Source of the DNA: Paramacrobiotus metropolitanus
Taxonomy: Eukaryota; Tardigrada; Eutardigrada; Parachela; Macrobiotidae
Direction of reading: 5' to 3'
DNA length: 64,000 nt
NCBI RefSeq assembly: GCF_019649055.1
Contig: NW_026570232.1
Coordinates: 1,674,001-1,738,000, forward strand
The translations under genes were made by a program, and so were the position numbers. Positions 1-64,000 of this stretch are shown here, in pieces. Position 1 is the first letter of the stretch, and every line of letters begins with the position of its first letter. The notes below the pieces were generated by a model, which did no database searches, was not told where the DNA came from, and was given only the letters and a program-made list of their open reading frames with translations.

Positions 1-3000
1 TGATCCACTCGGATCACGCCATAGCTCAGCGCGCTCATGGACAGCACACCGCGCCCCGTACTGCTCCCGGGCACCGATCCCGTCCCCGGCCGCCGCAGCG
101 CCACCGTCAAGGCTTCGGGGGAGGATGCACACGGGCATACGACTTCCGGTCGCAGGCCTTTGCACTGGAAGACGCTGACGAACTGATCGCACGATGTCAG
201 CGACCCTATGCAACGAAGAAGCGTGTCATTGCCGGTGTCGGCGGAAGAGTGAAGGAGACTTACAAGGATTGCCGCCGTCCGCGACGAGGAGCATCCGCAG
301 CGAGGATAGATTGACATCCCGATGATCCCGCTGCGCCAGGACGCCCCAGTGGAGATCGCGGGATTTCACCACGGCCACCGAGGCACGGAACTTGCTGATC
401 ATCAACATCCACGAACCGGGGTTAACTTTCATCAGGGCGTATGGGATGAAGATCACATGCAGGCGGTTAGCTACACTCTGCAAAGCGAATCAATCCAGTA
501 AAATTGCATTTTGCATTTTTACAATACTGTATGTATAAACACAAATGCAGCAGTAGTGAAAATACCTCAGAAAGGTAACTGGCAAATACTGTTTATGTTT
601 AATTTTGCCATATCCTGTCACTGATGACGGATTATTACAAAATACAGATTACTCATGCACAAAACGTCGCTGAACACCACGAGAGACATAGAACCAACCA
701 AAAAGCATTGCGAGCAATTTTCCAGCTACCGGTATTTTTATTGCAAAAACATTTAATCTGAGCAACATCTTATCACTGAAAATGTCCAAACGAAGGAAAA
801 GATTCTCAGATTTAGTGGATGCAATTACAGCTGCCACAAGCCCTTTCGCTACGTTACGTTTGATATCCTGAGAGTCTTTCGTTAGAAGCTAGCGATACGC
901 AGACCGGTACAAACAAATTTCCAATTCATTGCAAAATAATCACTTCAAAACACTAAAAACACTGCTACACGACTGCTTAAAACGAATTTCCACATGTTAC
1001 ATACCGCCAGAACGGAATGCCACAATCCCAGATCCCGTTTGAAATCCACCACACAGACCATCACTTCCCCGTCGGTGTATCCACACGTGGCCTTCAGTGC
1101 CCGACAGTGACTAACCATGGCGCCTCGCGATACCGTGACCCCCATGACACTTCCATCGCGATCCGAGGTGTATTCAATATACGCTGGCAGCTCATCCTGC
1201 AGCCGCGCGGGTGGATCCCAGTCTCGCGGCGGTTTCGCTAGATTATCCGTCAGAAACCACTGGAGCTTCGGCCAGCCTTTGAACGGTACAACTTCTCCGG
1301 TCGGCGTTTTAGGCAGACCCTTGAAGCACGCCTCGGATGTTACGGCCATCTGGACTCCGCAACTGCCCAGAAAGAATCCCACTTGCTGACAACCGGCGTC
1401 CTGCACGAGAAAAAATTCACTGCTGTTTATTCAACGTTCTTGACGAATACTGCAGCACGATCCAATAAGTGCGATTCAATCGTGGGTGTCAAAAATTATT
1501 AAACACTGCCAACACAACGTTTCTTATAAATAAATTATTAAAATAAACAATTAACAAATATTGCACAACACAACGCTAAAAAAATTTTATACATGGCCTA
1601 TAACAAGACAAAGCAAGGAAAGCTTCGCGTCAAATACCTTAATCGATTACAACGATAACTGTCAGAATATGTAAGGCATAAGGGAAGTAAGTATCTATCG
1701 ATTCGGTGACGCCCATATACTACGATTTGAAACAAATTGATAAAAGCAGGGTACAGCAACTTGCCCGTTTGGTCAGCGGAACTTCGATCATAACCGGCAC
1801 CACACCGGCCATCAAGCATCCATAAAACGCACTAATGAAAGAAATCGGATCCCCGTTGGGATACACTAGAACCACCTGCCAAAGCGAACACAAAACTTCT
1901 TCAGCTGAGACACAACATCATTTGCACTTCTGAAATTTACCCGATCTCCTGGTTTTATCTTCAATGTCCCGTCTCGCTGGCTTGTCTTATTGAGCAACGC
2001 ATAACTGATTTGCTGAGCACGACGCAGGAGTTTGGCTGTAAAATTTATATTTCAAATTATTTTCTTGAAAGGTTGCCACAAAAGAAATTTTGCGGCAATA
2101 AAAATAAGCAAAAAATGTTTGCCAATTTTTCAAAATCTAACAAGTATGCACGCAAACGAAAAATAAAAATGGGACACAGGGCAAAAGCAGCTTACAATAG
2201 GTTAAATGCGATGCCAAACGTCCATTGACATCCAGGACGGTCAGTGCCGGCGCCTTGGGAAAGGAGTGGGCGTGCTGCTGCAGTGCCTGCTCCAGCATTA
2301 CCGCCACACCGGAAGCCGGCTAAACACAGCGCAACAGTTACTCCGCACTGGAAAACGAATGCTGCATTCCCGCGCACAATGCTTACGCTGAGTCGTTCAC
2401 CCACGAACGGTGTCACCGTGTTCCCTTCAGGTTTCGGTGCATTGGGATTGACTTGATTGGCCGCAACTGGAGAGCAACACGCATAAATAGGTCAAGCGAC
2501 AGAGTATGGACAAACACGGCAGTTTCGGTCAATATGCTCACTTTCTAATTCCAGATCGTCGTCCTCAAAATATTCCGCCAGATTCTTGCGACGCGGTTTC
2601 TTCAGGGTGGTGAGAAGTTGTTGGATCTTGGCAGACACTTTACCGTTACGCTTTTCTGTGCCTAAAAAACAAGTCAAAAAATAAAGTAAAAATAGTTTTA
2701 TCCAAATTCACAGTCAACTGCTCTCTTATAAGAAAAATCCAAGAATCCAATCCAAGAAACGCGCTAGTAAAAAACTCTGAGCAGAGAATACCATCCAGTG
2801 TACAGGAAAGGCAACAAATATGACTAGTGCTAATTATCTTGTAATTAAACTTACGAGAACTATAATACTTGAAGAAGCTTTCTGTTAGACTGTTACCAAT
2901 ACTAATATAGGAATGCGTGTGATATTCAGATTGTACGCATCAATTACTAGCAAAAAAATAAACGATGGGTGGGTTATAGAACTTTTGATTAACAACAACG

Positions 3001-6000
3001 CTGCCGCATAATTTTTTCATTAATAAAATACAGACAGCATGCGCAGATTGTTGTAGCCTAAATAATGCGTAATCATCTTAAATCGTCAAATAGAAACTTA
3101 CGCACAAACCATTCAAAAATCTAAATCTGTTTTCTTAAGCGATGTCAACCGACAGATAATTTATACAGCGACAAAACAGTATCGCCCAAGTTTTTTCAGT
3201 GATCCATAACGGGTATCAACCAGCATTTGACTATGCCGGCCGCACGAACAAGTTGACTGCTTTACTAGCTTCCCGCTGCAGCGCGGACTATGAAGAAATA
3301 AATAATGCAAGCGACAAGCAATTTCTGTCAAAAAATTCCGTCCAAGTCGCTACGATAATTACACCCCAATGTATTACCGTTAACGGAGCGCAAAGCAAGT
3401 AGGCCAAGCGCACTTTTTCCTAACCAGAACAAGCATTAATCATCAATAAAAATTGCTCCGTGTCAGAGGTTACTTCGCCGGCCTGACATTTATGCGCATG
3501 CCGAGCAAATTCAATTAAAAACCCACCAATTATTTATGGCACAATTACTGCTCTAAATTGAAACTACCCGAAATCATAAAAAACACTAAAGTCACTCTTT
3601 CGGAACTAACTATATATGCTTAGAACTCTGGCACTGGCGATATTTCCGATATGTAAAGAATGTACTTAATTTGTATAAGGATGCGATACAGAATTTAAAA
3701 ACTTTAAACAAAGCAAACTGAATGGTTGCGTCTTACCGGTTTCATCACGGTCCAGCCGCAATGATCCCATGTGCGAGTGGGTGTAAATATGTGAATTCGC
3801 CGTGGCCGACATCGCTGTCGCAGCAACATCCGGTGGAGGCGGCGGAGGTGTATCGAAAACCGCTGTAAAAACCAAAAGATTGGGGTTGAAACTGCAGAAA
3901 TTTAGAGCTAACTCGCCAAAACATACTCAAGAAATTGCAAATTCTAAAAATCGCCAATTTTTCAAAAAAGACTTGTATGCGCTTGCTTATTTTGAAACCT
4001 TGTGTCACGAACCACCATTACATTACAGCAACTGTGCACGACGCGCTTACAAAAACTGTGAACGTGAAAAAGTTAACTAGACAACCTAACGGAAATTAGC
4101 ACACAAAAACGTAAAAAAATTCAATGGAAACATTGCATCACAACCAAAAGAAATTACTTCAATCCCATAAAAATCGCGGTTAACATTTTTTCGTGACCCA
4201 CTTAACTCTAATGACAACTGATCCACAATGAAAATCATCATCAAAATTGTCTATTTTCACCGAGGCTCAATATATCGTTCTTATGATTAGTCAAAGCCGT
4301 GGGAAATCTGTATGGAAACGATTTTCAAAACTGCATTTACACTTTATTTCCTGCCTCCTGCGTAACCGCTACGTTGTGCAATACGAGGAAAAATCGTTTA
4401 GTATCACGGTACTTTTGTATACTTAATAAAATGTGGATTTGTGCTTTATGTGCAAAGAGATTTTCACACTCGACTTGACAGTTGATACAAAATATTTACC
4501 GTCATTTCTGAGATTACTGATGAGCTCCTTAATATTCATCAAATTGGTCTGCGGCACGTGCTCGCTGCTATTGTTCTCGTAGATATTCATCCCGAACATC
4601 ATGGCCGGTTTGGCGTGTCCATTAACAAGCCCATTTCCTTCGCTCTTCAGCGAGGCCGTTCGCATGGATGACACATTGGAGGAGGAATCCCGCTCGCTGG
4701 GCAGACTGTCCTCCTCTTCATCACTGGACGCATGATGTCCATTTCCATTGGCGCTGGCCACGGGCGGCGTGGGCGGCTGTTGCGGCGCATCCCCGCCGGC
4801 ACTGCCGCTGGATAACAGCACCGATGTCCGTTTAAAATTCAACGCCACCGCTTTGTCTTTCATCTCCGCTAATGCTTTCAGCACTTGCTCTTGACGGATT
4901 TCTACAAAATGCGCTCAGTAGGGAGTATGCATAAAACTGGGATGTGTAAACAAGGCTATAAATCGTCAAACGCCTGCTGACAAGTGTTGTTCACGGCGTG
5001 AGGACTATTATTTTTGCAGTTTACGGGACGAAATTTAAAGAAATTGAGATATAAAATTTACTGCTGCCGAAACGAAAAAATATCGCAACCGATTCTACAA
5101 ACGCTTTCTAAAATTCGCCATAGGCAATTTTTTTCTGAATTTTATTCTGCGCTAACGTTTTGATGAAAATTCAAGTTTATTAAAACGTGAAGCTTATTAA
5201 AATATCAAAATAAAATTAACTGGTAATTTTTACACTTCGTAAGCAATGAAATGACTGAAATCAGCTAAATTACAACTGAAATTGGCAAGTCGAATCTGTC
5301 AATATGCGTTCAGAAATCATACCGGAAAAACATTTATCTTGAAACGGAGCGGTTCGTTGGCGCCGTCCACAGTTAAGGGACAGAAACAACAAACTCAAAG
5401 AAATTCAACATAAACAGAAAAGACCAATTTTCCACTGGCTACCCGATCAAGAGGGCTACTGATCGCATTCACAACTTATCGCCGCAACAATGGAATGAAC
5501 GCTCGAATGAACAAATAGTGATGCAAGTCGGTAAGAGCGACAGAAGCAGCATGCTGCCCACCAATTTCATTAAATTGCCAGAAATTATTATTTCTGCCAT
5601 TAAAATTAGATTAAACGACGAACCAAGTTTTAGCACCGTTCGTCGTTCGACTGCGGTTTCAGGAAGTCACAACGGTATTGATTTGATTTAGTTATAACCA
5701 GCACGATGATAATTTAGGAAGCCGGGTTATTATTAATATTCGAAGTATCCTTACAAAACTACTGGAAAATTTTTGGTAAATTCGAAAATTCGTACATTTT
5801 GATTTAACTTTCATGAATTATCAGTCTGATGAAGACGATGATGAAGAAAGACCACAACCATTGGACTACGAAATTCGTCCAATATAAGCAACTAACTTTA
5901 ATTTCAAATAAATCAAAACGCAAAATTTTCGACAATACCAATCTTTGTAGCTCCTAAACTGACGTCTAAGCGCCCTAAAATCATTCATTCGCGGAATCCG

Positions 6001-9000
6001 GTTTCATGAAACCATAATCTTAAAAAAATAAACTTTTTCCAGTGGTTCAAAAAAACACCGTCGTATTAAAAGTCATCAGAAAAGCCGTAAATTCAACTTA
6101 AGCTGCCAAAGTACGCCTGAATACAGACTTCATACCTGAATGAAATCGATTTTCACCATCCCTCGTCAATCGCCTTGCCGCTCTTCGTCGGGCTCTCACT
6201 CCGGGACTGGCCGATCCATTCTGCGCATCTATGGGAAAATGACCAGAAATGATGACAGACCAAACTAAAAATCGCTTTACTCTAAGCGCCCAGCGATTGC
6301 CTAATAATAATGCTCCATCAAAAACGTCACAAAAGCCGGGCGGACGTAAGTTTTTCTGGGTTAATGTAGCGATCTGCTAGCGCTTACACGCAACTGTCAA
6401 CCAGTGCACAGAGAAAAACCAACAAACACTGACGGACAAATCAACTGGGGGGAGTCGTAATTATCCAGCTGATCTTGGAAATTAACTAATGATATGTCAC
6501 ACGCCGGCTGAAGAATGTCATATTGCTCGTATTACCCACAGTGCCGCAACTGGAGCACCATCAGCACCGGGATGCAGTGGCAACATTCCGCCGCTGATAT
6601 CGTGCTGACAACAGCCAATAAAATAGGTCAAAGAATTTTTTATTAAATCTCTCACCAATTTGGTCAAGACCAAATATGTCATTAAAGATGCTATGAAAGA
6701 AATTTGCAATGCAGAACCTCTTAAACCAGAAAAGCCGCTAGAAGAAAAATCAAATAGGTCCCCTGCAAAGTAGAGTTAAATTCAACTGTCTGGGTATTAA
6801 AAGGCGGGACAACTAGTCCGAATTTCCGAAAACAGAGATCATCAAATTAGAAATATACTGGATGAGAAAATACAATGATGAAATTATCAACAGCGCATAA
6901 ATAAAAACAAACAACAACATTTTGCCCAAAACAATTAACACAAACAAAACGCTATAACATCAACGCATTAGGGATTTGCAAAAGCTATAATATATTCGGA
7001 ACACGAAAGACAAAAAACTCGAAAACACAGCGCGGAGAAAACACAGTAGATAATAACTGGGTTATTAAACTAAAATATGCGAATTTATTTTACCTTTACC
7101 TGCAGCGTTAACAAGGAAGTACACGCATAAAAAATTATTCAAAAACAGTCCGGAGCAACAATAAACAAGCCCGTAAATAAACTGCGGAAACCAGCAATTA
7201 CGGGTCAACTGCAGGCCAAGCTCGACCACCTTGACCGTACAAAACAGTACATACCAACAAAAATTTCACACCACAGAACAGCCCACATCTCAACCAGTCA
7301 AAAATATGCACAACAGTACAACACGCAGCTGTTCCACATATGCAACCAGTAATTTCCACATCTGCCGATTTGACGAGAAAAACTCGCCAACGAACAACAA
7401 ATATTGCCCACATAAGCAACATGGACATAAGAACATTTTTGGACGGGAAAAAAACAACTACCGGCAGCATGGCACTGATCTGTTTTTCCGTCCAGCGATA
7501 TGCATACTACTTACGCAGGTTCACTATCCTCCACTTTGGAGCAATTTTAATGCACTATACCGCTTACATCACCGTGAAGGAGTTAATAATAACATATTAC
7601 AAGCACAACAAAAACATATTTATAATACACATAAAGCTGTTACAGCACTCGGTGCATGTGCTGTCTGACAGGAACCAATTTAAATACATCCATTAAGCAC
7701 TTCAAGCCAAAAGAGAAGGTTAAAGCGGCGGAAGTGTTTTTCTAAAACTTCCTACAGCTCCAGTAAGAAAATAATGGAAAACACAACCTCCAAGGCTCGG
7801 TAGCTCGTTTTCCCAGATCACGCAACACAAGAAACGATAAACATAAGAACCGAATAAAATCCTACCGACGAAAGTGTCAACGTAACGGTACAAAATTACT
7901 AATGCACAGACCATCAAGTTTAAATGCCCTCTAATAGTATTATAGTAAAAGTGTCGAATCCAATGGTAATGTTTTGAAGAAACGCAAAATTTAAAAACTG
8001 GTATTTCTGTACTATGGAAAGATACAACCTCACGATACAGTTTAATATTAGCTGTGGTTTATGGTTTCAGTTTTTCAATATTATGTTTTCAATTTTTTTG
8101 CCATTCATAAAAGGGAATTACAGTACCTCCATAGCGACTAAATCCGTAAAGTAATCCATGCCGGTGCAACACAAATTTTCGAAGTATGCAAAGAATTCCA
8201 AAAAACCGAGGAAAACAATTTATACTGTATAACCTATCGTGATGATATTCAAGAAAACCGCAGAACTAAAGCAATCTGTCTGGAATGAAACACGATCTAA
8301 CCCGATCCGATTAAGCCGGCCAAACACACTGTTGACAAGAGCACTCAAGAGAGAAAAAACGACAAATTTAAACAATCCGTTCGCACCGGCAACCTACAAG
8401 CGGACTATTCTAATTGCTTACATTAACCGCCTTTACGCCATACGCCAATACATATTGCCCGACAGCATACAGCGCGCGTACAACTGGACCATTGCGGCGA
8501 TTTTCTCACTCGCATTTTCCTACACGCTGCATGTACCACCACCAAACGGATCACGATACATCTGCTTATCGTCACACTTGAAATGCATCCTACTTGACGG
8601 GATTAGAACAGTCTGAACAAGACCCATGTGTAACCCTCGCATGCCAAAAGAATGCAAAACGACAGCTACATAAGAAAACGTGGGGAGGCTTTTGCTGGTT
8701 CCGGAGCTTTGTTCGGACATTCACCGGTCTTTAAATAATTATTAACTTCCAACCTTCACCTATAATTTGCACTAATAAAAGTCTCACACAATTTGTAAAT
8801 TAAAAATCCGTAATGCCGGTTACCGGTACCAGCATTAAAAGTCCGGTAGTGGAAGTGTGTGAATACTCCCTCGTTCGACAACTCAAACTATCAGGTAAGA
8901 AAAATTAAAGTGACAATTAACATCAAGCACCGATTTAAACGGATAATATTAACGGAATGAAATCACGAAGCGCTAATATTACCCGGCGAAAAATAACATC

Positions 9001-12000
9001 CAGATCTGATAACGAAGTAAAAATTTTGCTATTTTCTTTAAAAAAATTTTATGTGCCAGCAAGGCACCATCACAATGAGCACTGCATTACGAATATGAAA
9101 TACGGGTATTTGTCCGGACGAGCAAGTTCACGATCAGCTACTGACGGAACTGCACACATCCGATTCTATCCAATTTGGCTCGTACGTACGTGGCTCCAAA
9201 CAAAGCCACGAACCATGTCCGTTTTTAAATAATAAATGAGTTTTTCGCACTAAGGCCGCTTGGCGCACCTTGAGGTTAACGGGTTCGCATCATCAGAAAC
9301 GCTCCAAAAAATACACGCGTGTTTTCCTTTCATCAAGAACGTAGCAAACTAGCCAGCCCATTCGTGCCCATTCGCAGCAAGTCATTTCTTCCCTGACCTC
9401 CTGGGAAAAAACTCCATCAGCTGCCGAACGGTCACGAAATGCAAAAAAAACCAACGGAGAAGCTCCAAATTCAATCAACTGCAATGCAGTTTTTCATCAC
9501 TCAGACACTTTATCCCAAAGGAGTCGGTGTCGATTTACAGTGAAATCTGGTCAAATCTTCGTGTGTAATACGCTTTCCCCGCACAAGAGGAGCAACCGAC
9601 GTTAACCAGCAAAACACAAAATGAAACAATTAATTTGATAAACGTAACGGGAAAATTCTTATAACTGCTATAATTTTCACGTTTGAGAAAGTGAAAATAA
9701 TTATTATACACACCTGTATGTTTTGTTAGTTTCGTCAAACAAAACAACATAACATTTGAATCTCGTTAGTGCCAGTTATACTTAAACAGTCAGTTTATTA
9801 CTTTGTTAACATTTCACCAAATTTTGGGCATCTCAAAACACAAAAAAACAAAATTCATTTTCGAAGCTTACGGGTATACAAGGCGTAGCCAAACAGAAAC
9901 TGCCTGTTGGAATTGATTAGCACACTTTCTGTCCAGCCGGATCCGGATAGTGTGTCCCGAAATATATTCATCTACCAGTAACAAGCCTTGACAAACCTCT
10001 CCAGCCCGGCAAAATAAATACATTACCGACACGAGTTGCAGTATAGCTATTCGCCGGCATAAATCAATAACGCCAACTGTGTCTATCGTGAAGGCGATAT
10101 TTTCGGTGAGATCCTTCCCATTGTGAATATTAACTACATTTTGTAAAGATGTCTAACAAAGTACAGGAGCGTCCATTGACCCTCCTCACACATCCCGACA
10201 CGACGGCCATTCAGAACACGCTATTTACTCGTGCCACCGGATTAGCATACTGATCATTTTCCAACAAGTCTTGGGAAAATGGGCAAAGGTTTTGCCAGGC
10301 TACTTCACTTTTCCTGGCTAAATAGTAAATACATTTATACATTACATCACTGTAAATAAAAAGCGTGCATTCATAATTCCGGCCACAGGACTACCTTTCT
10401 GACTTTCAATCTTATAAGCTTATTGATAAGCTTATTGTACGCAAAACAAGCGAAATATCGTGTTCCTTGCTTGCACAAAAATTAAGATCCCAATTTTTGC
10501 CACGTTCACGTTTATCTTCCGGTTTTGTTTCATGATACTGATTCATGGAAAGAATGTTTCTACGACACTTTTGTAATTCTGCGTTCCACTCGGAACAGCA
10601 AAAATCTCATAAAGACATTGCTCAAACTTAACAGCTACGGATTATGCTAACGTACTTAATTTATTATACAGTAAAATAACTGGACAACAACAGAAGCTAC
10701 ATAACTCGCCATTCCAGAAATTATATACAGATTATCGCAATGAATTTGGATACTTCAGATACTTTCAGTTACTCTTTGATCAAATGTTCCGTCTGCAGAA
10801 AAAGCAGTTCTATCCTGGCTTAGAATTTATTCATAGCTATGCTCACAAGAAAAGCGTAAACGCAAACGAGAAACGTCTGCTTCCCTCGCAACGATCACTG
10901 CAATAATCGCACGAAAATCCTTTCATGACAACCGATCAGAAAAGCCCCCTTCAAACGAACTCGTGATCCGCTCAAATCCCCGCATACACCACAATGCAAC
11001 GGGGTTTTCTCTTGTTAACAGTACTCTAAATAACATTTTTTTACAAACAGCCTGGGCTCCATTGTACCGGCCTCAGCCCGGCAATGATTCGGCTCGCGCC
11101 GCGATAGCAGAAAGTGCCCACACACAATCCACTGATGCATAACCCCTTCCTCACTAATTCTATTTCCGTTACAACATGCCACAGTTACAGATTCAAGAAG
11201 CGGAACGGATACGCGGAGTTTCAAGCTTCTTTCCACTTTCCCGCTACTTGTCACACGCAATCTATCCAATTACGCCCACTATGTCGATTGTACTGCTATC
11301 CTCACATGCAATACACTCGAACTGGTCCACTGGCTGAAAATACCTCGTAACAATGCATTTTAATAAATTACAAGATTATCGATGAAAACAGGATTATGTT
11401 CTCCTATTTTATTATATTCTGAAAATGACTGGCCAAATCTATTAGTCTGGCCTATCGACAAAACGTTGCGCTAGCCACATGAGTGTAAAAGTGAAAAACA
11501 ACTTGAGAACTTACAATACTCATCATTTCTTTACTGTTTTTGTAGTACAGTGGCACTAGTACTGTGGACGTAGAAATGAAGTCGCAGTTGTTTTATTCAG
11601 TCGCTTCGGTCCTCGCACAAGGAGTAAACTACACTTACAAAAGCCTTACTACTTTATAAGTACGTTTTGATTAATTTTTTTCAACATTTATCTTACATGA
11701 TTTCCATATTTTCGTACATATTAATTTTTTTCATCGGAGATTACTGTCACGGGAAAATATATATGCGTCACTGTTTCACTAAAGCAAGCACTGCATAATT
11801 TCCCTGAGGTCGAATTACGCCAGTTAAGGTCGTCATTTGTAAAGAACTATCTATCGCATGTATCAGTTGGTTCAATTCTCATATGCAAATTGCCCAGCAT
11901 CAACATTAAGCGGTACGACTGTCAGGAGCACTTAGGAGTCCACAGCATCAACCGCAATCTGACTGGGGAGTGGGGACGGACCCGGCAATACTGGCCGCAA

Positions 12001-15000
12001 TAAATCTTGATTAATTTCCGCCCCACAGACCACTGACCGGCAACAGCCGGAAAGAAACCAATTTACACAACTCCGTGATCTACAAGTCAAGCCAGAAAAT
12101 GACCATGATAACCTAAATCAAAACTATATAAAATATGGTCTTCCTAATTCGAAAAAGTTACGAAAATCCTTCAGTTACGCTCATCCAATATCAACAAAAA
12201 CGCAAATTGCACAACAAAAAAGCATACTATTCCAAAAATGTCAGGCGGCGAGAGCAATGTAACATGATGAGTGGTCACTGGTCAGTAATATAAGTAAAGG
12301 TCAGGAAGGAAAGACACAACGGAAGTTCCGTTGCGTCATAAGAACTTCTAACACTTTATTGCAGTCATTAGTTTTTATATCTGCACACACTAGTCATGTT
12401 AAACCAAAATACTTCGCCAGTTTTCACCATACTACACCAGTACACCTGGGTCCTGGAGTTAACTCACAATGGAAGCGAAGATTCCTAATTACTGAACCGT
12501 AATAGTAAAATACAATTATTTTCAAAATGCTTATTTCAGAACACTGACCATATATTTTGAGTTTTTCACTATTTGTATGTTTTGATAAGTCGCTAAACTG
12601 TCGCTTTACAAATACAAAAAAGCATAATAATATCCCGAATCCCGACGAAAGGCATCTGATAATAAGATACTATATAATTAAGACAAGTTGTACGTGTACG
12701 GCCAGTCGCATGTGACAAAAGGCCGGTGTTTTCAATGTTGACAAACAGTAATAACGTTTGTCCGACTGTCCCAGTTTGTGGAAAAACGATGAACTCGTCG
12801 TCAAATCACGCCTTTCCAATGAGCAAGCACCTGCTGATCGCAATTGATTATTCATTGTAGGAGCCTGGCGGAAATCACCGAATCACGACTATTTGACCAC
12901 GAGCAACGAAGAGGTCGAATCGATATTCATCAAATCAATCTAATATCGCGGATACATAAAAAGAGATCATTATGCCCCACTCCCAGCAACAAACATACCC
13001 ATCTTTCACAGTTCCATACAAGCAATCAAGCAAACTGGATATGATACCTAAATCGATAGCGACGGCCACTGACGGGCAGAACAAAACAAAACTACAGATA
13101 GCTGACCGCTGTCGTTGTTTGTATTTGCTGAATTTTCAAATGCTTACTATTCCAGTTTAGGGAAGCGGTAAGTTGCGAACAAGCGATATATTTGTACATA
13201 ATCATTTTATGGGTGAATTTGGAAAATCCGCTATCGCTGAGTTTAATATGTAAAAAATTAACTAAAATAATTTAACGAAGAGGACAAATTCCTAACAAAT
13301 TTACGAAACCTTCCACGTGTGTAAGTGATAAATAAACTGTACAAAAAACATTTGGATCTGAAAAATGAATCAACAACAAAACCTTAACAATACAGAACAG
13401 GGTTGCCTTCTATGCTACGTTGTTAAGCTAAAGCCTGCTGGCTAATGTGTACTCATAGACCGTAGCGACGAAATCAGCTGCGTTGGAGACATCTAATAAA
13501 TCCAAAAAATACACACAATTCACATATTATTTTGTAAGAATACCATTAAGTCAATGAAATACAAAATACCAATCAATTCTCAAAGCAAAATATTGTACGA
13601 CTATGGAAACAGTAATTGACAGCGTGCAAATTTACGACCAATTCATATGCGCATCAAAACTCCGGAAAAATACTGACATACGGCCACAGTGGTAAATCCG
13701 TCCCGCAGGCGAGACATTTTCATCCCTAGGTCAGCTAACCGGCCTGCGTTAGAAACAATCTCCATTTGAAAAAGTGTTTTATTAAAACCGTCACTTGGTC
13801 ATAATCTGCGCCGGAGGGTATGCTGTTTATCAAACAGCTATAGCCGATACAGATTCAATCCTTAAGTGACCACTATCTAATGTTAAACACTTGAAACCCA
13901 GTCCGGTTTTTCCAATTCAAACCGATCACTGGCAATCGGCGATCAGCTAGATCGGATTTCGCATCTTGAGAACCTGATGATCTAATGCTCGAACATCTTG
14001 GTAGGTAGGAATTAGAGGAGATTTGTACTCATAATACCGGCAATTTACAGGCTTTCCGACCGCACTGATTGACACGTGCAATCTTATTTTTCCGACCGGC
14101 AAAAACAAGTGCTGCACCAACTTCAATTAAAATAAGAAATGCTTTTAAAGAGCGATAGTGCGATTGTAGTGGAAACCTACAACCTATGACGCATGCAGCT
14201 GCGAAGTGTACGCAAGTTAGTAACATATAGAAATCCAATTCAACGTTTCAGAAATCTGAACTGTTTAATAACACGCCGTATTATAAAAAATGGTAGTTTT
14301 ACGTGTCAACCGAACTGGATAAACAATGAACAGTTCAAATTTTCTGGCTTTCAAACACTAGCGTTCGGCGATCGCTCTTCTAACATTTGATATGGTTGCT
14401 GTAAAATAGAATCGAAGGTATGTTGTTAATCTTATTGATGCAAGAAAGCCACAGAACATTTGTTGAATTAGTCATGCCATGAGTATCAAGAATTTTCTTT
14501 TTCGATTGTTCAAATCTTATTATTTGCTTTGTTCTTCGCGAAAATTACATAATCGTTTCACCAGATACGCACCAACGCCAACAACAACACACCCGTATCG
14601 AGCCGAAATTAACTTTTCCCAAGAATACTTCCACTTACTGTGAATAAACATATTCAGAAAAATTTCAACGCCCAATTTAACAAACAGAATGTCGGTGAAG
14701 GCTGTCAGACAATTCTCTGTATTTAATTTGCCATCAAAAACGCAACCAGACGTCGCTTTCTAGCGTTTATTCCTACCGCTTTCTTTACTCCGTACAACAA
14801 AATAAAAACCGTAACAATACAGTAATAACATCATTCCAATATCTGTAGAGGTACTATGCCTAAAGTAGTACAACAGCTACTGCATTTCCTGCTTATTATT
14901 TCATGGCCGACTCCTTACCCCGTAATCAGAAAAATTTTCATGCAGCTTTTCTTACTTTTTAACAAGCGATGCCTGCTTTCTCTAATGCTGAAAAATATAC

Positions 15001-18000
15001 AAGTATACAAATTAAAACATAGTTCGATAAACATTGCCATCAACTACTACGTTTTTTGCAGGATTCTATAATTTTTTAAGACGTGAACCAAGGTTTCGTA
15101 ACAGTATCTTAATGGTTCACAAGAGCAGCATGTGCGCAATTTTTATCAGCGTCTAACCGCCTTCGTAACCTATCCCGTCCGCTGCTATATAACAATGTTC
15201 ATAACCACGAGCACAGATTTTGAACAGAAAATACGAGGATATCCGTAAATCGTACCTGAAGAAGGAGGCACAGGCGGAAGAGGGGAAATATTAAAAGACT
15301 GTAACAATTTGGCTTTCTTTTTGGCAAAACCTTTGTCCGTTAGATCACCTGAAAAAAATAAGGAAGAATCGAAAGAAAGTTCTCATGCATTTACATACAA
15401 ACACAATAGCACGTGCAACAATTAAAGCAGAAACACAGAAGCTCAGCACGCAGCATGCCATGCGGACATATTATTTCAGATAAGCACAATGAGGTTTAAT
15501 CGCGACCAACCTGAAAATCTCCATTTTTCATGTACATAATCAAAAGATAGCGTCGCATAACAAGCCAAGAATTAGGCACAATTTGAAAGGTCAAAATGGA
15601 GTAATTAAAAATATGTCACACATCTGCTTCAAGGCCGATAAGTCTCTTGGCCGGTTTTGAAAATGTCTCACAAAACGGCAAACACGCAAGGCATCGTTAT
15701 CTGTGCGTCTGACTTTGCTCACGCCAACGGTCAGATAAAAATGGCAAAAATACGTGATTATCAGCACGACAAGGGCCATGGCCACCACCTCCGTCCGACA
15801 CCAGTCAAAACAATTTTCTTCGACTGTAAAACGCCTTTAAGAGGGCAGTTTGAACAGATGCCCGATCCGTAAATCATGTTTTTACACTTCTAAATGCGGT
15901 ATGCTAAGAAATTCCTAGCGAAGCCCTAAGTGAGACGTCGTCCACTACAGAGTGGACGATGACACACAGATGAGTATTTTCTTTCCATCCAGAGCATCAA
16001 TCTTATCCTTTCAAACCGAATAGCTCCACAAAAATAGAAACAAAATTTAATTTTCAGCGCAAAATTTTGGATAACATCATAGCTCCAACTTCCAGATGAT
16101 GAAATTCAAATGGCAAAAAAACAATTTTACAGCCATTTGTACTATGTATCATGCCAAGGAAGCGTCTGCAAAAAAGTTTGTTCTCGTCTAAAAAACGATG
16201 AAATCAACCAAAAATACGGACCGATTATTACTGCAATTAAAAAATTAAGATGAATCGATATCAAAGAATTTTAACCGAGTAAAGGTGCATCTTTATGAGC
16301 GTTTATTTATTCCCAGACGCACAAAACATCTTTCAAAAAATTGTATATCGCGAAAAAAATAAATCAGAAATAACACAAATGCGAATTTTTTTTTAAAACC
16401 ACTGCTTTCTGCTTTGTGCTCTTCAGCTTGCCTAAAGCGGACATATAAAAAAGCAATCTACAGTTTTCCTGATTTTGTAATCACCATCTCAACCGTTTTC
16501 TTCAACACTTCACAGGCCACAAAACATGCTATTCTCCACCGCACTTTGCCGAGTTAACAGCCGGCACCCTCTCTTGAATCCGAGGTCTTATCGTAACGAC
16601 GAAGTAACCAGCGGAAAAGCAAACAGAGCAGAAATACACACATACACACATTTCACCCCGATAAACAAAACAAGCATAAATGGCCCACACAACTCTTCAC
16701 GTACTGTCATAATACTCTTAAGAAAACACGTGCGATGTCACTATGTTATACGGGATCGATCTGCATTCTGCGCCACTCCATATAGCTCTAATCTCAAATT
16801 ACATAATAACAATTTAATGTCAAAGCCAACGGAAAGCCTTTCGCATTGATGAATTCCTTTCTTATTCCCTCTGACAGATCAAATGGGGACATGGAAAATG
16901 ATCGCCTACCATCTCGGGAGCGAACGGGATTCATCAGAACTAACTTCAACATACTATCAAAAAAGTGCTACTTTTCAACATCGGAGACAGGCACACAGAT
17001 ACACAACATTAGGAATTTTGGATACCCTTCGCGCATAAGAAAAACCACCGCTGCTCACTAATGAATTGCCATTATGGGAATCAACATACTTTATCGGACA
17101 GCAGCTGAAATTTGAATTTATAAAGTGAAAAATCAGATTACGAAATTTTTTTTACAGAAGCTATAACTCTTATTATAGGTAACTGCAACGAAACAATAAT
17201 AAACGGAAAGAGAACATACATGATATGAATCTCATCTCATTATAAATGTGCTGGGAAACAGTTTTCCTATTAATTCCATTCTAATTTTCAACGGGAGATC
17301 ATTCGTGCTACCAGTCTCCAAGTTCGTCAGCCTTTAACAATCCAAAGAGTAAATTGTTTTTTTAACTTTTACAAACCCGCTCGCGGGGGCCAACTAACAC
17401 CAGCAGCGTGGCAGAGTCAACAAAGATGAAACAGTGTCTAACAAACAATATATCATGCTGCATGGCTAATTACAAGCCGCTTCCACGCCGGCATGAGCAG
17501 CAGCCGGTCGGAAAGCGCTTTGTGCCACTGCAAAAGCACATCGTTAAGCAAACGGTCTCTCACATGCAAACGCGTAAAAAATAAACAATCAAAATTTCAC
17601 AAAGGGTGCAGGCGAAAAAAAAGCGTTGCGCGGCTCGAATGGGCTTTTTATCAGCACAGCAGCCAGTTCCGCGCGATTTCGCTTTCACCAGTCACAAACG
17701 GAAGGAAAAATCTACTGCGCAGCGTCCTGCTGTGTCCATTAAAATTTCACTGTTACTAGAGAATGAATTTTTAACGAAAGAATGCCGGTAATAATCAATA
17801 AACACTTTCCAAAAACGCTTACGCAGAAAATCCTTAAAGAAATCCTAATTTCCAGTGTGTCAAATTTCCACCTGAACCGACACATCGCAATTTAAACTGA
17901 AATAAAAAATTAGAATCTCGATGAAAATTGTAAGCAGCAATTTTTAAGCCAAAGCAAAAAAAGCTCGCGAAGCAGCTCAGCCGACAACAAATACAATCTC

Positions 18001-18363
18001 CGTAGCACATACACTACGGTTCCGGTTCTCACCTTCAGCTAATTCCAGCTCCAATTCGGCCAATTTTTGGCGCACTTGTTCCGGTAATGAGGAAGAATTG
18101 CTGTCGTAATTAGCATATGCCTCCATATCCACATACATGGACACCGGAGCCGACACAGAGCACAAATTGGGATCCAACTGGCCGTTTGTTACCGCAGCCA
18201 GATCGGATGGTGTGGATAATGATTCTCCTCCTCCCGTCGTCCGACCGGATCCCCCATTGCTAACAGCTGTAGCTGTGAGGCCATTAGCATCACGTCCCGA
18301 TAAATCAGCTGCCATATTCGCACTATTTGTATCCTTGTCAATCCGCTTTAACCATATATCCAT
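1..18363 (-). CDS. DIP2: DIP2 (disco-interacting protein 2), N-terminal half, 3' end outside window
   Basis: DIP2 proteins carry an N-terminal DMAP1-binding domain followed by two acyl-CoA-synthetase-like AMP-binding domains; the family is linked to lipid metabolism and neuronal morphology. Thirteen coding exons join in phase: 18363-18033, 15348-15256, 6228-6136, 4901-4500, 3862-3737, 2661-2542, 2466-2387, 2319-2196, 2035-1941, 1875-1765, 1400-1005, 477-264 and 205-1 (about 796 residues; the family is about 1,570). The first exon ends in the DMAP1-binding motif LAELELELAEG, continued across the splice by DLTDKGFAKKKAKLL. Later matches to the first adenylation-like domain are VSAKIQQLLTTLKKP, VVLVYPNGDPISF, VGFFLGSCGV, AYIEYTSDRDGSVMGVTVSR and SLSSLRMLLVADGGNPW. 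The start is the first ATG of the open exon; MAADL, 17 residues later, is an alternative. The exon 10/11 intron has a GC donor. The identity is certain; the exact N-terminus is less so. Confidence 0.95.
6229..15255 (-). other. 9.0-kb DIP2 intron 2
   Basis: AT-rich intron separating the exon at 15348-15256 from the short in-phase exon at 6228-6136. Open frames in it are under 150 codons, have no convincing splice partners and no recognisable product. I see no nested gene, tRNA or intact transposon. Small palindromes occur, for example around 10411-10434. Confidence 0.6.
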
Positions 18364-20729
18364 CAAGCTAAAATTACAGATTTTCCCAATTTCGCCGACG
18401 ATGGATAGGAAAATATGTGCGCTCTCAAATGGCTAGTTTTTCACGATCCGCAAAACATCCTGCAATAAATGGGATCTCCACCACGCTTACGCACAAATCG
18501 AAAAACAAGAAAGTTTAACACAGAGAATCTGTAAAAAGCCTGCAAGATACAGGGAACACAAATAACCGAGATTTATCGATCACCATGCGTACCAAATAAA
18601 AAATACATAAATTATTTTAGTCCAACAACCTGCAAAAAAAAGCAAGCTGCATAAAAAAAATCTTAAAAATAAATAGCGAAAACGGATGGCCTTAGAAACT
18701 GAATGAAAATACGAAGGAATGCATTTTACTCAGCCGAGTCGATATGGCAGACAGGGTACAACTAGCCCGTAGCAAGAAATTGGCACACTCTAGAAAGACT
18801 TCCTTTCGACTGTTTTTAGTCGCAAGAGCGTGATGAGCTCATTGCGAAAAAATTAAGCACACTCAATCCAATCATCACATATTTCCGTTAGGCAATGAAA
18901 TTTCTTTCATGGGCACAATTGGGTAGGGCGAGACGTTATTTTTCAATTATATGCGATAATCTAAAGAAAAACTGCACCGGCTTTAAGTATGGTCAACGCC
19001 GCAATAAAAATCAACTTGTTTCCCAATAAATGCAATAAAGACGTCTGGACCGGGTATTGAAAAATTGATTTTTCAATTTCGGTAATCAATGCAGATGTAG
19101 GTCAGCGACACTTTCGACAGTTTTTCCTTTTCCGTTCTACTGTTCTTCACTGAACATCAAAAACAAGGAGCGAACTAAAAAGAATTACCGTTTTGCTGGC
19201 TGAATAAAAAAATATTAATAAAATGCAAAATAACCGCAAAATTCGTCGCACTACCTGGTACATACCATCAACAAAAAAAAACATTTACGATAATTTTCTG
19301 CATCCTACCGTTCCTATTTTATCATACTTCCGGATTATAATCGCAACTGCTATACGAGTACATTAGACAGCTATCGATAAAGTATTTTCTAATTTTGTAG
19401 GGATAAAACCATAAAATTTCTAACTTTGTAGGTAACAATAGTATATTACGTAATATTTTTACAGCGTCGCGAATTCCGATTCAGTCCCCCCAATGCAACA
19501 TTTATAAGCAGCATTTATGAGAAGTTAAGAACTTAAAAAATGCAGCGAGACAAGTAAAAACTGTAATTTCTAAACTAATGTCATTTCAATTCGACGATTT
19601 CGTAACTGGATCTATAGGCAAATCAGGAATAACACAGAGTTCTGTTGAAAGCTTGACTGCCTAGAAAAATTGCCATAAAAACGGAAAAATATTTAAAATG
19701 TGTTAAAGAAAGGAAGAAGCAAATACCTGACGAGATGCTACTGCAGCATCGCAGTTTCGATAATGAGCTTTAAATTCTCCTCATTAATATTACCATGAGA
19801 GACGCCGCCGAAACGCCGTCTAATCAGTGCTCACAGCTCACTGAACGAATTCCGATAAGAGACCGAGATGAGTCCAACTGCACAACCAGCAAGGTTCGTG
19901 CTTAATTATCCCATTAAAAAACGCTTCCTTACAGCTTGCTAATAAGGCAGTTGGCGTGCTGTTGGACAATTATCACTCATGCATCACACAGGTGGAGAAA
20001 GGGGACAAAAGTTGCAGGAAATTCGAGCTACTCTTGAGATGGGCAAACAACTGAGTGGCAAACTCGCTGACGCATCCGATTATTAAGGCACTCGCAGCCA
20101 ACAGTGGCAAATGTATGCCATGAGAAATCACGAGGCAGGGCTGGAAAAATATATGTCTTTTTGGCGCGATAAGGTCAGTGTCAACAAAATCTCCATTCAG
20201 AAAGCATCCCTAGAATGCGCATCGCTATGTCGTAAATAAAATCGGAAATGGCAACTTTTACAATTTACTGTTGATAATTTTCGGGCCATACAAACACAAA
20301 GAATGGACTGTGTGTGCTTGATGGACCACGACTGACTGCGGGTTGGCTAGCGTCTTTGGTAAGCCGATACTGCCAAAGCCAGCGAAAGCCTCCTCCTAGT
20401 ACAAACTTCTTAAACTTGAAGCGTAAAGAGTAAAGAGCGTAATAAACTGAATCAAAAAAATGAAACTTCACTAATTAAGTCAAGTGAATGTTAAATGTTA
20501 TAAAAGTATCAGCTAGTAATTGTACCGTCTGTACTAATCGTAATTACTAATTAGTTAAAAACATGTTCCAAAATGCCGAAAACAATAAACGTCGAAAATT
20601 GATTTCAGACATTTTGTGCTTTCTGTTTCAAAAGTATAATAAAAATTTCGAAAATTTCTTCGAAATTTTGTATTTGATATTCTGAATTTTAAAAATTATT
20701 GTAAGTAATGCACCGCGGTCGAATTGTGC
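18364..20729. other. Upstream region of DIP2, no gene seen
   Basis: AT-rich stretch between the DIP2 start codon and the tRNA gene. It should contain the DIP2 promoter and 5' UTR, but I cannot identify a TATA box, UTR exon or start site with confidence. Open frames here are short and lack codon or splice support. Confidence 0.4.
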
Positions 20730-20735
20730 AAAAAA
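20730..20735 (-). terminator. Pol III terminator of tRNA-Ala
   Basis: A run of six T on the minus strand begins two bases after the tRNA discriminator base, the usual RNA polymerase III stop. Confidence 0.85.
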
Positions 20736-20737
20736 TT

Positions 20738-20810
20738 TGGAGATGCGGGGTATCGATCCCCGTACCTCTCGCATGCTAAGCGAGCGCTCTACCATTTGAG
20801 CTACATCCCC
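20738..20810 (-). tRNA. tRNA-Ala (anticodon AGC)
   Basis: A complete 73-nt cloverleaf can be drawn on the minus strand. The acceptor stem is GGGGATG with CATCTCC and discriminator A, the D stem GCTC/GAGC, the anticodon stem CTCGC/GCGAG with loop TTAGCAT (anticodon AGC), and the T stem CGGGG/CCCCG. The T loop ATCGATA has A instead of T at position 54, which is normal for eukaryotic cytosolic tRNA-Ala. There is no intron and no encoded CCA, as expected of a nuclear tRNA. The internal A box (TAGCTCAAATGG) and B box (GGATCGATACC) are the Pol III promoter. Confidence 0.97.
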
Positions 20811-21944
20811 TTTTCGCTTATTAAATGGAATGCCATTATCGAATTAAGCGTAAATTTCGGTATCCCATTAGACCTGGGGAATCGTTTTGGAGAACTGGAA
20901 ACTGATAAATTTAAAGAAAAGGTACGATAAATAGAAAGATTGTTTTTATTGGCTTCTTCCCAAATTGTTTTTACTGACTTCTTCAAAAAACGAAAAGCCT
21001 TTCCGTTTACAAGTATTTTTGCAGTTATTGAATTTCGGCGTCGCTGTGTACGTACGACGTACACAGAAAATTCTTATGCAAGTATGGTAATGCAGTTGTT
21101 TGTATTTACAGAATTTCGATTACTGTACTGAACAATGTTAACATTTATAGTCTGCCAGAAACGTCAAAAACATACGCTGGATATTTTTTCCTTTTTTCCA
21201 CAGAGTTTTGTGAACTACTTACAATAATTAACAGTTTCTAGAATTTTTGCTCTACCATTATTAAATAAGGCTATGAGTCTATTACAGGCTTGCAGCGCAG
21301 TTTACCATGTGGGGCCACACGGGTGGTGTCTACCTGTGGAGTTGATGATTTGCATAACTGATAACTGGCAGCTTTTACAAAGATTTTTGAATTTTTCATT
21401 GTTGATTGTTTTTGTTTGTCTGTTTGTAGTTTTCCCAACCGCAAGCGTTCCAGTTAATGTCCATGAGCTTGCTGACTTTTTGCATCCTCTTGTTTTAGGG
21501 CTATCGGTATTCTGTATGTTACATTAGCGGATTAGCCCTTATAGCTTGTTGAGGAAGCCTAAAATTAATAAGTGCACCTCTTTTGGGGAGATGGGCGAAG
21601 AATTCAAGCGATCGACTGGAAAGTTTCCAGTGGAAACTGGAGATGATTGCAAATTGGTGCACGGTGGTGCCTAATTTGATAGTTACCCGCATCAAGCAGA
21701 CAGCCAAACGGCAGTAAGGGCAGTTCCCGAAGTCTTCAGCGGACATTGGCGGAATGAAGTCCTGTGCTTGATGCTTTTTCGCAGCGTCTGTGTGAGTACC
21801 GCTCGAAGTGGATTAGCGATAACCGAATAACGCTTTGGTCTGCGAATTCTGTTTTCTTTGTTTTGTCCCCTGGAACGGAATCTCTGTCGATTGTCTGAAA
21901 AAGCCTATTTTATTTATCTTTTCGGCGTATCTTGGAGTGGAACC
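20811..21944. other. Intergenic region upstream of FAM161
   Basis: Holds the 5' flank of the tRNA gene and the presumed FAM161 promoter and 5' UTR. No TATA box or other clear signal stands out, and no coding exon is supported. Confidence 0.4.
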
Positions 21945-24900
21945 ATGCCGGCTAAGACTTCGGTGATGCGAGAAGAAAGCGATTTGGAAGAGCACGAAAG
22001 AGACGAACTCGACAATCTAGATGCGCGCCTGCGACGCGCCGAGCAAGCTTACCAACGAATACTCCACAGCCTTAACATAGAGCCCGTTCCGAAATTCCCA
22101 AAAGACGTTCCTGATAAGAAACGGGATCACAGGATTGATGGCGCACCCCAACATTCCCCAGATATACGTCCGCGGTAGGATTAAGGAGCTTACGTCAATG
22201 CATGAATTTTAAGCTGATGTTTAGTTCTGTTACAAAAAATTACCGAAGATTAAAAATTTTAATAAAGGAGTACTATCCTGTCTTTTAGTAGCTTGAAGTA
22301 TTTGTAGATTGGATTCCTCTATGGGTGCAACAATGATGAGGCGAAAATGGGAAAGCCAGAAATATTTTCCTTTATTTTTAGGATTTTAAAATTGCCTAAC
22401 TACGATGCTGCGGAGATTGTCCAGCGCGAAAGCAGTCCGCCTGCCGACGGTTTAGAACAGTATGCGCGCTCGAAGGCCCTCGTTCCTCCGCTTCGCTTCC
22501 CATCCAATCGGCAGTCGCAGGACGACAAGCTGCAAGTGATCGAGGAGTCCAATCGCTCTGAGCGGGATATCCATGTCAGCGCGCTGCGGAGCGCCCTCCG
22601 CCCGGTCCGGCTGGAACGCCCCGTGTGGATTCAGGAGCACCCTCCTCCGGAAGTGGCCGATAACGGCAGTAACGGTACGTGTGAGTGTGCGACTGCAAAA
22701 GAAATATTCCCTTGTGGCGTAGCAAATTGCAGAGTGTAGTTACTGGATTCTGGAACTTTCTGAATATTTACTGCTTTGTTTTTCGGAAAATGTCCTTATC
22801 GTAGTTTATCGTAGTTGTAGTCATGAATGCATTTTTATTTTTTTACCTAATCAAAACAAATAAAATCTGGGAATAATAAACACTCTACAGTAATCCAGTA
22901 AAACAAATTTTAAGCAATCGTGCATTGCAGTTTTTGTTGGGAAGTAAATTTTTTATTCTACCTGCGTTTTGTATTTCTTCAGGTATATCCGCTCAGCCCG
23001 TTCTTTCGTCCGGTCGCCATGGATCCAGCTTGGAAAATGGCGTTTGTCCAGCTCCGCGCAGTAATCCTCGTGATCTCGTCAGGAATATTTTTGCCGGTTA
23101 CTCTCTGGAATATCCCAACGGGAAAGCTGCCACCCCAAAATGGCAGAAGCAGCCACCCCAGATAGACAGACCACTCCAACAAGCAGTCAACTCCAACAAG
23201 CAGCCATCCCAGATACCCATTATCCCAGTTCCAACGAAACCTCAAAGCAGCGGAGCATGGAGCGGCTCGTTAGATTCTCCATCGTCACATTCCGGGAGAA
23301 GCTTGAGCAGCAGATCTTTGAAACTTCCGGTCAGTAAGAAGAAACCGGAAAACAGCGATAATGGTAAAGAAAAGCCTGTGGTTAAACCAGATTCACAGGC
23401 GTCGGATGTCGACGACGATACGTCCAGTCACAATACATATATTACCCGGTCGAAATCCGTGCAGGATTTGCCTTCGGTGGGACAGTCTGTCCGTAGCCGG
23501 TTGATCACGGTTCCTCTTCTCAAGCCCGCTCCACGAGTCAGCCAACCGGTGTATCGCCGCTTCCGCGGAAGGTTCGCGCTAATTCATATTACGATCTCTC
23601 GTTGAAAACTTGAAAGCTAAAGCCAGCGTTGTGTGGTAACGTTGAAGTATCGTAACCAAACGGCTCAATATTTCCGATATCAGCTGAGCGGAGAATTTAC
23701 CTGTAGTGATACGTATTACGTAGATTGTTATAGGGAATAGCAACAGTACAGTTTCACTTTTATTGCAGACACATTGTAGGTTGCGCACTATTCGTGCTAC
23801 ATATTGGGCAGTTGATTTCTTTGGTTGTTGATTTCTATAGTATTTCCAGTGCTCGTAGTGTGATGGTGTTTAAACGCATCATACATTTAAAAGTGTCTGG
23901 TTATAGCCATGAGAAATATGAATAGAAACAAAAAACCTATAATGTTCTCGTACAGTATTTCAACTTTTTTTTCATGTTTAGGTCATTAGAGCGATATATG
24001 GCGGAGCGCGCTGAGCGCGAGATATCGGATTTAGAAGAGACCAAGCGACAGTTCCGCGCTCATCCTCTGCCATCGTGGATCCATGAACAGCGTATGAGAG
24101 ATATGAAAAGTGAGGAGCAAAAGCGGAAGGAGAGAGTGCAGAATCGAGCCAAAGAGATGTTGGAACAGGTTAAGCCTTTCGAATTCCGGGTAACTAAAGA
24201 CCGAAAGCGAGTGGTTAGTGAGGGAAAGGGGAAGAGTGTTTCGGAGAGAGCCGAAAAGAAGGAAGAGCAGAAAGGAGTTGTGAGAAAGAGCGTTTCGGAA
24301 AGGGGAAGGACCAGAACGAAGGGTGTAGCGGAAGCTTTCAGGTGAGCATGGTTTCGTTGTGCTTTTTTGCAATTTTGTCGTCTCGCTGTCTTTGATTGCT
24401 ACGCCGTGTTACAGTTGCGAATTTGTTGTACGTCTACTGTAGTTTCCGCTTTGTTGATGCTGCGTATTGTACAGCTGAGATCTCTCATCTGTTAGTGCGC
24501 ATATTATCGTAGTGTGATGGCAGTCGCAGTTTGCGCTGTTATACTTTCATCTTGGAAATAACTGTCAGCTGCACAAAAGTTGAGCTATGATTCACCGGGT
24601 ATGACTCATTTTTTGCAGTTAATGCAGTTTTTTAATCGGTACGTAAATATTTCTAATGTAAGCACCTTTTTTAATTAGTCTCTAATTGTAAGCCGAATAA
24701 ATGCGTTAATTATTCTGCTTTCAGGGTGACCGTACCCCGCACTAACTGCCACAAGCATCTGCCGACGGCGCCCACTTTCCAACCGCACATCAACCACTCT
24801 GTTCCGGATTTTGCACGTTTGCATGCCAAACTGGACCGGCAACGGGAGGATCGACAGGAGAAGAATTTCACCACGGTTCCGCGGCCCTTCCATATGAATC

Positions 24901-26749
24901 AACAACCCGCCAAGAAAGACTCGAGGAGGGGAGACTCCCCAACGGGATCGCAGTCAGCGCCTAGTCTTTTCAAAGCCTCGGCGCCGGATTATGATAATTT
25001 TGCGCTGCCTTTTGAGGAGATGGTCCGACCCACCAAAGCCTTCAAATTAATGACTGCGTTTTCCAAGCAAAAGTAAGGCAACGAAATAGTATGCGTCCTA
25101 AGTGAGCTGAAAAGAGCGCAGTGAACGACTAGTGATAAGTTTGCGTTTTGGAAATACAAATAAAAGAAAATGATAGTTCTAAATAAATAAATTATTGTAA
25201 AATGATGGTTGCTAAAAATAAATGAAATGTTTAAAAAATAAAGTACATTTATAAATTTATGATTTTTTTTATGCATTTATGAATAAATTTAGTTTTATGT
25301 GTTTTTATAAATTTGTATATTAAATTTTGCGTGTAGCGCTCTTTGATACTTTGTGCAGCGGGGAGAATCTAAAAATTACTGTACTGACACCCTGCACTCG
25401 GATAAGTTTTGTACAGTATGAGTAGTACGGCACTGTAGCGAGAGGAAAGTAAAGCCGATTGCGTTCAGCCAGTAGCCAGCAGTCCGCATGCAACTGCAAG
25501 CTGTGTGAGTGAGCTGTGAACAGCGGTCGTACAACGTACGCATGGCTGCACAGCTGAAACTTTCTCCGAGTGCAGGGTGTCAGTACAGTAAATAAACCTG
25601 GTGCTCGGTTCCGTAAATGGCAATGATTACACTGGGAGTTAATGAATATCCACATCCTCATACTTTTCTGGTGTAGGATTGAAGAAGATCGGCGCAATGC
25701 AGCCTTCTTCGACGAGGATCCAGTACTGGTCGAACGTGTGCGTGAAAGCTTGTTGGTGCGGGATGAAGAGTTAGGGAAACTGTCTGGTGCCTCTAAAATG
25801 CATCACAAAAATCGGTTAGTAGTTGTCGATTTCGGTCCGTGAAGTTATGAGTGACAAATCCTAATGCGTAATACGATAAAGTATATTCGTAATGTTTGCT
25901 GCAGGGTGTCTGAAGTGCATGAATCCCAGCACGGGCGCGAGTACCTGGAAATGTTATCCGATGTGCGTCGGCGACTTAGCGAACGACCATTTATGTGGGA
26001 GCGCACGCAGATGGTATGTAGTGATATCGTCCATCGTTTCTTTTAGTTTTGAAACAAATTTCATCCGAAACACCGTTGCCTCTCTCGGATAGTAACTTGT
26101 AATTTCATTCTTCAGATTGCAGTAAATAAGAGAATTTACACTTTTTCAACGGGAATTTGCACTTTTTGCAACTAATTCAACACTTCAAGCCACAATTCGC
26201 ATGCTGAAGCCAGCATTTAAGAGATTCGTATGGTAATCTTATCCCTGTCGTCAAGTTATACTGTACTAGCGCACATTTTTTAAGGTCGAACAGCGAATCG
26301 GCTACTCTGTTGCTCGCCGCCGTCGCGAGCAAACGAAATAGCCTTCATGAAAAGAATTAGGATGCAGTGCAGTGGCACGCATTGAGTAGAGTCGTAATGA
26401 TGACAACGGCTAGTCCGACTGGCTGACGCATGCACCGACATGGGTTCAGCATGAAGGGCATAATTGGGTATAAATCTGAAGCAGCTCAAACTTTTTACAG
26501 TTTACACTTTTTACACTTGTTTTTAACTTTTAAGTGTCATTATTGGTTGTTCAAAATATTCATATGAGCACTTTATTTTACATGCCTTTGTTTATCTATA
26601 TTGTTGTTATTGGATAGTGCGAATCAGTTTTCTTTAATTTCCAGGAAGAACGGAAGCGGCGCATCGAAGCCAAGTTTCAAGAGATTTTACAAGGCGATGC
26701 TGTGGAAAATATTTTTCAGCGTGCAGTCAGTGGGACAGCTGGAGACTGA
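21945..26749 (+). CDS. FAM161: FAM161-family centrosomal/ciliary protein
   Basis: FAM161 proteins (UPF0564) bind microtubules and sit at the centriole, basal body and connecting cilium; human FAM161A is a retinitis pigmentosa gene. Eight exons join in phase: 21945-22174, 22382-22674, 22983-23571, 23982-24341, 24725-25072, 25677-25814, 25905-26013 and 26645-26749 (TGA), giving 723 aa (human FAM161A about 660). The N-terminal half is low-complexity, Ser/Pro/Lys rich. The conserved part starts near residue 370 with a charged coiled coil (ERYMAERAEREISDLEETK) and VKPFEFRVTKDRKR, then FTTVPRPFHMN, PTKAFKLMTAFSKQKIEEDRR, and a C-terminal block with SERPFMWERTQMEERKRRIE and FQEILQGDAVENIF. The start has a good context (accATGcc). 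The assignment rests on domain-like motifs recalled from the family; A versus B type cannot be decided. Confidence 0.82.
25377..25590. mobile_element. 214-bp TIR element (Tc1/mariner-like MITE) in FAM161 intron
   Basis: The ends are a perfect 26-bp inverted repeat: TACTGTACTGACACCCTGCA onward at 25377 and its exact complement ending at 25590. The similarity extends imperfectly to about 35 bp. The outermost bases on both sides are TA, which fits a TA target duplication. The interior has no open frame, so this is a non-autonomous element. It lies wholly inside the intron between FAM161 exons 5 and 6. Confidence 0.8.
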
Positions 26750-27953
26750 GTTTGCAGCCTTCCGAGTTCTGCATTCCTGTCCTTTTTCGCAATATTATTG
26801 TGACCGTGTTTTTATTTTCCTGAATTTTTTTGTTCCTTTTATTTGTTACGGAATCAGTATTTGTTTTTCGAAGAAATTTTGTTACTGTGTGATCAGGTGG
26901 CGCTTGTTGTACAAAGCTGTGTCCGGTAAAACATTTTTTTTCGTTTTCGTGAAGATTATGCGCCAACAGTTCTATTGCAAAATCGTTTTGGATAAACGTT
27001 ATCCATATGCAGCTGAAGTGTGGATGATCCCTGAAATATATCACCAAATTTAAAATCTCTCAAATTTGTGAAGATAAACGCGCCATGTGCTGTAAATCGG
27101 GTCAAACGCAAGCGAAGGAATTAATTTAAAGCGCTCAAAAGTTAAAATAATCTGTCCCTGTATCCGGCAGGGGCAGAAAGCAAATTTCAAAATGAAACCG
27201 CTTCAGCGTGAGTAAACATGGTGCGCTACAAAACAAATACTAGAGTAGAAATATCGGCGTAAAAAAAGTTGTCACAAAACATGCAAATAAAATTACCGTC
27301 TAATCAATGTAAAATATACAATTTCCTGATCGCCCCTGCATGTCATCCCAAAAAGCGTACGTCAAGCGGTAACCCGATTATGTCGACTACGCCCCTCAGT
27401 ATGGACTATGGCAGCGATAGCCGGCGACCACTTAACCGGCATCCATCATCGCGCTCATCAGCCGGGCATCGACAATTGTTAATCTTAGCCCATGCCGACA
27501 ATTAAAGCGCTCCACCGGGATTTCCTGACATGACATTTCCCGTCCGCCGCTGGGTCACTTCACATTGTCCGCCAGCCTGACGCTCAAGCGGGCCGATGAC
27601 GCAAACCGTGTGCAAGGATTAATAAAGGAAAAACACCCATGTACAGCACATAAAACGAAAGACATATATACATGTACCGGTCCCTAGCCGGCGTCCAATT
27701 GAATTACGTCCCCACCAGCGAACGAGTCGACAAAATATTTATCCTACACCATCTCGATCGACAAGGGGATGATTCCCGTTGTAATAACAAACCGTTCAAC
27801 CATCGATTACACCGGGTCCATGTACAGATACAAGAACATGCATACAACATATTATTGTACATGGCGTATCTGTGCGATACATATAGATATGCTGTAATCC
27901 CGGAAACGCGCTTCCCCTGATTAAGTCGTCGCTTCCGACCCGATCCCGGCGTC
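26750..27953. other. FAM161 3' flank and upstream region of allatotropin
   Basis: The only AATAAA I find after the FAM161 stop is at 27286-27291, about 540 nt downstream, so the 3' UTR may be long. From about 27350 to 27950 base composition becomes more GC-rich and includes a CRE-like TGACGCAA near 27597. Open frames are short and lack splice support; I read this part as regulatory sequence for the neuropeptide gene rather than coding. Confidence 0.4.
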
Positions 27954-27959
27954 TATAAA
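27954..27959 (+). promoter_or_regulatory. TATA box of the allatotropin gene
   Basis: TATAAA at 27954-27959 followed about 30 nt later by CATACATCAATCCAC, an initiator-like sequence. This predicts a transcript start near 27985 and a 5' UTR of about 200 nt before the ATG. TATA promoters are common for tissue-restricted genes such as neuropeptides. Confidence 0.5.
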
Positions 27960-28188
27960 GAGCGCCTGCGGATACCGACCCGGCATACATCAATCCACAG
28001 TCACTTTGCTTGACTAATCCCCATCGCAATCATCCCTGACAGGCCGATATTAAGGCCCAATAGTACACTTGACTTAACCGTCTCTATAACATTTTACCGC
28101 GGCACCCTGCTCCCATTTATCTGCAGCATCCGTTTCGGACAAGTGTATACGAGCGGTTTCTTCCCCTGTCGATCCGGTGACCTTTAGC

Positions 28189-31100
28189 ATGATGTTCCAG
28201 TTCGGTGATAAGCCGGTGGCCGGTGTACTGGCAGTGGTGGTGCTGGGATGTGTGGTGTGTCTGAGTGACCTTTCCGTGGCGGATGCCGACATCGGGGTGG
28301 GGATGCGGGCGGCACGGCGCGGCTTCAAGAGCTACGGTCTGCAGACGGCGCGCGGATTCGGCAAGCGGGCACAGGATGCGCAGGACAACATGGTCAGTGT
28401 TGACGCCGACTGGCTGCGGGCGCTCCTCCAAAGGTACACAACTACGAACGGCATACCGTAAATTTGAGTGGTCAGTTTTCGACTGGTGTTACAATTAGAG
28501 CAATCTTTGAAATTTATTGCAGTAAATGTAGTGCGTTGGCATGTTCTTGCAAATTATTCAGTCGTCAGTTCTCGGCAAGTAGCGGGCAACTTTGACATTC
28601 ATGTTGCCTTCACCAGCAACGAAAGAATAACATTTTTAGAAGTAGTTTTTAAAACACCTTGGTCGCAATGTTATTATATGGTTGTGCACGTTATGGATAG
28701 TCTAAGCCTTGCAACAAATTTATCGCAAAAGTATGTTTTTCACTTTCCATTATAATTTACTGCGATACACGGCAACAGCATAGACAGATATCCACACTGA
28801 AGAAGCAATCACAAAATTATTGCTAAACGTTTACATCGAGGTTTCCAAGATATACACGGATTATAAGTTTGTTGAATTAATTTATGGTTATTACACACCG
28901 GCAATTTCACCCACACTACAATAAAGTTCTCCTTAACGATCGTATTATAAAACCAATCCAGTAAAGTGCCTTAATCAACCTTTTCCCGGATTCGGTAATT
29001 ATTGATTTTCTACATACCCGACAGCAAAAGTCTGCACGTGTTCGATCTTCTTAAGCAATTCTGTATGCGATAATTGTTAGCATCTTTCTCACGCTGTCTC
29101 TGTCAAGAACTATACACTGCAAAAAATTTGTCGTCCCTAATTGGGACAACTACGTGGCGCCGTCGGCGGTTGACACTGAAGGTGATGTGGCGACCATTCA
29201 AAGGTCAAATTTCCAGGCTACACATTTCCTTGTTTTTATTCGCTTCAGCAGACCGGGATTCTGCCGTACGGCACCTGGACGCCGCCGGAACACACGTATT
29301 ATAAAGGCCGCTAAATCTTTAACGAACCGGTCGCGTGTACACGTGTATTGTGCAAGGAGAGTTGATTAACAATTGCAAGTCAAAGGTTAAAGATTTCCGC
29401 TGCACAAGCGACGCAGTGCGTAATACTAATTTTCCCAATAATCAGTTGCAGTCGCGATGTTCCTCCCGGCTGCTAAGAATTAATTAACACACTACAATTC
29501 TGCTGTTACAAAGAGAAGGCGTGTAAAATTTGGTGATTATTATATCTAGTAAACACAAATTCACCACAACGATAAACCCGCTAGTGACCTCCACAAATAA
29601 AGCACCTCACAAAATTAATAACTTCTAGTGTAAAATTGATTTTAGCATTATTAATTAACTGTGTCACCGCGGTACTGTTACCTAACGAAAAAGTCCATCA
29701 AATTTGTCAGTCAAAGAAAGGCGTTACAAATGTGTTCACACATCACTGCTTAAAAACCATATGGCTGATTATTTTAATTTGTACATATACATTTTCCGTA
29801 TATCGAGCAAGACAAATGTACGTATCTGAATACTGAATAGTTCGCACTGCCTGTTCACACTGTAGCAAATCAAAAGCAATAATTATTTGCCTTTTGTACA
29901 AATTGACAAACAACATTTGTATTGAATAGCGTCTCACCGATTTCTAAAAATTTTGAACATTTAATGTCTTTGATCTCGTAAATTTTCATACCTATAATAT
30001 ATGTACCCAATAGTCAATTGTTCCTTAAAGAATTTGATTTTTTATCCATAATAGCGCACAGACAACGCAATTCTGTTAATGGAATTTTTGAACCCGTTTT
30101 GAGTGTTTTCTATTAACAAATTAAATGTTATGGTGGATATTGATAAAACTACCAATTATCGCATTTGCTGATCAAAGCGGTATTCTGTAGCTTAAAACCA
30201 GATAAAAAATTATTGGAATAATTGCGAATTTCATTGTTTATTGTAGATGTAACATTGCGCCACTAAATAGAAGCTTAATCAATAATCATAGTTTTCAAAA
30301 ACAAAATTATAGTGGCATTTCCTAGGCAGCACACAAATAAATTTTTCTATCAGACAAACCCAGAATTACGGCGCTATATAATTTCTATTGACAGAAAATG
30401 CTAAAGGTTATTTATCTTTACGATGAATGTGCGTGATGACATCCAATCACAACACCATCCATCCGCGTAATTAAAGTCTTAATTTCTCGGCACTGAACCG
30501 CCGACCGGTACGAGTACAATATTCATGTGCCAGTTGACCGCAGTTCTGTACGTTAGCCTTTCGATTGGCAACGCCGTAAAGCCGCAGTTTTGTTCATATG
30601 GAATGTGTTCCAGGGTTTCCTTACAGGATCTGGAAACAGATCGGTAGATGTTGTTTACCCGAATAATAATGCACATGGTGACGAATTCGATGTGTTACAG
30701 TACTAGTATATAGATATACGGCTTAATTGATTTAGCATATACAGAAAAACGGTCCACGATATCGTAAAACTAATGGACCCCATAATGAGTTTATATTCTT
30801 GTACAGTATAGACCAGCAGACACCTATGTACAGGGTACCCATCACCCATCATTCGCGGACAAAACATGTATTTAATGATACATTTACCATTCCACTAAAG
30901 GAAATTTTGCGTGCCCCAAAGTGTGTTATAGAAGTGTGTACACAACTTTATGTACGACTTACGATTATATCTTTTTGCATAAACTTGTTTTACGTTGTCA
31001 ATCATAATAAACACAAGGTAGACGGCACGGGTATTTTGCTTTCCATATAGTGAATAAAAGAGATATCGACAGATCAGTCTGGAATAATGGCATAGTCAGC

Positions 31101-33144
31101 CGGTGCATCATCTGGCGATTCTGGCCAGTGGAGTACTTGTACTAGTACTGTACTTGGATATTGTGAAAAATATTAGACAAACGTCTGTACATTTTAAGAT
31201 ACGTATTAATTTTATGAATAATTGTACGGCCATTTATTTTTCAAATGTTCCTACTGTATTTTTAACTTAGGATGACGTAGAAGCAGCAGCCAGTGATTTA
31301 CGTCTTGTGGCTGGCGATGAATTGCTTGTGTCTGGCGATGAACTTTTAGCAGCGACGTCCATGCGTTATTTTATCTTGCAGAGCCTATTCTTTACCGCCA
31401 ATGGACCGCGAAGAAGTGGCAGCTGGCTACGATGCAAGGTTCAGACCGGGAGACGGTACGTCAGCAGTTGTCTTTTACGTTTGGGTTTTCATTCAAAGGT
31501 CATTAAAACGGGCATCGAAATATAGCAAGATGTCCCGCTAAGAGTTTTGCATGCATTCACAAAGTTGATTACTGGCATCGTGACATATGATGACGCGGAT
31601 TCGCCGACTTCTTTAATACTGCGGCCATTTACGGCAAGTCTTTTTATCGCCTGCACAAAATACCAACTACAAAATATTTTTTGTATTTTTTCTATTCAGT
31701 GATTTGCAGTTTATAATATCTGTATTACTGGCCTAATTAATTACGCAACAACGATTTTTAAATAAAGATGTAGCGCATATACAGTGACTTCATATATTCC
31801 AGCATATATTTCAGTGGAGTGGTGACCCTCAAACAGAAAATATGCAGTACCGTGAATCATCGTTTTTACTTGCAGACATTCTATCGAATAAATGGTCTGG
31901 ACAGGGCGAAGATCCCAGGAAGAAGCGAAACGTTCTCCATAAAGAATAGCATGCTGGATGGAAGAGTTGGCTAGGAATTTTTGTCGAACATTTATACATG
32001 ATTTTCCATTGCGAAGTCAAAAAAGAACTAGTTTTGATGAGAATATTTATATTTTGCTGGCCAAAACAAATAAGTCAAGCGCACGAAACTTTCTTTCGGT
32101 TATGAAAGTGTCATAATTTTTCTGCAAGAAATGCTTTTTTCGGTAATAAATACCCATGTTGTCTGTTGTTTGATGGTTGAAATTCTGGGATTGCTCTACA
32201 AATAAATGTGTTGTCGTAAATCCGAAATTATATCCTTGTGTACAGTAAGCGTGAGAAAATCAAGTAAGATGTGCATTTATGTACTTACTGAACGTTGGAA
32301 AAAAAACAAAATTTACAGTTTACACGGACTCTGCACATATATTCGTATATTATTGGTGCTGTTTCGTTATTGCGCCTACTTGCGATCCCTTCTACTACAA
32401 TCGCGCATTAATATTTATATAAACATTTTGCTTTTGATCAACAGACTGTGTGAAAGCCCATGTTAATTCATGACATCCCAGTGTGCCGGCGTGTGGAACA
32501 AATTTACCTTTCCATTGTTATGACAACAGCGGTACTAATTCAGCGTTTTTACACGCCAGTTTTATTTGACAACAACGGTTAAATAATCACCCTCAACACT
32601 CTTTCACTAGGAAAAAAAATAAAACGGAAAAACCCTGAAAACACTCAGAAGTAAAAAACAGATGGCTCCTATACGGTATGCAGTACAAAATACAGATACA
32701 AACACTCGCACTTCTTTTTACATCAACAGTAAGTCTCTTGCTTTGTTGTAAACCATCATAGCCAATCAGTATTGTTTCATCTTTAAGTTTAGTTACATTC
32801 TGATAAATTATGTTGACCTTGCTAGAATAAACAATAGCAACAAACATATTTGATCCGTAAAGAAAGAGTTTAAATATCCCAACCGTCAGCAATTTGCAAA
32901 AACACCACCTCACACATGTTGCGTCCTAACAATTAACCCAAATGAATAGAAACGCTCACGCAGAATTTGCCGGTAAAAAGCAGACGACAATTGGTATTTT
33001 GCTTTAATGGAAGATGGAGAAGACGCTCTTGCCACTGCCGTGGATTGCACCAGCCAGACGCAGTCGCTTATGTGCCGATTCGTTGTTGGATACGGAACGC
33101 GCCAGGATTTTGGCGCGCGACGTTTCCACTCCGGGCAACGTTAA
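28189..33144 (+). CDS. AT: Allatotropin neuropeptide precursor
   Basis: Allatotropin is a secreted amidated peptide that stimulates juvenile-hormone synthesis in moths and acts as a myotropin more widely; its receptor is related to orexin receptors. Exon 1 (28189-28433, phase 2) is certain. It encodes a signal peptide with hydrophobic core AGVLAVVVLGCVVCLS, a dibasic site AARR, then GFKSYGLQTARGF followed by the amidation and cleavage signal GKR. The TARGF-amide end and GFK start match insect allatotropins. The exon ends in an acidic spacer ending VDADWLRALLQ. Exon 2 (31382-31455) continues in phase as RAYSLPPMDREEVAAGYDAR. Exon 3 is in phase to TAA at 33144 with acceptor at 33014, or 32984 in the same frame, giving about 149 or 159 aa. 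Exon 3 has two Cys and is the least certain. The stretch downstream of the peptide is typical of these precursors. Confidence 0.9.
29108..29203 (+). CDS. Possible cassette exon of allatotropin
   Basis: A GC-rich 96-nt stretch in the 2.9-kb intron 1 has a strong pyrimidine tract and AG acceptor (ctctgtcaag) and an AAAG/GTCAAA donor. It is open and in phase 2 at both ends, so it could be included or skipped between exons 1 and 2 without shifting the frame. It would add 32 residues including FVVPNWDNYVAPSAVDTEGD. It encodes no allatotropin-like peptide. It might instead be conserved regulatory sequence. Confidence 0.3.
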
Positions 33145-33371
33145 CTACAACAAAGAACATTTCTCTCTCCACTATCATGCGAATTCACTCGCCCCTTCGA
33201 GTTCAAATTCACGGCTTAATATTTTCATATAATCGCAAATTTCTCAGTTATAATTTATTAGTGAATAATTTCTGCATTACATATTCGAATATAAGTAGAA
33301 CAACACGCGGCAGTAAGGCGTACTAATCAAACCGTCACACACGTTGCAGCCAGTTCGGCTGTGCCGTATCA

Positions 33372-33438
33372 CGCCTATTTAAAACGGTTATTTTAAAGCG
33401 CCTATTTAAAACGGTTATTTTAAAACGCCTATTTTAAA
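33372..33438. repeat. 27-bp tandem repeat, 2.5 copies
   Basis: The unit CGCCTATTTAAAACGGTTAT plus TTTAAAG repeats at 33372 and 33399 with one mismatch, and a partial third copy follows at 33426. It is short, AT-rich and lies between the 3' ends of two convergent genes. Confidence 0.9.
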
Positions 33439-33439
33439 C

Positions 33440-33489
33440 AGGAAAGACGTAGAGAAGTGGCTAAAAATGGTACTTCTCTACACTTTCCT
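33440..33489. repeat. Hairpin between convergent gene ends
   Basis: Inverted repeat with a perfect 10-bp stem, GTAGAGAAGT (33449-33458) and ACTTCTCTAC (33472-33481), and an outer 7-bp stem AGGAAAG/CTTTCCT. It adjoins the 27-bp tandem repeat. Because it is symmetric it could form in transcripts from either gene. Confidence 0.8.
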
Positions 33490-33669
33490 TTAACATTTTC
33501 GGCGTGCCATGTACTCAGTCAGGATGGGAGACCATCGCCAGGACATTACTCAAAAGATCCCTGGACTCATTGGCAACATTTTTCTTAAACTGAATCTGCG
33601 ACAAAAACTGCTTGTCCTATTCTGACTCCATCGTGTCAACGTACTGTACATCATCCTCTGTGCTTTCCA

Positions 33670-33675
33670 TTTATT
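33670..33675 (-). promoter_or_regulatory. Polyadenylation signal of Claspin
   Basis: AATAAA on the minus strand about 65 nt after the proposed Claspin stop codon at 33742-33740, the expected position for a short 3' UTR. Confidence 0.55.
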
Positions 33676-33739
33676 CGGCATCAGCCATTACACATATCAA
33701 TACGCCGCGCGGATTTACACTAATTCAAATGGTGAAATT

Positions 33740-36700
33740 TTAGACATTAAAAAAACAACCGAAATCGTTAGGGCTACCAACCTAAGAAAACCTACTCTAG
33801 GAAATAACCTAAGAAACCGAAAGCAAACATCAAAAGCAGTAACTGCTTTATTATGGCGAAGCGAACTTGATATAATAAATTATTCCTACTTTTGAAAGTC
33901 TAGACTCTATAACTGTAAAAAAGCGCCCATTCATTACCTTTCCTGGTAGACTAATGGAAGCCACAAGCGGCGGCGGCGCTACGACCTTGTCTTCCATGGC
34001 AATCATCTCCGTGAAGCGAGCCGCCATTTCTCGTGGCCGCTTCCCAAACAAGCCGCGCGGTTTTGGCTTCTTTGAAATCTAAGCGAGAAAAGAACAGACT
34101 ATTACCGAGCTGAGAAACACAGAAATATCACAAATACAATCCAGACAGAAGAAGACTGAGAACTTACTGAATAACTGATCGGGCTTTCTTCACCGTTTTC
34201 GGAATTTGCAATCAACGACTGGTCACCCATTTCTGCAATACGTTCATAAATATGGTCATTGATGACGAAAGTGCAGCCAGATAAGGAAACTTACTCTCTC
34301 GACATGCGATACTTTCGTAAAACTGGACAAAACTGTTCTCTTGTAGCATAATTTTATCCCGTTCCTCTTCGATATTAGCCCTTTCGCGGGCCTCCTGGGC
34401 CACATAGTAAAGACTGCTCTGCAGAATGGCGTCGGGATCGTCCGGATCCAACGCCGGCTCAGAAGCTACCGCTTCGATAATGCCGCTAAAATCCAAGCCG
34501 TCTGAAAACATTCGACACATGCCAGTTGAAAATCACTGCTCCTTTGGCCAAGCGGTAATCGTTTTTCAGGAATTTGTTTATTACTATTGTTTTTTCGCTA
34601 CGCTTAAAAAATCCTTCTGGTCGGTCTACACTTTTTCGGTCTCTAAAGTGGACAGCTTTCCCTGCTTGTTACTGTAAAACTCCCCGCTAGATTTAGTGTG
34701 GTCATTTCATCGAATTATAATCGACATCCGATTTGCACATTTCAAAATTTTAATTTGTTAAAAAATTCAATTCACAGCAGCTTAACTCTTACAGTATTTA
34801 GGGCGTTCGATATCGGCAGTGCCGGCTAGCAATGGATCTTCTTCGTGGAGAAAGCGTTCTTTTAGCACTTCCATTAGATTTTCATGATCTTCTTCTTCGT
34901 CTACCCTGTGATCAACACGACCTCACAAGTCACGACTCACAAAACAGTCGGAATAAAAATGCCGGGTTAAAAGGAAAGTTAGCTGCCTCCTACTGGTAAC
35001 ACTCTTGCAGGCTACGCAGGTCCTTTTTGCTCAGTTTCTTGTTCTTCAAATCCACAAACGCCAAATCCTCCGGGCGTACTTCGTCCAGAGCGTCTTCATC
35101 TTCATCGCCACTTCCATGATAATGGTCATCATCGGATAGCTCGGCCTCGTTTTCGAAGAACTTGGCTGCCACACTCTTCTTATCCCGCACACTGCAATAA
35201 ACAATCCGTCCAAAGGCAATTTACACCTTGAATAACAACCCGACAGAAAAAGTGTACAGCAACTATAACATCACAACCATGACATCAGAACATCTTCTGT
35301 CACCAACCATTACACCATTACCATTACACTACGAAGTTATTCGGTGCAAAAAATTTTCTAAAAACCCAAGAAGAACACGTATTACGCCTGCGATACCTTA
35401 CTTAATTTGTTCGTAGTATTCCGCCAGCCCTTCTTCGTCGTCTTCTTCCGGTCTGGCCAGAAACTCTTCCTCGTCCTTATCATCTGCGTCGTCATCGCCA
35501 TCTTCCTCCATCTCGTCGTCGGCATTGTTCTCTTCCTCCTCTTCTTCCGATTCGACTTCCGGTCGCCACCGCTGTTTCTTCTCCCCTGCAACCTCTTCCG
35601 ACGGTTTATCCGCAACTTTCAACGACTCAGAATCCAAATCATTTCTATCCAACACGGGAGAAACATCATCCTCCTTGGCAGGAGTGGTATCTGCAGGCGG
35701 CGACGGTTGTTGTGTTGTAACTGAAAGCGGAGGACGTTCTTCATCCATATCCGAATCGGAATCCGAATCCATTATATTGCTATAAAATTACGAAGATTAC
35801 AACGTGCACTGTATACCGATTACCACTGGAAAGATATGTTCAGTACGTTGTTAGCGGTTTTTTTGGTTTAGAGGCGATTATTTTAGCTTGAGGATCAGTT
35901 GGCGCTATGGGTGGGTCTTCGTCATCGTCATCCAGAATAAGGCGATTTCGTGCGGAGGATTTGGTCGGCCTGATGGGAACGTCTTCTTCTAAATCATCCA
36001 GATTTCTGCAACTGTTCAATAAAAAAAGAAAAAGATGACTATAATGATATCCAACCTCTTTGAGCTCTTCGTGCTGCTTTCTACCGCTATTATTGTATCA
36101 AACAGGGGACATGACACCTGTTAAACGACGATATATCTGAAAGTGATAAGATAACTAAGTACTCTCGATATAGTATAAAAATAGTTAATACGCGGATTCA
36201 AAAATTCATTACGGTTTACCTTATACTATTCTTCACTAGTATGCTTATATAGATCAAGCAGTGTTGAGGTCATCGGAAGGTAGACAAATAGCCAACGGGC
36301 TGTTACACTACCAGTCTCATGACTCTCACTGACCTCAGCCCGGTTCCGAATCGGACTAACCATAAGTACTACAGCAAACCACAGAAAGAACTTCATCGCA
36401 ATAGAGCTCGAAAGAAATTGTAATTTTCTTCTACTTTTCCCTTTAAGACGATCTAATGCACCCGCTCAAGCACAATCCTCTTGCTTAGCCGCGACACTGA
36501 TCAATTCTACCCTCTACCTGTTATTGATTTTGAAGTCAGCTGGAGGGCAGCTCAACAATCCCAGGAGTTCGTCTCGCTCTTGCGACGATTCCATATTATT
36601 CAAAAGGTCACCTTCTGGCTGGGAGAGCAGTGCGTCTCCCGTCTCTTGAGAAGGGAACATCATCTGTGTACTGTTAAATATAAGACAATCACAATCAAGA

Positions 36701-39498
36701 TCAAACAGGACCCCGATGAAGATGTTTCGCAATCAAGTAAGTAAACGAAAGGGAAAGAAAAATAAGAAAACACACAATAAATTTTACCAATAAAACCATA
36801 CACACCGGCAGCAGTTAAAAAACAGAAACAATCTGCAGGTTAACGTGTAGAAAAAAAATAATCATTAGGATCTCCCATTTAGCACCCGAAACAGAAAAGA
36901 ACGTCGCAGTAAAGAAACATCATTCCTGATTTGCCAGACCTACACCGGAAGTTGTGGGCGCAGTAGCCAGTTACAATTGTCAAAGTGAGTGGTTCATCTG
37001 AGCCTACCTGAGCATTGTCGGTGATCCCGGTGCGCTGTCGGATGCAAAACTGCAGAGTGCCAACAGGTCTGGTTGTTGGGTCAACGGGATATCCAGTTTG
37101 GGATCAACACTACTGGTACGCGGTAAGCTAGAAATTGCAGCCATTTCGTTAGCACTGGTACTCGAAACAAAATAAGAGCAATAAAAGCGAAGACACGCTA
37201 GCGGTCAACACTGTCCACAAGAAAAGAAAATATCACAAGTTAAAAAAACTAGGTTTCGGCGAATAGCACACGCTTATGTAAGTGTTGTAGCATGCGTACT
37301 ACGTATGTGTACCTGTTGGAAGTTTCCACGTTTGCTGGAATTTCGCCTAGAACAAAAACCATATGCCTAACAACGCAGAATTATTCGTTAACGCCACACA
37401 AAATATAATCCGAACATTATAATCATATTTTTAAGCATTATTTCGCGTTTACCGACTCCGGCAAAAAAATCGTCATCGAAGAAATCCTCGTCCACAGCAA
37501 ATCGGGATATATCATCTGTTTTATCTTTTTGAGCTACTGCTTTTCTCCCATCAGAAGTTCGCTTTCCATGTAACGAATCGCTTTCTTCTTTGTCCAATCG
37601 TTCGTCGCCTTCACTCTCTTCTGCTTCCGCATCGAAAAATTCGTTATCCTAAACAACAGCAAATGCTTTTTTGGGCAAAATTAGCTAACAGACCACATTT
37701 GTTTATCAAAAAATATTCCAACTGCAAAAAATCTACGTTTACTTGTTTAGTACTATTGTCAAACCATAATTCTGATGTTAATCAGCGAAAATAAACCCTG
37801 CTGCTTAAAATGTTACTTAAAACATACTTCCGGCTCAGGTTCGTCTTTTCCATAGTCATCATCCACTATTTCTGCCTCATCTGGCTCGCTTTCCGAATCA
37901 CATGGCGCCAGTGCTCCAATTTCTTTCTCCTTCTTCTCCCAACTGTCATCGCAGCGACTGGCGTCATTCTCCTTGTCGCTGTCTTCATCCTCGTCATCCT
38001 CCTCATCGTCATCGCTACTGCTTTCCGCGGCCTTTTTCTCGTATTCCTCCTCGACCTCTTCTTCCTCTTCTTCGGGCATTTCAACGCTTTCAACTTTGGC
38101 TTCCTCCTCAGCATACTGAGCTTGTTGTTGCTCCAAGAACTGCAGTTTCAACCTGCGCATTTCTTCCTGAAGACGCTCACGCACGGTTGCGTATTTTTCG
38201 CCTACAAACATCGACAGTCCTTTCCGCATTCAGTCCTTTTCTTGGGAAACACAAATAAACAACGCCACCATACTAAGCTTGCCAAAAAAAAACGGTCAGT
38301 CAAAATTTACTGTATTTAACTCACCGGTTCTCTTGCTAAGCTTTTAAAGTCTCCGTGGACTTTTTGTTAAATTTGGCCGGCTGAACTGCATTCAGAACCA
38401 TAAACGATGTTGTTAACTGATTTATTAGGAACAAATTTAAAACATTAGGGGAATTAAATAAATAAAATTTTAAAGGAACAAAATTTTACTTAAGTTAAAT
38501 ATTTAAAAACGCACGTAATAATTATACAGTGGATCACTTGACAACCCAGCTTTTGGATCCGAAAACAGTTTGCAATCGACTCAATTTAGCGATAAAAAAT
38601 GCACGAATAACGGTGAAAAACTACAAGTTCCGCATAAAGAAGGTTATTGTCCTAAAACTGAATGGAACAGTTTAGAGCGACAATGAAGTGAAGCCCCCAA
38701 CGCGAATATGAATTAAAACTAGGACAAATTAATTGTGAATTTTACCAGGTTTTTGGTTGGGTTTGACATGGGCGCACAACGGCCTGTAAGGCTGCGGCAG
38801 AGGCGCTTCGGCGGTCTCCGGTGCAGCGGTGGCGGGCTTCTCATCGATATCGCCGAATTTGATGAGACCAGAGTGGGTCGTCTGCAGAGTGGGCTTCGCG
38901 TCTCCACGGCGATGCTGCGCTCTTTTCATCCTGATGAGCTCCCGTAACGTCTGTGGCTGCTTGGTCGGAGGGGCTTCTTCTCCCGTTGGCTGCGGATCGG
39001 GGAGGAAACACTTAGCCGCCGTCATGTTGATGAAATGATCCAAATCGATCTTCTCCGGAATATGACGGGGCAGAGCAACCGCAGTTTCTGCAAAAAATAA
39101 TAAATAAATAAAAAATATGGAAACTGGAAATATTTTGCTAAACAGTAAACACGATGCTTGGCAAAGTTCTCTCCAAACACAGAAACAGACAGATAGATTT
39201 ACACAGAACACGAGGAATTCCGGAATTCAACATACGAGTACTCGATTTTGCGACATTTGACAGATTACACGAACAAATTGCAAATACTATGCAGGGCATT
39301 GCAGGCTATTTTTAAAAGCATACAATAAAATAAAAACAGTTAAAATAACTAGTTACTAGCGCCAATTAATTTATATTTATCATAAATATAAATTAACTCG
39401 ACATAAATAATTTATGTCGAGTTTCACTTGCCTCGGATGAGTCGCTGGGTCTCTTGTCTAATCTTGTCCTCTGCAGCTTTTTTCGACTGCCGCTCCAT
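33740..39498 (-). CDS. CLSPN: Claspin (CLSPN) replication-checkpoint adaptor, short form
   Basis: Claspin travels with the replisome and brings Chk1 to ATR for activation. Fifteen exons join in phase: 39498-39432, 39087-38746, 38201-37828, 37648-37453, 37346-37313, 37127-37008, 36670-36518, 36005-35847, 35779-35402, 35191-34994, 34905-34793, 34501-34313, 34232-34168, 34078-33938 and 33781-33740 (856 aa; human 1,339). Diagnostic matches are QRLIRETAVALPRHIPEK at the N-terminus, HVKPNQKPGEKYATVRERLQ, long Asp/Glu-rich blocks near residues 170-225 and 510-610, and KFFENEAELSDDD followed by ALDEVRPEDL. Chk1-binding-type repeats appear as DLLALCSF and DELLGLLS but lack the usual Gly. An in-frame TAA directly precedes the ATG, so the protein begins at MERQSKK and lacks the long vertebrate N-terminal region. 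Intron 1 has a GC donor. The last exon is tentative. Confidence 0.9.
39364..39423. repeat. Two adjacent AT hairpins beside a GC donor
   Basis: Two inverted repeats sit side by side: TTAATTTATATTTAT with its complement, and ACTCGACATAAA with TTTATGTCGAGT. They begin a few bases inside Claspin intron 1, immediately after its GC splice donor at 39431-39430. Confidence 0.8.
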
Positions 39499-39606
39499 AT
39501 TTTACTGATGCAAAAATGGTTTTGAAAAGAAAAGATGATGAAACAGGATCAAAATCCAGAAAAATAAGGGCTGAAGGAAAAGACAAAAGACAAAAGTGGA
39601 ACCTTC

Positions 39607-39658
39607 AGGTTTTCGGTTCCCTCCGCGATCTCTCGCCTTCACAAACGATGGCCACCTA
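39607..39658 (-). other. Possible 5' UTR exon of Claspin
   Basis: A GC-richer block preceded by a plausible acceptor (ctgcttag) and followed by a GTTCCA donor on the minus strand. Joined to the acceptor just before the Claspin ATG it cannot supply an in-frame coding extension, because TAA intervenes, so if spliced it would be untranslated. Confidence 0.25.
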
Positions 39659-39844
39659 AGCAGTTCATAAAGAATCAAATTCATAAGCCATCTACATAAT
39701 TCAAGCGGTGTAAAGCCAAGAAAAAGAACAAAAACTGCAGAGAAGAAATAAAAACATAATTACTTAATATTATCACTACAAATCAGGACTCTGCAAAGCT
39801 GATCTTCACAATTGGTAATTTTGGTATTAAAGAGAATTTTTTTG

Positions 39845-39988
39845 AAAAAGGCGGACAGCGGGATGAAGTGTCTGCAAGAGGTAGCAGCCCATAATCAGGA
39901 CGTTGGGAGACTGCCGCCCGGTATGCAACTGTACAGTGCAGCCAGCAAGATTTTCGCGCATATGACGAAACAATTACGGGTACTAGTA
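39845..39988 (+). CDS. Possible orphan exon
   Basis: An open, GC-richer stretch with an AAAAAG acceptor at its left and a CGG/GTACTAG donor at its right. It would encode KCLQEVAAHNQDVGRLPPG followed by a helical-looking segment ending IFAHMTKQLR. I cannot link it to another exon on either side and do not recognise the product. The opposite strand is also open here, so direction is uncertain. Confidence 0.2.
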
Positions 39989-41944
39989 ATTAGTGCTTCT
40001 TTCCTTTGGCATTTACTACGAAAATATCGACTATCCTGAACTACGTATTGTACTATTTAACTTGTGACCGTTTCCTTTTTTTAAGTTTCCCACATCAACT
40101 TCCGCAAAATCGAATTTTGAATAGATAAGCAAACAAGTCTGTGTCTCTGCTGATTTATCTGTACACCGCTACACGCAATTATCATGAATCATGTATAAGA
40201 TTTTTTTGATTGTTTTTATTGTTGTCGTGGGTTGTAAGGAACTGTTTTTAATTTTTCAGTTGTGTTTGTGTTTTGTGAGGTGATTAAGCCTGTATTTATT
40301 GCTCACAGATCAGTTGGATAATCGCTGCATCCGTTGTTCCGGCCAGTGCAGATTACTTATATAATTAAGAGTTTAAGACCGTGCTTGCCATAAACTTTGT
40401 TAGCTGTCCAAGTGTCCAGTCTCAGTAACCGATCATGGGAGGATGCCGACGGCCGTTGGACAGCACGGAAGGCACATATTAAAGTGAACAACAGTCGGCG
40501 TCTTCTTTTTCGCGGATTGACTGGTAAATGCCAATGCTCCGGGTGTTGTTTTTAATGCTAAAAATTCCCATAGTATGTGACAAGTTGGTAATGGAACGAA
40601 AACATGTACGTGGCCCAACGAACGGAACCGGAACAACTTGCACGAGCTGCGAAATGATTCTAATAATACTGTAAATTAAGGAGAAACGGAGAATACTTCA
40701 CGTTTGCATTTGTGGTAACACGACATATTAACTGTGAAGGTTTTCACGATTTACATAGCTTAACTCTAAACGCAGTTTAATTACGGGCATAATTAAGCAA
40801 AGTTGCGCGGCAAACTTTCCGGGATATTCCAGCTGCATTTTGACTCCATTAATTAGACTTAAGTTTTTGCACGAAGATCATAGATTTTATTATTCTTATA
40901 CCAAACGCAGATATTAAACGCGTTGGAATACTGATTGCAAGTCCGCAGCCCTAACTTAACATTGCTGTTTCGTCAGGTTTTCTTGTTAAAGGTCAATGCT
41001 TTCTAATTGCCGCTAACATGGCCAGTTCAACGCTGCAATATGTGTAGATATACTGTAAATTTGTAATATGGAGTAGCTACCGGTATCACTAAATCACAGC
41101 CGTAATTAATCAATGGGCAATCTACGTCCGACGCCGGCTTGTGTAAATACGCAGCATCTCGTCGACCCTGGTGACTTTTCCACAAGAATGTCACGTACGT
41201 AGTATCGGTGGAAAACGTTAATGTTACAGCGCATATTACCAATTTACCATTCCTGGCCGCGACGGAGGAATACTTGTATAAAAACAATCACCACAGCATG
41301 GTTTCCTTTATAATCGTAACTTTTCCGCACCAACGGCCACACCACCGTCCGCGTTTGCGTGCCCAAAGTATGCTAATCTCCCACTCGAAATGCGTCACGG
41401 TGTCAATATTGTATGATATTTTTGGCGCTGGCATTACTATCGCACCGTTTACCTGGATCGTTACAACACTTGTTGTCGTGCTACTCCAGTGTACACCGCC
41501 GCGCACTTGGTCGCCGAAATATCCGGCCACGCTCCATTTAAAGCCGCTGTCTGTTTATGCGATAAGACAGTGGAATCATTTATTAGCGTGCTGATTTATT
41601 TATCTGGTACACGGCGCTGTATGTGACGCATCGATTATGTGAGCCGTATATGCTGCGTATATATATCGTGACAGCACATCGGCGGGAAACAACGGCGCAA
41701 TTGTCTTATAATGCGCCATACTCACACTTGTGGTTAATGATTAATTGTTTGGACCAGATTTGTTGCCGGATGCGTCAGTCGCACCTATGCCGTTATGGCT
41801 GTGTACATGTGTCTGTAATTGGCCATGCTGTGGTGCACGGTGTCGTTGTGTCAATAAAAAGTCGTGCCATCACTTCCGCCCGAGTGATTCGAAGGTGATA
41901 ATTTGTCGTGATTTCGATGATCTACTGTTGATGCTGCGCTGATA
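39989..41944. other. Intergenic region upstream of the 75-aa peptide gene
   Basis: No supported gene. From about 41040 to 41900 composition is more balanced, and overlapping open frames occur on both strands without splice or family support, suggesting regulatory DNA. A TATA-like CAATAAAAAG at 41852-41860 lies about 90 nt before the next gene's ATG. Confidence 0.4.
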
Positions 41945-44900
41945 ATGATCGACAATAGAATTGTGGCGTGGATAGCCGTGGCGTCGCTGATCATCTGCAC
42001 TCTTCTCCCCATTGCGACCGGCGTCCGCTATTATCCCAAAAAGAAACCGTAAGTACGCTTTGCCGGTAGTGACTCGGACTTCTATGTGTCGGGCCAATAC
42101 CGTACCAGAATCTTTTAGAAATATTAATTCAAAATATAGTCTTTGGAATATGATGCTGTTATATAATTCCAAAAATGAAAATCTGGCCTTAGTGTCAGTT
42201 TTTCTCGCTTTAATATTTTTTAATATGGCATGTAAATATGATAATTCTAGCATTAGGATGTCTAAAGTATTCACGAAACCGAATATTTGATACGCCACAT
42301 AAGAAAATATTAAATACCCTAAATACGAAAATGTGGTTTCGTAAATAAACTTTGGGTTAGTAGTTAATACTTTCCTGGATGTAATGCAGTATCAACTAAA
42401 ATCAGTAAGATGAAATAAGCTCGCAAATACTACAAAAAAACCGAAATGTCGTGTTTGCAGTTACAATTGACAGTGAACTGTATCTGTATGTCACTTTATA
42501 GAAGACATAAGGTCTCAACATTCCTGCACAAATCTGCAACGATATACATGGGCAGAATGCTCACACGTTACAAATTCCTTAACCACGCTTTATGGTTACA
42601 GCCAAGCGCTTGAGGTCAACCAAAATCATTCCTATATTTTGAGTGTTGTTTTAGGGATTCAGAAAGAGTATTGCACCATCCCAAACATTTCATGCTGCGA
42701 CTGACGCGAGTTGGCGGAAAGGATCATATGCATTCGAAGGTGGGGTAAGTTCAATAATCATGCAAATATGTGCATAATTAATCTTACTGCACGCGTACAC
42801 AAATAAAACAAATAGAATCTGCATTTGACGGCATATGAGTGACGAACGGCGATATGTACAATTATTTCTTTCATAGCCAAACTGTAACAGAAAACTGCAA
42901 CGCAAACACGCAACGTTTTTGTGGCGATTTGACAACTATGCTGAAATCTCCAAATGCACCTTAAGTTTAAACATAGTAAATAATTTTTAATGGAATACTG
43001 ATATTGTATTGTATGTCAAAGCTGATGTATAGCAATTGAACTAAACAAAAACATGAAATGCCCAGATCCGTTTCTGGCTCTACCCTACAGTAACTACTAT
43101 CAAGTACTTACTATAGTGTAGTGTACTTACTATCAAGGAAATAGATCTATATTATGATCGGCCGCCCCGTGGAACTTGGCTAGAAAAAACCGCTAAGCAA
43201 ATTAAAAAACCGATTTCACCATCAAACTCAGCATGTTCCAAAAGGGTCCCACATGCATTTTGTTTTCAAAAATATCTGCCCTGGACCATCGCTCGGATGC
43301 CGGTACCGGTACAGGCATCAGTTCAAGGTGACCTTGAAAGACCTTTTACAAAAAACACTGTTGCGTGGAGCAGCTAATATTCAAATGCAGAGTATGTAGT
43401 AGAATAAAAAAAGCTGTAATTTGTTTAAATAAACTTCGAAAAATTTTTCAAGTTTGTCGCGTTTCAACAAAATGCACTAAAGCGAAGAAATTTTCTTTTG
43501 GTTTTCGGAGCCGGAAAGCGCTTTCGCGCTGGACCTTTTTAGCTTTTCTGCGTTCTTATACATTGTTCTCTGTGCATCACAAAACACTTAGATCTACAAT
43601 AAACATAAAATTTAAAATTAGCTTAAATACCAAAAAAGTTGTTTGGTTCGGTGAAAACGATCTCAGTACTCATACTGCGGTATGCTCACGCGTTTACATG
43701 AAAATTTGGGATAAGATAAGATATCGATTCACAATGAGGCTTTTGCATGAATGCCAGGTGAATGCATTTAAACATTTTAAAATTTTATTCTCCTAATATC
43801 TCATAAACAATTTCCACACCGATGTATAAAGTACAAATCCTTTGGCTATAGGATGATCATTATGAAAGGTATGAAACCAAAAAAGTGTTTGAGGATGCGA
43901 AAGCGAAAGTTTGCGAACGTATTCCTAATTACCTGCATAGTCCTTAACTTCCTTTACATATTAGGTAGAAGGCGAAATCGCACTTCGTCGTGGTAGTGAG
44001 AAAACAGGCAGTGTCTCAGCATAGTTTGCAAGCGAAAGTTTACTGACCGTGAATTTTCCTATGCAATGAAAAACTCACTGACCAGACCGGCATATGTGAA
44101 CGGAACCCAACGGAACCCTTGCCCAGCACCCACTGTTCGATGCTAACAAAGTTCTTGAGCTGTCGAATGAACAGAACCGCACAAAGGTTACACTATCCAC
44201 TAACCAGACCTACCGAGTTACAGGAAACATACTGACCGTCGATCAGGCCGGTAGAGTGAACGGAAGCTCTAGTTTCAGGGAAGGAATATTATCTTAGTGT
44301 TAGTGGCTTAGACCAGATAAGAGCAGAACCGTTATCATTGTCCAGCACAACGCTAATCCGGTAATCCGGCTGTCAGCCGAACAGAACTGTGCAAAAGCTG
44401 GCATGTCTATCAATCTTACTAAATAAAGGGAACGGTGGCCATGGTCCGAGATCCTCAATTTACCACCGGCCTTACCACCCTTTACCACAAACAGTGTAAC
44501 CGCGAGGGCTAGTTTTTATTTTGTTAGTGGCTATTGCCAATAACAAAAAATGTTAACTAACGAGTGCCGGGTAGAACGACATCCCGTGTAAATGCAAACG
44601 CCATTACATTCTTAAAATCTGTCAGAAACAATCGAAATTCAGAAAGACAACCCACAGGTCATACCAGTGTTTAGGTATCACTAATCAGGGCTGCGGCGTA
44701 AACGGAAATTACAGGACCCGCTATTGCTGTTACTAATGTTTGGTGGCTAGGACAACGTGATCTCTGTTGCTCGTTATCACTACACACTCCTTGCTGCCGA
44801 CTGAATGAATGGAATTATAAAAAAAATTATCTGCCGACCAAGCCTACTGATTACTGAACAAAGGATCAAAATTGGTTTCCACGTGTCCTCGATCACAATT

Positions 44901-45564
44901 GGTTTCCACGTACCAGTTATTAAAAAGTAGCGAAGCAGAATTATTAGAAACTTGGCACCGCTGACCGCTCTCCGACTATTAGTCGTGCTACTAACTATTT
45001 TGTTTCACATAGAATGAACCGATCAGCTATATAATGCTATTTCCTGATTAGAGCAAGCTAACTGAAGCTACGAACAGCGCCTGATCATACACTGTAAAAA
45101 CATATAACACGCAAATCAGGCTTCAAAAATAAATGAACAAGAATTAGTTTTCAAGGAACTGACTGTAGATCACAAGAGCATCTGAGGCGAAGCCGAAGAT
45201 GACTCTTGTATCTACCTATAGTAAGTTCTTGCTACTATAATAATATACAAAGTATATTGCACCAAAAAACCGTTTACGTATTATGTAGAGCACCGGCTGG
45301 TACGATTATTTACATAAGATGGCATAATATTTTTGGGCTAGCATAGATACGACTCATACGAGTACTGTACATACGTATACGAGTTCACACAAAAGATAAC
45401 ACTGGCGCTTACTGCTTAAACGCTACGTATATTTTTACAGGAAGACCGTGGATGAGGGTTATGACCTGAAAGCGCTGGGTTTCGGCATCAATCGCTATCG
45501 TCATGGCGGAATAATTGGCCGCTTATCAACAGCCTGGGATTCCGCCAACTCACCTTATGGTTAG
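41945..45564 (+). CDS. Putative secreted peptide precursor, 75 aa, unrecognised
   Basis: Two exons join in phase: 41945-42048 (donor CC/GTAAGT) and 45441-45564 (acceptor tttttacag, TAG at 45562-45564). The product begins MIDNR and has a clear hydrophobic signal core, IVAWIAVASLIICTLLPIA, with likely cleavage near ATG-VRYY. The mature part has no Cys. It contains a basic cluster YYPKKKPK, then DEGYDLKALGFGINRYRHGG, and ends NSPYG, so the final Gly could give a Tyr-amide C-terminus. Size, one signal peptide, basic processing sites and a terminal Gly all suggest a neuropeptide or other prohormone. GYDLKALGFGIN faintly resembles orcokinin (FD...GFGFN), but that is too weak to name it. The 3.4-kb intron holds degenerate tandem repeats. 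Confidence 0.65.
43960..44800. repeat. Degenerate tandem repeat, about 220-bp period
   Basis: Related blocks recur at roughly 220-bp spacing in the intron of the 75-aa peptide gene. CCAGCACCCACTGTTCG at about 44124 is echoed by CCAGCACAACGCT at about 44341; each is followed by a GAACAGAACYG...CAAA block. GTTAGTGGCTTAGACC near 44300 recurs as GTTAGTGGCTATTGCC near 44523. The copies are diverged and the limits are by eye. Confidence 0.45.
44864..44911. repeat. Short direct repeat, two 21-bp copies
   Basis: GATCAAAATTGGTTTCCACG(T) at 44864 and GATCACAATTGGTTTCCACG(T) at 44891 differ at one base and are separated by six bases. Confidence 0.85.
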
Positions 45565-46990
45565 AATCGACCTTTTTATATGAAAAAACACATCCTTATT
45601 GTATATAATATGGACCCTCCTCGATCATAAAACTACAGATTTGCTAAATTTAAAATTCTGGGTTACGAGTATTATAATTTGAACAGCAATAGCAGCGGCT
45701 TTTGTAGCATCTACGGCTGGGGCAACTTTACTTGAAAATTTCAGTTTTGTGTAATTTTATACTACACATGCAGAGTAAATCGCCTTATGGAGCGACTGAG
45801 AGTTTTCGTTTTCATGTACGTATTGTAGTGTAGCGTTTTCTGATTTTAACTAAAACGTATTGTAGCGTTTTCTGATTTTAACTTCCACTAGGAACAAAAC
45901 ACGTAGGTAGTAGGTACATAAACAATTAATAAGTGGTATTTTGCTGCAGCACCTGGAAAGCGGCGCCGACGGTGATACGATGACGTGAAATGTGGACACT
46001 CTCTCTCGAAGCAACCTGAATCTGCACAATTTGTTTTCCGGGTTGTTATATTCAAGAGATTTTTCTAATTAGAAGACACGTCACACTGATTACCTGTTGA
46101 ATGTAACACACATGTGTTGTGTACATTAACACTTCTTCAGTTCTTACTTGTTACATTTGTAGAATGCACGGTAAACTCAAAACCGAACTGTAATAAGTAC
46201 CAAATGTCTAATGTTGCACCCGCATCGGGTAAATAACTCGTTTTGAGATGATTTTTTGTGATGTTTGATATACTGATTATCCGTTTTAGTATATTCAGCG
46301 GTTTATTATATGATTCTTGTATTGGAACGCTGAACGTACCCTCTTTCTCATTAATTTGGGAATAAATATTTAACGAATTATCTACTGTATATGTACATAA
46401 TAATAGTTCTTAATATTTTTTTCTGGGTTGAATTGTGGCAAAATAACCCAAAACTCTATACAGAGTGCAAGCAGATAACTCGACAGCATGGATATGTTAC
46501 CGTTTACGTTTGTATAAGATTCAAAACCTAATTAACATATGTACTTTGATGCGATACATGGTACAGCTAGTAGCCTAGTATTAAGTATATATAATTGTTG
46601 TATAACTGTTTTTATTTTTTGTCAGGTCACGGTAGCGGACTAACAGCATGAAATTCTAAATCTTTTTTTGTAGAACGGTAGCTAGTTAATTGTCGGCTAT
46701 TGTGCCTGCTTATTCGGCAAGATGATATTGTACAATATGCGCACAACTTAAAACTATAACAGCAGAACAGATACAAATTTCTTTAATAGAATACAAATCT
46801 TTCCCCGCTTATGTTACCATAGCAGTGGCATCTCGGTTACATACAAAGCGGAAGTTGCATAACGTTGCGCCGGCAGCTATGCAGTTCGCTGTACAATTCA
46901 ATTACACCGATATCAGTGCGTGGCACTGCGTGCTGCTCGCAGCTAGGCGCTCCCACATGACCAGCCCCAGTGACAAAAAGACCTTTCTTC
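45565..46990. other. Intergenic region between convergent peptide genes
   Basis: No coding exon is supported. AT-rich and containing a short direct repeat at 45818-45883. No AATAAA close to either stop codon; TTTATT at about 46611 could serve the minus-strand gene. Confidence 0.4.
45818..45883. repeat. Direct repeat of about 30 bp
   Basis: ACGTATTGTAG...CGTTTTCTGATTTTAACT occurs twice in tandem; the first copy has an extra TGTAG. Recent slippage duplication 250 bp beyond the stop of the 75-aa peptide gene. Confidence 0.85.
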
Positions 46991-48100
46991 CTATCTTTTG
47001 CGGCCCACTCGCGGACCGCTCAGCTTGGACTTTTGACTGGTGGCGGCATAGTAGACGGGTCGTGGTCGCAGCGCGTAGGCCAGAGGATCGGGATTTGCCG
47101 GTGGATATTCGCTCCTCAAGACGCTCATGACCAGTGCGTCGAAGAAGGGCAACGGTGGCGGCATGATCTGGCTGTCTCTTCCGGGTGCGCTGATCGCTGC
47201 GCTAACGCGGTTCACCTGATCTGCGAAACAAACTACATATCTTGGCTCATCGGTTTCAAATGAATTTCCAGTACTCAATCGGTGTAATACGATGATTGTA
47301 CGCACTGTAAATTTATAAAAATAGCGACGAACGGTCAGCGAGCTCCGCCTTTGTTCTTACTTACCATTATCCTATACTTACTATAGTTGCAGAAATCCCT
47401 GCGGCTGTATATGCGACCGTGTATGACATAATAATATCTTATCGTATAACCTATCGATATGTATACTCGATTGTTACAAATCTTCAATTTGTCAATTTTT
47501 ACGTTATAGGATTTTATGATTAAGTAATTAACAACCGGACGACAAATAATTTTGCAATTTTCTCAACTACAAATGTGCCTGGCATGGGCATTTTAGAACA
47601 CAACTGCCACTATCTGTACCAGTCCCCTGCCTGCAAGTGCTGCCATGAGAGGAAGTGCGGAAATGTAACATAATGACATTGTGACCTTTTCTCCAACCCC
47701 GGGTATTTCAGTTAATATTGAATACGTCACCGGCGTGCACGTGTGGCCCGCTCTCAAGAAAAAAGGAATGAATATATAATGGGAAGCAAATGACAGAAAC
47801 TGCGCATTCTTTAATATGCTAAAAATAAGAGGTCAAAAGTGTGGTTCTGAGATATCCTAACCACACTTTCAAGCAGAATATCTGTTTAACCGCGCTGTAT
47901 AGTGTGGACATACCTCTTCCCGCGCAGCATATGCTTTGCTGGCGCAGTGCCGCCTGCATGGGGAATTTGTCGAATTTCAGCCAGTTGCAGCCTTGGAAGC
48001 TCGTATATTTGCATCGCATTTGCAGTGGATGCACGCGAACCAAACAGACAATCGCCGAATAAACGCTGATTAAGAAAAGGTCACTCTTTATCAACAGCAT
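46991..48100 (-). CDS. Putative secreted cysteine-containing prohormone, 138 aa, unrecognised
   Basis: Two exons join in phase: 48100-47914 (donor AGAG/GTATGT) and 47220-46991 (acceptor tttcgcag, TAG stop), with a 693-nt intron. The N-terminus MLLIKSDLFLISVYSAIVCL is a signal peptide ending near VRVHP. A short Cys domain follows, RCKYTSFQGCNWLKFDKFPM and then QQSICCAGR; its four Cys sit near residues 30, 38, 58 and 59. A Cys-free tail rich in Pro and Tyr follows (EYPPANPDPLAYALRPRP). The protein ends KSKLSGPRVGRKR, a classic amidation and tribasic cleavage signal that would release a short ...GPRV-amide. This resembles the PRX-amide ending of CAPA, pyrokinin and ETH peptides, but the rest matches no family I know. 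Exon 2 alone is strongly coding (GC-rich, open to the stop). Confidence 0.68.
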
Positions 48101-48153
48101 TTTAGTGGCAACGCGCACAACCAATATTCTCGGTTTATCAAGGCCTATGATGT

Positions 48154-48168
48154 ATATTGTATAAGGTC
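48154..48168 (-). promoter_or_regulatory. TATA-like sequence upstream of the 138-aa precursor
   Basis: CCTTATACAATATAC on the minus strand, 54-68 nt before the ATG at 48100, would place a transcript start near 48130. Weak on sequence alone in AT-rich DNA. Confidence 0.25.
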
Positions 48169-48848
48169 AACGGAGTGCAACGAAGACGTTAAATTAAATG
48201 AAAAGTAACCGATAATTAAACTATAAACCATAAATTAACTCGTCTTATTAGAATCTGGTCGGGGTTGTCAACCAAACAATCGCTGCAGCTAATTGTAACA
48301 GCAAATCAGCAGTCCATAGAAAAACACCATGGAATTGGACTTGTAAGATGTGTATGCAAGTACTGTACGCAATCCACGTTATATATATGTACTGCAGTCG
48401 GCCTCACTGTGAGCGGTTATAACTTATAGTCCGTAATGACCCGAGTATTTATGGAAGTGTCGCTTCCAGTAAACGTATAATATTTCTCGCCTCCACATCA
48501 GGATCATAAATAGCACATATTATATTTATTCTTCCGTCGGGCTTCCGGTGCGTTACCTGCAGCCAGAACATAAATTAATTAGACGGACAAATAAACGGTG
48601 GGGCGTGATCTACGCGGGTGGTGCAAGTGGTGGCAGCGATAATTACGACGTAGCGGATCGCACGTGTGACTGCTGCACCTTCTGAATCACTTCCGTTCGA
48701 CCGATATTGTCTTGTAGGATGTGCAGGAGAATCGTACGGCGATTCCTGATCACCAATTTGCATGGTAAAAATTTTTTGTCTTCGTGTCCAATTCAATTTG
48801 AAGCACAATAGATACATACTTCTAGTCAAGCAAAATGTTACGTACTTG

Positions 48849-48982
48849 TACAATGGACGCCACTAGTAATGCGGTTACACCGTTAGCCGATAGCGCTATG
48901 CATACGTATGCATAGCGCTATCGCCTATCAGTGATCCAGTCACTATTATTCCAGTGTAACCACATTAGTGACGTCCACTGTA
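48849..48982. mobile_element. 134-bp palindromic MITE (Tc1/mariner-like)
   Basis: The whole element is an imperfect palindrome. Its ends are TACAATGGACGCCACTAGTA and, on the other strand, TACAGTGGACGTCACTAATG, both continuing into GCGGTTACAC/GTGGTTACAC. The flanking TA dinucleotides suit a TA target duplication and CAGTGG resembles a Tc1/mariner terminus. The centre, 48888-48923, is a perfect 36-bp palindrome (CGATAGCGCTATGCATAC and its complement). There is no coding capacity. Confidence 0.82.
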
Positions 48983-50446
48983 TCAATATTGTGCATTAGC
49001 CATCTAGCAAAATATACTTAATTATGCAGCTTTGCCATATATTATAACGTAATGAGCGTCTAAGTTTAAATAGAAATCACTGCAAGTTTAAATCGATAGC
49101 TATAGATGGGTATTACTATTATCATTATGTACGTTGCCGTTAGGGCGCACGAGTACAGTACATTATAATTGTTATGATGGCTTCTTCTCTGATATTCCAC
49201 ATAAATATGCCACGGTTTGACCCTACCGAGAAAATCGTTGTCGGTTGACGTCAGTTCTTTGTCAGCAGGTCAGAATACGATCTCGCATGTATGCTACGCT
49301 AACGCAATTTAAATTAATTCCCGATCCCTCTGGCTCTCCCTAAATGTTGTCTCTCCTTTGCTGATAAAAATACCACCTTTTACAGATACATAATGAATTC
49401 AAATTAATGGTATTGCAGTGTAAAGTGAACCTGTCGGGATTGTTACAGTAACTGCGCATCCGACCTTGCATGATTAAGCAGATTTACTCAGATCAACCAC
49501 CGCACATCCGCTCTTCAGCACTTTTGACTATTTTTAAAAATTATGATTTGATTCCGAAAAAGCTGTTTCACTGAAAAGCCTTAGAAATTCTGCAATACTG
49601 CATGCAGCTGTACAGTTGGGTCGATAGGATAAAGGGCACTGTTCACGAAATCGACCACTTTTGAGTTTTGAGTGTTAAAAAAATTGACAGTTTGAATTTT
49701 TACTTCATACATAATCACGCTAGCGGTAGGAGTATACTGTTCAGCGTAAAAGTCCAGGGTGGAAGCGCAGCCTTCGCTCCATATTATAGTGAACGGCTCA
49801 ACCGGAAGTAACTCTGGATCAGCTGTTCTCAGACCGCTTGTATCTGTTTTTAGTGATTTCCTGTACTGCGGTAGTATGTTAATTGTTTCTATTATGCTTT
49901 GTCGGTAGTAGTAGCAATAAATACTAGTCTGAAAAAAGAGCAATGAAAATTAAACGACTTACAAAGAGATACAGTACGCATTTTATCTGTACCTAATCCT
50001 ACTTCCGGTGCTCCGCCAGCGAAACGAAGGTAACTGCGGCCCGATGGCCGACATAACCAAGAGTCACTTACTGTAGTATACATACTCTGTAGAATTTCCT
50101 GTGTTTGAATGGAGTTCAGTACACATTACTGTTCAGTGTAAATTGGAATTAAAATGATGAATTCATAATTCATTTTGATTTATCTGTGCAGTAATCCATT
50201 ATGGATAATTATGCTGCACTTTTAATCTGGGTTTGATTTGTTCGTGACAGTTATTTTCAGAATTGACTTCATCGTTTCATTGTTTCGGCTGTACCTCTGG
50301 ATGAAAGCCTGTCGTCCCTGGGCAATTGTGAGGGATCTGGGGGTTCGCTAGGAAATTTCCCAGTGAGGGACTTGTGACTGTGAGGCTCCCTGTGACTACC
50401 ATTCTGCCATCAACCCATTCATCAGCCTTCATCGCCCACGGCTGTC
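48983..50446. other. Upstream region of UBR
   Basis: No supported gene. A minus-strand open frame at 49943-49581 was considered and set aside. An ETS-type ACCGGAAGT on the minus strand near 50010 may belong to a promoter. The UBR transcript start is not identifiable. Confidence 0.4.
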
Positions 50447-53400
50447 ATGGATGCCAAAGCGAGAGCAAGTTTATTACAGGTAAGAATTTCCTGGCCATTG
50501 TGACTACTCTAATCAGACATCGTTGGAGGAGCCTTGCCTTCTTTCAGTTTAGGGGAAAAGAGGAATTTCAGATCTGTGGAGTGAAAAAATTTTGTCAGAA
50601 ATTCGTAATTGGAATTAATTTAATTAAGTTCAAACATTTTTCTTAAATCATTGGTGACAGCTGATTTTGGTAGCTAAATATTTTGAGAAATTTCTGATTA
50701 GCTTTCAGTTTCGTAAAGGTAAAATTCGTGCAAAATAATGAACCTTCGAAAAGAAATATATATTGTTTGTTACGGTTTGTACGTCATTTCCTCGCTGTTT
50801 TCAGTTTTCATTAGTCATTACTTGTGCAGATTAGTTTTGTAGCTTTTTTGTAGTTTTCTGCGGATTTATCGTTTATGTAGGGAGTGTTTTTGCCTTTCGT
50901 TGCGATTGCATCATTATGAAAATTAGTATTCAATTTTGGTTACGAGTCTTACGACATGTAATTGCTGCTGAATCCACCTTCTTACCAAAAAGATGCAGTT
51001 TGCGTGAAAAAGAAAATGTTTAAGTACACAGAACATTGATTAAGAGTGAAAGATTGAGAGTGATTGTAGAACAGTGACGCAGATCATCTGCCTGATTTCT
51101 GCTGTACTCTGTAGTGTGACACTCTGGCTATAGAAGTATGCAGTTTTCGAAATTTTCATAGGCAGACTAAAGGTGCGAAGGCCTACACATTTTTTTAAAA
51201 TTTGTTGACCACAATAATTATGGTTAAGAAATTAATTTCAAATGACAACAATTTGTGTTGTCAGTTTGGACGTACAGCTTTGTCATGCAAACACCGGGAA
51301 GGGAATATGTTTTCCTCTTGGTAATTGTTATGGTTGCTGTAGGCTATCCAAAAGGCCTACGAGGAGGATAAACTGGAAGAGAAGATCCGCGCGCACTGGG
51401 CAGCACACGTACCGTCGCTAATAACACCCGGACCGCAGCCCATCAAGTTGCAGTACGACGATGATCAGCTGAGCGCTCTGCTGCTGGAACCCCTCGAAGC
51501 CTTCATCATGGGCACCTTGGAAGTGGATAATAAGTTTGACGCGCTTAAGAAGAACGATATCCCCACGTTCCTCTGCAATCGATCCTTTCGTGCTGGTGAA
51601 CCGACGTATTCGTGCCGGTAGGCGATAAACTTTTTTTGGGTATTTTAGTAGTTATCGGTACTCGTTTTTGGAAGAAGTCTGTAATGCCTGAGTTTTTTCC
51701 GGATTGCATCGAGGATTGGGTTTATTATTTTCTATGTTGAAAATTGAGATGCCGCATTCCATTACCATTAATGATGCTAATTCTCTGGTTTAAAAATGAT
51801 TTATGCATTTCAGAGACTGTGCAGTGGATGCAACATGTGTATTATGCATAGAATGCTTCAAGCAGAGCACCCACAAAAATCACAGATACAAGGTACTAAA
51901 AAAATTGAGATGAAGTCAGGTAATTCGAACCGTTGTTTTATATTTTACTGTGGCGGGAGAATTTCGATCATAGATGAGTCAAGCACCGGTGCATAAATTT
52001 GGTTTTGTAGCCGTGTTGTTTATAAATGAATGTAGGTGAAAATCTTGTTTCCATAGTTGAGTATGACACGTTTTTCGTTTTTATGCTTGAGCGATTAAGC
52101 AGTACATCGAAATCCCATTACGCACTGCTTTCCACAGATCAGCAGCTCATCCGGGGGCGGCTACTGCGACTGCGGCGATCCGGAAGCCTGGAAGAAGGAC
52201 TGCGCGTGCTCCCAGCATGAGCCACCGGATGGCGCGGGACCCCCCAGCATCGACGTGGACGACGCCAAGAAGCGTCTGCCCCGGGACATTGTGCGCCGGT
52301 GTCACGCTGTGATTCCCTGTGCTCTGTCCTATGCCTACCAGTTGTTATGTCTACGGGATGGCGAAGGCCTTTCTGATGATCTGTTGTCCCCGAAAAGGTC
52401 AGACAAGAAACTGTGTTTCTGTAACGACGCCGTAATATCTAGGTGGGCGTTTTACAGGGCGAAAAGTGAGGAAGAGGAAGGATACGAGTTTGCCACTGTG
52501 CTCTACAATGATGAGACTCATACGTACGAACAGGTATGAATGAAAATTATTTAGAACCATTTCAAAGTATTGGAGGTGTTTTGTGAAAGGACCGATACCC
52601 GTACATGGACGCGTTGTTTACCGTTAACTATCTGTAGATGCAGGTTTACTGAGAGATTAATTTTTCGATGTTATCGTAGTATCGTGACTTTGTGGATAAT
52701 TGCTGCTACTTCTAGTCTTCCCATACGACACCGCTGAAATTCTGCTGTGTAAAATTATTTTGTTATTTTTCCATTTGGGCGATTCTGCCGCTTTGTTTAG
52801 ATGTGCTGATGTTGCACAGTTGAAAAAAAATCGATTAGTCTAATGCTCTCATGCGCGAATATCACGAATTTTTAGTTTTTCAGTTTGGCTTTATTGTATT
52901 TTGTTAATTAAACGAATAAGCATCTTTTTGAACTCTTTAGACAACTTGCAGCATGCTCATGATTTTGGCCGTCCCTTTGCAGGTGATAAGCACATTATGC
53001 AGAACACTGGAATGTAATCACGAGGAGGCTCTCGAATACGCAACCGTCGTCGATCACGAGGGCCGGAGCCCTGTCAAATTTGGATCTTACGCCGATTGCG
53101 AGCGCGTTAAAAATTTTATCGAAGTATGTGACGAAAAGCGAAACAACTGCAGTTGCTTGAGACTCCAACAAATAGATACAATAATGTTTATTTTGTAGCG
53201 AAATTCGAGGCGTCCGCAACCGTTACGTGTGGATATAATTCCCACGCTGATGTACGCCCATCAGGTCTTTGCTTTAAAAGTGATGAACTGGATACAAAAA
53301 CTGGCCGACTCATGCGGTACGCCAACAAATTTTAAAATCGTGGATTTGGTTTTGAGTTTAAACTTTTACTGCCATGACCGGAGGCGCATTTTCGTAGATT

Positions 53401-56400
53401 TTTTAGCTGAAGTATTGAAAATCTGCCAGTACATTGCTGAAACATCACATGTTTTATTTTAGTCAGGTTATTTACCATGGTTTCTTGCATACTAGTACTT
53501 AATGTTATGTTATGTTTAATCAGTAATTCATTCAGGGATTTTGCTAATAAGTACGTAAAGGATTGCGTAAATCACTATTTGCGACACCAGTCGAATCGTT
53601 TTCATTTTAATCGTTAAATTTGCTTTCCACCACAGAAGGATTCAAGGCGCTGATATGCGAAGCTTGTTTACAAGCGGTACCGATTACCGGTGAAATGCCT
53701 CTTGTTTCCGCTCTTCTACTTAAAGATGTTCGCCTTTGGAAAGGTATGCTTTTCGGGCGATAGACTAGAATTATAATGGTAATTTTTAGATCGTTCACTT
53801 CAGACGTTGTGTTACGGTGAATAGTAACACCATGATAAAAGGGAAAACTCATTACGATATTATTGGACGGTGATACCGGCATATTCCGCTTGTTTTTCAT
53901 TTTGCTGGCAGTGTGTTACTGTCGGGACTTTTTTTTACTGATTACGGTTGTGTTGTGTTTAACCATTTAACCAATTTGTTTTGTTGGTTTTTAGCTGCTC
54001 GTGGTGCTTGCCACGCACTGTTCATGGCAACGTAAGTATATGCTTTTTTTCCGTGAACATTTAATCCTAAGGTGCGTCTCCCCTGTTGCAGGTTTTTAAC
54101 TTTCAACGATGCCAAAATTGAATTCTCCCGATTATTTGCTCGCGTAAGGGCTTTTCTGATAATTTTTAGGAGTGTGATCTTTCGATTTGTACCAAGTTTT
54201 CTTTGCTGCAGCTCTATCCTCAACTGATGACCGCCTTCATAAGCGACGACCATGAGCATTCAGATTCATGTACAAGCCTCTCTGTGCAGCTCTTTACCGT
54301 TCCCAGCGTGGTATGGTTTATCAGTTCAAGTTGTCGTTACCGTCTTGAAAGGGACTGAAATGTGTTGCCATGTTGATCGATAGGCACGCACACTCTTTGC
54401 GGATAAATTAGTGGAAGTGATTATCAAGAGTTTTGTTTTGATATGCCAAAGTCGGCGAAATGGTAAAGGAGTGCCGATAATGTTGGGGGAGCTGCTATTA
54501 TCATAATGCGGTTGCTCTGGTTTTTTGACAGATCTGGGGCGGCTGTCTTTCGATCGCACAACACAGCCCGGAAACTCCACGCAGTTCAAAAGAGCATTGT
54601 ACACTTTGTATGATACACGGTAAGTTTTTAATATGAATAAGATTAAGAGGATAAGAGCTGTTACAAACTTGTAAAAAGGATTATTAGTTACGAGCTGTAA
54701 CGCTGTAGACTTTTAAAGTATTAGCGTAAAGTAAATACACTGAAATATTAAAAAAAGAATAAATTAACAAAATTCTTAACGAACACACATAGTAAGTAAG
54801 TACTGTTAGATTAGCGAAAGTTAGTTTTTACATGGTGCTATGTTGCGAATCTGAGTCAATTGCGGCGGCTGGTCGCCGTTATCCTACAGTTTGCGTAATT
54901 GCTTCAGCCAGTACCAGTTACACTCTCGTTAAAGCCTGTACGTACTGGGCTTGTGTGAAGTTAGGTTGGGCATGTTCCCTTGGCTTTTGTTTCCTGTTTG
55001 TTAAATCGAAGGGCGAACCAGGCGTCAATTGTTGGGGAGTAAATATTCACTTTCTTTCGATTTGTGACAGGTACCTGCTGAATACCGTACCCACCCCAGA
55101 CTTATGGACACCCGGTTTGCGAAAGGGATTTATCGGCGCATTTGAACAGTTTCTGCAGATTATGATTATGATGGAGGTCAGCAGACCTGTTTATTCCATA
55201 GACTTCTTGCTTATGAGTTGGCGTTATTTCTCAAGGGAATGGACTTCCATACCAGACGCACGCAGTCCCATATTGAGTATGAAACCGATTGGGAACCGGC
55301 CTTTAATGTCCAGTTGAGAATGGGCCCGTTGATCGACATGTTGCAGAGCTGGTGTGCTTCGGATGTAAGAGTATTTTTTTATTTTTCACCAAAAGGCCCG
55401 CTTGTTGAAGGTGTTTACAGAAACTTGAATGACGTTCAAACCTTTAAAATCGGTGCTTCGAAATTCATCACAGACACAGTGTTTTAGCAAACTAAGTTTG
55501 GTTCAAGTGCAGCGATGTTTATTTGTTAAAAACACTGATCAGTTGTGCGAGTGTTATTTCTTACTGCTAGAACAACTGAAGTAGAATAATTTGTTTATTG
55601 TAACGGTTGCACTACGGTTTTATGTTAATTACGTTTTGGCCGCTCATCAATTTACTAGCAGAAATACCTGCCGAAATGACTTCCTGATAATAGCGTTTAC
55701 GATTGCTTTAGGACAAAGTTCTGGCCACGTGTATCGAGAAATTAACCGTAGCAGCTATCGATGCTTTGAGTGCAGTGGAAAAGTGGGAGAAAAAGGAAGG
55801 TGAGTTGCCGGTTCTTTTCTGCCTTACTGTCGTGCTTCTTCGTTTTCTGACAGCATTTTGATTGTCAGTGGCGGGCGTTATTTGTGAATGCATTGAGTAC
55901 GATGTTGGATCACAAGCCATATCCATTCATCATCCGGTAGTTCGGATGCTAGCAGGTAAAACGTTTTATTGATACTTCAATCATGTACTTCAGAAAAAAA
56001 ACAACTTGTTTCACTCTGCCTAATTGGCATACAAATTTATCTCAGACTTTTGATAATGTGCTTTTGAAGGTTTCAGTCACAGTTCTGTAGCCCGAACTTG
56101 ACAATTTTTAATAGTCACTTGGCTATTAAAAATTGTTGTTTGAGGATGTTTACCGTGCGCAAAATTGCAGGCCTTGTCACAAGCGGATTGTCGCGCTCTT
56201 TAACGGTGCAGCCCTTCAACACACGGCAAGCGCTGGGCGACTGCGTGAACTCTTACGCCAGGGAACTTATGGAATTTCCGCTACGGACGTTAGTCTTAGT
56301 CGCACAAGCTAGTGCAGGAATGTGGCGGCGCAACGGATATGCTTTGGCTAACCAGGTAACGTAAATTCCCTTTGGAGTAGTTTTTGAATTTTTTTATGAC

Positions 56401-59400
56401 GAAGGTTTTCCTGTAAATATTCAATGGTTAAGAGTAGTGTCGTAGTGCAATGTAACGGTAATTTTCGGAAAGTCGGTCAGTCAGTTATTTGCCGTGGTTT
56501 TATTGGATATATGGACATGGGTTTCTGACAAAGTTTTTCTTTATATTGCAGATATTTTTCTACCAGCAGCCAAGGTGTCGAGAAGAGGTATTTATTTATT
56601 GAAACTGGCAGTACTTGTTTCATTACAGTAGCCTGCTCATCGCGATTGGGGAATATTTTTTCAGATGCTGGACAAGGACGTTTTGATGATGCAGGTACGG
56701 CACTTGCGGTTTGTAATCTGATGTTACATTTTTTATGCAGTGGCAAGAATCGATTTAAATCTGCATTAATGTCAGTAACATTGGGAGCTTTAAATTTTCT
56801 GGAGCCAGCCGGTTCTGGCGGTGTGGTTTAAACCTTAATTATAACCTGCTTGATTATTGTGCAGCTTTATTTACTTCAGTGTTGATTCAGGTTCTTGTGC
56901 CAGCCATGACCTTTATTGAAAAAAAATCGTGATTGTGGATTTGCAATTTCTGTTTGTAGGCATGTGCGGCGGTAATGAAGGCGGATGAATTCCTCATCAA
57001 TATCATTAACAAATTCGGCTTGGTTCACTGGGCTGAGTACGCTGGCTGTTTTCCACTGGGAAACCTTTTTTTTCTAGTGGTGTTTCTTTTGCAGTGAAAC
57101 ATTCGACGCTACGCCATTGCGCACTGATGGCGACGATTCTATTCGACAAACATTGTACTTGGCCGAAGAATTCTTCTATTGTTTAATGGTGTTTATCGGG
57201 GAGCGGTATTATCCGGGTTTGGGCAAGGTCACGGAGGATGACTGTTTGAAGAATGAAATTATTCATCAGCTGAGCATCCAGAACATGTCATACAGTGAGC
57301 TGGTTAAGAATCTTCCTGAGCAGGTGTGTACGGCTTATGCATCCGCTGTTGTGATATGGATGTAATTTGAGTTTGATAGGAAGCCAAAGCGTCGACGCTG
57401 GACGACGTTGTTCGCGATGTGGCGGTTTTCAAGTACGTAGCCTGACACGTTTATTGCATAGTCAGTACAGTTCGTTTTATTAATTATTGTTGTTTTCACA
57501 GGCGACCTTCGGCGGCCAGCAAAGGATACTTCGAACTTAAACCCGAATTCACCTCCCATTATAATATGTTCTTCTATCATTATTCTCGTATCGAACACTC
57601 GAAGGTTCGTGGCTGATTGAGGAAGTCTGATCTGGCTCACTGAAACTCGAATTACCCGACTTGTTACTTTCGTTAACGGGATAGAACGTTAGTATTGACT
57701 TTGTAGGCGGAAGATACTCAGCGCAAGCGGAAAAAGAAAGACGGGGAAGAACCAGGTGAGAATTTCTCTAAATGCACGGTTTTGTACGATTTATGGTTTG
57801 ATTTGTTGCTGAATAGTTGCTTGGACGGAATACTGTGTGCTATCTACGATGATGCTAATATTAATATTGTGTTTTCCTGTGCTTCCAGTGTTTCCTCCCC
57901 CATGCCCTCCCGAGTTCACTGATGCGTTCCGGAACGTTATTCACGTTATGGATTGCGATGTTTTTATCCATTTGATGAATTTAACGCTACGACGTGCACT
58001 CAGCCATCATCCGCGCTCCTTTTCTGAAGGACAGCTTGTTCGGGTGCGCAAATTTAATGAAATGTCAAGAGGTGTTTCGTAGACTATTGGCTTTTGTATA
58101 GTCCCTCCCTACAGGAGAGCCTAGATCCACGGCCTTTTTAAGACAGCGATTAAGTTTGGCTGTAGTAAGAGGAAACGCAGCAGCTGTTTTGGGTACCTTG
58201 AGTGCACATCATAAGATTTTGAATGACAATAATGATTATGGGTGTTTTTTCAATGTTTAAAATTTAATCATTTTAATTAGTGTAAACCTGCTGAAGCATA
58301 CCGATATGTGGATTGGCTGTTGTCCCTCCCTCTTGTATAATACTCGGATCCGAGATAAGCTACAGCAATTGAATATGCTAGCTTTAAAATTTTCACTGTA
58401 CAGCTTTTTGGTCATCCAAGTCTCTAGAAGGATTACACTCGTACTTTACAGAGACAGAAATATTTTTAATGGGTTGCAACCTAGGAAAAGTACTGGGCGG
58501 ACAGGCTTTGTTGAACTAAGATTTGCAAAATAATAATTAGCGAAAAATTCTGTGCCTGTTTACTTTTTATTTGATATTGAAGATTTGCCTTCTTTATTGA
58601 AACCTATTTTTTTACGCTGGTGCCTTTTATGAACAGGTTCTCTTTTTGATTGGATATGCTCTTCATGAGGAGAAACGTGCTCGTGATCAACAAAAAACTG
58701 ATTATAAATTTATGGACAAAGCCGTTGATGGTAAACTGACATTTAATTGAACAGGTTTTTATATAAGCGGTTTTGATGCTGTTTATGGCTGGATTTTTAG
58801 TTGGTATTTTTGCAACCCTACGCGAGCTTCGTAACCAAAAGGAATCGGAAGCCTATCGCGCGTTAATTGAATGGATTCTTCAGGTATGGTTTGCGCAAGA
58901 CGCGTTCATGGTACTGGAAACTGGCGTACTTTGCTAAGTTTGTTTCCTGTAAAATGGTCACCTTAATTTGATCTATTCTTCCCCGCTTGTTGTGTTTAAT
59001 TTTTACCTGTGGTTTTGTGCTCTGTTAAACCCATACGAGAACGATCGATTTTTAATATATGAAAAGTTTATTTCCATTGACGCGATAACAATATCAAGAG
59101 TCAGTAAATTTTTGGTACTTCTGTAGTTTTTTTTACGTTCCAGAATTGTGGTTATCAAAATTTTGCGTTTGCAGTTTTATGAGACATTGACCAAAGTTGA
59201 AGAGGATAAACCAGCGGAACCAATGGATGTGGCGGAGAACGTGGTCAGCACTACACCTGAACCAGCTGCTAGTGACGATATCGAAGAACGCCGTCGACGT
59301 GCTGCTGCCCGACGGGATCGTATAATGCAACAGATGAAACAGGCCCAGAGCAGTTTTGCCATTCAGAATGTGGGGGAACTGCAAGAAATCGCTCTCCCCG

Positions 59401-62400
59401 ACGATCATTCGGCTAAGGCAGCAGTAACACCCACGTAAGCCAATAAATGCCGGGCATGTGCAGTACAGTTTTTATTGGCAACAATTAAGTCTGCGGCAGA
59501 ATATATCCTGCAACGCCTGCTGTGGTGAGTAAATTGTTGGTTTGCGACGCAAACTTTGCGTCAAGGTTGGGTAATGGCAAATGCGATACGGAATACGGAA
59601 ACGTTGTTCTTCTGGTTAGTTAATTCAGCGCAAAGATTCTTGCGGTGCGAAAAATTTAAATTGAATGCTTTATGGTATCAGAAAATGTTTTTGAAATCTT
59701 GTCTATCTGAAATAATTCATAAAGAAAACGTAAATACGCATAACTTTGGAAAACGTCTATCTCTTTGATCAATGTTTTGGATGAAAGCATAACATTATGA
59801 ATAATTTTTAACCTCACAAGATGAAACACCCACTTGGCGAGTATTTTTCATTGGACATTCTTCATAATTTCCAGTTTCCGGGTTGGTTTTATGTTTTCCT
59901 TATTGGGAAATGGGAAAGATGAGAAGATGATATTGCAACATTTTAAACGCTTGCAGAGCTGCTCCAGTGGAGTCGTTGCTGGTGCTGGGAGCCGAGCGTA
60001 ATGTACAGCGCGCTGATCTGGATTTGGAAGAAAAGTTAACATGCATTCTGTGTTCGGAGTCGCATGTCGTCAACTTGACTGCCGATGCATTCGTGGCGGT
60101 GGCATATGTGCAGCGATCCACGGTCCTCTCGCAGGCTGACAGGAAGCATCTTATGGACGAATTTATGGATATGCCCGCTGTCACTGTGAAAGATCTCTGC
60201 CAAAGTATGACGTTGTTGTTGTTGTTGTTTTCTGCGCGGCCTGAGTTTTCTTGCCGGTGTAAAAATCAGCTGGATGAATTTGGGCTTTCTCGCAGAATTA
60301 ATGGGAAATCCGCTGTTCATGCCGGATACGATGCCCTGTGCGCCGCATGTCAGCAGTTGCGGGCATCTGCTCCATGCCAAATGCTGGAAAACGTAAGCAG
60401 TCAAACTTGGGTCATGTTTGCGGCTGACAGGCGGATCGGCATTGGTTTCTTCATTTAGGTATTTCGAATCTGTCGTTGCTCGAGAACGCCGGCGATCCAT
60501 TCGACTGCGGACCAATGCGGGAAGTTTTGATGTTACAAAGAATGAATTCCGCTGTCCACTGTGCAGTCGTCTTTGTAATGCGGCTATACCATTGTTCCCT
60601 CCTGTCGGACAGAAAGAGTATGTTTGCCGGTATAAAGTGTTTTACTTTTTATACAAATTTTGTTGGTGAATGTCCTAAGGGTTGTCGGGGTGAAACGTAG
60701 TCCAAAGGCAGCAGTTATTGTCGCTTATTATAATTTGGCGTTTCATTGGCGGATGATCATACATACGGAAGTAACGGAACCACGTTTCGTAAACGCAAAG
60801 TGAAATTAATATTTTTTTTCACACAGTATTGATTCGATTTTATGCACATGTATAGAACTTTTTTTTAAATACGACAAGCTGTTCCCCGGTCAGCGTGGTC
60901 CATACTCCATAGACACCTGAACGATGAACATTAAAAGTGGTAAATATTTTGGTTTGCGCACTTACAAACAAACTTTTGAAATGTTTTTGACTGATGATGT
61001 TAGTGTCCCGCATCATTGCATTGCACTGACCACGATTAGAGTACTGCTGATGGAAATGGACTTGCAGGAATATGGACGTTGTCGGTGGTCCTCTGCTCGT
61101 TCCCTCCTTGAATACTTTCACGGCAGCTCTTGCGGCGTTGTTGGTGGTCCAGCATAAGCCGGGAATCCGCGTGGCCAGCGAGGATGAAGCCTTGATTGGT
61201 ACACTGGATGATGCGTATCAACAAGCGCTGGCCATTCGTGTGAACTTTAAGGATCCCGCCAAAGCGGCTAGCATCGCTAAGATTCGCGATATTGTTGCCG
61301 TGACGGAACGTTTGCAAGGCATCGACGTCAAAAAGTAACTGAATTTTCCAGAGATGGCTGGTTGTTGTTGTTTCTCTGCTTTAAATATTCCCTTGCATGA
61401 GTGATCGTTCACTTTCTCACTCTTTTTTTGACTCATGTGGTATTTGTTTTCTAGTAGTACGGATGTCGTATCTGATGCGCACGTGGAAGCTGTTCGCACG
61501 TTTCAGAACCAGGTGTTCCAGGTGAGAACGTGGCATTACTTTTTTGCTGTGTTATTGATCCATTTTGAGTATTGAGTGAGTTTCAGAGTATTGTTTGTTG
61601 TATTGCATTTGCATAATTTATTTTATTTTGTAGATGTCCATGAACGCTTCCTCGCCGGCGCAGAGTGAAGAACTGTGCATCAGTTTGAATTGGGCAGCTT
61701 GTTCGTATTCTGTGCAGACCATAGGTAAGTGTCGGCTCTCGAGTTTTACGGATGCTGTCTAGTTAAGATTGTCTCACGGTTCGTTTGCAGAAATGTGTTT
61801 ACGGTATGAGAACAAATCACTACTCGGGTCTTTCTCTTCACGTCAGGTAACTGATATTTTCTATTACGGTGATATTGTTATTAAAACATTTTGAGTGGTT
61901 CGTGTTTGAATGAATACGTTTCCAGTATTTATGCCTGAAATGTCTGACTCGCGCCTCATGCTGGAGCTCATCCGCTTACGAAACCAAAGTGCTAACGGAA
62001 CACGCTGTCAAGTTGTTCAGTGCGCTGTTCAATCCGCTTTCCTCTCGGAATGTGCTGGACATGGACGCGTTCTCTTTATTGGTAAGTCAATTAATTCTTC
62101 TGTGACATTCACGTGATGGGCAGTGCTTTGAACAACGCTGTTCTGCACAAAAGAGTTTCGTATTAGTTTCATGGGTTTGTTTTTGTTTTGTAAATTTCTA
62201 GAAATTCGTGAAATTGGTGGTTGAAACCAGCGGACTACTATAAGTGGTGATTCTTTTTCACTTGTGTTTTGTCTGTAGATTAATTGTACTCACGCTTTTC
62301 CGTGGCTGCCGTGGAGCGAAGAGGGCTTCACGGCTCCGTACGTCGACGCCCCAGTGTGCCGGTTGCCGGTTGGCGACAGTTTTGACCATCATCTGCTGGT

Positions 62401-64000
62401 TATCGTTTATTTGCTGCATATTCTCCAAGTGTTCAAGAGCGTATCATACGACATTGTGGAGAGGTCGGATAGCGATGCTTCCCATTCTTCATCCAAAGAT
62501 CCGACATTGCGGAAACTGTATGCGGCGTTCGTGCACAGGTAATTAATGAGTGGGAACGAAATAGCGCTGAATTAGATGGCATTGTAGTGTGATCGCACGC
62601 AATACAATAAAAAAGTAGACACGTGCTTGTGTGCTGTCAAATAGTAATTATTTCAGTCTGCAATCGTACAGTCATATGCATGCCTTTTTTTGTACATGCC
62701 TTCTTCAACTGAACGCAGTTTGGGAGGTTGTTGTCTTGACTCGTGTTAGCGGTCAATCTGCATTTTGCATCAGTTTATAATTTGCTTCGCTATGTTGCAA
62801 TTAGAATTCTTTCTGGTGTCTCTAAACGTGCTGTATAGGTTGCGTAACTTGCGTTTTGACTTGAACAGCTGATTTTCCTTTTTAGATTAAGCGGCAGCGA
62901 TGTAACCGTTCAAGTGCCACCCAATTTAGAGCGAATTATTCAGGAGCGGACGTGGCCATTTCTACGATGTTGTGCAATATTTTATCATTTTATCACTGGA
63001 ATACCGGCTAGCGAAGCTTTGAAAGCTGAAGGACGTGAGTACACGTTTGCAGTTTTTGTGAACTAAGCAACGATGGTTTTTGTTTACATACTATAATCGA
63101 GATAATTGTGGAAAAATTTACGATAAAATTTCTTCTGAGTCTTATTGGTTATGGCGAAGTCTGTACGTACTGTTTGTTGGTTTGTACAGAGACGTCCGAA
63201 TCGGAATCTGCGGATTTGATGGCTTATCTGGGATTGCCAAACTCGGTAACCGTTCTCCTCGATGAAAATCCCGCTTTAAATGACCTAGTTCACAGGTGAG
63301 ATGTGGCAAAAATTGAGTAATAATTGATTGGTTTAAATTTTTGATAGAATGGACTTGATAATTGAAAGTCATGGTTAATTTTTGGTGCAGATGGATATTT
63401 AATGTCGGTGGTCCTGGCCGTTCTGGAAAGATCAGGTGAACTGACTGACAGTAAGATATCTGCGAGAACTCGTCGACAATGGCTTCGAGATTTTGTGTTT
63501 CGTTTAATAACTAATTTTGAAAACTCGAACATGTGATGTTTCATCGTTGATAAAAAGGAAGCAGGCCTAATGTATTTGGTTGTTAGCAGCTTACCCCATC
63601 CATTCCCGTCGTTTGCCCCATTACCGCACGATTACACGGACGTCATTAACCGTGCTTCCCAGAACAGGTTGGTAAAGAGTTCAGTTTACTTTTAATTCGA
63701 AATTGTTCATAAATTTTTTATAATAATTAAAAACTGTATTCGCGTAAGATAATGAGAGAATGCGCAGTCATCAGTGTTTACGACTGGATCTTTTAGAGGT
63801 ATAAGGTTTAATTGGATTTGTTGTATGAATACTGTTACTTACTGATATCATCCTTTTTGGAATTTGTAATTGAATTGGTATTTTTGTCAAGTCATCGTTC
63901 CTAATGAATACCTGTGCGCGATTCGTGAAAAACCTAACAATCGTAAGAATTGTAGTGCTACAGTGAATATGTGGTTGCAGCGGATGCCGGGTGGAAGCGG
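50447..64000 (+). CDS. UBR1/UBR2: UBR1/UBR2-type N-recognin E3 ubiquitin ligase, 3' end outside window
   Basis: UBR1/2 bind destabilising N-terminal residues and, with a RAD6-type E2, ubiquitinate the protein for the proteasome. Forty-two in-phase exons yield about 1,690 residues (family about 1,750): 50447-50479, 51343-51617, 51814-51892, 52138-52533, 52983-53123, 53199-53316, 53636-53743, 53995-54031, 54092-54143, 54212-54310, 54384-54462, 54532-54619, 55071-55176, 55236-55364, 55712-55799, 55869-55955, 56171-56355, 56552-56587, 56665-56694, 56960-57036, 57095-57323, 57380-57432, 57502-57604, 57707-57755, 57889-58043, 58637-58730, 58801-58883, 59175-59434, 59957-60204, 60296-60392, 60459-60617, 61068-61334, 61455-61521, 61634-61724, 61791-61846, 61926-62081, 62279-62538, 62886-63034, 63190-63295, 63391-63435, 63587-63667, 63981-end. 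The UBR box lies at about residues 88-160 ([37 protein letters not shown]). The ClpS-like domain follows ([14 protein letters not shown]), and a RING-like finger at about 1,120-1,245 ([21 protein letters not shown]). An in-frame TGA precedes the ATG. Confidence 0.95.
55177..55235 (+). other. 59-nt UBR intron that changes the reading at a conserved site
   Basis: The exon could be read straight through for a while, but only removal of 55177-55235 (GTCAGC...TCTCAAG) joins ...IMIMME to [10 protein letters not shown], matching the spacing of human UBR1 (LTCMQGMEEIRRQ). It shows that introns below 60 nt are used in this genome. Confidence 0.8.

Follow-up and report, generated by a model that had tools for sequence, protein, structure and literature searches.

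A candidate two-exon gene for an orphan amidated protein hormone in the tardigrade Paramacrobiotus metropolitanus

Introduction

We report a two-exon gene model from the tardigrade Paramacrobiotus metropolitanus whose predicted product of 138 residues combines a signal-like N-terminus, four closely spaced cysteines and a C-terminal amidation motif. That the model corresponds to a real gene is, we believe, probable. That this gene is single-copy in P. metropolitanus and encodes a secreted, amidated polypeptide hormone or neurohormone is a reading we hold to be evenly poised between right and wrong. The model lies on the minus strand of the window, by which we mean the whole 64,000-nucleotide stretch of contig NW_026570232.1 that was analysed (positions 1,674,001 to 1,738,000).

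Tardigrades are panarthropods close to the arthropods and serve as models for anhydrobiosis; to our knowledge, functional work has been done on few of their hormones. A 2018 survey of tardigrade precursors by Koziol reportedly lists allatotropin, ETH, pyrokinin, trissin and others, together with four novel candidate families. If our reading holds, an orphan amidated protein hormone would give a new point of entry to the signalling behind moulting, reproduction or desiccation in these animals, and would allow one to ask whether PRX-amide ends originated more than once.

Results

The first coding exon (47914..48100, minus strand) opens with an ATG at 48100 in the context CACTAAAATG, encodes a signal-peptide-like segment (residues 1 to about 19-25) followed by the four-Cys segment, and ends in phase 1 at a donor in which GAAGAG gives way, directly after 47914, to GTATGT. 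The GT-AG intron of 693 nt (47221..47913, minus strand; GTATGT...TTTGTTTCGCAG) closes with the acceptor TTTGTTTCGCAG directly before 47220, where the exon resumes with ATCAG. The second coding exon (46991..47220, minus strand) supplies the Pro/Tyr-rich part, the C-terminal SGPRV-GRKR and a TAG stop that finishes at 46991. Joined in phase 1, the two exons give a coding sequence of 417 nt and a product of 138 aa, MLLIKSDLFLISVYSAIVCLVRVHPLQMRCKYTSFQGCNWLKFDKFPMQAALRQQSICCAGRDQVNRVSAAISAPGRDSQIMPPPLPFFDALVMSVLRSEYPPANPDPLAYALRPRPVYYAATSQKSKLSGPRVGRKR. The two exons with agreeing phases described in the initial annotation were thus recovered exactly at their coordinates, with a phase 1 join across a GT-AG intron of 693 nt. 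In GC content the exons, at 49% and 60%, stand above both the intron (39%) and the flanks (41% and 37%).

The open frame that runs into the acceptor of exon 2 (47356..47221) holds no in-frame ATG, so that exon 2 needs an upstream exon unless translation begins at an internal Met. ATGs at 48330, 48317 and 48231, in the 300 nt upstream of the proposed start, all fall outside its open frame, and inspection of the open frame immediately 5' of 48100 found neither a good acceptor nor an alternative ATG. The latter observation argues against a different account of the model, one in which a pair of unrelated open frames, or exons from some other source, have come into phase by accident; we regard this account as unlikely, and the codon and shuffling results below bear on it from both sides. 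Past the stop, pattern matching places a candidate poly(A) signal, ATTAAA, at 46782..46787 (minus strand), about 200 nt downstream of the TAG, with further AATAAA matches of the same kind at 46616 and 46307.

The predicted protein has the features from which a prohormone was first proposed. A hydrophobic segment occupies residues 8-21, with an 11-residue Kyte-Doolittle mean of up to 2.44, and corresponds to the signal-like N-terminus as originally described; its n-region carries K5 and D7, and a small-X-small cleavage site is not clear. Four cysteines outside this stretch (Cys30, Cys38, Cys58 and Cys59) bear out the earlier count of four in about 30 residues, while Cys19 falls inside it. At the other end, the SGPRV-GRKR reported as an amidation site is present directly before the TAG, and places a Gly and then a basic convertase site immediately ahead of the stop, as in amidated precursors generally. 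The motif occurs once in the 138-aa chain, and because adjacent basic residues occur nowhere but in the terminal RKR, canonical processing would release no short GPRV-amide. Judged from the translation, the likeliest product would be the whole basic four-Cys chain of about 110 residues, amidated at Val134; depending on where the signal is cleaved, the predicted amidated chain measures 109-115 residues and 12.2-12.9 kDa, with a pI of 9.7-9.9. A shorter amidated product could nonetheless arise, because single basic residues before the C-terminal end (for example in LRSE, LRPRP and QKSK) might in principle be cut.

To assess codon use, we built a synonymous-codon score from 23 GPCR-matching stretches without stops in the same genome (16,218 nt in total, GC3 0.66). 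They were drawn from 30 GPCR loci that were cut out, of which seven with internal stops were omitted, and include several close paralogues. The hydrophobic composition of GPCRs should not bias this score, because it conditions on the amino acid. In bits per codon, the score is 0.054 for exon 1, 0.117 for exon 2 and 0.087 for the full coding sequence, with GC3 values of 0.63 and 0.68 in the two exons against 0.66 in the training exons; across the window, the 333 stop-to-stop ORFs with 60 codons or more have a median of -0.18, and the training stretches, scored by their own model, span -0.11 to 0.52. In a 40-codon scan along the exon frame, two groups of centres were positive, one from 48040 to 47920 and one at 47170, 47110 and 47080; the centre at 47140, between members of the second group, scored -0.04. 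Scores were negative at and above 48070, at 47890, and from 47290 to 47200. Codon use is therefore coding-like in both exons and drops near the proposed boundaries, and this rise and fall is not what an accidental pairing of unrelated frames would lead one to expect.

The codon test indicates a coding-like stretch, but it leaves strand and frame unfixed, because both exons are overlapped by competing ORFs with coding-like scores. The one over exon 1, in antisense (47829..48062, plus strand), reaches 0.11, above the 0.054 of exon 1 itself; the one over exon 2, in another frame of the same strand (46902..47201, minus strand), likewise reaches 0.11. To this extent the codon data also leave room for an accidental composite. 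Scored over their full stop-to-stop length, which adds non-exon sequence at the ends, the two ORFs of the model rank 66th and 93rd of the 333 (-0.05 and -0.09). Elsewhere in the window an allatotropin-like ORF scores 0.19, an AMP-binding ORF 0.13 and a UBR-box ORF 0.07, while a FAM161-like ORF (23926..24345, plus strand) and a DMAP_binding ORF (17977..18432, minus strand) fall outside the 40 best scores and thus at or below 0.01. The score overlooks some real exons, and a value of about 0.09 is therefore suggestive, not decisive.

How often such an architecture arises by chance was estimated with a scan of both strands of the 64-kb window for models that join a signal-like ORF beginning with ATG, in matching phase across a GT-AG intron with a pyrimidine tract, to a terminal G-basic-basic-stop; the scan was repeated on first-order Markov shuffles made in 1-kb blocks. 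The candidate is the only model that passes in the real window. Shuffled windows yielded at least one model in 0 of 20 cases when products of 80-250 aa were admitted, in 14 of 200 at 60-250 aa, and in 73 of 1,500 in a later run. Taken by itself, the architecture thus has a p of about 0.05, a generous figure and a lower bound, because the scan criteria were set after the finding had been seen; that some 5% of shuffled windows produce a comparable model is a point in favour of an accidental join. Against such a join, only three of the 74 chance models from the 1,500-shuffle run are at least 130 aa long and none reaches the codon score of 0.087, although this last result is partly an effect of composition, because GC peaks are smoothed when the sequence is shuffled in 1-kb blocks, which lowers chance codon scores.

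Looser forms of the architecture argument carry no weight, because 121 of 200 shuffles pass the looser scan. In the real window that scan admits the starts at 48231 and 47679, which share the 3' end of the candidate, as well as a minus-strand model at 42824..41870 and a plus-strand model at 50738..51628, the latter overlapping, in another frame, an ORF that we take for the beginning of a UBR gene. Ends of the G-basic-basic-stop type number eight in the real window, against a mean of 4.5 and a maximum of 9 in 20 shuffles.

Searches for relatives found little beyond the gene itself. With the 138-aa product as query, neither Pfam families nor PDB sequences gave a match at E<=10, and collections of viral and prokaryotic contigs held no relative, as expected for an animal gene. 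A search of the P. metropolitanus assembly (169,799,020 bases, 533 contigs) recovered the two exons, at 91% and 97% in alignments that overrun the splice junction, and one further match at E 5.3. This match, in C52, was judged to be chance: it is a local alignment of 52 residues at 33% identity in which the Cys pattern is lost. Separate queries of the same assembly with the Cys part and the C-terminal part returned the gene itself only, and a single genomic site, the candidate, fitted a degenerate DNA pattern encoding GPRV-GR-K-basic. By sequence comparison, then, the candidate is an orphan relative to the collections searched (Pfam, PDB, its own genome, and the viral and prokaryotic contigs) and appears to be single-copy, no second copy having been found in the searches run. 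Because these collections yielded neither homologue nor paralogue, there is no evolutionary constraint to cite on its behalf, and the absence of a homologue from them is likewise compatible with an accidental join. In the literature, where coverage is thin for subscription papers, the precursor is not named among the matches listed.

An orphan of this kind might also be a small secreted Cys protein that is not a hormone, such as an antimicrobial, a cuticle protein or a gland product, its terminal GRKR being incidental. A basic, Cys-containing chain with no second copy found and no dibasic site to excise a short peptide would fit such a protein, and one terminal motif is weak evidence, since such ends arise by chance. 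A terminal Gly with a tribasic run before the stop is, however, a typical end of an amidated precursor, and no Pfam family resembles the product at E<=10, both of which count against this explanation; we think it rather unlikely.

Discussion

The C-terminal PRV raises the question of whether the candidate is a diverged member of the PRX-amide families (ETH, CAPA, pyrokinin), in which monobasic cleavage would free a peptide such as VYYAATSQKSKLSGPRV-amide to act on an NMU-type receptor. The single basic residues noted above would permit such a cut in LRSE, LRPRP or QKSK; Arg-Pro bonds, however, are poor cleavage sites, and there is no dibasic site ahead of the peptide. The short peptides of the CAPA/periviscerokinin and pyrokinin/DH families have an upstream cleavage site; in the candidate the only dibasic site is terminal, and the single basic residues ahead of the end could serve as one. 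These families also carry an aromatic residue before PRX (FPRV, FxPRL, WFGPRX), which is absent from the KLSGPRV of the candidate, as is the FFLKxxKxxPRX-amide core of ETH; directly before PRV there is thus neither an aromatic residue nor an FFLKxxK core.

The putative PRV-amide end itself does have precedents. The locust peptides DGAETPGAAASLWFGPRVamide and GLLAFPRVamide end in this way (PMC4237046), and among the matches listed the string GPRVamide appears in three locust papers, this one included, and 'GPRV-amide' in a beetle haemolymph paper; ETH and its receptor are reported from tardigrades (PMC6660194). Beyond the PRV, however, similarity does not exceed the level of shuffled sequence. 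With PRV held fixed and the 18 upstream residues aligned, the proportion of 2,000 shuffles that scored at least as high as the candidate was 1.0 for both Nasonia and Fopius ETH, 0.15 for locust DH, 0.21 for locust PVK and 0.49 for locust PK; with both ETH peptides the candidate scored 15, and its shuffles about 17 on average. On this test the likeness of the candidate to pyrokinin, CAPA and ETH peptides appears to be no more than the PRV tripeptide accounts for. A joint ETH/DH/PK/PVK query matched nothing genome-wide, the candidate included, an empty outcome that is uninformative. Overall, we consider membership of the PRX-amide families quite unlikely. The initial annotation had proposed a new or lineage-specific amidated prohormone, and this part of its claim still provides the best reading of the sequence; the accompanying suggestion of a short PRV-amide linked to CAPA, pyrokinin or ETH finds no support, given the lack of an internal dibasic site and an alignment at shuffle level.

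A parallel in overall form is offered by the CHH/ITP hormones of arthropods, which are secreted Cys-containing chains of at least about 70 residues that carry a C-terminal amide and are not cut short. The candidate resembles them as a predicted secreted Cys chain with a putative C-terminal amide and probably no cutting into short peptides. It differs from them in having four cysteines, spaced C-x7-C-x19-CC, rather than six, in lacking any Pfam match at E<=10, and in its Pro/Tyr-rich C-terminal half. We entertain, tentatively and as the less probable side of the question, the narrower idea that the candidate is a hormone of about 110 residues with two disulphides, specific to tardigrades or to Paramacrobiotus and unrelated to CHH/ITP, ETH, CAPA or pyrokinin, whose PRV-amide evolved independently.

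Other precursors share single features with the candidate. Elevenin has two close cysteines shortly after the signal peptide of a secreted precursor, but the two elevenins printed in PMC5831470 have a DC-x8-CRG core and no amide, whereas the candidate has C-x7-CNW and an amide predicted at the far end; an elevenin identity was rejected on the absence of that core. HanSolin precursors are 88-139 aa long with one amidated peptide at the C-terminus, and most polyneopteran ones end in GQPLRW-amide (PMC7179676); the candidate would end in SGPRV-amide, and with no C-terminal PLRW/PLRF-amide motif in the chain this identity too was rejected. CNMamide and ITG-like identities were also set aside, as the candidate differs from the peptides printed in PMC5831470. 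Fliktin and iPTH were considered as well, and these rejections do not extend to them. In gene layout, the two small exons of the candidate are comparable with the tardigrade PDF precursor genes, which comprise two exons (He-pdf-2, He-pdf-3 and both R. varieornatus genes) or three (He-pdf-1), with exons of 35-225 bp and introns of 98-1107 bp (PMC11879619). As far as its sequence allows us to judge, the candidate belongs to no family that could be compared.

If the candidate is indeed a secreted, amidated hormone or neurohormone, its maturation and action can be outlined. Once the gene is transcribed and its message translated, the N-terminal hydrophobic segment would route the chain to the secretory pathway and then be removed, and two disulphides among Cys30, Cys38, Cys58 and Cys59 would fold the N-terminal half. 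The terminal RKR would be trimmed by a furin/PC2-type convertase and a carboxypeptidase, and PAM, the amidating enzyme, would convert Gly135 to an amide on Val134. The product released would be the whole basic chain, about 110 residues long with a pI near 9.8, not a short peptide; it may then act on a surface receptor that needs the amidated end for recognition, in the manner of other amidated protein hormones.

The surrounding window and genome

Several other features of the window were read alongside the candidate. Two minus-strand Pfam matches that lie below the Pfam cut-off, one to AMP-binding (945..1430, E 2e-5) and one to DMAP_binding (17977..18432, E 0.002), together suggest a single gene, which we take to be DIP2. 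A FAM161-like match (23926..24345, plus strand) also falls below its Pfam cut-off. A UBR box ORF (52099..52539, plus strand) scores above its own, and the translation of a second ORF (51343..51621, plus strand) reads as the N-terminus of the same UBR-type N-recognin; the ATG of the candidate lies about 3.2 kb from this N-terminal ORF and points in the opposite direction. At 48849..48982, some 750 bases 5' of the candidate's ATG, a short element with inverted ends, TACAATGGACG... and ...GTCCACTGTA, was seen by eye; a repeat search there returned only an inner palindrome (48878-48933) made of two 28-nt arms without a spacer, 89% complementary. From its sequence the element looks like a small inverted-repeat transposon.

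Observations on other signalling genes were made along the way. A single-exon ORF at 28189..28461 (plus strand) reads as an allatotropin-like precursor of 90 aa, with a signal-like start, RR-GFKSYGLQTARGF-GKR and the codon score of 0.19 given above; no Pfam model matched it at E<=0.01. This ORF first led us to assume an insect host, a reading dropped in view of the GPCR and DH31-like results that follow. Seven exon matches to Glyco_transf_20 on three contigs (C67, C84 and C208) then fitted P. metropolitanus, for which three TPS-TPP genes are published; COX1 (PF00115) gave no match in the genome. Elsewhere in the genome, a hymenopteran peptide query gave a weak match (E 0.007) to a DH31-like exon, KKAIDLGLGRFSSGSRTANGLLALDSANFAGG, at C45:680601-680723 on the minus strand. 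Class A GPCRs are expanded and clustered, many of them single-exon: 147 scored matches came from 1,939 first-look candidates, with clusters at, for example, C54:675000-876000, C138, C113 and C260.
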